A DNA stretch of 64,000 bases. It comes from Chrysoperla carnea (Eukaryota > Arthropoda > Insecta > Neuroptera > Chrysopidae). Under the pieces are notes generated by a model that had not been told where the DNA came from, searched no databases, and saw only the letters and a program-made list of their open reading frames with translations. Both the position numbers and the translations under genes were made by a program. The stretch is taken from positions 102,108,368-102,172,367 of the forward strand of contig NC_058337.1 in the NCBI RefSeq assembly GCF_905475395.1. The letters are read 5' to 3'. Below, piece after piece: positions 1 through 64,000 of the stretch. Numbering within the stretch: the stretch's first letter is position 1; each line of letters begins with the position of its first letter.

Positions 1-257
1 TTTTGCAAATAATCATTAAAAATGTAGTTACACCAATTGAAGCATTCGCAAAACAAATTTAAAAAAAAAAAATATACGTAATTACTGTGAAACAGTGTCG
101 CAATAATAGGTGTGCTTGTTTTAAAAACAAAGTTTTTTGTCGATCCAAATGCAACAGAAGTTTAACTTGCATGAACAAATAATATTTTAATTACTTACAT
201 GAGTATTTTGTTATTGAGTTAGGACACGTTAATGTTAATGAATGGCCTAATCATCAG

Positions 258-390
258 CCAGCCAGTTCATTAAATGTTGTATTAGACGCTACGGCTGTAT
301 ATCATTCAGGCCGCTAGTTTTCAGCGCCATTTAGTAAAAAGGCTAGGCTGTTCATTGAGCTGCTATTTAAGCTAGTTGGCCACGACATAT
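258..390 (-). repeat. One-ended copy of inverted-repeat element A
   Basis: This stretch matches, in inverted orientation, the left part of the element at 31099-31643. Shared words include TTAAATGTTGTATTA, a block reading ATCATTCAGGCC, and a terminal piece close to GCTAGTTGGCCACGACATAT. Only one end is recognisable here. It runs directly into the next element at 391, so it was probably truncated or interrupted by it. No coding capacity is seen. Confidence 0.6.
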
Positions 391-752
391 ACAGGGTGTC
401 CCGTGACTCGATGGTCATACCTCAAGGGTGTATACTTTGAACAATTTTAAATCGAAAGTGTCTTTTGGACTTTTGTTCAAAACCCAATAGTTTAGGAGTT
501 ATGGGCATTATAAAATTTAACCAATAAAGAAACGACGCTAGAAAGTTGAATAAAAAACGAAAATATGTAGAATTGCATCAGCTATAGCTTTTGTATGAAA
601 ATTTTTAATTAATAAAACATTAAACTGCTGTACCCAACAATGTATTTACTTTTTTGATTAAATCCAATAGTGCCCATAACTCCTTAACTCCTTTAAATTG
701 TTCGGTGAATACACTCTCAAACTATGGCCATTGAGTCATGAGACACCCAGTT
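391..752. repeat. MITE-like element, ACAGGGTGTC termini
   Basis: The left end reads ACAGGGTGTCCCGTGACTCG. The right end is its imperfect inverse, closing with GAGACACCCAGT. Inverted similarity extends roughly 120 bases inward on both sides, including a phrase like AGGAGTTATGGGCA near each inner edge. There is no ORF of note. It belongs with the longer copy at 4447-5094. It looks like a nonautonomous DNA transposon; its superfamily cannot be told from the ends alone. Confidence 0.65.
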
Positions 753-837
753 TGCATGCATTTTTCTGAACAATTCCAGTAATCCAAACAAATCCAATAA
801 TTCCAACAACTCTATTTGCACCGTGCGTGAGTTTTAT

Positions 838-1222
838 TGGAGGAGTTTCCATGATAACGATACACTACTTTAATTATAGAATTGTATGGATGCATATATA
901 ATTGTATGGATTGCATTTATGACTTACATTGAAAATTTAATATTATTGTCTCACAAATTTAAATAAATAATTATGATAATTTACATTTGAAAAATAATAT
1001 TTATGCAATTTGATTTCTTATTTTCACAATTTTTAATGCATTAAGTTTAATTAATTCGTGTTTTTCAATAATTTTCATTTGACATTTTCTATAACATTAA
1101 CATGTAAAGAATTGCAAATTAGTCATAACAGCCTCCTTTATCACCAAAATTTTTCATTGGAAGCGCTGACATGCGCTTTATTGTCCCTACCATGACTAAG
1201 CACACAACGAATAGCAATATCT
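838..1222 (+). repeat. Interspersed repeat B, copy 1
   Basis: About 380 bases here recur with few differences at 29995-30375, from a start near CATGATAACGATACACTACT to an end near CATGACTAAGCACACAACG. It has no ORF and I see no clear terminal inverted repeat or target duplication. In both places it lies near a copy of element A, so the two may travel or nest together. Confidence 0.7.
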
Positions 1223-1930
1223 CTCAAGAAATTGAGGCAAGATCCTAGGTACATTAAAGGGTACCACTTTACCCTATGCGGCTTGCCTATAGAAGTAAAA
1301 ACACACACATCCAAGAGACCAAATCAAACACCTTGGTTTTGACCTTGGTCTTACATTTGTAAAATACCTAAATCGGAAACCAATTTTTAATAATCTCTTC
1401 ACAAATAATACATCTTCTATTTCACCATATAATTACATTTAATTAATGAAGAAAAATAAAATTATAATTAGTATAAAACAAAGTCGGCTATAACTATTAC
1501 GAATCAAAATATGTTTAAAACATTAAAAACCTACATATTATACAGCCATCATCAAGATCACCTGTAAAAAACAAACAATCATATTAAAAATAATAGTAAA
1601 TAAAATGTACAACTATTAATCTTCTATGTATAAAAAAAAATACATAGTCAATTTAGTTCGTAATAAGTTTATAAACTCAAGTTTACAAACAAAGATAAAG
1701 TATATTATTTTATATATAAATAATATAATGTCATCTCTTTTTACTATCATAAATAAATGATGGTATACAAGAATATAGATTTAAACAAATATATGATAAA
1801 GAAAGAGCATTATATACCAGTAAATAATATTATCTTTGTTTATTAGTTTACAAATAAATTTGTATACAAATATACTATAAGAATAAAATGTCCTTGGAGT
1901 CTCCGACACACGCGCTACTTCATATTAATA
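1223..1930. other. AT-rich stretch, nothing recognised
   Basis: Low-complexity AT-rich sequence with many short poly-A and poly-T runs. I see no coding exon, RNA gene or repeat boundary that I can support. The base composition becomes richer in G and C from about 1895, at the edge of the motif cluster described next. Confidence 0.5.
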
Positions 1931-1956
1931 CAGCCGATGTACTCGGCCGCCACGTG
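1931..1956 (+). promoter_or_regulatory. E-box motif 1 upstream of Kr-h1 (candidate JH response element)
   Basis: The core TACTCGGCCGCCACGTG ends in a perfect CACGTG E-box at 1951-1956. The same 26-base block, with one mismatch, occurs inverted at 2772-2797. Published juvenile-hormone response elements of Kr-h1 genes carry a CACGTG preceded by a GCCTCC-like run (from memory); here the run is GCCGCC. The Met-Taiman complex would be the expected binder. The site is about 4.8 kb upstream of the Kr-h1 start codon. Function is inferred from motif and position only. Confidence 0.5.
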
Positions 1957-2771
1957 TGTTCTACGACACGGGGCCTCAATATCGTGTACATTCGTATATT
2001 GTCGTAGAGTCGATGTTCGTGTAGGTGGTAAACACATTGGGCACAGTTTAAACGCAAACTTGACGAGTGTAGTTGGATTTCTCAATAATTCTGGGCACTT
2101 TTTCATGTTCATCATTTTTTTTTGGGAACTTAATTGTCAAACTTTGTTTATATTGTGAAAAACTTTAAAAAAGTGAATTTTTAATTCAAGTGTTGTTTTT
2201 AAAAACAAAAAAAAATAAACTTTGTTAAAAAAATTTTGGATATTATTATTATTTTGGAAAATGTTTACATCATTCTTGGAAAATTTCTGAGTTGAGTGGA
2301 TACTTTTCAATTTGATATTTTAAAAGTAAGTTCAAAAACTTTTTTTTTATACTAATTAATCAATTTTTATAATTGCCAAGAGAAGATGTAGTGAGAAAGG
2401 TCAAGATTATTATTTTGAGTGTTTTAGGATAAGTTAAAAAAAAAACAAATTTCTATTCTAATTTAAACTCCGATAATTTTCTTCAACATTTCTAAAATTT
2501 TTAAAATCGGAAAATTCTAGGAAAAATTCAACATCAACTTAGTTTTAAAAATCCAAGTATTTTTTTTTTTTGTTAAATCGAAGAGAAAAATTGTTTAATT
2601 TAAATTAAAAAATAATGGATAAAATACCAAAAAAGTTTTTCCAAAAAAGTTGAGCAAGAAGCGGTCAAAATTAAGAGACAGGTGCAGTGAGGGGAAAGGA
2701 ATGGGTAGACGGAGGTATGATGATAGCACAGCCAAGACGCGTACTATTGTCGAGGTCGGTGTTGAACTTTC

Positions 2772-2797
2772 CACGTGGCGGCCGAGTACATTGGCTG
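2772..2797 (-). promoter_or_regulatory. E-box motif 2 upstream of Kr-h1 (inverted copy)
   Basis: Read on the minus strand this repeats the block at 1931-1956 with one change, ending in CACGTG (2772-2777 on the plus strand). It sits in a locally GC-richer patch (about 2690-2890) that also contains an ACACGCGCTA word shared with the first site's surroundings. An inverted pair 816 bases apart is unlikely to be chance in DNA this AT-rich. It could be a hormone-response enhancer or part of an old duplication. Confidence 0.5.
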
Positions 2798-2847
2798 TCC
2801 ATAATACATTAGACATATAGGCTACACGCGCTATCATTTTATGACAT

Positions 2848-2861
2848 TGTACTCGGCCGCC
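2848..2861 (+). promoter_or_regulatory. Third copy of the GC-rich motif, without the E-box
   Basis: TGTACTCGGCCGCC occurs a third time, but the following bases are TTGCGCG rather than ACGTG. It keeps the left half of the motif and lacks the E-box. It may be a degenerate site, a site for a different partner, or debris of a local duplication. Confidence 0.4.
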
Positions 2862-3261
2862 TTGCGCGCTGCATCGCATGTAATAATAATACACAATCTA
2901 TATAACACCGTCTCATTCGTCTCGTCTATAAATATAATTTGTATACTTGTGTACTAATAAAACACACTAAGGCTTGTGTGTTTATTATTTCTTCACATTT
3001 CACATTCATATGGAAAAACTTATGGCTTCTCTTATTGTTTATTTATGAGATGATAGTCGTTTCCATTTTTTATTATCTTTTTTTTTTTTTTTATATAAAA
3101 ATATACCTATTACCTTTTTATATCGATTTTATTTATTAATTATTGCGCATATATAAACAATTTTCAACTTAAATATTAACTAATGCCATCTAGTTAATGT
3201 TTAAGTAACTAAATATTTTTTCTCTTTCCAGTTCATTGATAAAATTATTCAAAATATTTCT

Positions 3262-3925
3262 TTTTAACCGACTTCAAACAAAACAGGAGGAGGTTATCAA
3301 TTCGACTGTATTTTTTTTTTTAGATTTGTTACCTCAGAACTTTTGACTGAGTAAAACGATTTTGATAATTCTTTATCTATTTGAAAGTTAGTGCTTTCCG
3401 TGTGGTCCCATTTCATTTTGGTCGAGTTCTAATAACGCTATCCATGAGAAATCATAAAAGTCTTAAATTTGCATTAAGTATGCACGACAAGAGGACGAAT
3501 AATAACTCAATATCAAGCCAACCGATTTCGATGATTCTTTTTTTAGTGATGAATTAGTTAGTGCACTTCAAGTTCACTAAAAATCACAAAATAAAAAAAA
3601 ACTTTTAACAAAAAGAAAACCGACTTCAAAAGAAAATTTTTCCAAAACAAATTAAAATGCACTAAAAAGTAAAAAAATAACGAAAATATAATGTAGTTAA
3701 AATTATTGTTATTTTTGGAGTCGGTGTCAGCCAAGCTAATGTAGCAAACTGTTCTGTCAGAGTTGTTTCCTTGGCTGACAGCGACTCCAAAAATAACAAT
3801 AATTTTAACTACATTATATTATCGTTATTTTTTTACTTTTTAGTGCATTTTAATTTGGTTTGGAAAAGTTTTTCTTTTGAAGTCGGTTTTCTTTGTGTTA
3901 AAAGTTTTTTTTATTTTGAGAAATA
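3262..3925. repeat. Nonautonomous element with ACCGACTTCAAA ends and a long palindrome
   Basis: It opens with ACCGACTTCAAAC and closes with the inverse TTTGAAGTCGGT near 3890. The right part (about 3587-3917) is a near-perfect palindrome with arms of roughly 150 bases around a loop near 3753. Both arms carry the GTTATTTTTGGAGTCG type of word and a CAGCCAA/TTGGCTG pair near the centre. The left part resembles a repeat I remember as common in insect genomes; a fragment of it recurs at 41447-41500. No ORF. Confidence 0.65.
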
Positions 3926-4446
3926 AATTTTACATGAATGCATGACTTGTCGTTAATATAGTTTTCGGATAACACCTTTTTCTACACAAAAATGTGAGAA
4001 TTCATGTATGAAATTGTTTAGATGGATTTAATGAAGTTTAAAAAAACGAATTATGTAGTTTTGAGATACGTTTTTCTTTTGAAACTTGTGTGTTTTATTT
4101 ATGTTTTTCCGTGATTTTTCAAATAGCACAGTTTCTATTTTTAATTGAAATGATGTAATTAGTTAATTTTCCACATTTTACCTTGTTTTTCAATATAAAC
4201 GAATATAAATAGCTATGTAGTTAAAACTTTTAACTACTTTTTTTACAGCTTAAAACTTTTAAAATTGAACTATTCAATTGATTTTGTTACAAAAAACATT
4301 CAAACAAATTTATAAACAAACCTTTTTGGTAAACTTAATAGATTTCAGTACTTATTATTAAATTTAAGCTTTTTCAGCTTCTCTATCTCCTTGTTGTATC
4401 ACTACTACTTACAAGTTGAACCAGATTCACGTACTTAGATTGATAT

Positions 4447-5094
4447 ACAGGGTGGCCCCCGTGACTCGATGAATATAGCGTAACTCGATGAACATGCACA
4501 ATTTTAAGTCGAAAGTGCCTTAAATACTTTTGACCAAAACTCAGTAGTTAAGGAGTTATTGGCACTATTGAATTGAACCAATTATGAAAAGACAGTTTAA
4601 TGTTTAAATAAAGTAGTTTAATGTTTTATTATTACAATTTTTTTTTCATTCACTATTAGAGGGACTATTTTCGAGCATGTTAAGGGAAGGTCGGAAACCT
4701 TTTGTTGTACAGAATGTTTTTCATTAGCTTTAGGAAAATTAACTTTTTCTACGAAATGACAATGCCCATTTAAAAAAAACTTGTTTATTAGGTATTATTA
4801 TACCAGAAAATCACCGCTGATATTTCCGGACTGAATGGTCTTGCATTTCAGTCACAATATCCGTAAGTAAAGTGATTATGGGAATATTCTTGATTTGTTA
4901 ATAACAATAATATGGCAAAACAATGACAAGGCCTATCAGATTAATATACAATTTTGTTTACTCCTCTGGACTTATTATCTTTAAGGCATAACTCCTTAAC
5001 TATTGAGTCTTTTGGATGAAAATAAATAAAGCACTTTCGGCTTAAAATTGTCCAAAGAATTAACCTATGTTCATCGAGTCACAGAACACCCTGT
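4447..5094. repeat. MITE-like element, ACAGGGTGGC termini
   Basis: The left end reads ACAGGGTGGCCCCCGTGACT and the right end is the inverse, closing with GAACACCCTGT. Just inside each end is a GACTCGATGAA-type word, followed by a phrase about AAGGAGTTAT in both orientations. At 648 bases it is the longer relative of the element at 391-752. It has no transposase-sized ORF and is probably a nonautonomous DNA transposon. Confidence 0.7.
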
Positions 5095-6734
5095 GTAAGC
5101 AATTCGAAATTTTTCTTTGGGTTTATTTTTTATCTGCTGAGTATTAGCTAAAGTATAATCAATTTATTCATTATTTCATGATCTCAGTTGTTCTTTTCGT
5201 TTGTTTCATTTGGAAATGTCGATAGTTTGCCCAAGATAATTATCTTCACATGCAGGGGGAACTTGCATTTATTATGTAACAAATATTTCTTATTACTTCT
5301 TTACATGCGTCTTATTTTAATGAACTTCCATAAATTAAAATTCAACGGAAGAACGGAATGGATTAAAGATATTTTTGATTTAGGCCACATTATCAAAAAG
5401 GTTATATATAAGCAATTTTTACAGAGATTAATATATTTGTAAGGCTGTTGTGAACATAAAGTCAGAAAACTGTTATTAAGGATGTAATAATACCTCTACC
5501 ATAAAAATTTTAAGTTGATTGACTGTCTCTAACTCGAGATAAATTTAATAAAAATTCGGATAATTAACATGGAGAGCATAGGAGAGATTGTGTTTTAACA
5601 AGGTGAAAAAATTAACCTTCCAATATTTTCAAAAAACTAACTCAACAAAAAAAAAACATAAATTATTGCAAAAATTTATAATAACGCAAAGTTAATCAAT
5701 TGTATTATTGAACAGAAACGACTATAGTTAAATTATTGGTAGTTAAACAGAGATATTATATATCATGCAAATTGTTAACTATTATTCGCACACAATACAT
5801 TGTATGAGAAATATTTGCGTGGTATTCTAAAATTTAAAAAAAAAAAAACACATTATTTGTCCCTTGATTTTTTTAGCCAACCGTTTAATAATTTTTTAAG
5901 TAAAAATTTTATTTCAATGTATTCAATATACAAATATTTCTTTCTCCTATTTTTGACAAGCATTAAAATCTCTGGTCAGTTTGAAAATAAATAAAAAAAT
6001 AGGCGATTTCCCGTGTTTTAAAAAAACAAATTTAATTGTATTCAAATTCATTTATTTGAAAAACAAGTATTTTTACAAACATTAATCATTAGACTTGGTC
6101 ATTTCCCGTGGAATTAGTTCGTATTTCGATAAAAATGCATATTCAAGTTTTTGTGAACAAGTTCAGTTCTCACTGATAGCTAACAAAAGAAAAAGCAATC
6201 AAAAGAAGCTGGAAAGAGTTACATAAAAAAATTGTTAATATCACTAGAAGTTTTAAAAATGATAAACATTATTGTTTAGTATTTTTATTAGGTGGGGTAA
6301 AGATGAGGGTCTTTTTAATACTATACGCACTATGTGTGTGTATTACGCATCCAAATGTACGCAACCTTTACGCACCAAACTTGATCATTGTTGTTATCGG
6401 GGGGTCCATCCTGCTTTGAATACAACACCATTCTTCGTTCAAACGCAACAGATCACTCTTTGGCTAGATGATTTTCTAGTTTTAGTTTACTATTAGATGT
6501 GAAAGTGAAAGCTTGGAAGAGCTTTTTTTAATGTTGTGCGTGCATTGACTTAGTTCTCTTCATCAACATCACTAGGATGTTAAAATATTTTGAGTTGAGT
6601 TGATGAGTTAAAAATTTTAAAATTTTTCGGTTATTTTTTTTTTTTAATTTTCTTTCGGAATGTAACACACAAAAAATTGATACGAATTTTTTTTTTAAAA
6701 TTTTAATCTAAATTTAATTTCTTGTATCGCAACA
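5095..6734. other. Upstream flank of Kr-h1, no gene recognised
   Basis: AT-rich sequence holding only short unconvincing ORFs. It probably contains 5' untranslated exon or intron sequence of Kr-h1, because the first coding exon starts at its right edge. I could not identify a transcription start, a TATA box in context or a noncoding exon with confidence. Confidence 0.4.
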
Positions 6735-9373
6735 ATGGAAGAATATCCAATTGTTCAAGCTTCGACATTATTAAATTCTTCGGATGAATCAACGGATGTT
6801 AAAAATAAGGAAGAACAAAAAGAATGGATGAAACGTATTTTTCTAAATTATAAACCCGATGCATCTACTGGCGAAATAGGTTTTAAGTTTAACTAAGTGT
6901 TCTTGGAATTCGTTTTTTAATTTTGTGCGATTTTTTCTTTATAGAAAATTTGTGGTCTCGTGTATCAGAAATGGTGGGTTTCTTTAGTGAACCTGTACCG
7001 TCGGGTGGTGGAACTGGTGATACACGTCGTGTTGTATGTTACCCCGATTTACCAATACCTGCAGCAGCTGCTCCACCAAATCGTGAAGAAGTGTTTCGTA
7101 ACGGTGGTGGAATTGCTAAAGTTGAGGATCATCCATATCGTACTGCCGTACAGCCACGATCAACAACAATTGCTCCAATAATTGCGGCAGCGAAACAAGA
7201 ACCTCGAGATGATCCCTATCAGTGCAATGTTTGTAATAAAACTTTTGCAGTACCTGCAAGATTAACACGGCATTATAGAACACATACCGGTAAGTTTTAA
7301 ACAAATTTCTTTTTAAATAATTAACTTTTGGTATTATGTAATATTGATAACTAGCTCGACCCGTTCGGTACCCGTGACTAAAACAGGCTAAAGAAATAAT
7401 ATATAAGTGATAAATATCAACACTTTTTATTTATAGGCAATTTTATTACAGATAGGATATACAAATTGCATACTGAAAAAAATTAAATCTTAATATTATT
7501 TCTATAGATGTTGTTTCTTAAGCGGTAACTTTTTAGATCGTGAGTCAATTTTTCGTCATAAGCTTTAAAATGAGGGAAATAATATAATAAATATGGAAAA
7601 ATTATGTATATGTGTACAATAATTCGATTTGTGCCCAGAATAAAATCCGATATTTAATCTGCTTTTAGTATTAGTGTTTAATTCACGGAGTATATATAAA
7701 AAAAAAACTCTTAGTATAAAAGAAACCACAATTTTTGAAATTTATCGAATTTTAAAAATAAGCAAACTTTTCAAAAATTTTACAATTTTTGGCATGGTCA
7801 TTTTTCTATCATTTTAACGAAATGTTATTATTTATAAAAATATTTAATATCAATGTTCTAAAATCAAAATTAAAAAGAAAAAATGTATATCAGTAAATTG
7901 AAATTGTTATTGATAGAAATTTGTAACTCGAAATTCATTTTTGTATTTTTGATTTTTCCAGGTGAAAGACCGTTTCAATGTGATTTCTGTGATAAAAAAT
8001 TTGGTGTTAAAGAGAACTTAAGTGTACATCGTCGCATACATACGAAAGAACGTCCATATAAATGTGAAGTATGTTCACGCGCATTCGAACATTCTGGTAA
8101 ATTACATCGACACATGCGTATACATACAGGTGAACGACCTCACGCATGCTCTGTATGTAACAAAACATTTATACAAAGTGGACAATTGGTGATACATATG
8201 CGTACACATACCGGTGAAAAACCATATGTATGTCCGGTATGCGATAAAGGTTTTACATGTTCCAAACAATTGAAAGTCCATTCACGTACACATACCGGCG
8301 AGAAACCGTACAATTGTGATATATGTGGAAAATCATTTGGTTATAATCATGTTCTCAAGTTACATCAAGTGGCACATTATGGTCAAAAAGTGTACAAGTG
8401 CACGATATGTCAGGATACATTCACTAGTAAAAAAACAATGGAAGCACACATTAAAACACATTCAGAAAATGCAGCATCATCACCACAATCGCCTGATTAT
8501 CCTCAACAAGCATCACCTGTTTCAACAACTTCATCGATACCACCCTTATCACCAGGTGGAGCTATCAGTTCCTCGACGATGATCTCCACAACTCCACCAC
8601 CATCTCATCAACAATCACAACCGACAGTATTACAACAACATATAACACAAATGGAAACGTTCAATAGTGAATCAAACGGTAGTGTAAGTGACAAAGAGAA
8701 CAAAGACTTAAGAACATCTCCAATGCCAACACCAATGGAACAAGATCCTCACCAAATGAATCATCAATTCATTCAAATAAATCATCAAAGACAATCACCT
8801 CCAATATCACACAGTGTAATTAATCAACAGCCATCTTCACCACATTGGTATTCAAAAAATTCCCCCGAGTATGTGTTCTATTTGCAATCATCAAACAACG
8901 GTGGTGTTAATCCTGCACTATTAGCTGCTGCAGCAGCGGCACGAGAAGAACGCACCAGTACACAAAGTCCACCACAAGGTACAACTTCACCGTATGTCGA
9001 TTATCCTGGTACATCAGATATGAGAAACTTAGTCACAGCTTTCTTTCCCCCACAAAAAATACCTGAAGAAATCCCATCACCCCGATTGGATCGTGGTAAT
9101 GATATTCGAAAACGTGTTGAAGCTGCATTAGCGGCGGCTGCAATCACAAGTAGTGATCCTTTATTATTAACACCACCAAATTCTCTTTCAACATCACGCG
9201 ATCCATCAATATCACCAGAACCACAAGATTTAGATCGTAAACCTATCAGTCTACCACCACGAAAACGTTCAAAAGACATTTTAAAATCTATGTTACAACA
9301 AGATATTAAACCGGTTTCCGTTGTTCCTGTACGATATTGTTCGGTTATACAATTTGGGGGATCTTCGTTATAA
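6735..9373 (+). CDS. Kr-h1: Krueppel homolog 1 (Kr-h1), C2H2 zinc-finger transcription factor
   Basis: Kr-h1 is the nuclear factor induced by juvenile hormone through Met-Taiman; it represses metamorphosis genes. Three exons join in frame: 6735-6879, 6945-7289 and 7962-9373, giving 633 residues. The first intron is only 65 bases; the second is 672 bases and splits the HTGER linker after finger 1. Seven C2H2 fingers are visible, from YQCNVC (about residue 140) through YKCTIC, joined by TGEKP-type linkers. A long Ser/Pro/Gln-rich tail with an alanine run follows, then the C-terminal block with RKRSKDILKSM and SVIQFG that I associate with Kr-h1. The family usually has eight fingers, so one may be absent or too degenerate to see. 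ATG 6735 is chosen because it opens the frame spliced into exon 2. Alternative 5' exons are known in the family and cannot be placed here. Confidence 0.93.
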
Positions 9374-12047
9374 AAATTTAAAAAAAAAATGTGTTCTCGA
9401 TAAAGACAAATTAAATAATATATTTTTCATGTGTAATTTCGTGATAATTCGCATTTTCGCAAAATAGACTGATTCTAATAAATATTTTTAATTTAATAGA
9501 AAAAAAAAACTACAACAAAAAAAACAATAGAATTTCAGCACAAATTTTTGCATTCCTATTAATAAATTTGTGCTAAAATAAAAAATAATTTTAAAATATT
9601 TATTTTTCTGTGATATTATAAGAAATATTATCTTTTTTTTAACTAAAGATATTGGTTGTTAGCACTAAAAGTGTGAATATTCGAAGAAGCAATGATTTTT
9701 TACTAAAATCAGGTGACATCTCGTCCTGTAATAGAATCAAAGTTTCTACAAAAATGTCTCAAAACATTTACTAGTGGCATATTATAAATAAAAAATTATT
9801 TTCACTTAATGAAATATTTCAATGTGCCGGAAGTATTTCCATAATCATGGATGCTGATTTAAGTGAAAATATTGTATATATTTATATCGTGCGATTGGTT
9901 ACAATTCCTCGATCATTGATTCTTTAATGGCTGATGTGGATAAATATACATACTTTTAGTTCTCTAATCTAAATTAACTAATTTTTAATTTTAGATATAT
10001 AGAAATGGTCAGCGCATAAAGTATGTGTGTAAACGATCTCTATCATGTATAAAGCATTTTCAACTATACCTCTTATTGAAATCAATTTTAGTACATTAAT
10101 GATGGCGCTGCTATACAGTAGTGTATATAATTATGTTATAAGGTATCGTCTTAGATAAAAGCAGTGCCATTAACTAATTGTTTTTAAATAATTTTTGAAA
10201 AGCTCTGTACATTTATTTGATCGAGATTTATACTAGTCTTTATTAAAAGAGTTAAGATATAAGCGCTTTCCAATTTTACATATCTGTTATAAATAAAATA
10301 CACTACCAAACACAAAAAGTTAATTATTTATATAACAAAATATTCCAATAGTTTAAAATATATATATTTATATAAAAAAAATAAAAAAAAATACAAATGC
10401 AATAAATATTTTCAAATCAAATACCTCATTGCAGTGCCTAGAAATATATTCACGCACTGCCAAACTTCAAAGTTCTATGTGTTTTTGTAAATACGGATCT
10501 AATATAAAAATAGATGTTATTAAAAATAGAGATTATTGTTATTTAAATTTAAAAAATGGTAGATTTGAGACTTTTTTTATTCAAAAAAAAAGTAATATAT
10601 CAATAATAGTTCTATATTTTTAAATCGACTGTATCACAAATGCCATAATAAAATTATATATGATTATATTTTTAAAATTTAGAACAATTATTGATTTATA
10701 ATACATACCTAATTTTTTTTTCTTATTAAGTTATATTGTTTTGTTATTGAATAATAATTATTGTGAATGAAGAAAATAAATAATAATAAAATGGTGAACT
10801 TTTTTAATATTTAAAAATATTCTACTTACCTATTATTATTTATATTTATAATTTTTATGATATACATCGTACTGTCATTCAAGTCTGAATTAATTGCAAG
10901 AAATAAAAAATGTTTTAATTTATATTGTATTCTGCTACAGTTATTGTAAATATTATATATATAAAAATATATCGTTATAAAGACTTGTATGTCTTCGTTG
11001 TAGCGTATTAGATATATTAATTTTATCATCTACGCTTTTAAACAATAAATAATTTTTTTATTTATCAAATATACGTTGTTTTATTTTTACAAGTTTCATA
11101 TGCCTTAATCATAAATAAAAGATGTAGTCTATATTCGTTTTGGACGCTCGGGCTGTTTGAGTACGCTCATAAAGGGCGTTTACTTATTTTAACGCTGTTA
11201 GTGCTCACAAAGCGTGCTAACACAGTGTTCATGAATGATATGTTTGACACTAAAGAAGTTAGCAACACTATTATCAAAGTAAGTATACATGATCATGAAT
11301 ATCCCAATTGATTATGATTTTGATCCTTAAACCCGCTCATCTCATGTGGAATGCACCTTACATTTTATTTTGTTGACATAAACTCACACCTAGTTAATGT
11401 ACCATAACTATTTTTGAAACTGGATACCACGATATCCACTTGTAGAGATTAATTAATGGAGGCTATCAAGAATTAGTAATGGAGGCTTAAGAATTCAAGA
11501 ATATTGCGCTTTTAATATTTGAATTCAAGAATAAGGGCGCTGTCACGTGAATGGTTTGTACTAAAATAATAAGGATACTGTCATACAAAGAAATGCTATT
11601 ACTATTGCCATCTAATACAATCTGATTGTACTATAATAGATGAAACTGTTTTTCAATAGATTTTCAACAGCGAGAACGTGTGATGTTTTTATGTAAAAGT
11701 TGCCTGATGTCCAATGGCCTCTGTCCTTCTAAACTTTACCTAAACCAAAGAGGTTATATACAACCTAGAGGCTTAAAAGCATAGGAAACGCAATAAGTGA
11801 ATTATTGACCTTTCGATTTTTAGGCTAGCAGCTTAATATAATAATAAAAACACACGAAATTGGTATTTGACTATTTCACCATGAAATGTTGTAGAAATAA
11901 ATAAATAATTAAGTGCATGTCTATGATTTGTCAGAGGACAAACTAATAATATTTTGTGGGTAAAAACCATTATAAATGTGAGCTCTTATGTGTATATCTG
12001 CATTCTTTGACATAGTCGATGCATTTACCTACTGAATTCATTATACC
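9374..12047. other. Kr-h1 3' untranslated region, then intergenic DNA
   Basis: The first 1-1.7 kb after the Kr-h1 stop is very AT-rich with many possible AATAAA signals and is probably 3' untranslated sequence; its end cannot be fixed. From about 11100 the composition is more mixed, with no convincing coding exon, RNA gene or repeat. The region ends at the insertion site of the foldback transposon. Confidence 0.4.
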
Positions 12048-12056
12048 CACCGGGCC
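12048..12056 (+). repeat. 9-bp target site duplication, left copy
   Basis: CACCGGGCC lies immediately outside the left terminus of the 9.5-kb element and is repeated exactly at 21601-21609, immediately outside its right terminus. A perfect 9-base duplication is what MULE and Foldback (FB) elements leave on insertion. Confidence 0.9.
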
Positions 12057-13612
12057 AGCTCCGTATACTTAGCAGATAAAATTGTTATTTTTCACTCAAA
12101 CTATTTCCATTCATTTGGGAGGATTTGGGAATATAATTTTAGAATTTGGGAATTATTAGTTTTCCTGTAATTAATGATTCTTTTTTCAGCGTATAGTTAG
12201 CAGGTAGGAAATTAAATCCACTTAATTTTTATGTTATTCGAAAGGAAATCATTTGGGAATTACGATAAACACGGTTTCAGAGTTTGGGAATGTATAATTA
12301 ATTAATTACACCTATTTTTTAGTTAATTGATAGGTTATGTTAATTAACCGTACATTAATTGTTATATAGCAGTATGGCGCCAATATTCAAATATTACTGA
12401 ATAATTTATTTTATAATTTATGTAAATGTTAAGTTTTATTTTGCCTTAAAACTGTTCTTATTCAATTGGAAATCGTTTGGGAAGATTTAGGAATATAATT
12501 TTATTTAGGACTGATTAGTTTTCATTTAATTAATTAGTTCTTCAAAGCGTATACTTAGAAGGTAAAAAATTAAATTTTCACCATTTTTACGTTATTTGAT
12601 AATAATTTACATGGAGACTAATCTAATTAATTTGGGAATCACATTAAACACGGTTTCATCATTTGGGACACTAAAATTATTTAATTAATTACATTTATTT
12701 TTTAGTTGATTTTTTGTGGTTATATTAATGGCGGCAATATTCAAATGTTACTTCATTTACAATAATTTTGTTTTTTTAATTTATATAAATGTTAAGTTTT
12801 ATTTTCCCTTAAAACTATTCTTATTCAATTGGGAATCGTTTGGGAAGATTTAGGAATATATTTTTATTATTTAGGACTGATTAGTTTTCATGTAATTAAT
12901 TAGTTTTTCAAAGCGTATACTTAGAAGGTAAAAAATTAAATTTTCGCCATTTTTACTTTATTTGATAAGAGTTTACATGGAGACTAATCTAATTAATTTG
13001 GGAATCACATTAAACACGGTTTCATCATTTGGGACACTAAAATTATTTAATTAATCACATTTATTTTTTAGTTGGTTTTTTATGGTTATATGAATGGCGG
13101 CAATATTCAAATGTTACTTCATTGACAATAATTTTGTTTTTTTAATTTATGCAAATGTTAAGTTTTATTTTTCATTAAAACTATTCTTATTCAATTGGGA
13201 ATCGTTTGGGAAGATTTAGGAATATAATTTTATTATTTAGGACTGATTAGTTTTCATGTAATTAATTAGTTTTTCAAAGCGTATACTTAGAAGGTAAAAA
13301 ATTAAATTTTCACCATTTTTACGTTATTTCATAATAATTTAGATGGACACTAATCTAATTAATTTGGGAATCATATTAATCACGGTTTCATCATTTGGGA
13401 AAGTATAATTAATTTATTAATTACATTTATTTTTTAGTTGATTTTTTTGTGGTTATATTAATGGCGGCAATATTCAAATGTTACTTCATTGACAATAATT
13501 TTGTATTTTTAATTTATGTAAATGTTAAGCTTTATTTTTCATTAAAACTATTCTTATTCAGTTGGGAATCGTTTGGGAAGATTTAGGAATATAATTTTAT
13601 TATTTAGGACTT
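12057..13612 (+). repeat. Left arm of foldback element, ~366-bp tandem units
   Basis: The arm has a terminal unit (12057-12430) and further units anchored by an ATGGAGACTAATC word near 12610 and 12976, with a variant (ATGGACACTAATC) near 13342, giving a period of 366. Each unit carries TTGGGAATC, AAACACGGTTTCATCATTTG, GGCGGCAATATTC and CGTTTGGGAAGATTTAGGA words. It stops within a unit at about 13612. The outer ~550 bases appear almost identical to the inverse of 15718-16270. Confidence 0.9.
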
Positions 13613-14289
13613 GTTCGAAACATTTGCCGAAAACAGTATAATAACGAAAAAACGGACTGAAAAGTTTTACCCAAAATAATTATAATTGTTTCTACGACAT
13701 CAAGACACTCTTCGAAAAATATTTTCCAATAAATCCAATGAAAGTGGTTTCTTTTTCCATAAAAACCATTTTTTGTTCAAATTGGAATGAAGAAACACGC
13801 AAAAAAATTAAAACTCTGTCTTAACTATTCGGTTATTTACAAAAAAAAAAAAAAAAGTGCTCGGCTAATGTTTGCAAGTTATGGATCAGACTGAATTTTT
13901 CGAGTTTTACGTATATATCAAGTTAAAAACTCTATAAAATGCTCAAACCAACTCAACCAAATTTGTGAAATTATATAGTACCTCCTACGCTAGCTTGTAC
14001 CTGTACCTACTATAAGAGAATAAATATTTTATTTACAATTTTATCAATACAAATGCAGTTTTTATTTCATGATCAATTTATTTATCTTTATTAGAATAAA
14101 CAATTAGACTATCAATAATTTTCCTTTCTATCCACACTTCACACTTCCTAATTAACACTTATTTTATTGAACGAATTATTAATCTTTAATGAAAATAAGA
14201 ATTTATTTCAATAGAAAAATTTGAAAGTAGTTTCGCAAAAAGCATTAATCTGCACCTACATAAAAAATGATACAAATTGAATATTTTGA
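13613..14289. other. Loop between left and middle arms
   Basis: Roughly 680 bases of AT-rich, non-repetitive sequence starting at TTGTTCGAAACATTTGCC. It has no ORF and no similarity to the arm units until about 14280. It is the loop of the large inverted repeat; internal loops of this kind are usual for FB elements. Confidence 0.6.
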
Positions 14290-16270
14290 CATTAATCAGT
14301 CCCAAATAATAAAATTCCAAAATCTGAATATTTTGACATTAATCACTCCCAAAACACTTCGAACAAACCTTCACAAACGATTCCTGATCTTCGAAAATTT
14401 CCCGATTAAATAAAAATAGTTTTAATGTCAAATAAACATTTACATAAATTAAAAAAAAAAAATTATTGTAAATGAAGTAACATTTGAATATTGCCGCCAT
14501 TCATATAACCATAAAAAATCAACTAAAAAATAAATGTAATTAATTAAATAATTTTAGTGTCCCAAATGATGAAACCGTGTTTGATGTAATTCCCAAATAA
14601 ATAAGATTAGTCTCCATGTAAATTATTATCAAATAACGTAAAAATGGTGAAAATTTAATTTTTTACCTTCTAAGTATACGCTTTGAAAAACTAATTAATT
14701 ACATGAAAACTAATCAGTCCTAAATAATAAAATTATATTCCTAAATCTTCCCAAACGATTCCCAATTGAATAAGAATAGTTTTAATGAAAAATAAAGCTT
14801 AACATTTACATAAATTAAAAATACAAAATTATTGTCAATGAAGTAACATTTGAATATTGCCGCCATTAATATAACCACAAAAAAATCAACTAAAAAATAA
14901 ATGTAATTAATAAATTAATTATACTTTCCCAAATGATGAAACCGTGATTAATATGATTCCCAAATTAATTAGATTAGTCTCCATGTAAATTATTATCAAA
15001 TAACGTAAAAATGGTGAAAATTTAATTTTTTACCTTCTAAGTATACGCTCTGAAAAACTAATTAATTACATGAAAACTAATCAGTCCTAAATAATAAAAT
15101 TATATTCCTAAATCTTCCCAAACGATTCCCAATTGAATAAGAATAGTTTTAATGAAAAATAAAACTTAACATTTGCATAAATTAAAAAAACAAAATTATT
15201 GTCAATGAAGTAACATTTGAATATTGCCGCCATTCATATAACCATAAAAAACCAACTAAAAAATAAATGTGATTAATTAAATAATTTTAGTGTCCCAAAT
15301 GATGAAACCGTGTTTAATGTGATTCCCAAATTAATTAGATTAGTCTCCATGTAAACTCTTATCAAATAAAGTAAAAATGGCGAAAATTTAATTTTTTACC
15401 TTCTAAGTATACGCTTTGAAAAACTAATTAATTACATGAAAACTAATCAGTCCTAAATAATAAAAATATATTCCTAAATCTTCCCAAACGATTCCCAATT
15501 GAATAAGAATAGTTTTAAGGGAAAATAAAACTTAACATTTATATAAATTAAAAAAACAAAATTATTGTAAATGAAGTAACATTTGAATATTGCCGCCATT
15601 AATATAACCACAAAAAATCAACTAAAAAATAAATGTAATTAATTAAATAATTTTAGTGTCCCAAATGATGAAACCGTGTTTAATGTGATTCCCAAATTAA
15701 TTAGATTAGTCTCCATGTAAATTATTATCAAATAACGTAAAAATGGTGAAAATTTAATTTTTTACCTTCTAAGTATACGCTTTGAAGAACTAATTAATTA
15801 AATGAAAACTAATCAGTCCTAAATAAAATTATATTCCTAAATCTTCCCAAACGATTTCCAATTGAATAAGAACAGTTTTAAGGCAAAATAAAACTTAACA
15901 TTTACATAAATTATAAAATAAATTATTCAGTAATATTTGAATATTGGCGCCATACTGCTATATAACAATTAATGTACGGTTAATTAACATAACCTATCAA
16001 TTAACTAAAAAATAGGTGTAATTAATTAATTATACATTCCCAAACTCTGAAACCGTGTTTATCGTAATTCCCAAATGATTTCCTTTCGAATAACATAAAA
16101 ATTAAGTGGATTTAATTTCCTACCTGCTAACTATACGCTGAAAAAAGAATCATTAATTACAGGAAAACTAATAATTCCCAAATTCTAAAATTATATTCCC
16201 AAATCCTCCCAAATGAATGGAAATAGTTTGAGTGAAAAATAACAATTTTATCTGCTAAGTATACGGAGCT
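14290..16270 (-). repeat. Middle arm of foldback element (inverted)
   Basis: This is the inverse of the left arm plus one extra unit. The GATTAGTCTCCATG-type word recurs at 14605, 14972, 15338 and 15704 (intervals 367, 366, 366). A degenerate unit occupies 14290-14470, and the terminal unit ends at 16270 with ATACGGAGCT. The terminal unit agrees with the left arm better than the third arm does, including the TATCTGCTAAGTATACGG ending against TACCTGCTAACTATACGG in the third arm. Confidence 0.9.
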
Positions 16271-16639
16271 ATGTGCAGTATAGATAAAATGTCTCGAACG
16301 AGAGAGAAAACAAATATTGTCGGCACCGTAAAGTTTGGACATTCTTTCCCGTACCAACTGCCCATATAGGAGTATATTACATATATGACAATACCGTAAA
16401 GTGAAGTTGTTCTACGATAGGGCTGCATAGTGTTATCTCTCTTACTCCGGTTTCTTTTCAAATCCATAAGACTGCTCCAAGAGTAAGTGAGATAAGAGTA
16501 ACATCGAATTTATGTTAAAGTTCCATAGGTCTTTCTCTCTTACTCCGAAAAGGTCACAGCATACCTACAATGTCCTACAGCATTTTGAAGGTTCAGATCA
16601 TTTCGACATTTCAGTCTGCTGTTTTCCTAGCTGTCAAAA

Positions 16640-17372
16640 GTGTCGTTATTTTGTACAGCTTACAAAGATTCAGAAATATCAACTCGTAAAGAAGACGAAA
16701 TACCATTTGCTATCACGGGGCCATTACAAAGCAGACCTACAGATTTTAATAAAAGTCTTAGTAATCCAAAATTTAAAGACGCAATACTTACCTTTTTACA
16801 TAATCATTTGACGGACACTACATGTAGCTCAATTATTAAAGACAAAAAAGTTTTTTTAACAGTTGAAGACAATTGTTTTGTGTACACTCATAGTAATTTG
16901 GAATAATAACTCGAATAATAGATGAAAATTATGAATGCTACTATGAAGAAGCTGATACAAGAATTTTTTTCCACTTAAACAAATGTTCACCTCAACAAAA
17001 AATCCTCATAAAATCATTAGATACTGACGTGTTTATTATTTGTCTCGGAAACTCAAAGAGCAAGAAGTATGGATCACAACCAAAACCAATAACGAAATAA
17101 ATTACGTAAATTGCACACAACTCGCAGAAAAGCTAGGTTCATCAGTCTGTCGAGCTCTACCGGACTTCCATGCTTTTAAAGGTTTTGATTATACAGCAGC
17201 TTTTGTTCGTAAAGGAAAAATTAATGCCTACAACCTCCTGTTAAAAAATGAAGAATATCAGAACATGTTCGAGCATTTGACAAATCCGGAAGACATAAAT
17301 GATAAAGAAAAGACAGATTTAGTCCAAAGATTTACAAATGAAATGTATAACGTAAAAAAAAAAATAAACTAG
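16640..17372 (+). pseudogene. Decayed ORF of a multicopy invertebrate protein family (EADTRIF motif)
   Basis: Three overlapping frames carry one protein remnant: a first part ending in FLTVEDNCFVYTHSN (to about 16906), a second with EEADTRIFFHL and LDTDVFIICLGN (about 16910-17085), and a third with CRALPDFHAFKGFDYTAAF and LLLKNEEYQNMFEHL (17040-17372). I remember the EADT...SDTDV...LPAFHALTGCD pattern from uncharacterised, multicopy proteins of many invertebrates, often in repeat-rich regions. At least two frame changes separate the parts and the N-terminus is missing, so it should not give a full product. It lies inside the foldback core and may be the remnant of the core's own protein or of an earlier insertion. 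Function of the family is unknown to me. Confidence 0.65.
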
Positions 17373-18284
17373 AATTAAACACATTTTTTGTATCAACCTT
17401 CATTTATTATATAATCAACCCAAATAATAATTTTCCTGTATTTCCTCTTTTCCATATTAATTAGTATAATAAATAGTTAAAAACTTAAGGAAGAGACCAG
17501 AGGTAGAAGAAAGACTCTAAAAGAAATGTCATCATGTAAGTGAACTCTATAACAGTATAATCCTCACTCACACAATAAAATTTGGTATGCGCGATACTTT
17601 CGGCAGTTTGTAAGCACGCATACCAAGATAATTATAAATGTGACATTAAAACGCGTGAATTAAAAAAAAAACAAAAGGTTTTCGTGATAATGGATCAATT
17701 TTACCCCTTATCACACCATTCAAATAGGTATGTGTGACCTTTCCGGCTAAAAATTATTGGTCGGCCGGATTTTTTCTTGTTGACGGAATAAAATTATGGA
17801 AATTTAATAATAAATAATTTAATTAAAATATTTCCGGCCAATCAATCCACGCCGACCAAGCAAATCTTGTTCGTGTAAACGTTAACTTTTATTTTTTATT
17901 AAAAATATTAGAATCCGTGATCACGGAGCTTTCAGGATTGGTGGCTCCTCGCCTATTAAGAGTTTGTATTTAATGAAAATAAATGTTTATTCAATAGTCA
18001 TCGTTATCTGGAAAAAAATCGTAATATATCATTTTATCATTATCACATATTTAGTTCCTATCACAATCTGTTCTTTTCTGCATATTACTTTTACAAAATA
18101 ATGTCGATGTTTCACATCTGCCAAGCGTCCCGTGACGGCTCACATTTTTTTTTACATGGATTATGCATTATAGCCAAGGGTAACGAGCGTCTACTAAAAA
18201 TTATGGAGATGTTGATTTTTAAAGATTTCACTCTCAGGTTCTATGAAATCAATTTTAAACTTTTCCCTTGATTTAAAAATTTTT
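17373..18284. other. Core of the foldback element between the decayed ORF and the zinc-finger gene
   Basis: Mixed-composition sequence without an ORF. A short GTGATCACGG palindrome lies near 17918, and GGTATGCGCG/CGCATACC form an inverted pair near 17585-17625. The right end probably holds the 3' untranslated region of the minus-strand zinc-finger gene that stops at 18285. Confidence 0.4.
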
Positions 18285-20087
18285 TTATTTGTTAATTAAA
18301 ATAATAACATTTAGATGTTTATGATCATTCAATTCGTTTTTATTTGTAAATATTCTGTCGCAATCTTCACACGCATATGGAGTTTGATCACTATGAATTC
18401 TTCTATGTTTTACAAAGTTTATTTTCATGCTAAATGTTCTATGACAAACATAACAACAATATGGCTTGTCTCCTGAATGTGTTCGTTTATGCCTAGTTAA
18501 AACATGCTTCAGACTGAATGCTTTATCACAAACATCACATGTATATGGCTTCTCTCCTGTATGAGTTCGTTTGTGTGCATTTAGGCTGCTGTGCTGAGTA
18601 AATGTTTTATTACAAACATTACATGAGTGAGGTCTTTCTCCCGTATGAGTTCTTTTATGAGTATCTAAATGATTTTTACGGTAGAATATTTTACCACAAA
18701 CATCACAATCAAAATATTCTTCTGCTGTATGAATTCGTTTGTGTCTCAATAAAAGTAAATTCGAAGTAAATTTTTGATCACAAATTTCACATTTAAAAGG
18801 TTTTTCTTGAGTATGTGTTCGTTTATGTTTAACTAAATCACCACTATATCTGTATGATTTATTACAAACATCACATGAGTAAGGTGTTTCTCCGGTATGA
18901 GTCAGTTTGTGACTACTTAAATTGTACCTGAATTTGAATTTTTTATCACAAACATCACATGCATGCGGCTTTTTTCCTGTATGAATTATTTTATGTATAT
19001 TTAGATTACCAACAGCAACGAATGTTTTATAACAAATTTCACATGAATAGGGTTTTTCGCCGGTATGTCTTCGTTCATGTACAGCAAGATGACATTTTTC
19101 TGTGAATGTTTTATTACAAATATTACAAGAATAAGGTTTTTCTCCGGTATGTCCTAGCTTATGTTTAGCAACATAACATTTATCTCTGAATGTTTTATTA
19201 CAAATATTACAAGAATAAGGTTTTTCTCCTGTATGAGTTCGTTTATGATAAGTTAATTTGGTACTAGTTCTGAACTTTTGGTCACAAACATTACATGCAT
19301 GCGGCTTTTTTCCTGTATGAATTTTTTTATGGTTACATAGATCACCAACAGCAACGAATGTTTTATCACAAATTTCACATGAATAGGGTTTTTCGCCGGT
19401 ATGTCTTCGTTCATGTACAGCAAGATTACCTTTTTCTTTGAATGTTTTATTACAAATATTACAAGAATAAGGTTTTTCTCCGGTATGTCTTAGCTTATGT
19501 TTAGCAACATAACATTTTTCTCTGAATGTTTTATTACAAATATTACAAGAATAAGGTTTCTCTCCAGAATGAACTCGTCTATGTATTTTCAAGCTAGTTT
19601 TTTTGTTGAATTTTTGGTTACAAACATCACACGAAAAAAGCTCTTCTTGTGTATTTGTGTGAATTTCTTTTAACATTTCATCATTTTCTGATTCACATCT
19701 GTTAAACATTTCGTCGAAATCTTCATCTTTTATAATTAATTCCGAATGTAAAGCTTGTTCAATTTTAATTTTTGATTTTTTCAACATCTCATCAATATTC
19801 TCATCCATTTCATCATGGTTTGAATAAAATTCTTTTGATATTTCTTCGTCATTGCAATCAATTAATTGTAAATTTAACTCTTGTTCAATTTGAATTTTTT
19901 CTTTTTTCAATATTTGTTCACCATTTTCAATACTTGTTAATCCATCAATTAAAATTAGTCCTGTTTGTAACTCTATTTCAATTTTTGTTTTGTCATTTTC
20001 AACTATTTGTGTTTCATCAATATCCTCATCCATTTCATCATTATTTGAGTAAAATTCTTTTGACATTTCGGTATAATTAATTAACAA
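18285..20087 (-). CDS. C2H2 zinc-finger protein, 600 residues, carried inside the foldback transposon
   Basis: The uninterrupted 600-codon frame is a poly-zinc-finger protein, probably nuclear and DNA-binding. Residues 1-150 are acidic and contain a repeated module: KEFYSNNDEMDEDIDE at about 9-25 and KEFYSNHDEMDENIDE at about 85-100. Fifteen complete C2H2 fingers follow from residue 151 with TGEKP-type linkers, then a sixteenth that has lost its final histidine spacing. Fingers 2-5 and 6-9 are near-repeats of the same four-finger block, a recent internal duplication. No KRAB, ZAD or BTB domain is seen. The reading frame is clean over 1.8 kb while the neighbouring ORF in the same core is decayed, so it is likely to be expressed or very recently acquired. 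Either ATG at residue 1 or 8 could start it. Its targets are unknown. Confidence 0.85.
   Translation of the reverse strand: MLINYTEMSKEFYSNNDEMDEDIDETQIVENDKTKIEIELQTGLILIDGLTSIENGEQILKKEKIQIEQELNLQLIDCNDEEISKEFYSNHDEMDENIDEMLKKSKIKIEQALHSELIIKDEDFDEMFNRCESENDEMLKEIHTNTQEELFSCDVCNQKFNKKTSLKIHRRVHSGEKPYSCNICNKTFREKCYVAKHKLRHTGEKPYSCNICNKTFKEKGNLAVHERRHTGEKPYSCEICDKTFVAVGDLCNHKKIHTGKKPHACNVCDQKFRTSTKLTYHKRTHTGEKPYSCNICNKTFRDKCYVAKHKLGHTGEKPYSCNICNKTFTEKCHLAVHERRHTGEKPYSCEICYKTFVAVGNLNIHKIIHTGKKPHACDVCDKKFKFRYNLSSHKLTHTGETPYSCDVCNKSYRYSGDLVKHKRTHTQEKPFKCEICDQKFTSNLLLLRHKRIHTAEEYFDCDVCGKIFYRKNHLDTHKRTHTGERPHSCNVCNKTFTQHSSLNAHKRTHTGEKPYTCDVCDKAFSLKHVLTRHKRTHSGDKPYCCYVCHRTFSMKINFVKHRRIHSDQTPYACEDCDRIFTNKNELNDHKHLNVIILINK
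18882..19553 (-). repeat. Tandem four-finger block duplication within the zinc-finger gene
   Basis: Residues 179-290 (19218-19553) and 291-402 (18882-19217) are two copies of a four-finger block. Matching helices are REKCYVAKHKLRH/RDKCYVAKHKLGH, EKGNLAVHERRH/EKCHLAVHERRH, VAVGDLCNHKKIH/VAVGNLNIHKIIH, and a more diverged fourth pair. The period is 336 bases. Confidence 0.85.
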
Positions 20088-20295
20088 AACCTATTTTCAC
20101 CATGAACATAAATATTGTAAATATAACATGATAACATTTTAAATATAATATAAAAAATAAAATAATAAAAATTTCTTACCATTCATAAATCACCAAACAG
20201 GTTATACACAAATACATACATATACAGGAAGCACGTGCAAACCATAGGTCGCTGTGTAAGTGGAAATGGCTGCAAAAATATAAATTTGATTATGA

Positions 20296-21600
20296 ATCCA
20301 TGTAAATTATTATCAAATAACGTAAAAATGGTGAAAATTTAATTTTTTACCTTCTAAGTATACGCTTTGAAAAACTAATTAATTACATGAAAACTAATCA
20401 GTCCTAAATAATAAGTTATATTCCTAAATCTTCCCAAACGATTCCCAATTGAATAAGAATAGTTTTAATGAAAAATAAAGCTTAACATTTACATAAATTA
20501 AAAAAACAAAATTATTGTCAATGAAGTAACATTTGAATATTGCCGCCATTCATATAACCATAAAAAATCAACTAAAAAATAAATGTAATTAATAAATTAA
20601 TTATACTTTCCCAAATGATGAAACCGTGATTAAGATGATTCCCAAATTAATTAGATTAGTCTCCATGTAAATTATTATCAAATAACGTAAAAATGGTGAA
20701 AATTTAATTTTTTACCTTCTAAGTATACGCTTTGAAAAACTAATTAATTACATGAAAACTAATCAGTCCTAAATAATAAAATTATATTCCTTAATCTTCC
20801 CAAACGATTCCCAATTGAATAAGAATAGTTTTAATGAAAAATAAAGCTTAACATTTACATAAATTAAAAAAACAAAATTATTGTCAATGAAGTAGCATTT
20901 GAATATTGCCGCCATTCATATAACCATAAAAAATCAACTAAAAAATAAATGTAATTAATAAATTAATTATACTTTCCCAAATGATGAAACCGTGATTAAG
21001 ATGATTCCCAAATTAATTAGATTAGTCTCCATGTAAATTATTATCAAATAACGTAAAAATGGTGAAAATTTAATTTTTTACCTTCTAAGTATACGCTTTA
21101 AAGAACTAATTAATTAAATGAAAACTAATCAGTCCTAAATAATAAAAATATATTCCTAAACCTTCCCAAACGATTTCCAATTGAATAAGAACAGTTTTAA
21201 GGCAAAATAAAACTTAACATTTACATAAATTATAAAATAAATTATTCAGTAATATTTGAATATTGGCGCCATTCTACTGTATAACAATTAATGTACGGTT
21301 AATTAACATAACCTATCAATCAACTAAAAAATAGGTGTAATTAATTAATTATACATTCCCAAACTCTGAAACCGTGTTTATCGTAATTCCCAAATGGTTT
21401 CCTTTCGAATAACATAAAAATTAAGTGGATTTAATTTCCTACCTGCTAACTATACGCTGAAAAAAGAATCATTAATTACAGGAAAACTAATAATTCCCAA
21501 ATTCTAAAATTATATTCCCAAATCCTCCCAAACGATTCCCAAATGAATGAAAATTGTTTGAGTGAAAAATAACAATTTTACCTGCTAACTATACGGAGCT
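20296..21600 (-). repeat. Third (right) arm of foldback element
   Basis: The arm begins within a unit at about 20296 (CCATGTAAATTATTATC) and holds anchors at 20654 and 21019 before the diverged terminal unit. It has the same orientation as the middle arm but differs from it at scattered bases in the terminal unit, for example CATTCTACTG against CATACTGCTA. It ends at 21600 beside the right target duplication. Confidence 0.9.
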
Positions 21601-21609
21601 CACCGGGCC
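21601..21609 (+). repeat. 9-bp target site duplication, right copy
   Basis: CACCGGGCC follows the right terminus directly and equals the left copy at 12048-12056. The flanking sequence then diverges, as expected for a simple insertion. Confidence 0.9.
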
Positions 21610-22332
21610 CGCATTTGAGTAAAGATCTTAAATATCTTTGATAAAATTTACCATACAACCGTGTACCGTTGATTTTTCAACGGGTTTCACCAATGTAAAG
21701 GAGTGCTTAGATTATCAAAATTTAACTGAACAACTGTTACCATAAAACTTGGATGCTTTCTTGACAGATGGATATTTATATGAAATCGTAGGTACTAGCT
21801 GCTAATTTCCTATTAGTTCAATACATTTTTATTATATAAAAATAATAATTTGAGAACCTTAAAAATAAAAATCATTATTATATTGTACACATATTTAAAG
21901 ATTAATTAATTATTTTAAATACAATACATGGATATAATTAATATTATGATTTATATTTTTATTTAAATAATTGGAAATTGAATACAAACGCATCCAAAGC
22001 TATTACTAGTTCCTTCAAAAATTCTAAAGAAATTGAACATAAAACTTTGTCCAAATTCTTTGCTAGTGTAAGCACCTCTTAAGAGCATTTTGATTACTAC
22101 ATTGCCTATCCGTGTTTTAGACTTTAATATTGTAGAGATATTTCTTTTTGAATTTAGTGGCGGAAATAGTTTGTTATTTGTATAGTTAATTCATTTTAAA
22201 ACTTATTAGAGCCGGCGTTTGATGAAAAAGGTGAAAAAATAAGTAAATATTTGGTATCAACGATAATTTAAAGAACTTTGTTAAAGTTCTAATTATCTAC
22301 TTTGTGAAACCGGGGATCTTTTAAAAAACAAA
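21610..22332. other. Upstream flank of SmB
   Basis: AT-rich intergenic DNA without a recognisable exon or repeat. The SmB transcription start and 5' untranslated region should lie in its last 100-200 bases. Confidence 0.4.
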
Positions 22333-23032
22333 ATGGTAAGAAAATTTAAGTTTATTCAATACGTATATATCTATAACCTAAAACTTATTTTTTTAGACGA
22401 TAGGAAAGAATAATAAAATGCTTCAGCATATCAACTACCGAGTTCGGATAATATTACAAGACTCCCGAACATTTATTGGTACATTTAAAGCATTTGATAA
22501 ACATATGAACTTAATATTAGGAGATTGTGAAGAATTTCGTAAAATCAAACAGAAAAATGCTAAACAAGTTGAACGTGAAGAAAAAAGAGTATTAGGATTT
22601 GTGCTATTACGTGGTGAAAGTATAATATCGATGACAATTGAAGGTCCACCTCCACCTGAAGAAGGTTTACCTAGAGTACCAATTCCTGGAGCAGCTCCAG
22701 GTATTGGGGTAGGACGTGCAGCTGGACGAGGTGTCCCAGCTGGAATGGCAGGAGTACCTGCTGGTTTACAAGGGCCTGTAAGAGGTGTTGGAGGTCCATC
22801 ACAACAAATCATGACACCAACCGGACGAGGTCAAGTGTCTGCACCACCACAAATGCATCAAGGTCCACCAAGAATGGGTGGACCTCCACCTGGCATGATG
22901 GGACCCCCACCCGGTATGATGGGAATGCCTCCTGGTATGCAGATGGGACGTGGTGCACCTCCAATGGGGCCACCTGGAATGAGAGGGCCACCTCCAAATA
23001 TGATGCGAGGAGGTCCACCTAGACCATATTAA
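22333..23032 (+). CDS. SmB: Small nuclear ribonucleoprotein-associated protein B (SmB)
   Basis: SmB is a core subunit of the heptameric Sm ring on spliceosomal U snRNAs. Exon 1 contributes only the ATG (22333-22335), followed directly by GTAAGA. Exon 2 (22397-23032) begins ACGATAGG, giving [16 protein letters not shown] and 212 residues in all. The Sm fold is seen as Sm1 (about residues 14-50, with [16 protein letters not shown]) and Sm2 (about 70-85, with [14 protein letters not shown]). The tail is rich in Pro, Gly, Met and Arg with PPPGMM and GRG repeats, as in SmB/B' proteins. The 61-base intron after the start codon means the ATG is easily missed; an internal Met at residue 9 would lose the first residues of the family N-terminus. 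An AATAAA at 23084-23089 is a reasonable poly(A) signal. Confidence 0.95.
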
Positions 23033-23083
23033 TTTAAATCATAATAAATTAAGTTTTAATTATTATAAATAACTATTGAATTA

Positions 23084-23089
23084 AATAAA
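23084..23089 (+). terminator. Candidate poly(A) signal of SmB
   Basis: AATAAA lies 52 bases after the SmB stop codon and is followed by a T-rich run, a usual arrangement for a short 3' untranslated region. Another AATAAA at 23043-23048 is closer to the stop and less well placed. Confidence 0.45.
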
Positions 23090-23773
23090 TCTTTTTTTTT
23101 TAATAATGCCGGATTTAAGCTACAGAAATAAAAATTAATTTAAATGTAAATATTTAGTTCATGGTATTAGCGTATTTTGAAATTTTGTATTTGTTATCAA
23201 GCTTATATTCATTTATTTGATTGTCATAAGAAAATATTGATGGTACCCAATACCGTCGGTCCTGTAAGCGAACATAATTTTCTTTTGCTTATTTTATTTA
23301 TTACCGTTTTACAAAAGACTTTATATGGGGTATTCATTAACTCAATAATTTCAAGAATTGTCCTTTTAAAGAATGATAACGCATACGAAGTTTCAAATAT
23401 GGGATAAACACGGTAAAAGTACTAGTAAAATGGCTATTCGTACACAATTGGGCGTCAACGTGTACTCAGTATGATTAATTCTTTGGATATTTTGAATTTT
23501 TTTTCTAAACTTACGACTCACGTTTTAATCCGGCAGTAATATTTTGTAAACGTTTAGTTAGATTTTTGCCTTTTTTTTATTGTGATGAAAATTCTTTCTA
23601 AAATAAAATATATACTTTTCACAAATAAATGTAGTATTTTTACAAACAAACTGGTCTGGTAGAATTACACAGTCTGCAAAAAAAAAAATTTTTTGTCAGC
23701 TGCATGAGATATTTTTACCAAATTATATGTTTTAGAATGCGCTGATTTCAGCAATGATAGCCATTTTTTTCTA

Positions 23774-24602
23774 TCACGTAAGGTTTTTTTTTGCAAATTC
23801 AAACACAAAAAATTGGTAAAAGCACTCGTTTATTAAAAATATACAGTAGTCTGCAAGCATTGTGACATCCCATCTTACTTGGTACCGTCTCTCGATATCG
23901 CGGACATCCTGGTGAAACCGCTCTCCCTGTTCTTCACTGTAAGCTCTCAGGTTTTCAGAAAAATATTCTATGTGAGAGTGTAAAAAATGGACCTTCAGGC
24001 TTATCTTGCAGCCTTGAGCTTCGTAAGCTACTAGTTGAACAATGATTTTGTAGTCAGCATCCTTAGTATTTCCCAAAAACTTTCGCACTACATCCTTGAA
24101 CGATACCCAACCTTCTTTTTCCTTCTCAATCATACTTTCCACAAACAGGGTGTCAGTTAAAAGCCTTCTTATGTCGGGGCCAGTGAAAACTCCCTCTTTC
24201 AACTTTGCTTCTGACAGCTCCGGGGATTTTGTACATAGATATTTAAAAAGTCTCCATCCTTTTGCAGTTATTTCACAAATTGTTTCATCAACCCCAATTT
24301 GATATAGAGAGGTGGCAACAAAACTTTTTCTGGTGGCACCAAAGTAGTATTGATAACATTTTCTCCCCAGGTTTCTAATTTTCTCGGGGTGCCAATCACT
24401 TTTAGTCCAGTGCTGTTTTCTGGCTCTACTATCCCATAAGCATAAAAAGCATGGGTATTTAGTGTAACCTGCCTGCTGATCCAAAAGCATCGTGAGTATT
24501 TTGAAGTCCCCAAAAACTATCCATTGATGGTCCTGTTATTTGAATCTTTCCAGGGTAATGGCCAAATTATTATAGTTAGTTTTCTTCCATATGGACAGAA
24601 TA
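23774..24602 (-). pseudogene. Decayed multicopy ORF (YTKYPCFLCLWDSRAR family)
   Basis: The minus-strand frame 23774-24490 carries GYTKYPCFLCLWDSRAR at its start and HSHIEYFSENLRAYSEEQGERF and RRYQVRWDVTMLADYC near its end. A second frame (24268-24513) carries INTTLVPPEKVLLPPL and YIKLGLMKQF, which belong between these in the same protein, and weak similarity continues upstream to about 24602. I remember this pattern from many near-identical uncharacterised proteins of insects and other invertebrates that look mobile-element-derived. The parent element class is not known to me. The copy is broken, with about two changes of frame, and no terminal repeats were found. It is not expected to make a product. 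Confidence 0.7.
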
Positions 24603-25124
24603 ACCCATTGGAAGCGAAGCTAATTTATTTTTATTGTGCAATAATACTACTTTAAGACTAGTTTTATATAATATTACTATAAAATACTATGTAATACTAC
24701 TTAAAGACTAGTTTATGTTGTTATTAATATCTATGAAAACCTATGTGATAAAATGTTTTGAATATTATTCCCAAAGATATTGTAATAGTATTATTTTATC
24801 TATGATTATTCTTGTTTTTGGGAGGTCAAAATCTATAAGAAAATGTAAAAACATCCTATGCAGTTTTTTAGTCGCAGACCTGTGTTATTTTGAACTTTTT
24901 TAAGTATTCACATATTTATAAATGCACCCTCACAAAAAATTGGTAGACTCGTCAGAAGGAAGTCTCTCACAAAATTTCAAGTATGTATTAATATAATAAG
25001 GTATTCCACTATTTTAAAAAAAAAGTACTTCAAAATGTTGATTTTGCTGAGAAAAAGCTACAAAAAATTTATTTCGGAAAAATACACACGTTTTCTTTCC
25101 AAAAACTAAAATTAAATTTTAAAT
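24603..25124. other. No gene recognised
   Basis: AT-rich sequence with a short unsupported ORF. The phrase GACTAGTTT repeats near 24655 and 24706 in a locally duplicated ATACTACTTTAAGACTAG context. Nothing else is recognisable. Confidence 0.4.
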
Positions 25125-25380
25125 CTTTTTTAAACTGTCAAAAACGCGGGCATCCAATTTGATGACGTAATATGGGTATCACTATATGAAATAACACAAA
25201 TAAGTTTGGCATATATATTCATAGACATCTGATTATAATAAATATAAATACTTATTATCTATGTATACATTATACCCAGCTGTCTACACTGAACTAATTG
25301 ATGGTCTATGATTGATACCGCTATGACATCACGGCAGGGCTTACCCGCGTTTTGGGTCACGTGATATACAGTTTAAAAAT
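25125..25380. repeat. Inverted-repeat element with AAACTGT...CGCGGG arms
   Basis: The left arm reads TTTTTAAACTGTCA, then AAAACGCGGGC, TGATGACGT and GGGTATCA; the right arm has the inverse words TGATACC, GACATCACGG, CCCGCGTTTTGGG and ACAGTTTAAAAA in mirror order. The arms are interrupted by small insertions. It looks like a degenerate MITE; its outer limits may lie further out. A CACGTG lies in the right arm (about 25358). Confidence 0.55.
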
Positions 25381-26392
25381 TACGATTTTTAATTTTAATA
25401 TTTTACAAGAAAAATGTGCTTTTATGACTCGAAATCAGAATATTTAAGTATATTTTTACATAAATTTTAACTTTTTTCAAATTTCATGATTTATTTTTTA
25501 CTAACGATAATACTCTATTATTTTACAAGGCATCCATTCTGTCCCACGGTCTATAAATATTACATAACCATACCGTTAGTGTGGTTCATATCTGTATTTC
25601 AGAGGTCTATGGTAACAACTGCATTCTTTTCTATTTATATTACAGGCTTTAACTACGTAGAGACTATTCTTATAGAACACTGTAGAAAAAACACCTTGAG
25701 TACCTTGGACAGTGGACCTTGATTTGTTAAAAAAAAAAAAAACCAACTTTTATAACTTTGACAATTGAATATTTCTCTCTCTTTTTCTTCGTGTATTTTT
25801 ACATGAATGTAAGTAAATATTTTTGATTTAAATTTTCACTTAATTTTCTTAAATAATATAAGTAAATATTTATTAATTAGATATACATTAAATTATACAC
25901 ATATTCTACACCATCAGCTACCAAAAAATTAGTTGAAAATATTTAATATTTTTAGAATATTTCAATATTTGACATTTTTGTTTTGGAAATAGATTTTTAA
26001 CTGAAACTTATATAATTAAAAAAAAAAATATTTCAAATTTTAATTTGAATGTCAAATAGGTAGTATTTAAAAAAGAAAATATTATAAAGTTTTCTTAAAA
26101 AATGCATTTTAATTGGATTTTAAAAAGAATATGATTTTAATACAGAATCTATATAAAACTGAATGCATGTATCACGTGGAATGTACGCGATATAAGTATT
26201 ATAATCGGATCGAGTCAGTTTAAGCTAATTATAGAATTTAAATTATTTATTTGTATAATATACGGCGCCTAATAGATCTATAGTCACTCTTGGTTTTCAA
26301 GTGTAGATTGAAACATATAATTCATTCAATATGACTCTTTAAATCAACTTTTTTTCCACTTTTGTTCAATAGTGACTTATTTACATTGGAGA

Positions 26393-29300
26393 ATGAAGAT
26401 GTTGCGGGCTACATACTATGCTTTCCGTTCATTAACTCACGTAAGTGTTTTTAATATTTTTCTTTATTGATCAATTTTTCTTTAGTATAATTTTTCAGAG
26501 ATAATTTTCGTTTCTAAATAATGCATGACCTACCTGAATAAGAAACATAGTATCTGTAATTTTACTTATTGTTTTATCTGCGTTTTATAATAGTTTTTGA
26601 TAAAATTATGTAAGAATTGATTTTTAGCGAAATCATCGAAGTTATTAAATATGATACAACGTGGGTTTGATTATCGATTGTTTCTAGATTTTTCGAACAA
26701 TCGACATAGCGGGAATAGTTGTTCTATTTGGTCCATTGAAATAGGAATAGATCCACATAACTTCTTTGGTTTAGCCATATTATATTGATTCATAAAGAAA
26801 ATATCTAAAAAGAATTAATCACCTTTTTGGGCTGATGAATAGGCAATAGCTACCACAAAAGAATACAGTTTTAATAGGGAATATTCATGTATTTTTTTTA
26901 TATTTATAATTCATTGTTTACACCGTTATAACAAAGTAAAAAATATAAATACTGCTTAAAACTGGTGTATTTAAGTGTAAAAAAATATTTAAATACATTA
27001 TAATTTTGAGATATTTAAACGCAATTTTTTGGCGCTCCCTGTTGATGACGTATATGTACGTGATCTGTCAATTGGTGGCAGTTCAATATATAATTTACAC
27101 TTTAAAAAATGAATTTACAACATAGAATTTACACTCGTTATTATTTATTAAGTTTTCTAATAAAAAGCCGTAGAATAGTATAATTTAATGAAATACCATA
27201 TAAAATGTAAGCAATTAATATCATATAGTATGTCAACAAATTTGACAAGCCCGTACTTTGATGTCACGTCCGTATAAAAATTTGAATTTCCGTTTTAGAA
27301 ATTTTTAAATGCCTTCATTGAATTTGTTTTTTTTTATTAATTAATTTTAAGTAATTAAAAAGATATTAATTACTAAAATAATGGTTTAGTTGAAATGTCC
27401 AGTCATTAAAGTTACGGAAGAAAAATATTTGAACCAAATTTAAATTTCATGAATATTCCCTATTGTGTAATCGTAAAAATGAAATAAAATTGTTGAAACC
27501 GTCTGTTAGTCTATTTGGATTACGTACTCTTAATTTAAAAATAGCCGATTTTTATCATTACTTAATTCAAAATTAGTCGAATACTTCGTCGTCCGTTGAT
27601 TTGTGTACACTTGTGATTGCTCGCTACAGGTTACAATTCTTTTGACAAGTATATTGTTTATATTAATTCGTAAAGCATCTCAATAGAAGTTTTGATAAAG
27701 CATGATGATCGGCTTCATGAAACCTGCTCATGAAACTGGTATTATTTGTCCGTAATTCTCGTAATTCTGTATCCTAACTCTACGATAATACTTTCAATAA
27801 ATAAAAAATAAAGTTAAGATGCGAAATATTCAAGGATGAAAATGCAACCCCTTAATTGGGAATATAGCAGCTAAACCACTTCGAAGCTGATGGAGGTTTA
27901 AAGCTGCCTAAAGATTTTTCTTACGTATTGTGAAGTGCTGACACTAATTTTCTAAGAGGCGTGATTGTAAAATGGTGCCAAAAATTGTTACAGCAATTTT
28001 TATAAACAAACGACAACAAAAATTATATTGCCGAGTAAACGGTCGTTTTGGCGTATTTTCAAATTTTAAATTGAGACCTTTTTTGAAGCCAAAATTTTTA
28101 AATTTTTATATCTAATCATATAAAATGCTTTGTCCTGAATGGTTGATTGACTGACTGATCAACGTACATTCGAAAAACAAGCCCAAGTATGGGACAACGT
28201 GATTCTTTGTTCCAATCTACTTAGATTTTTGCATAAAACTCTTTAACAGAATTCATTGAAGACGTGTTTCATATTTTATTCATCGCTTGACGTAGTTAAA
28301 AAGGGGTATAATGTTATTTTATGGATGATCGAAGTTAGTAAATATGTAAAATTAAGCGAGTGCATTTCTTGGAAAATTTTAAGGAAAATGTCAATTTTGT
28401 TCAATGGTGAATAAGTTTAGTAGATTGATCATTTGCCATACGCCAAAACAAACCAAGCACCCAGGTTCATAGTGATTCATGCGGCGGTAATTATAAAAAC
28501 TGTGCTGTTAGCTATGGTCTGTGGAAATTCTTTGGCATACGCGCTTCGTCATGTGTTAATCCAGCCCTGACTATCATTTTCAAACATTTCGACGATTGTG
28601 AAAGCTGTAAGTCAAATTCACGATCTCCGTAATTAGTAAAACACTTTCCGTGTTCCGAAAACACTTTGCTTAAGTAAAAATATAGTTGGGTAGATTAAAA
28701 TGGACCACCATTCATTTACACCAAATATTGAACTGCCGGAAATATGTCAACCTTCAATCTATTCAAATTCCGGGTGTGTGTGTCTTCAATATATAAATAC
28801 TATAAAATACATTTTTAGTGACTGTATGTTCCGTTAAATAAAACAAGATGCCATCTAAAAAAGTTGAATCCTTGAAAAATCTTCATTTCGATGTAAAAAT
28901 TGGGATTTTAGTACGGTTAGTTAAGTTAATTAATTATTTTATTATACAGTTAGTAATGGTTAATAACTAACTACATAAACATTTCTTCATAGAATATCAA
29001 AATCGAGTTTCTTGTAATCGAGTCACAAAAGGTAAAAAATTTTATTGTTACGGAACAATCCTTTGTTTAATGAATAGAGAATTATGTCATAACGAAAGTT
29101 CATTAAATATTCAAATAAATAAAATGTTATCTGTATGAAACAATTAAAAATTTTTTATAGTTGATTTTTAAGATTATTTTTAGAATTCATGTGACAAACT
29201 TGTAAGTTTTTGAAGTATGATAAATTTTTCAAATTGTTGTTTGTTAAGTTTTTGAATATAATCCAAATTTGTTACAAAAAAAATTATATTATCGTTAAAC

Positions 29301-32300
29301 CTATAAATAGAATTATTATTATTTTTTTTTTTTCAAAATACTTTTTTTATTTCATTGAAAAATATTAAATGTTTTTCTCTGCATGTTTGTGAAACAATTC
29401 TGCCTGAAAAACACTGAAAATATGAAATAACATTTATAGACTTAGTGCATGTACTGTATAATATGTTTGGTAATGAATAATTTTTTTACGCACAGTTAAA
29501 AACAAACTTATATTATTTTTAAATACTGGCAATAGTTCAATTTTGAAAATTGTATATTCCTTTAGATAAAATTTAAAAAGTCATATTTTGTTAGGGTATA
29601 AAGGGGATAAGCGAGAGCAACCTTTAACAATATTTACTTTTAAACCCAGCGAAGCGAGTGGGTATCACTATATTTGTGTAATAACTAAAATTTACACTAA
29701 AGTTCTTTAGTGTAAACGAATATATTCTGTCAATAAACTAATGAGATTTTTTAAGTAAAAAATTTCATTTTGGTACTTGTATGGGGGGGGGGGTAGATCG
29801 AGCAACAAAGTGCGATTATTTCTTGAACAATTTGGAGATGTTCTAAAATACCATAAGAGACTTGAACTGGTTACAACTTTGAAGGATTTTAACGATGATT
29901 GACTTAAGTTTATCCCCTCAGTCTACTAGTTCTTCTTCCGAGCTCAGCTTGTTTTCCTTTCAGCCAGTAGCCTGCAATTCGCTCCGAGCGTGAATTTCGT
30001 TTCCATGACAACGATACACTACTTTAATTATAGAATTAATGGATGCATATATAATTGTGTGGATTGCATTGAAAACTTACATTTAAAATTTAATATTCTT
30101 GTTTCACAAATTTAAATAAATAATTACGATAATTAACATTTGAAAAATAATATTTGTACAATTTGATTTCTTATTTTCACAATTTTTAATGCATTAAGTT
30201 TAATTAATTAGTGTTTTTCAATCATTTTAATTTGACAGTTTCTATATCATTAACATGTAAAGAATTGCAAATTAGTCATAACAGCCCACTTTATCTCCAA
30301 AATTTTTCACTTAAAGCGCTGGCATCGATTTTATTATCCCTACCATGACTACGCACACAACGAATAGCTGCTACTTATATTACATATAGAGAGATTTAGC
30401 GGAAGAAATTAAAACTCTTTCGATTGATTGTACAGTTCCTATAAAAAGCGCTTGAATGTTTTTGTGATGCTTGTGCCGATAGTTTTGTACCAGGTTTTCA
30501 TATTTTCAGTGTTATAATTATACTTTTGCAATGTAATTAGAATTAGATGCGTATTGTTTATAAAAATAAACTAGTTTTAATATTATTTGCTTTGTATTTA
30601 TATTTATAAAAATTTTGTTAAACAATTATTATTTCTTGATATAAAATAACAAAATATAAGTATTAATTTACGCAAATTGACAGAGTAAATATTGAACTTG
30701 TAGAGGTTAACACATTTAATTGTGAGATAAATGGATTTGACGTCTTTGATTTTTTAAAAACAAGAGTGATCAGATGGAAAGTTAATTGGAAGACATGCAT
30801 TTTTTTGATGATTTAATTTAGAATTTTTAATTTATTATACTTAGTAAAATGTCAGTTTTTAAATATTCGCGGAAATATATGTCTAAAAAATAACGTTAAA
30901 AAATAACGTAAAAACTAATGTTAGCAAGCCTTGGCGCAATTTTAAATGATCTCACAAATTCTTTTAAACATAGCTGGATTCACTCGCTTAGTTTCGATAA
31001 CAAATAGGTTACTATTCATTTGAGGAAGAGCGTGAGAAAAATTAACAAATTGGCGTAAGGTGCGTGAAATTGCAATTTCTTGACTTGTTCAAAAAATGTA
31101 TATGCCGCAGCCAACTAGCTTTATTAGCCGTTCAATTAACAGTCTCGTCTTTTAACTAAACAGTTAAAAGTTACACCGTTAAACTAAGGGCCTGAATGAT
31201 ATTCAGCCATAGCATTTAATACAACATTTAAAGAACTGTCTGGCTTGTATTTAGGCCATTCATGCAATAGAGTGCAGTGAATTTGAAAAAAAGATTTTCT
31301 TTTTGAAATATTGTCGCCATAGTTTGCATCTGAGTACTGGAACTTTGGCTGCTTAGAAAATCAGTTTTTAATAGTACCATACTTATTTTCAACTTTTTGT
31401 ATACTCTTCCATTGTACTTTTTTGCGTAATCGCAAGATGGCCTGCCAGGTGGCAGAAAAAGGAACTGAATTAAAATGACAAGGCTAGGCAAGTAGCTAAA
31501 CGTCATCGATCCAAGTCATTAGCATTGCTGTTTCATTAAATGACTGAATATCGTTCAGACCACTAGTTGAACAGCGGCGTTTAGGAAAGGGTTGGGTTGT
31601 GAATTGAACGGCTAATTAAGCTAATTGGCTGCGACATATATACGTTATGAAGAGCAATCTTAATGGAGGGTTAATTACAAACAAATTATTTAACCACTTT
31701 AATGAAAAGCGTATAATATAGAAAACTTTGAGTGTTACTCCTTGATCGGATGATATTGTAAAATCATTAAAACGGATATATAATTTTGACTGCGTTTTCA
31801 TATTTTAAAGAAGGCATATTAAAATATTTGAATTTTGATCTGCAGTTTTTAATAATCATCAGTTCATCACTATTTAAATTTTTTTTAAAGCATGCTTCAA
31901 ACATGGTTGTCATCAATAAATTTATGTTATCTATAAAAAATGGCACACTTATATTGAGGCTGATCGATGTAAATGTCTAATTAAAAATGATATCAGTATA
32001 ATTAATCTTTTTTAAAAAGTAAAATTATATTAATAATAAAAAGATAACGTTGTTACTATGAATGTTGTCTACCTATTTAAGGAATGTAGACTTTCATTTA
32101 TTTTTACGGTAAAAGTTTCTCTAATCACAATGAATTCATTAATTATCTCTGGAATATTTTACATTAACGTCATATTTCTTTTCAATTAGTATGCTGGAAT
32201 TAACCCGCGAACTTTGAAAAAACTCAAATGTAGTTCATAAGTGATAGAAACTTTTAACCCCGAATATATCGAAAGTTCACTACGCCACTTTGGGCAAGCT

Positions 32301-33673
32301 AAGAAGTATCGTTTTCCAAAGTTTCAGCCAATTAAGCCATTTCCCATAAGAATTATATATTCTCCTTTAAATTTTCCTAATATTTATTAAAATTTTCAAA
32401 ATTCAATATAAAAGCTCCTACGAATTATCTCAAAATAAGCATTCCTGAAAAAGAATCAATCCGATAATATTCTTCGGGAGCAAAGACCATTCCCTTCGCC
32501 TCACCAGTGGCAGTCTTATCAAATTTTAAGAGTCTTGTGGTTTTTTAGCGTCATACCCTACTCTCCACTCTTCAATAAACAATGGCTTATTCGTAATTAA
32601 GCTGAATTAAAAGGGTTCTACGTTTGAAATGATAAAAATTGAAATAATCAATAAAATTTGTCAAATATTTATAAAATTTAAAAAAGAAAAATCAGAGCTG
32701 CGTAAAATAAAAAAGGTTGGAAAATTGTGCTACGCTTGATCTTGTATTTTGACGCATCTGTTTTGCTAACACATAAACGGATGTATCTTTGAAAAATATT
32801 CATTATAAAATTATTGATTTGGGTTTTAAATACTTCAAATATGATAAAATAAATTTATAAATAAAACTAATTAACCAAATTTTTAAAAAGATAAATTTAT
32901 ACAATTATAATTTCGATAAAATTAATTCACATAATCACATAACATTGTCCTTTTCAATAATGATGTCAGCTCTTTATTCTTACCAAAGCTAAAATTTAAA
33001 GTATTATTCATGAATGATTTTTAAATAGTAATTAATCCAAAGAGGTGTGTTAATGCAATTTTACTAAATTAGCGACCTCTCTGAAGACCAAGAAGCCATG
33101 AGAATAATTACTATTACCTAATTTGTACTGATAATGACTACGTTGTAGTCAAAATATGCATTAATAATACGATAATCTTCGAAGATGAATTTGAAACTTA
33201 ATAAAATACGATGGGAATTAAGCCGAGAGTAAGATCTTCCTGACCGCATTTAACTCCCGAAAGAGCAACCTTCTCGGTAGCATAGCAACAGTTTGTAAAA
33301 TTATAGAATCGATAACTTTAATTTGAAATTTGGTTCTGCATATTCTAATTTTAATTGGCTGTACTTCTTTTAGGGAAACAAATTATTTGTAAATTCTTTT
33401 GTCATACTAATATAAAAATGTTTGCTTTCAAATAAATATTTTTATGCCAAAATTTGTTTTGTTTTTTTTTTTTTTAGCACATGCTATTTTAAATTTCCTT
33501 ATCCTTTGAAAAAATACTCGAATATTTTAAATTCAAAAATTAAGCTAAATATACTAACAGAATTTTGTATTTTTATTTTTCAGAATCAACTCTTTTCATT
33601 ATGCATTGGAGTTGGAATTTCATCTTTTGGAACAATCCAATTATTAAACAGTCCACCAAAACGAAATACATAA
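26393..33673 (+). CDS. Candidate 45-residue membrane micropeptide (two exons)
   Basis: Exon 1 (26393-26440) encodes MKMLRATYYAFRSLTH and ends at a strong GTAAGT donor. Exon 2 (33584-33673) follows TTTTTATTTTTCAG and encodes NQLFSLCIGVGISSFG, then about 13 more residues ending in PPKRNT and a stop. Both exons are in phase 0, so the 45-residue product is in frame. The N-terminus is basic and amphipathic, like a mitochondrial presequence or matrix anchor. A hydrophobic segment of about 16 residues (LFSLCIGVGISSFGTI) and a basic tail follow. I do not recognise the family. The ATG six bases downstream could equally start translation. Weaknesses: the intron is 7.1 kb and could hide further exons, and the coding part is tiny. 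A single-pass organellar peptide is an inference. Confidence 0.5.
26877..27460 (+). repeat. TA-flanked MITE, GGGAATATTCATG termini, copy 1
   Basis: 584 bases bounded by GGGAATATTCATG and its exact inverse CATGAATATTCCC, each flanked by TA. Internal landmarks are GGCGCTCCCTGTTGATGACG and GATGTCACGTCCGTATAAA. Related full-length copies lie at 52684-53260 (inverted) and 57743-58322. The TA duplication fits a Tc1/mariner-type source. It is in the intron of the micropeptide candidate. Confidence 0.85.
27461..29994. other. Intron of the micropeptide candidate, no further gene seen
   Basis: AT-rich sequence without a convincing exon. A run of nine or ten G lies near 29785, and an AAACCCAGCGAAGCGAGTGG word near 29642 resembles the ends of an old interspersed repeat also glimpsed at 48493 and 61327. 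Confidence 0.4.
29995..30375 (+). repeat. Interspersed repeat B, copy 2
   Basis: Second copy of the ~380-base sequence at 838-1222, same strand. Shared words include CATGACAACGATACACTACT (one base different), GATTTCTTATTTTCACAATT and CATGACTACGCACACAACG. The left boundary is close to TTTCGTTTCC. No ORF and no terminal inverted repeat seen. Confidence 0.7.
31099..31643. repeat. Inverted-repeat element A, complete copy
   Basis: The left end reads TATGCCGCAGCCAACTAGC, then TTATTAGCCGTTCAATT; the right end is the inverse, AATTGAACGGCTAATTAAGC, then TAATTGGCTGCGACATATA. Between them is a second inverted pair around CCTGAATGATATTCAG and CTGAATATCGTTCAG. An unexplained 92-codon minus frame (31228-31506) lies inside, without a recognisable domain. 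It is a nonautonomous DNA element of about 545 bases; a one-ended relative is at 258-390. Confidence 0.65.
31644..33583. other. Intron of the micropeptide candidate, no further gene seen
   Basis: AT-rich DNA up to the acceptor at 33582. Small frames at 31616-31980 have no domain or similar copy and look random. Nothing else is recognised. Confidence 0.4.
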
Positions 33674-34394
33674 AACTAATGTATTTCGAAAAAAATATTT
33701 AAATGGCGAAACATCAACAAAAATAAAAAACCAGAAAATAATAATTAAAAATATTTTAATTTTATTTATATGTACGTCTTAATATTTTGGATATATAAAT
33801 TTTCAATGTTTAAATAATGCTTGCATGTATATTTAAAACTTAATTCTCCATGTATGTCATTATGTACACTTGTAGTTTTCCACCATTTTAAAATGATCTT
33901 TCGTGATATAATTTTCTTTTTTGTTGTTGGATGTAATCCATTAAAGAAAATATGTTTTTAAATTTATTTTTTATATTTTATTTATTATTTTGAATGGATT
34001 ACTACTACTATTATTACGACTGTATATTGTATGAAACAGACAGAATGTACGACGGCGAATTTGAAACTATCATCTGAAAACATGATTATATCGATAAAAA
34101 AAAATTATTTAATAATATATTATGTTTTCTTTTTGTTCGTTTAAAAATAAGAAAAAAAAATGTATATAAATAATTATGTGGAAAATAAAAGGATAAACTC
34201 GAAAACACTTTTTGTATGAAAATTTAAATTGTGTAAACAATATTTTTTTTTATGCGTTATTGTTTATGTAATTTATTATTATGTACTCATAAAATTAATA
34301 TATTTATTATAAGATGCAATTAAATTTATGTACTGATTTATATTTATTAACCCAAGTCATTAAATAAGTGAAATTTACAAAATTAAAAAAAAAA

Positions 34395-34585
34395 CCTGGC
34401 ATATTTTCCTGGTATGGAACCCTAAACTCGCACTTGAAACGTTTCTAGGGACACTCTCCATTAAATTACCTTTCAGACGAAACAAAAAAAAAAAAAAAAT
34501 CAAAATCGGTTCATCCGTTTAGGCGCTACGATACCACAGACAGCCAGACAAGCACACATAGCGGTTAAATTTATCAACACCCCTA
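34395..34585 (+). repeat. Fragment of a retrotransposon-like 3' end (RTE-type LINE or its SINE)
   Basis: The sequence TCAAAATCGGTTCATCCG, then TTTAGGCGCTACGATACC, ACAGACAGCCAGACAAGC and a closing AACACCCCT resembles the 3' end that I remember for RTE-clade LINEs and derived repeats in insects. A poly-A run lies just before it. Only the tail is present and there is no reverse transcriptase frame. The family assignment is from memory. Confidence 0.45.
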
Positions 34586-37500
34586 TAATATCTTAAATAA
34601 AATGAATTAAATGAAGCTCCACATATAATTTAGTAATACATTTTGCAATGCCAGCAGATCAATGAACCCCTATTCAGATCTCGAAAGTGGTTTGATAAAC
34701 CTTAAACTGTAAACATATTATTTTTAAAGTAATTAGTATTTAAAAACATGCATGATTGAGTAAACAAAATTTATTTGTAACGCAAATTGAAAAATTTTGA
34801 TTAGGCATAAACTGTTAAGTAAATTGTGCCAAAAATTACGTAATTCAAAATGTTGTACTATACTGTGTGTTGTTTTGAAACGATAAAAAATAAATTTTTT
34901 GTATTTATTTTAAAATTAGTACCTATTTATTCTAAAGGTAAAATTTTATGTAATAATGTTAAAAATCGAGCTCTTAGCTGATATAACCTTCCATTGCATC
35001 CAGAGGATTTTAACCGTTTGTTACTCGGTGGTTACTGCACTTTTTTCAACTTAGATAATAAACTGTTGGAGAAATATTATTTTTTATTCATATGCCTTAA
35101 TTCGGGAATGGTCTTCAACATATTCTTCATGATTTTTAGATCTCCAGATATGAATGCATCCGCAAGAGGATGGGATTAATTAGTAGAATATCCTAAGGGG
35201 AACATCGCTTAAAATTTTTTTTTAAGTTAGAAAGTTTTCTAAATAGATAATAATATAGAAATCAATAAAAATAAATAATATAATAATGTATATTAGGTAC
35301 CTAAATAATAGTAACAATTTTTTCATGCACATAATTTATTATTTAATATAATTGGAAAATTTTCACAAAAATAATAACATTCGTCATATTACATTAATTA
35401 AATATTCATCTGAAATTTGTTAAACATAATTATTACAATATATATACTCCATTTAATTTTAATAAAATTTTATAATCGATATCCAAAATTATTCTATTAT
35501 AAATTATATGAAATCATTGATCTCAAGACACCTTCATTTTAAAATATAATCGATTTATTAAATCTGTGGCACACGGCTTACTGAAGAGCCCAATAAAGTG
35601 TATTAAGTTTAAGTTTTTAGACAAAACGTAAAACTGTTTGCAGGTAAGACTTTCAAGATCTATTGTGGAACTACTTCTATTATAACTTAACTACAAATTA
35701 AATGTACCAATTAGTCGTACAGGCGGGAAGGGGTTGGGGATCACACCTCCTTCCCTAAAAATCTTTCCGCATACTTTTTTAACCATACGAGTTCAACTTT
35801 GGCGAAAACGCTTTGCCGAAATCGATTTTCGTCCAAATAGGTTTATGCCAAAATTCGTTTCAAAGTAGGTATGCATATTCCAAAAAACATATCCACGGGT
35901 AAACCTTTTTTGTTTAATCTATGGGTATAAAATGAATTTTGATCCTTTTTTTCAGTTTTACGTTTCCTCTAATCTTTTTTCTTAAATATTGTAGCCCTGG
36001 AACTAACACTTATTATTTTACTTGTGTAAGCAACTCCAAAATATATTTTCATTTTCATTAAAATCAATTATAACACTCAAAGTGGTTGCAGTTGACTTGT
36101 GGTGACGGATGCTAAACGTGACAACATTTATTCCAAGCGAATAAAACACTGTATTCTCTTGAAGTAAAATGGGGGAAAAACCTATCGTATTTGTGTTTTT
36201 ATATTTGATTTTTGTTGTTTGTTGTAAATTGATGGGATTTTTTTTCGAACGAGTATAAAAACTGTATCGTTTTTACTTTAGTAAACGGTATAGCATTACA
36301 TTGTATGGTAAGTGATTCCGAGTAATTGTACCACATTTTAGGTGCAGCTACTAGAATCTCTTACATAATGCTATGAGGATTAATTATGTTGATCGAGTAT
36401 CTTGAATTTGCATTTTGCGTCTTTATAAACCACTGATTTCTTTATTAATCTTTTAAGTCGGTTACCTCTTCAGTTATAGTGCGTTCCAGCTGCGTGATTT
36501 ATAGTATACCAGGACATAAAATTACAATAAAGTTACGTATATCCGGTTGCCTAATTGATAATAATTTGAAATTTTCAATGATAATATTATTATGTATAAA
36601 TTAGACTTTGGAATTATTTCATATAATAAACCAGCAGCTGACAAAGAAGGGTGACTCTATACTTCCGACTAGATAGTAATTATTCTCCGCGTTTAAAATT
36701 AAATATGAAACTACAGCCGTTATTATTTTCATATTAACTTATTTCAACTAACGTTATACGGGTATTAAGGCAAAATATTTGGCGTACTTGCCTAAAATTC
36801 CGATTTATGAAAAATTATATATTTTAAGGTTAACTCGCAAGGTTAACTTTTATATCCAAAAAGGCCTCGCCAAAAGTGCGCGTCCAGGGCCTCGCGTTGA
36901 CTAACGCCAACACTGAAGCTTACCTAGGCACTAATCATTGGGATGATCACGGGCATTATTATTATATAATAATCACAAAAAAGCATTGTTATCATCGCTG
37001 AATTGACTGGTAGCCGGAATAGTTGCGTGCCAATAATTTACAAAAGCGTACTTACCACGGTGGATTATACGAAGTACGAAAAATTTTCATTTAATTTTAA
37101 TTATATTGAGCGTTTCCATGTGGAAATATTTCAGGAAAAAGACTTACAAATACAAAAGAAGAGTTTTTCAGAATTAGTAAGACTTTTTAACTTATATTTG
37201 TTGGAAATATTTCTATAAGGTTTACTTTTTATAAAAGTTGTATTGAGCGTTAGATTTCTAGTAATATTGAGTTTTGTTCGTAATATAGTTAGTTAAATAA
37301 CAAATACTATATTTTATATTGATTTACTAAGTATTTAATTTTGTGTTGTGACATACGTTAATAATCAGAAATCATGCCTATTCTTGTCCTGTGAGCTGCC
37401 GGTCTATTACTTTATTTGCGTATGAAATTTTATTTCGTTCGACTTTTGAGGAAATAATACGAATATATTTTTGTATGTATAACTAGTGATAAAACAGAGG

Positions 37501-38223
37501 AATTTAAACTAATATTTTTTATTATCAAATAGGCAAATCTATGTTGATAATACCAGTTAATAAACATGGAAAAGGTACTTTAAAGTGACTGAAATAGACA
37601 CAGTTAATTGCGATTCAAACAAACTGATAAAATATAAATAGATATGAAAAGCTTTACAGTTTGAAACTTTTCATGCATTCTCAATTTCAATTTCAAGTGA
37701 TTGACATTAAAATATATTTTGATAACATTTAAATGTCGCATAGATTTATATATATTAAGCAAATAATTTTGAATCGCATATAATGATATTTCATGCTTAT
37801 AGTATCTAGTCACACGTCAGCATGCTGATAATTTTATGTTCCATACACGAGGAATAATACATTACATACTGTAAAGTGGCTAATTTAGCATTGTGGAGGC
37901 TTAGGGCAAGATTATTTTGGTACATTTACTAAATCAATAGTAATTAGTAAGTCCTGGTGCAGGGGGGTAGCTGCCATGGCCCACCCCCTTCGATACACCT
38001 ATGCCCAGTTCCTAAATCTTGCATTGCACTTTTGTTTAAGTTCATAATTCATAATATTTTATATTAAAAAGTAAGGACGTTTTGTATGTTTCATAAAAAA
38101 AAAGTCTTGGAACGCCACTGATCTATTGCCAATATTATTATGATATTATTAAGAATAGGAAATAATATAAAAATTTATATGACGCTAGCGTGTGACTAGA
38201 TATTTCTTTTTTTAAATATTTAC
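34586..38223. other. Intergenic region between micropeptide and tetraspanin genes
   Basis: About 3.6 kb of AT-rich DNA with only short, isolated frames (for example 34994-35179 and 37003-37218) that show no domain, splice context or repeat. I see no RNA gene or clear mobile element here. Confidence 0.4.
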
Positions 38224-41200
38224 TTAAATCATTTCTTCATATTTGGCTTTTTTTATTGTACTTCCCAAACAAAATGATAGTATCATACCGCATAATGGGA
38301 ATAATGCAATTCCAGATGCTGTTCCAGCAACTATTCCAATATTTGATGACAAGAAGTCTAATATCAAATCGTAACATCCCTAGAAAAAATTATAAATTGT
38401 AAACTGCTTTTGCATGTAATGGGTGCATTTAGATAGTACAGCCAGCTCTGTCAAAGCGCTAATTTTGGCTTTGAACTTGAGACACCCTCATATTTTCGTC
38501 ATTTAAACGAATATATCGATTTGAAATTTTGCACATTTAGAAATTTTGATTTGAAATTTGTCATACATGGTGATGGGTCACATTTTTTATGACACTTAAC
38601 CGAAATCTGAACTTGAAACTCAGCTTACTACAAATTGATAAATAGGGAAGATTCTTAATATTTTACCTCAGAGATGGTTAGATATATTGAAAAAAGTTAT
38701 CAGAAAAAGTTGCTTAGAACATTTTTTTACAACGATTTTCATGATAAATTATTTACCCTGGAAATGCCCCCCCCCCCACGCAACCCTCGATAAGAAGGTA
38801 TAATGCTTCTATGGAACTAGCAAAACCCGTTAATCTGAAACTTATACAGTAGATTCAAATCTGTTTAATTAACTCACCTGTCTATAAATGTTGTCAACTG
38901 ATGTTGTATCACAAGTTGTCTCCGAGGCACAACAAGAAATAGGTATTGGTGAATTTAACTTAGACCAATCGTTATAATCATGATTTCCACAACAGTGAAG
39001 CTAAAAAATATCATGTGATCTCATGAGTATTAAATTTCAATTATGTTATGGAGATATAGTAAAATGAATTACTTACAAGAGATTGCATTGAATCAAATTT
39101 ACTGATTACATCAGTTTTACCATTTACATAATTAACCATTGTATCGTTTAGTCCACTATCAAAACTTTCAGCTAATTTTGAACGGTATGAAAATAATGTA
39201 ATTCCTACACCAAGTTCCAATACAAATACAATTCCTAAGATAGTTCCATACTACAAAAAAAAAAAATTAACAACTAAAAATGTAAAGATATGAGAGTTTC
39301 CATTTTCGAGATATATGACATTGTAGGTGAATATACTAAGGATTTGTCAAGGAAAAGGGGATGAAAGTTTGCATCCAAATTCGTCATTTTTTTAAATCCA
39401 TTATGGTTTAATTTGATATAGATGTGACTTACGGAACATTATTTGATAATAAGAAATGTTTAGACTTATTTTATTCTAGAAAATGAATTAGGGTCCCACA
39501 CTAAAAACTTAATACCCATTAACTAATGAACAAAAGGGAAGATAAATGAGAGCATGAGAAGTGAATGTCACTTCTTGTTCACTTGAAAGAAGTCATTTTG
39601 ATGATCGAAATGAAATGATATCAACAATGATTTCTTATCATTTCTAGAACTTTCATAAGGTCGTATATCCGCCAATTAACGATTTTGAGATATTTTGCTA
39701 ACGTAATCTTATTAAAAATGATTACTTTGGGTCATTTTTATGGAAGCTAGAGAGTAGTTAAAAATATTTATTGCCGAGATTTAGATAGTTATTTTTGAGG
39801 CGTATGACTTTTATGAAATAATTTTTTCGCGAAAAATGGGCGTATATGCGATTATATTAGTAGAGAGATAATAAAGACACGCGTCCCGTTAAAACTAAAT
39901 AAAATGTGACCTTATCAATGTGTGGGTATAGAACTGTAAAACCGTGTATGTTTACACGTTTAGTCTGTAAAATAATTTTACCTCAGTATGCCCAACAATG
40001 TCAGGTTTATAAAAATTATTATGTATTTTGAGCAAAATAAATAATGTGTTTGCCCATCAGTGTTGATTATTATTATACGTCAACAGGAAGTGATATAATC
40101 AATAAGCCACAAATAAGGAAGTATATAGTGTTTTTGAAGTTATACTTCTTTTGGCGCGTTTGGATGAGAGTGAATTTGTGAGCTGCGCGCGCACGAACGA
40201 CATGATGAAGTTAGCCACAGAATTGAAATAATAAAAAAATATATCAACACTGAATATAGTTACAGTACAGTGTATAGTTACAGTGTTTTCAAATATTAGA
40301 GGTTAATTTTGTAAGTATAATATATAGATATATTTCTAAAGAACTTATTATTTTTCTAACAAATAATCAAATAATAATAAAATTTAATTATTTATTATTT
40401 ATTATTTATTACTTTAGATAATAATATTTTATCATTTTGTGAATCGAATCGAATAATTTTAATCATCTCTTTTTAATTTATATTACAGATTACTTGACAA
40501 ATCTTTAACAAAATCTTTTTGATTGATTTTAATATTTATTGTCGATTACTACTGCATTTGAGTTATTTTAAATTTTTTTCATACGCCAAAGAAGTATAAC
40601 TTCTAACGCGTGTACATAAGTACACACACTCTTTTTTTATAATAAGTATATCTACAAAGAAGTTTTATCGAGAAAAATAGCTTCAAACAATTAGGTTCAA
40701 GGGATGTACATCTAACACGGTTATGAAATTCGATCCTCTTTGGCAGGTTAAATTAAAAGTTCAATCTTAGTCATACTTGATAAGACATACAAAAACACTT
40801 TATACAGTGGCGGCTCCAGAATTTTAACGATTTATTTTGAAGTTATAAACCATATAAAATGGCATATATCCATACGAGGGGGGGGGGAGTGTTGAACTCG
40901 AATCCTCTTTAATCCGAATTGTTTTTTTTTTTAATTTCTGAGAACAGCTAGTTCCACAAACGTAACTTACAATGTACAATAATGTTGTTTGTCCTTTAAT
41001 TGTACAACAACAAGCCAATGATCCAACCAAAATAATAAATGCACCGGTCCCAATAAACACCAATGTTGTTCTGGATATTAAGTGAGATAATTCCATATTT
41101 AATGCTAGATATTTCCATTCTATTTGCATGTATATACCAATACCCAAAATAAATATACCTGATATCTGAAATTTTATGTCAATTATTAACAAATTGTTCG

Positions 41201-42392
41201 AAAATTTTATTAAAATTGATGTATGTAATCTGGCACGCAAAACAAGTTTTAAATCTATCGACTGCAAAAGAGTTTATTGAATTTTTATGGTCAATTTTTA
41301 TCCCTTATATTGTTTAAATTGCGCAAATGTTTCTATTTATAAAAAAAAAAAATTGTTAATTAAATGAAATGGGTTGACTTATATATAATTATTAAATAGG
41401 CAACTTGTATTGCGTATATATTATACATGTATAAGATTGTGTTTTTAACCGACTTCAAACAAAAAAGGAGGAGATTATCAATTCGACTGTATTTTTTTTT
41501 AATGAGATGAGACGTATAACATGTACGTAATCAATGTTGCCTATTTATTAATTTTATAAATCAACTTTAACATGGATCATTTCATTTCATTAACAATTAA
41601 TTGTTTATTAATAAATAGAAATATTTCCGCAACTAACTTATATGGTTTATGAATGATAGGTCGCTCAAAATAACTGAAAAAAGCGATTTCATTTTGGCAT
41701 CTAGTTTAAGACTTTACTAACACGCAGCCTTAGAAGTGCTAGGGTTGCGATAATTAACGTTATATAAACATAAAAAACGATTTTTGGCCAATATCTCGGA
41801 AACCGTCAACTTTATGAAAAAAGTTTCAAACAAAAATTATCGGAAATTTTTTTTCCTAAGAAAATGTGGAACCAAAATTGTGATATCTTCAGTTAGTTGT
41901 AGTAGTTTTGGGCTTTGAATAAGTCCACGCAAAAATATTATTTTAAGAATATATTTGACACAAAAGAAACTCATTCCTCAAGGTTTTAGCAAAAACTGAC
42001 CGGCTTATTTCATTTTCCTTAATCTATTTCGTCTTTGACCGTACTATATGGATTCCTAAATTTAAAAGCAATGTATTTTTATGCGCAATTAGATTTTAGA
42101 ATTTACAACTTATATGCATAGCATGGATATTTTCATTGTAGGTAAACCATATTTTTTCGAAATTACAATACTCAAGAAAATCACCGGTTTCAAATATAAT
42201 GAAAAAGAGCATGGACGTAGATCTTACTGCTACAGAAAAACTAAAACCTGTTCTAATCATAACAAAAAAGATAAAACTTGTTGTCCAAATTACATTACTT
42301 CTATTAAAACTTACCCAGAATGTAAAATTAAAAACCATAAGGAGACTTTTCATACATGCCATAAGAGCAACAGTTTGCAGATCGCGTGTCAT
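38224..42392 (-). CDS. Tetraspanin (TSPAN6/7-like), 241 residues
   Basis: Tetraspanins are four-pass membrane organisers at the cell surface and endosomes. Five exons, all phase 0, read on the minus strand: 42315-42392, 40971-41165, 39077-39250, 38878-39000 and 38224-38379 (26, 65, 58, 41 and 51 residues). TM1 spans the first junction (LLMVFNFTFW/ISGIFILGI), TM2 is LVFIGTGAFIILVGSLACC, TM3 is GTILGIVFVLELGVGITLF, and TM4 is IGIVAGTASGIALFPLCG. The large extracellular loop has the family CCG (LHCCGNHDYNDW), the PISCC pair, another Cys in ETTCDT and the GCYD cysteine. The GCYDLI...IGIVAG ending resembles human TSPAN6/TSPAN7 most. It converges with the micropeptide candidate. Intron 2 holds a MITE. 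Confidence 0.92.
40136..40603. repeat. MITE in tetraspanin intron (GAAGTTATACTTCTTTTGGCG ends)
   Basis: The left end GAAGTTATACTTCTTTTGGC is matched by the inverse CGCCAAAGAAGTATAACTTC at 40584-40603. Just inside the left end is a GC-rich patch with GAGCTGCGCGCGCACGAACG, which I remember from repeats of other insect genomes. There is no ORF. The orientation relative to the host gene is not informative. Confidence 0.65.
41447..41500 (+). repeat. Fragment of the ACCGACTTCAAA repeat
   Basis: TTTTTAACCGACTTCAAAC, then GGAGGAGATTATCAATTCGA and a T-run, matches the left end of the element at 3262-3925 with few changes. Only the end is present. It lies in the first intron of the tetraspanin gene. 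Confidence 0.65.
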
Positions 42393-43734
42393 TTTTAGAA
42401 TGTAAACAAATTGATTGGTACTTACACAAAATTTAATTATACAAAATTTTGTAAACGATCAAAAACTAATGTAAAAATTTAGAATTATTATTTTTAATTT
42501 TTTAAATTTATATTCATAAACTATTCCTTAATTTAATGATATTAAAATACAATTTTTATTATGCAGTGAACTTGTATGTTCTATGAATATGTATGTATTT
42601 TTTTTTTTTTTTATTATATCTAACGAGTTTGCGCTACATTTATTTAATTTAGCTAGACGAGATGTGGGAAAACTACAATCGATTATTTTAGTTGTTCTGA
42701 TATCTACTCGTATAACTTCGTTAAATTATGCAGATAACGTTAATTAATATTTTTATGCACATTTTATAAATCCAGGAACTGTTATTAAATTTAACGCTGT
42801 AAAAAAATTGCTTCTTTAACTAAGAGTAGTAAATCAAGTAGTTATTTTAAAAGGAAACAAGATAAGCAAAAAAATCCGTTTTAATCATTTTTCTTCTAAT
42901 AGGTATTAATTTTTTTTTTTTAAATAAACGTACAAAAAGTTTTTTTATGAGGGCCCTCATTTGTCCCCGGGGAAATACATCCGTCGATATCAATTTTCTT
43001 TATAACTGGCATAATGCAGTGCTGGATTTATACAATGAGTACGCGGGGCTAACGCCCAGAGCGGAAAATTTTCAGGGATGGCAAAATTTAGGGGATGAGA
43101 AAAAAATTTTCTCCGCGTTATCGAAAAATGTTTAGAAAAGTGTTGGAAACATTTTCAAATTAAAAATTATAATATTTAATTTTTTCATTTTCCATAAAAT
43201 GAATAATTAAAAAAGTTTAATTATTGAATTGAATCTAAGTAATTACAGTTATTATTTTATTTTAAATAAGAAAATGTAAAATTTTTATATCAACTTCAGG
43301 GATGCATCATGCTGTCATCTGCAGTCAAATTTGATCAGCAGTCAAGTTTCTGAATAGCATATGAAAAGAGCTAACATAATTTGACACCCCACAAAATTTT
43401 TATAAAAGAGTGTTCAAAAATTAACGCAAGATCTTCGGATCAGGCGTTGATCTTGGGACACCCTTTACTATTATTATTATTATTTTGTATAAAAACTTTA
43501 ATAAGAAAAGACGAATCTCTGTTAATTTGTTTTATGAAAATGAACAATATGATTTTTCATGAAAACTTAAAACATTTATTTTTTTGTTATAAATAAATAA
43601 AAATCGTTATATATTTTAAATTTTGTTTTATTTTTTAAATTTTATATCCTATTTTTTCTTTCAGAACAAAATTATCAATTAATTAATTATTTTGTAAAGG
43701 TAAGTATTAAATTAATTATATGATTTTTCATAAT
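42393..43734. other. Upstream flank of the tetraspanin gene
   Basis: AT-rich sequence probably holding the tetraspanin promoter and 5' untranslated region near its left edge. Short frames around 42947-43135 and 43381-43596 have no recognisable domain. No RNA gene found. Confidence 0.4.
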
Positions 43735-43805
43735 CGGGGTGGCTGTGTGGGTATAGCACTTGCCTCTGAAACCAAGGTACGCTGTTTCGTATTCTGGTGT
43801 TTGGT
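43735..43805 (+). repeat. tRNA-like SINE head
   Basis: GGGGTGGCTGTGTGGGTATA, followed by GCACTTGCCTCTG and a GTTTCGTATTC word, resembles RNA polymerase III A and B boxes at the usual spacing. It is too degenerate for a tRNA gene. A better preserved tRNA-like head lies inverted at about 44490-44590. Probably a SINE. Confidence 0.45.
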
Positions 43806-43927
43806 AACATTTTTACTTTTAAATTAAACTTAAATTTTTCCTGATGTTAAAAATGTTCCATCCTTTTTATAATTTAAATTATCTATATAACCCGCCCTCT
43901 TGCTATAAATAACGTCAGTTATACATA

Positions 43928-44375
43928 AGTCATAAATCACTATTCTGTCAGGGGGTGGGAATTTAAATAATCAAAATGGCCAGGTTATGCTAAAATATGA
44001 AACTTTTTAATAGGAGAACATGTTATATAGTTTATCTCACTCATATTCTCCTATTACAAAATATTAAAATTTATATTTATAAAATTAAAAAATCGCTCGT
44101 TAAGACTAAAATATGAAATTTTGTAACAGGGGAATATGTTATATATTTTATCTCTCTTTTTTATAACATATTCGCCTATTACAAAATATTAAAAAAATAC
44201 TTATTTTGCATGCTTTTTTTGTTTACATGCTAAAATTTATTCTTGTTAAATGAAATTTTATAAGATTTTGTAATAGGAGAACATGTTATTTCACAAACAA
44301 ACAAAAAATTAATTATATTAGTCTCAATTTCTTACTTATGTCATAAATCACTCTTCTGTCAGGGGGTGGGAATTA
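43928..44375 (+). repeat. Direct repeat pair, ATAAATCACTATTCTGTCAGG
   Basis: A block reading CTGTCAGGGGGTGGGAAT, preceded by CATAAATCACT, occurs near 43930 and again near 44343. Between the copies, TAATAGGAGAACATGTTAT-like words occur three times (about 44012, 44127 and 44272). This is the body of a repeat bounded by the two tRNA-like heads. Confidence 0.5.
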
Positions 44376-44489
44376 AAATAACATAAAATATACCTACCTC
44401 CCTCTCTTACTTATTTGTAGCTTTTAGTTCTCATAACAAGTATCTAAAAAACTAGCCCCGCATAATAATTTATTTAATTAAAAATTAAT

Positions 44490-44590
44490 CAGAACCATGC
44501 TAGATTCGAACCGAGGTACTCTTTAACCAGAGGCGAGTGGGCTAGTCACTAGTCCACCTTTGACGTGTTATATGTTCTAATAATGTAATA
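44490..44590 (-). repeat. tRNA-like SINE head, inverted
   Basis: On the minus strand the sequence reads GTGGACTAGTGACTAGCCCA, CTCGCCTCTGG, then a good B box GGTTCGAATCTAGC. Spacing fits a tRNA-derived SINE. It faces the copy at 43735, making an ~860-base unit with inverted tRNA-like ends. Confidence 0.5.
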
Positions 44591-45049
44591 TAGATACCTT
44601 TTACTCACCTTATTTTTCGATTTGTTTTTTAAACTTATTGTTAGTATTTATTTTTCTTTGACTGTCCTTTTTTCATTAAACTTACCCATTATGTATTTCT
44701 TTTTACTCATCTTTTTTCAATAAACTTACCTATAAATGAATAATTGTAGTAATATTTTGTTAAAAATGTAGGTTCTGTTTGATATTCCTGAAATCGATGT
44801 AAAGGATAAAAGATTAAGTAAGGTAGGTATAATATTGAATAATAATAATTAAACTAAAAAAATTGATAAAAACGATATTTTATTATATACATTTGTACAT
44901 ATTTCACCTAAAATAATGTGAATGAATAATGGTTATTTTATACAGTATAAAATCATTTTTCGGGATAACATTTTCATTTTTTCTAAATTTTCAACAATTT
45001 TAACATTCAATTTTTTTTTTATCAGTTCCTTGTTAAGTTTTATCGTGAT

Positions 45050-45955
45050 CATGGATATAGGAATATTTTAAAAGGGATGGAGTATAACCGAGTGGGGCGA
45101 GTCTCACTCAGGGGGAAGAGGCAGGGTATCATTGTGCCTACTTTCTATTGGCTGTTAACTAAGAGCATGCTGAAAGTATGCTTAAAGTCTTCTTTGTGTT
45201 TTTGATTCGTTTGTAAGCATGGAAACATGTTTGGCATATGGTTGACGTGTGTAGACAACATAAATAAATAATCTTATATTCAAAAGAAAAGTAAAATTTG
45301 TAAAGAAAAATAAATACGTGAAGTATTTATGCTTGTTTTAAAACAATTTTTTCAGCGATAAAAGTAACCTAAACGCAACAATATTCTATTCAATTTAGTG
45401 AATATTCAATCTGTAATCCTAATGTTACGACTATTATAAGTTAACTAATGAAATTCAAAAGAAGGCTTCATATATGTCTCGAAAATACGTCGATTAATTT
45501 TCAATACTAAATTTCAACCTATTATAGAATTTTTTAAATATGAAATTAATACAAAAAATTTATTTGGGGAAATTATTACTTATTTATGTATTTTTTTCTT
45601 TAGGATAAAAGATTTTACTTTAAATAGAAAGATTTTTTGCTCGGACCAATCTACAACACACGCAGAATTCGTTACCCATTTAAATTTTCCCACAATTGAG
45701 AGTGCGAACAGCTGCAGCCAATCAAAAGCAGGCATATTTCTTGAGGTAAACTAAAACCATGGATATAGAAATATTAAAATCTAAAACACACGAAATATTA
45801 TCGTTCTATTTAAATTTCCCGCAAATGAGAACCACAGCCAATCAAAAGTAGGCACATTTCTTCCCCCCTGAATGATACACCCCCCCTCGTCTAAAGTAGG
45901 ACTTTATACTACATCCCTACTATAATTACTAGATCCGTGATCGTGATACACAAAT
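45050..45955. repeat. Long inverted-repeat element next to the second zinc-finger gene
   Basis: The left end has GATCATGGATATAGGAATAT and then GGGATGGAGTATAA, GGGGGAAGAGG and GTGCCTACTTTCTATTGGCT. The right end has the inverse of these in mirror order (AGCCAATCAAAAGTAGGCAC, CTTCCCCCCTG, ATACTACATCCCT, GATCCGTGATC). A partial internal copy of the same arm occurs near 45700-45780. The right end stops about 10 bases from the zinc-finger stop codon, so that gene's 3' untranslated region may lie within the element. Confidence 0.65.
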
Positions 45956-45965
45956 TGCTTTTTTT

Positions 45966-47102
45966 TTATTTATTATGTATCCGTTTATGTTGAACTAAAT
46001 AACTACGTTGAATAAATGTTTTATTACAAATATCACATGAAAATGGCTTCTCTCCAGTATGAATTCGTTTATGTGCAACTAAATAAAATCGTGCATTAAA
46101 TGATTTATTACAAATATCACATGAAAATGGTTTCTCACCAGTGTGAGTTCGTCTATGTTTAATTAAAACATTCTTATAATTAAATGTTTTATCACAAACA
46201 TCACATGAAAATGGCTTTTCACCAGTGTGAATTCGTTTATGTGCAACTAAATTATTACGTTGAGTAAATGTTTTATTACAAGCATCACATGAAAATGGTT
46301 TCTCCCCGGTGTGAATTCGTTCATGCTCAACTAAAACATGTTTATGCTTAAATTTTTTATTACAAATATCACATGAAAATGGATTTTCTGCGCTATGAAT
46401 TCGTTTATGTATAATTAAATTATTACGTTGAGTAAATGTTTTATCACAAGCATCACATGAAAATGGTTTATCTCCAGTGTGAATTCGTTCATGAGTAACT
46501 AAATTACCTTTCGTATTAAATGTTTTATTACAAATATCACATGAAAATGGATTTTCTCCACTATGTAACTTTTTATGTCGAACTAAATTACAAAGTTGTG
46601 TAAATGTTTTATTACAAGCATCACATGAAAATGGTTTCTCCCCACTGTGAATTCGTTTATGTTGATCTAAATGAAACCGTCCATTAAATGTTTTATCACA
46701 GGCATTACATGAAAATGGTTTCTTTCCAGTGTGATTCCGTTCATGTGTAATTAAATTACTTTTAGTGTTAAATTTTTTATTACAAATACTACATGAAAAT
46801 GGATTTCCTCCGGGATGAATGTGTGAAGTGTTTATAAAACCTCTGCTATCACTGTCACTGTCATTTAGAACTTCTTCAATTTGTTCACTTTCTATGTTAA
46901 CATCGTTGTCTTCTAACATTTCATCTTTAATTATGAATTCTGTATTTAATTGTTTTTCTAGTTTAATATTTTCATAGTTGATTGTAGTTGAATTTTTCTC
47001 ATTTTCATGAATCTGTGCAGTGTTCATAATATCATTCTTAATTCTCCTTTGTTCCATTGTAAAACTGTCTTCCAGAACTTCGTCAATTTGTCCCTTTTCC
47101 AT
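45966..47102 (-). CDS. C2H2 zinc-finger protein, 378 residues
   Basis: A single uninterrupted frame with an acidic N-terminus (residues 1-100) and ten C2H2 fingers, the first at FSCSICNKKF and the last at FSCDICNKTFIQRSYL, close to the C-terminus (ending KRIHNK). Linkers are TGEKPFSC and SGEKPFSC types. Fingers are unusually uniform; ACNKTFTQRNNL recurs, which suggests recent finger duplication. The N-terminal segment KLEKQLNTEFIIKDEMLEDN matches KIEQALHSELIIKDEDFDEM of the gene in the foldback transposon, so the two are paralogues. No ZAD, BTB or KRAB domain is seen. Presumably a nuclear DNA-binding protein; targets unknown. The true start may lie further upstream (next entry). Confidence 0.82.
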   Translation of the reverse strand: MEKGQIDEVLEDSFTMEQRRIKNDIMNTAQIHENEKNSTTINYENIKLEKQLNTEFIIKDEMLEDNDVNIESEQIEEVLNDSDSDSRGFINTSHIHPGGNPFSCSICNKKFNTKSNLITHERNHTGKKPFSCNACDKTFNGRFHLDQHKRIHSGEKPFSCDACNKTFTQLCNLVRHKKLHSGENPFSCDICNKTFNTKGNLVTHERIHTGDKPFSCDACDKTFTQRNNLIIHKRIHSAENPFSCDICNKKFKHKHVLVEHERIHTGEKPFSCDACNKTFTQRNNLVAHKRIHTGEKPFSCDVCDKTFNYKNVLIKHRRTHTGEKPFSCDICNKSFNARFYLVAHKRIHTGEKPFSCDICNKTFIQRSYLVQHKRIHNK

Positions 47103-47210
47103 TATTTATATCGCTGTCTTCTAATATCCCGTCTTTATGAATTTTGTGTTTAATTGTTTTTCAAGGTTAATATTTTAATAGTTTTTCTCATTTTTATGAA
47201 TGTTACTGCT
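47103..47210 (-). pseudogene. Decayed extra copy of the acidic N-terminal module
   Basis: Upstream of the chosen ATG the minus strand encodes NLEKQLNTKFIK in one frame and then KDGILEDSDIN in another, which together parallel KLEKQLNTEFIIKDEMLEDNDVN at about residues 48-70 of the gene. A HENEK-like word also precedes it. The module was tandemly duplicated and the outer copy has lost its frame by about one base. Either the gene now starts at 47102 or an upstream exon was lost. Confidence 0.6.
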
Positions 47211-47300
47211 ATTTGTCCCTCACACCATCCTCACACTGCCCAAAAAATACAGACATGCAGCACTGTCATCAAAACTTTGTTAGTTTGCCATCTGACAAAT

Positions 47301-47490
47301 CATAGGCGTACACTAAATTATTTATTTATTTATACAATATTTCATTCTTGAAATAATGTTCCAAAAATTATATCAACAAATTACTATTTTGCTTTTTTTT
47401 CGCAAGAAAAACTAAGTTTGAAACCAAGAAAAACATTATTTCACGACGAAAAATTGTAAAACTAAATATATAATTTGGCGCACGCCTATG
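47301..47490. repeat. Short palindromic element
   Basis: CATAGGCGTACACTAAATTAT at the left is matched by the inverse ATAATTTGGCGCACGCCTAT at the right (about 47474-47493). Inner arms continue with AAATAATGTTCC/AAAACATTATTTC words. About 190 bases, no ORF; a small MITE or foldback remnant upstream of the zinc-finger gene. Confidence 0.5.
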
Positions 47491-48062
47491 CTTCTGAACG
47501 TAAAAGTGCAAGTTGCCGGTGGGTTGCCCGGTAGGATGTTGTTTAAACTTATTTTTTTTTAACAAATAAATAATATCATATAATTGTGGGCAAAATTAAC
47601 AAAAATAACCCTCCACGAATAACGCGATTTTTACGCTTTTTAACATTCAAAAAATGTATGAAAAAGTCAGATTTTTGTTATGTATAAAATTTTTATTTGT
47701 AGCGTAAAGCTTACTCAACAACATCTCTGGCCTAATTACATTTTAAGTGCTTAATTGTTAATTTTTTAAGAGAGCGCGCGAGAAACCACCCAAAAATAAT
47801 ACAAGCTTATAAATGAATGAGTCCACGAAAATGTTTTTTTTAATCCCCGAAACAAAAAGAGGGATATTTAAGTTTTACTGCTTTCTTTTGTATTATATTT
47901 GTTTTTCGGTCTAATTTTAAACGGTATGCCCGAAATTATTCTTAAACACAATTGGTATGAAATCATCTTTTCAATAATGTCATTTTGTACCAAAGTGATT
48001 AATATCATTACGTTAAATTAGTAATGACAGTTTTTTCTTTTTAACAACTCTACCTTGGACAT

Positions 48063-48530
48063 CTCTATACATGTATATTAAAAAGGCGAAAGTAAGGATG
48101 TTTGTTTGTTTGTTACGCTTTTACGCTAAAACTAGCGAATGGTTTTTAATGAAACTGTACAGCAATATAGCTCATACTTCAGAATAACACATGAGCTTTA
48201 ATTTATAAAGATATATTAAAAAAAAAAATTTAATCTGACATTTACTTTTTTTAATTTTTACAGAAATCTGTAATTTCTGGTTTTAGATCTGCTACATCTA
48301 TAATCATCATTTTGAACAATAAATTAAAGTATGGTGTAAAAATTAAAAAACATTTTGACATTTAAAATAGTAAATGTCAAACCATTCATGTCCAACTTTT
48401 CTGATATACTTAATGAATTATGACTTTCACAAAATTGAAAACTGTACACATCAAGAGAGGTGAATGCCATAAAGCGGTGTTTTTTACTTTTAAGCCCAGT
48501 GAAACGGGCGGGTATCAGGCTAGTAATGTA
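48063..48530 (+). repeat. Helitron-like nonautonomous repeat remnant
   Basis: It begins AAAAAGGCGAAAGTAAGGAT, then GTTTGTTTGTTTGTTACGCT, ACGCTAAAACTAGCGAATGG and a GAAACTGTACAGCAATATAG phrase. It ends with CCAGTGAAACGGGCGGGTAT and CTAG. I remember this layout from very common insect repeats, usually assigned to Helitrons. No helicase frame is present. It lies just downstream of the CAAP1-like gene. Confidence 0.4.
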
Positions 48531-48615
48531 TAAATTGAAATATGGATTGTGGAAGATTTGATACTCTTTGAAATATAGTTTTAAAAAAAATATAAACCAA
48601 AAATATTTATCAATT

Positions 48616-50379
48616 TTATTTTTCATCTGAGTCTGAAACAATTTCTAAATAATCGGTTTTTGATTTCTGTTCTGTTTTATCTTTTTGATTAATTTCATTT
48701 TCTTTCACTTCTTCGATTTTTTTAGAAATAGATAAAGTATTAAATTGATCAATTGATCCTTCTTCTTTTTGTGGAGTACTATCCACACTTTCAACCGATT
48801 CTTCAACCGCTGTTTGACTCTTTGGCGATGCTTGTTGATCTTTTTTAAGTGAAATTTTACGCTTCATATTATTACATAATTTACTTGTTTGTAAAACTGT
48901 TTTTACTTTTCTACTATCTAACCAACGACTCTTCCATGTTGCAGTGTCAACATTTTGTCCATCTTTTAATTTACCTTCCGAAACTTCTTCAGTATCTGAT
49001 TCTAAATCTCGTTCTTCACAGTCAATAATAATAAAATCTTGATCCTCAGTTTTCGAATCGTTTTTATTTGATTTATCACCTGTTTTCCCATTTGCTTGAT
49101 TTTCATTTAATTTATTAGCCTTATCTGATTCTAAATCTCGTTTTTCACAGTCAATCATAATAAAATCTTGATCGTCCGTTTTCGAATCGTTTTTATTTGA
49201 TTTATCGGTCGTTTTTTCATTTGTTTGATTTTTATCAACTTTTTTCGAAGCCTTTACTGTACTTTCATTTTCACTCGATATTTCACCTTCTTCAGAAGTT
49301 GATTTTTCTGTATGTATGTCGTTAACTAAATTCTTCTCGACTTCAGTAAAGTCAGTTGGCTCCGTAACATGTAAACTTTCACTAGTTTTCTCAGTATTTT
49401 TTCCTTCATCGTCTGAACTAAGTACAATCAGAGGGTGCGATGGACTTTCAACAATTAACGAATCTGTTGAAGATCGTCGTTCGCGTTTTATTTCAGTTGT
49501 TTCAATTATGTCTTTTATTTCCGATTCCGAAGGCTTCTTTTCTTTAACAGGTGAAGGAGATTTTGGTTTTGAATTTGGTTGATTGTTTGTTCGATTTGGA
49601 TCAATACGTAAATGGTCTCGACGTAATTTTACTTTTCTGGTTTTTGGTTGTTCTTTTTCTTTTAATTCACCTTCTGCTTTTAAATCATTGTTATCAGTTT
49701 TAATTTCTTCATCAACGTTATCAATTGGAGACGTTACACTTTCTAAAGCTAACTGAGATTTGATTGCACGAGCCCGAGCTTGTAATTCAAGTAATTCTAA
49801 TGCAGTCATTGCTTTTTCTTCAGCTACCGATAAAGGTTTATCGGGTATCTTTTTCTTTTCTACAACTTTATCCTGTTTATGGCTTTTTTTATGTTTTTTC
49901 GCAGTTTTTTTATTATTTTCTTTTTTGATTTCTGTTAACACTTCAGCTTCTGGAAGTTCATCAAAATAAAAAATATCACTATCGTCACTAATACCGTCTA
50001 ATGATATAATATCATCATTTTTAGGTGGTTTTTTCGATTCAATAACTTCATCCTCAGAATCTGAGCTACTGGAGGAGTATGTTTCACCATTTAAAATAGA
50101 TATTAGCCGTTTCTTTGATAATGCCATTGATTCTTCGACTAAACACGCTTTTAAATCATTCATATCAATTGGTTTTAATATGTTGGGCACCATAGTTTTT
50201 AATTTTTTATCGCCTAATACTTTAAATATTTCAGTCATTAGCTTAATACTATTGCCCGCGTAGTCTGTTAAATCATGTTCAGTCGGTTTTTCTAAATTTG
50301 TATCACTATCACTACTCGAACTCTCTGAAGATGTTTTATCATTTTTCCAACTACGTTTTCCTTTCTTTTTCGGTTTCAT
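48616..50379 (-). CDS. CAAP1-like acidic protein with multiple SUMO-interaction-like motifs, 587 residues
   Basis: One uninterrupted frame. Residues 42-100 (GNSIKLMTEIFKVLGDKKLK...LSKKRLISILNG) resemble the conserved domain of caspase activity and apoptosis inhibitor 1; the helix MTALELLELQARARAIKSQL (191-210) also fits what I remember of that family. The rest is charged and probably disordered: a basic start, serine-acidic runs at 17-26 and 102-111, and a Lys-rich stretch near 155-178. Hydrophobic cores followed by acid or phosphorylatable serines occur at 124 (IISLDGISDD), 317 (LIVLSSDDE), 407 (FIMIDCE), 449 (FIIIDCEERD) and 578 (LEIVSDSDE); these match SUMO-interacting motifs. The 394-419 and 436-461 segments are a tandem duplication. 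Intronless here, although the human gene has introns. A nuclear scaffold role is inferred. Confidence 0.6.
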   Translation of the reverse strand: MKPKKKGKRSWKNDKTSSESSSSDSDTNLEKPTEHDLTDYAGNSIKLMTEIFKVLGDKKLKTMVPNILKPIDMNDLKACLVEESMALSKKRLISILNGETYSSSSSDSEDEVIESKKPPKNDDIISLDGISDDSDIFYFDELPEAEVLTEIKKENNKKTAKKHKKSHKQDKVVEKKKIPDKPLSVAEEKAMTALELLELQARARAIKSQLALESVTSPIDNVDEEIKTDNNDLKAEGELKEKEQPKTRKVKLRRDHLRIDPNRTNNQPNSKPKSPSPVKEKKPSESEIKDIIETTEIKRERRSSTDSLIVESPSHPLIVLSSDDEGKNTEKTSESLHVTEPTDFTEVEKNLVNDIHTEKSTSEEGEISSENESTVKASKKVDKNQTNEKTTDKSNKNDSKTDDQDFIMIDCEKRDLESDKANKLNENQANGKTGDKSNKNDSKTEDQDFIIIDCEERDLESDTEEVSEGKLKDGQNVDTATWKSRWLDSRKVKTVLQTSKLCNNMKRKISLKKDQQASPKSQTAVEESVESVDSTPQKEEGSIDQFNTLSISKKIEEVKENEINQKDKTEQKSKTDYLEIVSDSDEK

Positions 50380-50917
50380 TTTATTTAAAGTGAAAATCTT
50401 TGTGATCGCAGGAAAAGATATACAGCCTAATTTATTTAAAAGATCAAATGGATATTATTTTTGTTATGATATTTTGACGTTTGCATCATAGGTGCGTACA
50501 GCTGTCAATATTTGTAACTTGGGTACAGCCAATCCGAGCCATCTTAAAGAGCTGTAAATAAATGAGTAAGAGCGTTCGCCATCTTTATGCTAATGTCAAA
50601 TAGATAAAATGTTCTTAAATCATCGAAATTGAATTTCATGAGATAATAAATTAATAATATGCTTTATTAATTGATTATAACAAGTAATTTTAATCAATAT
50701 TTTTATACCGTAATATTTTATTAACTTGTAAAAATTTTGAAAAATTAATATCCGAGATTAAAGAACAAGTAAGTCAGTTTATGAGAAAAATAAATCGAAA
50801 TAAAGTGCATGGACTACTTCATGGATGAATGCGGGTATCACCTAGTGTCCCGATAATGGTTGTCTGGAGAAAGAAATCTTACCCCATGTACTCGCTCCCT
50901 GTCCCAGGAATGAACTA

Positions 50918-51190
50918 CCCTGATGGAAAAAATATTTGAAGAAAGAATAAGTCTTAATAAGTCTTGAAAATTCTTAGAAACTCTCAAAAAGTCTTAGGAA
51001 CTATGAATAACTTTGAAATTTTAAACGTTTTTGGACTGTTTAACTCAGAGTTATCCAAACTTATTCAGTCTGAATTAGACAGTCCAAAACAGTTTAGAAA
51101 TTCAGAGTTATTCAGAGTTCCTAAGACTTTTTCAGAGTTTCTAAGCCTCATTAAGAATTATTCTTTCTTCAAATATTTTTTCCACCAGGG
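50918..51190. repeat. TA-flanked palindromic MITE
   Basis: 273 bases from CCCTGATGGAAAAAATATTT to the inverse AAATATTTTTTCCACCAGGG, flanked by TA on both sides. Inside, inverted copies of AAGTCTTAGGAACT and TTTGGACTGTTTAACTC make almost the whole element a hairpin. The TA duplication suggests a Tc1/mariner-type source. It lies between the divergent CAAP1-like and GHITM genes. Confidence 0.8.
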
Positions 51191-52107
51191 TACTACGCAA
51201 TATTCGTCATCACACTGTACAAAGTACCATTGCTAAAGAAGTGTGCAGACTTTTCCTACAATAAAATTTCGCTTATTATTGAAAAACGTTATTTTTACCC
51301 CGACGACGGCGAAAGTTTTGTGGTGTTTGACCAGCATGTATGTATGTACCTCTGTGTCACAACAAACGGACGGATTTACAGAGTATATGAATAGATAGAT
51401 GTTCATCTATTCCCTCATATCTTCTAAACTTCTTATCATAATTTGACAAATGAGGTATCGTTGAAAGCGTCTTAATCGTCCGCTGGTTATAGGCTATGTG
51501 CACCCCGTGAGCCTCATATGGTTGTCGCCGGGGTTTTGGTTTTTGAACTTTATTTTTGTTCATTATACCGATTATCATAAGGATTGGTTGCTATATAAAT
51601 ATTTGTTAATTGTTTTTTATTTCTTTCATGTATTTGATATTAAACATCATAAATTCTCCGTATAAAAGTCTATAATGCTTATTTCTTTACTATTTTAAAT
51701 AACTTTTCAACTTTGTAGTGTGGTGGCTGCCCTGAAGTTCACATTTATTTCCGTTTGTAAGTTCTTATTATTCATTTATTCAATGTTGGTGAAGTTAGTT
51801 GTGTGTTTTAACATTTGACAGAAAAGGTAAATTTTTTCAAATTAAAATAATTATTAATTACATCCCCATCTTGTCATGCAATAATTTTATTTTTAGTAAA
51901 AACAATAAAAAAGTTTTGAAAATATATTGTGATACTTAATACAAATAATTATTTCTAATTCTTTTATTCGATTACATAAAATTGCATCAGATTTTTCTCG
52001 AACATTCGATTCGATTCTTTCAGTTTTTTTAAGTAAATTTTCTAATGACATTTAAAAGAAAAATAATTTATTAATATTTATATTTCAGATAAATTTAAAA
52101 ATACAAA
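51191..52107. other. Upstream flank of GHITM
   Basis: No coding exon is seen. An acceptor-like TTTATATTTCAG ends at 52088, 19 bases before the GHITM ATG, and donor-like GTAAG sites exist near 51757. A noncoding first exon spliced to the ATG exon is likely but its start cannot be fixed. Confidence 0.4.
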
Positions 52108-55100
52108 ATGTTGATAACGAATTTGTGCCGCGCACCTGTTGTACGGGTTTTAATAACAAAACCATTTGTTCCTAGAAATCAAGTTTTTAGAACATATGCA
52201 CGAGGAGGTCGAGGAGATCCATATGAACGTGGTCGATCAGCCTTTGAACAGGTTACTAAACGACCAACGTTAAAAGAACGATTAATGGCTCCAGCAGGAC
52301 CAAATGGTAATAATATACTTTTTAAAATACTTAATATAAATACTAATTAAATTATGTTTAACAGCTTTTGGAATTGGTCAGGGTGCAGTCGCAGGTGCAG
52401 CTATTGTTGGTTTAGGTGCTTTGGGTTTTTATGGATTAGGATTATCAAATCAAGCTGGTGCCGTTGATAAAGCTATGTAAGTTTAACATCATAAGTCGTA
52501 CGTGAATTTATTCTAAAATCAAAAGATGAGAATCAACTTAGAATTCCGTAGTAAATAATAAGTAACAAAACGTAGTTTTCTATCAATAAAATTTGAAGTG
52601 AAATTTTTTTCGAGTTGTCTATTGTTCTGGGTATCGTTTAGCTGGGTATATGTAATCGGGGCATTTTTTTGTAACACAGAATAGGGAATATTCATGAAAT
52701 TTAAATTTGGTTCAAATATTTTTCTTCCGTAACTTTCATGACTGGGCTTTTCAACTAAACCATTATATTAGTAATTAATATCTTTTTAATTACTTAAAAT
52801 TAATTAAAAAAAGCACAAATTCAGTTAGGGCATTTAAAAATTTCTAAAATGGAAATTCAAATTTTTATACGGACGTGACATCGTAGTACGGGCTTGTCAA
52901 ATTTGTTGACATACTGTATGATATTAATTACTTACATTTTATATGGTATTTCATTAAATTATACTATTCTACGGCTGTTTATTAGAAAACTTAATAATAA
53001 CGAGTGTAAATTCTGTGATTTAAATTCATTTTTTTAGCATGTAAATTATACATTGAACTGTCACCAATTGACAGATTACGTACTTATACGTCATCAACAG
53101 AGAGCGCCAAGAAACTGCGTTTAAATATCTCAAAATTATACCATATTTTAAATATTTTTTACATTTAAATTCAGCATTTTTAAGCAGTATTTATATTTTT
53201 ACTTTGCTATAACGGTGTAAACAATGAATTACATATATGAAATAATACATGAATATTCCCTATACCATGTTTATAGCCCTGGAGCCCGTGACAGTAAAAC
53301 TGCACATACTCGGATTTCGAAATTTCGCATATGAATCAATACTATTTAACGATAGGTACATACAATATGGACTAGGTGTGCCAAGGTTTATCCTCGCAGA
53401 AATATTTTTTGCATGTTATTGTACTGAAAGCTTAGATAACTATAAAAATTAATAAATTTTTTAATAGGTTATGGCCACCAATAGTAAAACAACGAATTAA
53501 GGATACCTATATGTACTTTGGAGCATCAATAGCAGTATCTGCTGGTAGTGCTCTTGCAGTGTTTAACAATCCAACTTTATTACGATTAGTGACACGAAAC
53601 GGATGGATGGTGAGTCAAATATATAGAAATTTCGATTCTTTCACGTACTCAGTTTAATATTATGTTAATATTTAATAAATCTTTGTTTTTAAACTTTTTT
53701 TTTTTGTCAATAGTCTTTGATTGGAACAATGGCTGCAATGATAGGAACAGGAGCCTTAGCTCAAAGCATTGATTATAGTCCAGGATTTGGTGCAAAACAA
53801 ATGGCATGGTTACTTCATGCAGCTGTTATGGGTGGAGTATTGGCACCTATTGCCTTTATGGGTGGTCCAATTTTAATAAGAGCTGGATGGTACACAGCGG
53901 GTATTGTTGGTGGCTTATCAACCATATCGGTAATTTTTAGTTATTATATTAGTGAAATTTTTGATGAAACGTAAAATTTATTAAAATCGTTGGTACATTG
54001 TACTATTAGATCAAGAAAAAGCGATCTTTCATTTCTCGTAAAACCTAGAGAATTAATTTAATAAGAACACCAAAAGAAAATTGTCAGATGTGTCAATATA
54101 GCTTAAAATTATTGAAAAATTTCTTGAATTTGTTTTAAGTAATACATATTTCTGAATATATGTAGATTATATATGCTTGTTGGGAAAAATTGAATAAAAG
54201 TGAACTAAAATCTTTACTCAAGAGTTTTCGTCGTCGCTGATTACTATTATGATAAAAAAAATTCAAAATAGCGAATTCAATATGGCTGAATTCTTACGAA
54301 AAGTGTTACTTTTAACGAAAGTAAACAGCGACCTTAAAAAAATTAACGAGTAGAGGAGTCTTTAGTTCACTTTGGATTCGCTAAATTGAATTTTATAGTA
54401 GTGCCTACAAAAACTGATTAATAATAATAAGTAATTTAAAATAACTATACATTAATAGCAAATCAGTTCGTTACCCACTATCAAATTTCTACAAAAAGGA
54501 TATACTCAACCAAAGTAGTAAAGAAACATATTTTGCACATTAAATTTTAGCAAAATATCAAACGGCTGAAATACGAATTCGTTTTGCGTTTCATGTAAAT
54601 ATGGTTAGTATTTTAAAATAGTCAATAAATATTAAAAATTATTAAAGGTTTGTGCACCAAGTGAAAAATTTTTGTGGATGGGCGCTCCATTGGGCATGGG
54701 ATTAGGAGCAGTATTTGCAGCATCATTGGCTAATATGTGGTTACCACCGACATCGGTACTTGGTGCAGGTCTATATTCATTTTCATTATATGGTGGATTA
54801 ATCTTGTTTTCTGGATTTTTACTTTATGATACACAAAGAATAGTTAAAATAGCTGAAACTTATCCAACTTACATGGCCAGACCATATGATCCAATTAATT
54901 CGTAAGTATTTTTTATTGATTTTTACAGTGATATATGATTATAGTAAAGTGTGGCCACAGACTTAAAAAACAGAAAAGGATCCGGAATTATCAGAAAATA
55001 TTATTCAACTTGAAATTTTCACAGAGGATTTATAACTATCCTTCTCTATTGTGAGTGACATTTCGTTGAGCTTCATACATAACATAAAAATTAACTTACA

Positions 55101-55272
55101 TTTTTTCATAACGTCCCTAGTACTCTTAATACTTTTTACATATGACATTCCTGAAAAATAATAAAAAAAAATTTTTTACAGAGCAATGTCAATTTATATG
55201 GACACATTAAATATATTTATTCGAATGGTTATGATTTTATCCAATTCTGGTTCAAAAGGGCGACGAAATTAA
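52108..55272 (+). CDS. GHITM: Growth hormone-inducible transmembrane protein (GHITM/TMBIM5/MICS1)
   Basis: GHITM is an inner-mitochondrial-membrane protein of the BAX-inhibitor-1 (TMBIM) superfamily, implicated in cristae structure, cytochrome c retention and calcium/proton exchange. Six exons: 52108-52306, 52365-52476, 53468-53609, 53714-53929, 54648-54901 and 55182-55272, giving 337 residues. The N-terminus is basic with an RTYARGGRGDPYERGR block, like a presequence. Family signatures are MAWLLHAAVMGGVLAPIAFM, GGPILIRAGWYTAGIVGGLS, CAPSEKFLWMGAPLGMG, YDTQRIVK and YDPINS-AMSIYMDTLNIFIR. At least seven hydrophobic segments are visible. Intron 2 (52477-53467) contains a complete MITE, and exon 3 starts 207 bases after it. 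Convergent with NDUFS6. Confidence 0.95.
52684..53260 (-). repeat. TA-flanked MITE, GGGAATATTCATG termini, copy 2 (in GHITM intron 2)
   Basis: 577 bases, the inverse orientation of copy 1, bounded by GGGAATATTCATG and CATGAATATTCCC with TA on each side. It fills more than half of GHITM intron 2 and leaves the splice sites untouched. Confidence 0.85.
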
Positions 55273-56975
55273 AGTAAAAAGCTTTTGGAAAGAACAAATC
55301 GATGTTGGAGCAAGATTTTTTTTTAAATTTAAAACGAAAACTTTTAAACAGTATTTTCCCTTTAAAATAAGTTTTTATTTTAACTTTTTACATTTTGATT
55401 TGAAAAGCTAATCTAGTACTATGCAAAAACAATTCAAATTTTTGAAATAATTTTTTAAATGAAATGTATAAAGTTAAAAAAATGTCATTAAAAAAAAAGA
55501 TATCTTTGTACTACAATAATTTTTCCTTTATTAAGAATGAAAATACTTTTAAAATAAATTTTGATGTGATTTTGTTTTGATGGGATATTTATTAATAAAG
55601 ACTGCAGTTTGTATGTTGAATAAGAAATAAAATAATTATAAAGAAAAATCTAGTTAATAGTTCTTTATACTTAAACATAGGAAATAGATGAATTACTTTT
55701 TAATATGAAACAAATATTATATGCAAGATTATTTATTCTAAACTATATTTGTAAAAAATTTATTTTTATTTGATTTTTAAGTTCTTTTTATTATGATCTT
55801 ATCTATTTTACATGGTTTAAATATTGTAAATTTCTTGTTTTATAAATAAAAATAAAAGCAATTCCTATAATTAAATAGTTTTGCAATCTTTTATTTACCT
55901 TCTTCCTTCCATATTTCCAGTGATAGATTTAGATTCGATACCGCTCAAGGCTGATATGGTGAGTTTATGATATGAATTTCTTCCTTCGAGGAAAACGTCG
56001 ATTACATCTTTATAATCAATTTCTTCCAATAACATTTTACCCTTTTTAGAGCAGAAAAAAATCGTTCACAGAACAATTTTAGTTCAGGGTAAACTTTTGC
56101 ATATATTTTGTACAGAGTATGTTGGTTTTTGAAAAATGGAATTTTTCCAACTTATCTGTTAATTTGACTTTATTTTGAGTCGATTGGTGAAACTTTCATC
56201 TTTCTAGCATATGTAGTACAGAAGATCGTAACTCAGTTTCCGATCGAGATCAACGACGCCTCAGTTTAAAGGTGATTATCTTGGAAAATTGGGAAATATA
56301 ATAAAATATGATTCATAACCATAGCATAATATAATGTTCTTTATTTTTTAATTATTTATAACAAATTAATAGTCGTTTTTAGTTAATTTTAACTAAAAAT
56401 TTGCACGCCTTATTTGTTTATACGTATTTTTTGCGCTGATAAATATTCAAAATTCTAGCAAAATACCTTTGTTGACGTGGCCGACAGACATATTTCAGTA
56501 AGGGGGCGACAATTTCAGACCAGTTTCGTGAAAATAAAATTTAGGATTAATGTTTTGCAAATAAACTTCATACTAGAAAATGTTAACACATATCTGACGA
56601 AGTACATTTCATTACAAAATAGATAGAAGATATTTCTCTGAATTGTAGATTGACTTTAGTTTGCATCTTTTAGATTCAAATCATATAGTGACCTAACTTT
56701 AACCTTAAACCGAATATTTTCTGATCTGAGCTTTAATCCCTAAGTTATTTATTAGGATATAGTATGATTCCTCTATATCTTCAGCATTCAATATTTCGGA
56801 AAACTATGATACCTATATATATCGAGATATTTTACTTTTGTCTGTCATAAGAAATCGAATTATGATAAGCATTCACTCACTCTGAATAAAAATTACAAAA
56901 AAAAAAAAAAAATAATTATTGAATTATTTAATTTCTAACAATTTGATACAAATAATTTACGAACAATATACACAT
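55273..56975. other. Convergent intergenic region between GHITM and NDUFS6
   Basis: AT-rich sequence with several AATAAA words (for example near 55848) that could end the GHITM transcript. No additional exon or RNA gene is recognised. Confidence 0.4.
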
Positions 56976-57473
56976 TTAATGTTCTTCTTTAACAAAACGT
57001 AAGCCACAATATCCACAAGTATGATTGCCTGGTTTATCCTTAACAAAAAAATCATATATTTAATAATTATATAACTCTCATCGTAAGATCATAATATTCT
57101 TACCAAATTGATATAAACTTTTGGATGGCCTAAAGGTCCACCGCCACCATCACAAGCAATCACACGGGCTTTGGTCGGTTTTGGAGGAACTTCATTGATT
57201 AGTTTTATACTAAAATTGGTGTTAACATGTTTTGGTTTGTCTATGAAACGTACATTTCTGTAATCATCTGCATCCCATTGCTAAATTAAAAAAAAAAGTA
57301 TTAAAAAAAACAATAATTAATTTATTACAACATAATTTAACCTGGTCTGTATGAGTTTTATTTGGTTTTGGGACCCAATCTGAGTATTTTCTATTGCTTA
57401 AAGAGCATCGAATTGCATTATTTATTAAATTTTGCTTATAAAATGTATGCGCTATCACTTTTGGTAGTGCCAT
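56976..57473 (-). CDS. NDUFS6: NADH dehydrogenase iron-sulfur protein 6 (NDUFS6, complex I 13-kDa subunit)
   Basis: NDUFS6 is a zinc-binding accessory subunit of mitochondrial complex I, needed for the late assembly of its peripheral arm. Three phase-0 exons on the minus strand: 57342-57473, 57104-57280 and 56976-57038, giving 123 residues (human: 124). Residues 1-30 are basic and form a likely presequence ([20 protein letters not shown]). The mature part carries the family block [20 protein letters not shown] and a C-terminal [11 protein letters not shown]. Cys87, His96, Cys111 and Cys114 are the expected zinc ligands. Introns are only 65 and 61 bases. It is transcribed away from PPP1R11; a MITE copy lies 270 bases upstream. 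Confidence 0.95.
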
Positions 57474-57742
57474 TTTTTTAACCTGTCAAAAAGTTCTATT
57501 ATGTAATGAAGTTATCTTCTAGTGAAGATATAGTTGACTAAGTTTGCACCACTTTATTAAAATATACACGATTTCTTAATGAGTTGTTCACATTGACGTT
57601 AGAGTACAACTCTAACGTTGTATAACTCTAAAGTCAATGGTTTTTCACTTAAGATTTCAGGGCCATAATGTTATAAACATCAACCATCATCGTCGTTAGC
57701 TGATGTATGTTAGCAATAGCTGATTTATTATTACAATAAATA

Positions 57743-58322
57743 AGGAATATTCATGTATTTTTTTTATATTTTTAATTCATTGTTCACAACGTTATAACAA
57801 AGTAAAAAATATAAATACTGCTTAAAAATGCTGTATTTAAGTGTAACAAAATATTTAAAATACATTATAATTTTGAGATATTTAAACGCAGTTTTTTGGC
57901 GCTCCCTGTTGATGACGTATAAGTACGTGATCTGTCAATTGGTGACAGTTCAATGTATAATTAACACTTAAAAAAAATGAATTTACAACACAGAATTTAC
58001 ACTCGTTATTATTAAGTTTTCTAACAAAAAGCCGAAGAATAGTATAATTTAATGAAATACCATATAAAATGTAAGTAATTAATATCATACAGTATGTCAA
58101 CAAATTTGACAAGCCCGTACTATGATGTCACGTCCGTATAAAAATTTGAATTTCCATTTTAGAAATTTTTAAATGCCCTCACAGAATTTGTACTTTTATT
58201 AATTAATTTTAAGTAATTAAAAAGATGTTAATTACTAAAATAATGGTTTAGTTGAAATGTCCAGTCATTAAAGTTACGGAAGAAAAATATTTGAACCAAA
58301 TTTAAATTTCATGAATATTCCC
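57743..58322 (+). repeat. TA-flanked MITE, copy 3 (upstream of NDUFS6)
   Basis: 580 bases in the orientation of copy 1. The left terminus reads AGGAATATTCATG (first base changed) and the right terminus CATGAATATTCCC, each next to TA. Internal landmarks match copy 1, for example GGCGCTCCCTGTTGATGACG. Confidence 0.8.
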
Positions 58323-59201
58323 TATTGTTTGTATCTAGACAAGTAAATCACTTTTATTTCATTTAAGATCAAATAGCAGTTTTTTTGTTTAAAATATTTT
58401 TAACATCGTAGATATTCTGTATTCTATGACGCTAGATAGAGTACTCTTAGCTGTCAAAATATTCTGATGGTGCGCATCATTGAATTCGACTGTAATAAAA
58501 TTTTCTTACTTATTTTTATTTAACTTTTATTTCCATTTGTGCAAAAACAAAAAGCAATAATAATCCATAAAGGTTCAGGAACTTTTCTCCAAAACTGACT
58601 CCGCACAGAGATAGAATTTGATTCTGCACAAAGAAAATCTGCTTAGTTTTTTTTTTTTTTTAAATTAATCTTAGAATTAAGATTAAAATGTTTTTATCAG
58701 AATTTAATTTTGTGGAATTTTTTTTAATAAAAGCTAAAAAATGAAATAAAAATTCAACTTTATTAAATACCATGAATAATGTAACTGTGATCATCGGCTC
58801 TTCTACTGGATTATAGCTTATTAGGTTGGTAGTGATTTATTGATTAGCTCTTGCTAAAAAAATTTTTTGGTGGAAACCTAAGCTATTTTTTTTATAAAAT
58901 AGAAAATGTAAAAAATAAATAATTTTGACTGTCCAATGAAAAATAAAGGGTTCTGCTGTGCGGGTAATAAATTTGTAAATTTGGTCAATAGAAACTAGAA
59001 AAATCTTTACAAAAATTTTTTGTATTATTATATTTTTTTAAAGTAATATCTGTATAATGCTCAGAAATATTTTTATTAATTGTCTTAGATTATACATACT
59101 AATATAAAGTGAAGTGTAATATTTCAAGTGAATTACAAAGGCTAATTTAATTTTGAAAAAATTGTTTCTGATTTTATCTGATTACGTTAGTTTGTTTGCA
59201 A
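58323..59201. other. Upstream flank of PPP1R11
   Basis: AT-rich DNA with long T and A runs, no recognisable exon or repeat. The promoter shared or neighbouring for PPP1R11 and the nested SUGCT gene must lie in or near its right end. Confidence 0.4.
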
Positions 59202-62200
59202 ATGATGACTGAATCGGCTCCCACACCAGCAGCAATCACTGCCGGCGAGGGTACAAGTGTTGTTACATTAACTTCAGCAGAGACCGCCGAACAGGTGATT
59301 TAATTTTTTTTGTATTTATTTAGTAATTAAAATTAAAATGATTAAGTTAAGTAGTGTTTTGAGTATTAAAAGTGTAAGTCAAGTTTTACAACATAGATTG
59401 ATGTCACAAAATGTTAAAGAGAGACCACTTTCTGGAATTAAAGTTTTGGATTTAACAAGAATAATCGCTGGACCGTATTGTACGCAGATATTAGGTGATT
59501 TAGGAGCAGATGTATATAAAATTGAACGATTAGGTGCAGGAGATGAATGTCGCCAATGGGGTCCGCCCTTTATTAATGGCACTGATACAAGTGTATACTT
59601 TGCTAGTGTTAATCGAAATAAAAAGAGTATTTGCGTTGATTTCCACACAGAAAATGGTCGTAAGGTGATTTATGACCTTGCAGAAAAATGTGACGTTCTA
59701 GTTGAAAATTTTTTGCCTGGTAAATTAGACAAATATAAAATTGGATATGATGACTTAAAAAAAGTTGCACCACATTTAATTTACTGTTCAATAACGGGAT
59801 ACGGTAACAAAGGTCCTTATTCTAATCGACCTGGATATGATCAAATTGCAGCCGCACGGGGTGGTTTTCTACATATTACAGGTCCTAAAGATGGGGAACC
59901 TGTAAAATGTGGTGTGGCAATTACAGATGTTTGTACTGGATTATATGCACATGGAGCTATTATGGCTGCTTTGTTGCAACGGAACAAAACTAAACGGGGT
60001 CAAAAAATCGATTGTAATTTACTATCAACTCAATTATCGGTTTTAATTAATATTGGCGGTAATTATTTAAATGCTGGTATCGAAGCTGAACGTTTGGGAA
60101 CATCACATGCTAGTTTAGTACCATATGAAGCATTTCCTACTAAAGATGGATACTTGACAATATGTTGTGGTTCAAATAGTCAATTTGCAGATTTTTGTAA
60201 ACGTTTAAACGTTCCCGAATTAATAAATGATAAAAGATTCGATACAAATCCACATCGTGTAGAAAATCGTGATTCATTAACACCAATTTTACGTAAAATA
60301 TTCAAAGAGAAAACTAAAGAAGAATTATGTGAAATATTTGAAGGTGCTTCATTTCCATACGGCCCTCTGAATACGCTAGCTGAAGCATTTGATGATAAAC
60401 ATGTAAAAGAAATTGGTATTGTAAAAACTTTAACACATGAAAAACTTGGATCGATTAAAGTTGTGGGCTCACCAGTTGTTTATAGTGAAAATGAGAATAT
60501 TGAATATACGCCAATACCACTTTTGGGTGAACATACAACGGAAGTTTTAACAAATGTTTTAAATTATGATAATAAAAAAATTGAAGAATTAAAAAATTTA
60601 AAAGTTATACAATAAAATTTATGAAATATTTAAAAAAATAAAATAATTTGTTATCTTTTTTTTTTATACTTTAATATAATTATCATCCTATAATTTTTAA
60701 TTTTCTTATAGGATATTCCTGTGTTACGATTGAGATTGAAAAAACCTAAAACGTATAAACAAGTACAATGGACAACAGGAACTGTGGATAACGAATTTAT
60801 GAATAAAAAGAAATCAAAATGTAATCATTTTTTTTTTCATTATTGTTTATTCATTAAGTAGTTTATAGACAAGTGAAAAAACCTCGCACGATTAGATGGG
60901 AAAATGGCTTTCTGTGAAACTTTTTCAAGCCACCCCCAAAATTTCCTTGGATCGTTCTGTTCAAAAGCTCATAAGATCACAAAATTTTTTAACGAGAAGT
61001 TAAAAGTTAACGTTCTCTACCATTTGAAGAAGTGCTGCTGTTAAACTTCAAAACTTGGACCACCTTGTATAATAAAAACAACTTAATAACTCGATCGCAG
61101 TGCCAGATAAACGAAAAGAACATAGCATAGGAAACTATATTCTGTATTACTAAATTGTTTGCAAAAAGTTTGAATGCACACAGTTAGAACCCTGATTTTT
61201 AAACCACCTTAATTAACAACATTTCTTATTCAGTTTGTTCGGTTTATGTTGGACAAGACCCCCTCATGACTATCTCCCTAAATCCGCAATTGGCCGATTT
61301 ACAATAATTTATTTTTGAAATATGTTAGAATAGTCCAGCGAAATGGGCGGGTAGCTGTTAGTTAATAATAATTACTTAATAATTAGAATAAGTTTCAATT
61401 CCATTACATGGATATTTGAAGAGGATTTATCAATTTGTTAAATAAACACTTGTTAGAATAATCAGCCCAATTAACTAGAGTTAATAGTCGAAGAGCTGAT
61501 GGCGAATTTAGCTAAGGTATTTAAGGCAAGTTGAAATAATGGAAAACAGTGTTTTATAAATGTGTGAGTCTAGAATTGGGAGTTATGAGAATAATACTTT
61601 TTTGTCGCACTCATTTAAAATTTGTATTTGTGTCAGGAAGTTATTAAAAACCGTTGTAATCATCTGCCGTTTACACATATTTTCAATATTAATTAATAAA
61701 CATGGTGTAAAATTTTAAAAGGTCTAAGCTATATTTTTATATATGGTAGAAACATATATTTGAGCGAGTCAAGTCATACTTAAAATGAAAAAAATAGCCT
61801 GGGCGATTTATTTCTGGATTATATAAATGATATAAACAAAATTCTAAGTTGTCTAATAGACATTTTTTTGATTTATTATTATTTTTATTGCAAATGTTAA
61901 ATGCTGTAGCTATATAACTGCAAAAGCTCCCTCGCCTTTCTAGATTGGCACATTGACAGAATACTGTTTTTTTTTTTAAATTTTAAATTGCCTAAAATAC
62001 CTTTTTTAATAAGTTAGTCATTAGCTCCTGGACTATAACTAGAGATTGTGTTTTTTTAACAATTGAAATGATGAAAATATTTAAATGTGCTATTATCTTT
62101 TTTGGCGTCAATTTACATTTGTAATAAATTATAATAATACAGTAAAATTAAATATTTGTTTGGAAAAAATGCTTCACTCTTGAAACTAAACGCTACTGGC

Positions 62201-63761
62201 TATTAGGATATAAAAATTTTATAAAAAAAAATTCCCTTAAAATACGTGACAAACCGCCCCTTTTAGCTGGTTGAAATATAAAAAGTCATTTTGCTTGCAA
62301 TTAATGCGATAAAAAAGCTGAAAGATTTGTTATTTTTCAGCCTTAAAAGGAGGCATGCTTTTGAACGTTCGAGTTGTTTTAGTAAAATCAATATAGTGTA
62401 ACAATAATAAACTGTTGTGCTAAATGTCAAAAGAGCAGCAAGTTTTCCTTGATTACGCCAATATTTTTAATTAATTTTACTGCATCATAATATCTCTATG
62501 TTGACTATTTACTAATAATTGTATCTTTACAGATAAGACTAAAAACTACTTCATAAACATAAAGAGATAACTTAATTATTTATTACACCTACTGATTGTG
62601 CAATTTAAATTGAATGATACATCATTTTTCATTTCTATTCCCGTTTTTTGAAATAAAATGAAAAATTTTAAGAGTTAACAAAAAAATTTATGTACTTTTA
62701 AAAATTATTCCCTTAAAAATAAATATATATAATTTTATTCCAAAAAATAAAACACGAGTAGGAATATTATTCTTTAAAATTAAATTCTTTCTTAAATGAA
62801 AATTTTATTTCAAAAATAAACCATAGGTAGAAGGAAAAGAACCATTTGAATGCGAAAATCTCCTGCAATTTAGCATAATTTATATCCTATAATTTACACG
62901 GTAAAATTAATGGATGAGTATTGTGATAAGGTATGAAGGCTGTAAATATGTCAATTTGTCAAAAATACAATTTTCTTGATCCCCTCAGCCAAAGTACGAT
63001 TTTCCCATATTTAATTATTTCCTATATTAACAACGTTTTTTTATCTGTAAATAATGTTGTGAGGTTAGGATTTAATCTCGACAACAAGGAGCCGCTGTAG
63101 AAAGTAGTCCCAACATACTACAAGTGATAAATTGAAAATTTTTAAAAATCAATGTTATAATTTTACAAATTGTTACTATGCTATTGCGCTACAAAAATAA
63201 TAATCCACAAAAATCGCTCTTCCTGAAGTTAAATGCGTCCGGGAAGCACGTACTTTCAACTGGAGGATAAAGAACAAATGTTTCCAACAAAAGTTGTTTA
63301 TTTTGAACTTAAACGATCCTGAAACTCAAAAACTCTTGAGAGATGTCTTCTTCAAAATAGAATAACTTTAACTCAGGTCATTTTTACCAAAAACGCTTGG
63401 TTGAAGAAATATACAGTAGCATGGACTAAAGTGGGACATTTTATTTATTCCAATTCCTTTTTTGACTTCTTCGTTTCGAATCCTAAGTCTCGAAGTGGGT
63501 CTTAATTTGAAAACTTTCACTTGAATTAATTTTTACTCACTGTTTTTAGGTTGTTGTATATATGAAAAGAAAAGACTTCCAACCGATAGAAGTTCAGATG
63601 AGGAAAGCGATCGTGATGAATGTGATCATTGTCACGGACATGTTGAACAACGAATAAAAAGTAAACCAGCTACAACTATAAATGTTCCAGCCAAGCATGA
63701 TCCAGCGGCAGGTGGTGAAGATGGTTCAAATAGTCCTATGTCCGAGGATAATCCTGAATAA
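59202..63761 (+). CDS. PPP1R11: Protein phosphatase 1 regulatory subunit 11 (inhibitor-3)
   Basis: PPP1R11 is a small, disordered, heat-stable inhibitor of protein phosphatase 1; the mammalian protein has also been reported to act as a ubiquitin ligase. Three exons: 59202-59294, 60712-60820 and 63550-63761, giving 137 residues. The core is RLKKPKTYKQVQWTTGTVDN (37-58 region), in which KQVQW is the PP1-docking RVxF-type motif. The signature SKCCCIYEK (66-74) is split after SK, with the codon of the first Cys shared between exons 2 and 3. Further Cys/His follow in DECDHCHGH, and the tail is acidic. The family start is poorly conserved; two adjacent ATGs (59202 and 59205) can start it. Intron 1 holds the complete SUGCT gene. 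An AATAAA at 63837-63842 is a plausible poly(A) signal. Confidence 0.93.
59338..60615 (+). CDS. SUGCT: Succinyl-CoA:glutarate CoA-transferase (SUGCT-like, CaiB/BaiF family), nested and intronless
   Basis: SUGCT is a mitochondrial class III CoA-transferase that re-activates free glutarate to glutaryl-CoA using succinyl-CoA, in lysine/tryptophan breakdown. The 425-residue frame covers the family: LSGIKVLDLTRIIAGPYCTQ (31-50), GADVYKIER, NRNKKSICVD, VLVENFLPG, PGYDQIAAARGGF (the Asp at 168 is the likely catalytic residue), TDVCTGLYAHGAIMAALLQR, GHxS-like LGTSHASLVPYEAF and a PxPxLGEHT-type end. Residues 1-22 are basic and hydrophobic, a likely presequence. There is no intron, whereas the human gene has many. 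It lies wholly in PPP1R11 intron 1 on the same strand, its ATG 43 bases after the exon-1 donor. AATAAA words overlap the stop (60611) and follow at 60637. Intact over its full length. Confidence 0.92.
   Translation: MIKLSSVLSIKSVSQVLQHRLMSQNVKERPLSGIKVLDLTRIIAGPYCTQILGDLGADVYKIERLGAGDECRQWGPPFINGTDTSVYFASVNRNKKSICVDFHTENGRKVIYDLAEKCDVLVENFLPGKLDKYKIGYDDLKKVAPHLIYCSITGYGNKGPYSNRPGYDQIAAARGGFLHITGPKDGEPVKCGVAITDVCTGLYAHGAIMAALLQRNKTKRGQKIDCNLLSTQLSVLINIGGNYLNAGIEAERLGTSHASLVPYEAFPTKDGYLTICCGSNSQFADFCKRLNVPELINDKRFDTNPHRVENRDSLTPILRKIFKEKTKEELCEIFEGASFPYGPLNTLAEAFDDKHVKEIGIVKTLTHEKLGSIKVVGSPVVYSENENIEYTPIPLLGEHTTEVLTNVLNYDNKKIEELKNLKVIQ
60821..63549. other. PPP1R11 intron 2, no further gene seen
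   Basis: 2.7 kb between GTAATC and TTTTTAG. No ORF or RNA gene is recognised. A GTCCAGCGAAATGGGCGGGT word at about 61333 is close to the repeat end at 48493 and may mark an old interspersed repeat. Confidence 0.4.
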
Positions 63762-63962
63762 CTTATCTGTGTTATAAATATATATTTTTGTGTTGTAAGA
63801 CTTAATTTAAAAAATATGTTGTGAAAAATTATTCTAAATAAATTAAACATAAAATTCATAGATTTTAAGGATTATTAGAGCATTATCGAGTCGAAATTAT
63901 TTTAAAACAATTGTTTCGATAAAATTTAATGTTAATTTTAATTTGGTTACATTAACTTTCAG

Positions 63963-64000
63963 ATCCAGCAATTCTTCGCTTTGCTAAATTTGAGGCAGGG
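63963..64000 (+). CDS. Possible start of an exon cut by the window end
   Basis: After TTAACTTTCAG the remaining 38 bases are open in two frames (IQQFFALLNLRQ or PAILRFAKFEAG) and less AT-rich than the preceding DNA. This could be the acceptor of an alternative terminal exon or of a downstream gene. It is too short to identify. Confidence 0.25.
   Translation, partial: MQQFFALLNLRQ

Follow-up and report, generated by a model that had tools for sequence, protein, structure and literature searches.

A candidate composite foldback transposon enclosing an open, multi-finger C2H2 zinc-finger gene

Foldback arms and the outer target-site duplication

The stretch of DNA analysed here (the window) is 64 kb long and has a GC content of 28%; its gene content is that of an insect. 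Between a C2H2 gene at 7874–9373 (found with Pfam), which we take to be Kr-h1, and SmB at 22397–23032 lies a block of 9544 bp (12057–21600) that is bounded on both sides by an exact 9-bp word, CACCGGGCC. The block contains three foldback arms – L1, R1 and R2 – and an open C2H2 zinc-finger gene. The arms and the features that delimit them are as follows.

12048–12056, unstranded: left target-site duplication (TSD), CACCGGGCC, called from the exact match and a chance estimate
12057–16270: complete left foldback (FB) element, 4.2 kb, consisting of L1, loop and R1, with both arms ending in the terminal motif
12057–13611, plus strand: L1, left arm of the left FB; a terminal block followed by 366-bp units
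13612–14363, unstranded: loop (middle domain) of the left FB, 752 bp, mostly unique in the window
14364–16270, minus strand: R1, right arm of the left FB, ending in TATACGGAGCT
16271–16279, unstranded: ATGTGCAGT, the 9 bp directly after the right terminus of the left FB, differing from CACCGGGCC
20297–21600, minus strand: R2, outer right arm; 2.6 units plus a terminal block (Tandem Repeats Finder and arm alignment)
21601–21609, unstranded: right TSD, CACCGGGCC, called as on the left

A reading made from the sequence alone had described a perfect 9-bp target duplication, and this description holds: CACCGGGCC is found at 12048–12056 and 21601–21609, and has no third occurrence on either strand of the window. 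At the base composition of the window the chance of any 9-bp match between two fixed positions is ~1.8e-5, and the chance of this GC-rich word is ~6e-8 per site. The inverted termini and the arms of ~366-base tandem units named in the same reading were recovered as well. The terminal motif AGCTCCGTATA stands at 12057 and its complement at 16260–16270 and 21590–21600, while Tandem Repeats Finder reports a period of 366 at 12409–13611 (3.3 copies), 14435–15918 (4.1 copies) and 20297–21237 (2.6 copies). Mutator/Foldback elements are recognized by a TSD of 8–11 bp at the outer termini and by long inverted repeats with internal tandem repeats: here the duplication is 9 bp and exact, and inverted repeats of this kind are present.

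Comparison of the three arms shows that L1 and R1 are inverted copies that differ at 5 of 1555 positions (R1 taken from 14716 to 16270), R1 being longer by one unit (14364–14715). R2 is the more diverged arm, with 53 of 1306 aligned positions mismatched against L1, plus indels; its inner end breaks off within a unit, and its outer end adjoins the right-hand CACCGGGCC. In its outer 1220 bp L1 shows no differences from R1 as against 47 (of 1219) from R2, and L1 and R1 have in common an 11-bp gap relative to R2: the natural partner of L1 is thus R1, and not R2.

If the left FB had inserted here alone, it should be flanked by its own duplication. No 9-bp duplication surrounds 12057–16270, where CACCGGGCC on the left faces ATGTGCAGT on the right, which argues that the left FB did not insert here by itself; it is for this reason that the outer duplication is assigned to the block from L1 to R2. 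The block thus seems to have entered as a single unit comprising a complete FB, an open zinc-finger gene and part of a second FB.

No arm-like sequence was found elsewhere in the 64-kb window, which contains repeats of other kinds. A sequence of ~596 bp is present in three copies that are 91–94% identical (26873–27468, plus strand; 52676–53263, minus; 57739–58332, plus); it has inverted ends (GGAATATTCATG/CATGAATATTCC) and is MITE-like in appearance. A 371-bp repeat (91% identical) occurs at 845–1215 and 29999–30368, and self-complementary stretches of 277–338 bp (65–89%) at 3584–3921, 41319–41632 and 50916–51192 are probably small inverted-repeat elements. A 129-bp tandem duplication (1.9 copies, 90% matches) lies at 48993–49232, inside the frame of a CAAP1-domain gene, and a frame of 253 codons at 23774–24535 (minus strand), with no Pfam match, looks mobile-element-like by eye.

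The cargo, its zinc-finger gene and the coding content of the block

Between the left FB and R2 lies DNA in which we distinguish the following features; the last line gives a second gene of the same type from elsewhere in the window.

16271–20296, unstranded: cargo, 4026 bp, free of FB sequence save for a gapped arm match to 20280
16491–17372, plus strand: ORF debris over several frames (from the ORF list)
18285–20090, minus strand: main coding exon of the C2H2 zinc-finger gene; stop-to-stop frame of 601 codons
20091–20179, minus strand: predicted intron, GTAAG...AG, 89 bp (read by eye)
20180–20254, minus strand: predicted 5' exon (5' UTR plus ATG)
45969–47102, minus strand: second C2H2 gene, 10 canonical fingers, 26 kb from the gene in the block

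The clean C2H2 frame of about 600 codons claimed for the DNA between the arms is indeed there: it spans 601 codons from stop to stop, or 593 when counted from its first internal ATG. Searched with a simple pattern, the protein shows 15 canonical C2H2 fingers, to which a degenerate 16th and an acidic N-terminus can be added; above cut-offs, Pfam returns zinc-finger families only, plus a BolA match situated on the fingers. Splicing as predicted by eye would join an ATG, which closes the short exon in frame, to GTT TTG..., giving a protein of 602 aa. If the predicted intron is real, the gene was captured at the DNA level and is not a retrocopy.

Before the predicted 5' exon stands TTTTTGCAG, which could be the acceptor site for an exon further upstream that is now gone, and from this first recognizable exon to the edge of R2 there are 42 bp. 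Because of these two features the junction may have cost the gene an earlier exon or its native promoter; and since so little DNA separates the exon from the arm, transcription of the gene may now begin from a start in or near R2. Comparison of fingers 2–5 with fingers 6–9 gave a dN of 0.097 and a dS of 0.105, with the zinc ligands all kept; as dN is close to dS, purifying selection on the gene is not claimed. A 17-codon N-terminal duplicate differs by three synonymous and two non-synonymous changes (dS 0.64, dN 0.05), which are too few to weigh.

The second C2H2 gene is 47% identical to the gene in the block over 333 residues, and its surroundings are free of FB arms. The DNA immediately upstream of the ATG looks, by eye, like a portion of this gene's N-terminal coding region. 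An 86-bp repeat (84% identity) is found at 11872–11956, just left of the block, and at 47355–47270, upstream of this second gene.

The remainder of the cargo offers little that can be named. We take the ORF debris at 16491–17372 to recall mobile-element ORFs common in aphids; its pieces, scanned separately, match no Pfam family above cut-off, and a PDB search with the last and longest piece (17028–17369, 114 aa) gave one match, at an unconvincing E of 0.92. A search of the cargo for inverted repeats that might mark a transposon of its own yielded 10 imperfect pairs, all of them short (29 nt at 76% for the longest).

ORFs of at least 50 aa number 33 in 11500–22500, 29 of them within 12057–21600. 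Eighteen of these 29 – all but the one at 20169–20342 and 10 that overlap the zinc-finger gene in other frames – were compared to Pfam, a scan that short spliced exons would escape, and none matched a transposase family up to E = 1, including the four among them that touch the loop of the left FB; nor was a NOF-like or MULE ORF found among the 18. As far as seen, then, the block is non-autonomous, and with no transposase in the ORFs scanned it is not assigned to a MULE clade.

Searches of wider collections concerned the terminus, the unit and peptide patterns. Exact patterns for terminus and unit had no match in viral_contigs (a viral collection, silent on the host genome), and the unit pattern had none in genome_contigs (prokaryotic, and equally silent on the host). 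The terminus pattern had four matches in genome_contigs, all bacterial by title; with 18 fixed bases and both strands of 257 Gb to search, chance alone would yield ~7. In a BLAST comparison with these four loci the matches to the full arm among the best 20 were short (20 bp exact in locus L001; at most 26 bp, at 88%), and the four were rejected as relatives of the arms. Peptide patterns matched three stretches in viral_contigs for the zinc-finger protein and 13 for one piece of the ORF debris, of which none was confirmed as a relative. A search of the whole window with Rfam at the gathering threshold returned nothing.

A composite history and its rivals

On balance we favor the reading that the block is a foldback transposon of the Mutator (MULE)/FB type, composite in structure and non-autonomous, that integrated as one unit. 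A complete FB (12057–16270) would once have adjoined the C2H2 gene, with another FB on the gene's far side; a transposase supplied in trans would then have acted on the outer ends, left of the first FB and right of the second, while bypassing the inner end, and the whole 9544-bp block would have inserted between the Kr-h1-like gene and SmB, giving rise to the 9-bp duplication. The second FB is assumed to have been complete, R2 being a truncated single arm. We infer the movement of the block as a unit from one outer TSD at one locus; a transposase in trans is presumed, and capture of an intron-bearing gene at the DNA level would follow from the predicted intron.

The composite reading is favored by the exact 9-bp duplication, which stands at the outermost termini only, by the unlike flanks of the left FB, by the closer match of L1 to R1 than to R2, and by R1, which stops exactly at an element terminus, as would not be expected of an inverted duplication running in from the flank. 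It gains further from precedent: arms with internal tandem repeats and TSDs of 8–10 bp are known in Tm1 and Tetris, and FB-bracketed host DNA has been reported to be mobile in Drosophila. It is weakened by the truncation of R2 within a unit and by the lack of a transposase among 18 of the 29 ORFs; by the near-identity of L1 and R1, which could come from later conversion between the arms; and by the related zinc-finger gene in the window, which has no FB arms and shows that such genes also sit here without the help of an FB.

The composite reading also alters the initial picture, that of an FB/MULE-like element with the gene between its arms. The foldback structure, the TSD and the open C2H2 frame inside all stand, but the block is not one FB in which the gene has replaced a NOF-like core: a third arm closes at 16270 in an element terminus and so places the gene outside the core of any single symmetrical element.

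The main rival is capture of the gene by gap repair. A resident FB at CACCGGGCC would have broken and been rebuilt from an ectopic FB together with its flanking DNA, gene included, the ends being joined again within the right arm of the resident; on this view no transposition of the composite ever took place. The broken inner edge of R2, past which a short gapped similarity to the arm runs into the cargo as far as 20280, could be the repair junction, and uptake of host DNA by MULEs has been described (PMC6446971). If this is what happened, however, the outer L1 should be the resident arm and distinct from the donor R1, yet the two are identical over 1220 bp to the last base, unless they were later homogenized. 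We consider gap repair unlikely, if still a serious contender. Much less credit is due to a simple FB whose core is the gene, and to which R1 and the loop were added later by inverted duplication of L1: while L1 and R2 do form an inverted pair at duplicated boundaries, R1 ends exactly at the element terminus, and neither the loop nor the extra unit of R1 has a counterpart in L1. This we regard as improbable.

Two further possibilities, both very improbable, concern the gene itself. It might be an accessory gene of the element and no host cargo at all, as the C2H2 ORF of the aphid element Spectre may be; but its place is beyond the complete FB, its fingers number 15 and the window contains a relative (that at 45969–47102) without FB arms, and Spectre itself has 74-bp TIRs and not foldback arms. 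Conversely, the gene might be an old resident of the locus on either side of which two FBs inserted, the matching 9-mers being due to coincidence or rearrangement. The same related gene, 26 kb away and free of FB arms, speaks for an old resident; against it are the exactness of the match at both outer termini, at the chance given above, and the left FB, which has no duplication of its own (for R2 the outer side alone is visible). Lastly, long and near-identical inverted arms are hard to assemble, and the structure could be a collapsed palindrome or one read through a hairpin. Yet the arms of the left FB differ at five positions, R1 is one unit longer, and the structure has a unique loop and an exact outer TSD: an assembly artefact is scarcely credible.

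Related elements and the spread of zinc-finger genes

Drosophila FB and FB-NOF elements have arms of tandem repeats and 9-bp duplications; the block resembles them in arm architecture and TSD length, and lacks a NOF-like or MULE ORF among the ORFs scanned. In the Pack-MULEs of plants gene fragments sit between one pair of TIRs, whereas the block carries an entire reading frame, bordered by an FB on one side and a further arm on the other; L1 and R2 do enclose the gene, yet L1 pairs better with R1. Pack-MULEs are described as non-autonomous Mutator elements with fragments of host genes (PMC6446971).

A close likeness is to the Ising TE of Drosophila, in which host DNA between FB elements moved as a block of hundreds of kb, as described in the source cited (PMC6431247). 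The features expected of a composite of this type – host DNA between FBs, one TSD around the block and none around the inner FB – are found here, with the second FB represented by one arm; at 9.5 kb the block is smaller and pairs a complete FB with a lone arm, and its movement is presumed from its outer TSD. Tm1 of root-knot nematodes is a Mutator/Foldback element grouped with Mutator/Phantom, with FB-like composite TIRs of variable length; Tm1/Cg-1 elements have mostly 9-bp TSDs, a named gene inside a family element and non-autonomous copies (PMC3169594). The block is like Tm1, as portrayed in that source, in its composite tandem-repeat TIRs, its 9-bp TSD, a gene within an FB-type family and non-autonomy. 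It differs in that the repeat units of Tm1 measure 13–15 bp as against 366 bp, that Cg-1-type elements are given there as having no obvious protein-coding potential as against an open frame of 593 codons, and that the element at Cg-1 is reported without a TSD as against an exact 9-bp TSD. The same source notes Galileo, with a P-element transposase, as a case of foldback architecture outside Mutator (PMC3169594).

Tetris of Drosophila virilis has tandem repeats of ~220 bp in its TIRs and TSDs of 8–10 bp, has been suggested to belong to Mutator, and shows no conserved ORF in three complete copies (PMC4079207). The block is alike in being a foldback with tandem repeats in the TIRs and a TSD in this range; no captured gene is mentioned for Tetris in the sections cited. 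Spectre, a MULE of the aphid Myzus persicae, encodes a C2H2 domain in an ORF adjacent to the transposase (PMC6446971), so that zinc-finger ORFs may be parts of such elements – hence the accessory-gene alternative weighed above. As described there, Spectre has 74-bp TIRs, no foldback arms and a transposase, whereas the block has foldback arms. Phantom MULEs of aphids have TSDs of 8–10 bp, TIRs of 18–613 bp and a minisatellite after the transposase ORF (PMC6446971); the block, with no transposase among the ORFs scanned, is likened to them by that description. A 2026 survey of arthropod MULEs gives 2.0–9.1 kb for complete hemipteran elements and TIRs of 30–1527 bp in its table, or at most 1193 bp in its text; with 9.5 kb and arms of 1.3–1.9 kb the block is at or just above the hemipteran range as given there (PMC13359780).

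FB-bracketed host DNA, and a gene within an FB-type family, thus have precedents in the Ising TE and Tm1/Cg-1. The claim that no described element has this content was too strong for the kind of element, given these two and the C2H2 ORF of Spectre. Searches of an open-access library listed no paper on a foldback element that carries a C2H2 gene with many fingers, which is weak evidence of absence. If the block did move as a unit, it would be a small, sequence-resolved natural counterpart of the very large FB composites of Drosophila, with an open regulatory gene as its load.

The gene itself resembles the ZF271-like/APEZ genes of Hemiptera, which consist of C2H2 fingers in arrays joined by a pentapeptide linker, lack further domains and form large lineage-specific families (PMC6444547). 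Indeed, its protein is a tandem array of 15 canonical fingers joined by TGEKP-type linkers, in which no further known domain is recognized; carriage by transposons goes unmentioned for these families in the sections cited. Some hemipteran genomes are reported to contain more than 350 C2H2 genes through independent expansions, with ZF271-like expansions lying in tandem clusters (in the milkweed bug) and possibly reflecting an arms race (PMC6444547).

A further, speculative reading, to which we attach a low probability, is that foldback composites are one engine that disperses and multiplies the lineage-specific C2H2 genes of the host's insect group, intron included, with the accompanying FB arm providing a new start of transcription. 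The sister gene at 45969–47102 has no FB arms, so composites would not be the sole route of dispersal. A general role of transposons in C2H2 expansions is disfavored by the source cited, in which repeat content is not correlated with the size of ZF271-like families (PMC6444547). Were dispersal by foldback composites nevertheless to occur, a gene family said by some to restrain transposons would itself be spread by them. Composites of FBs flanked by a TSD are easily counted in any assembly from the host's insect group.
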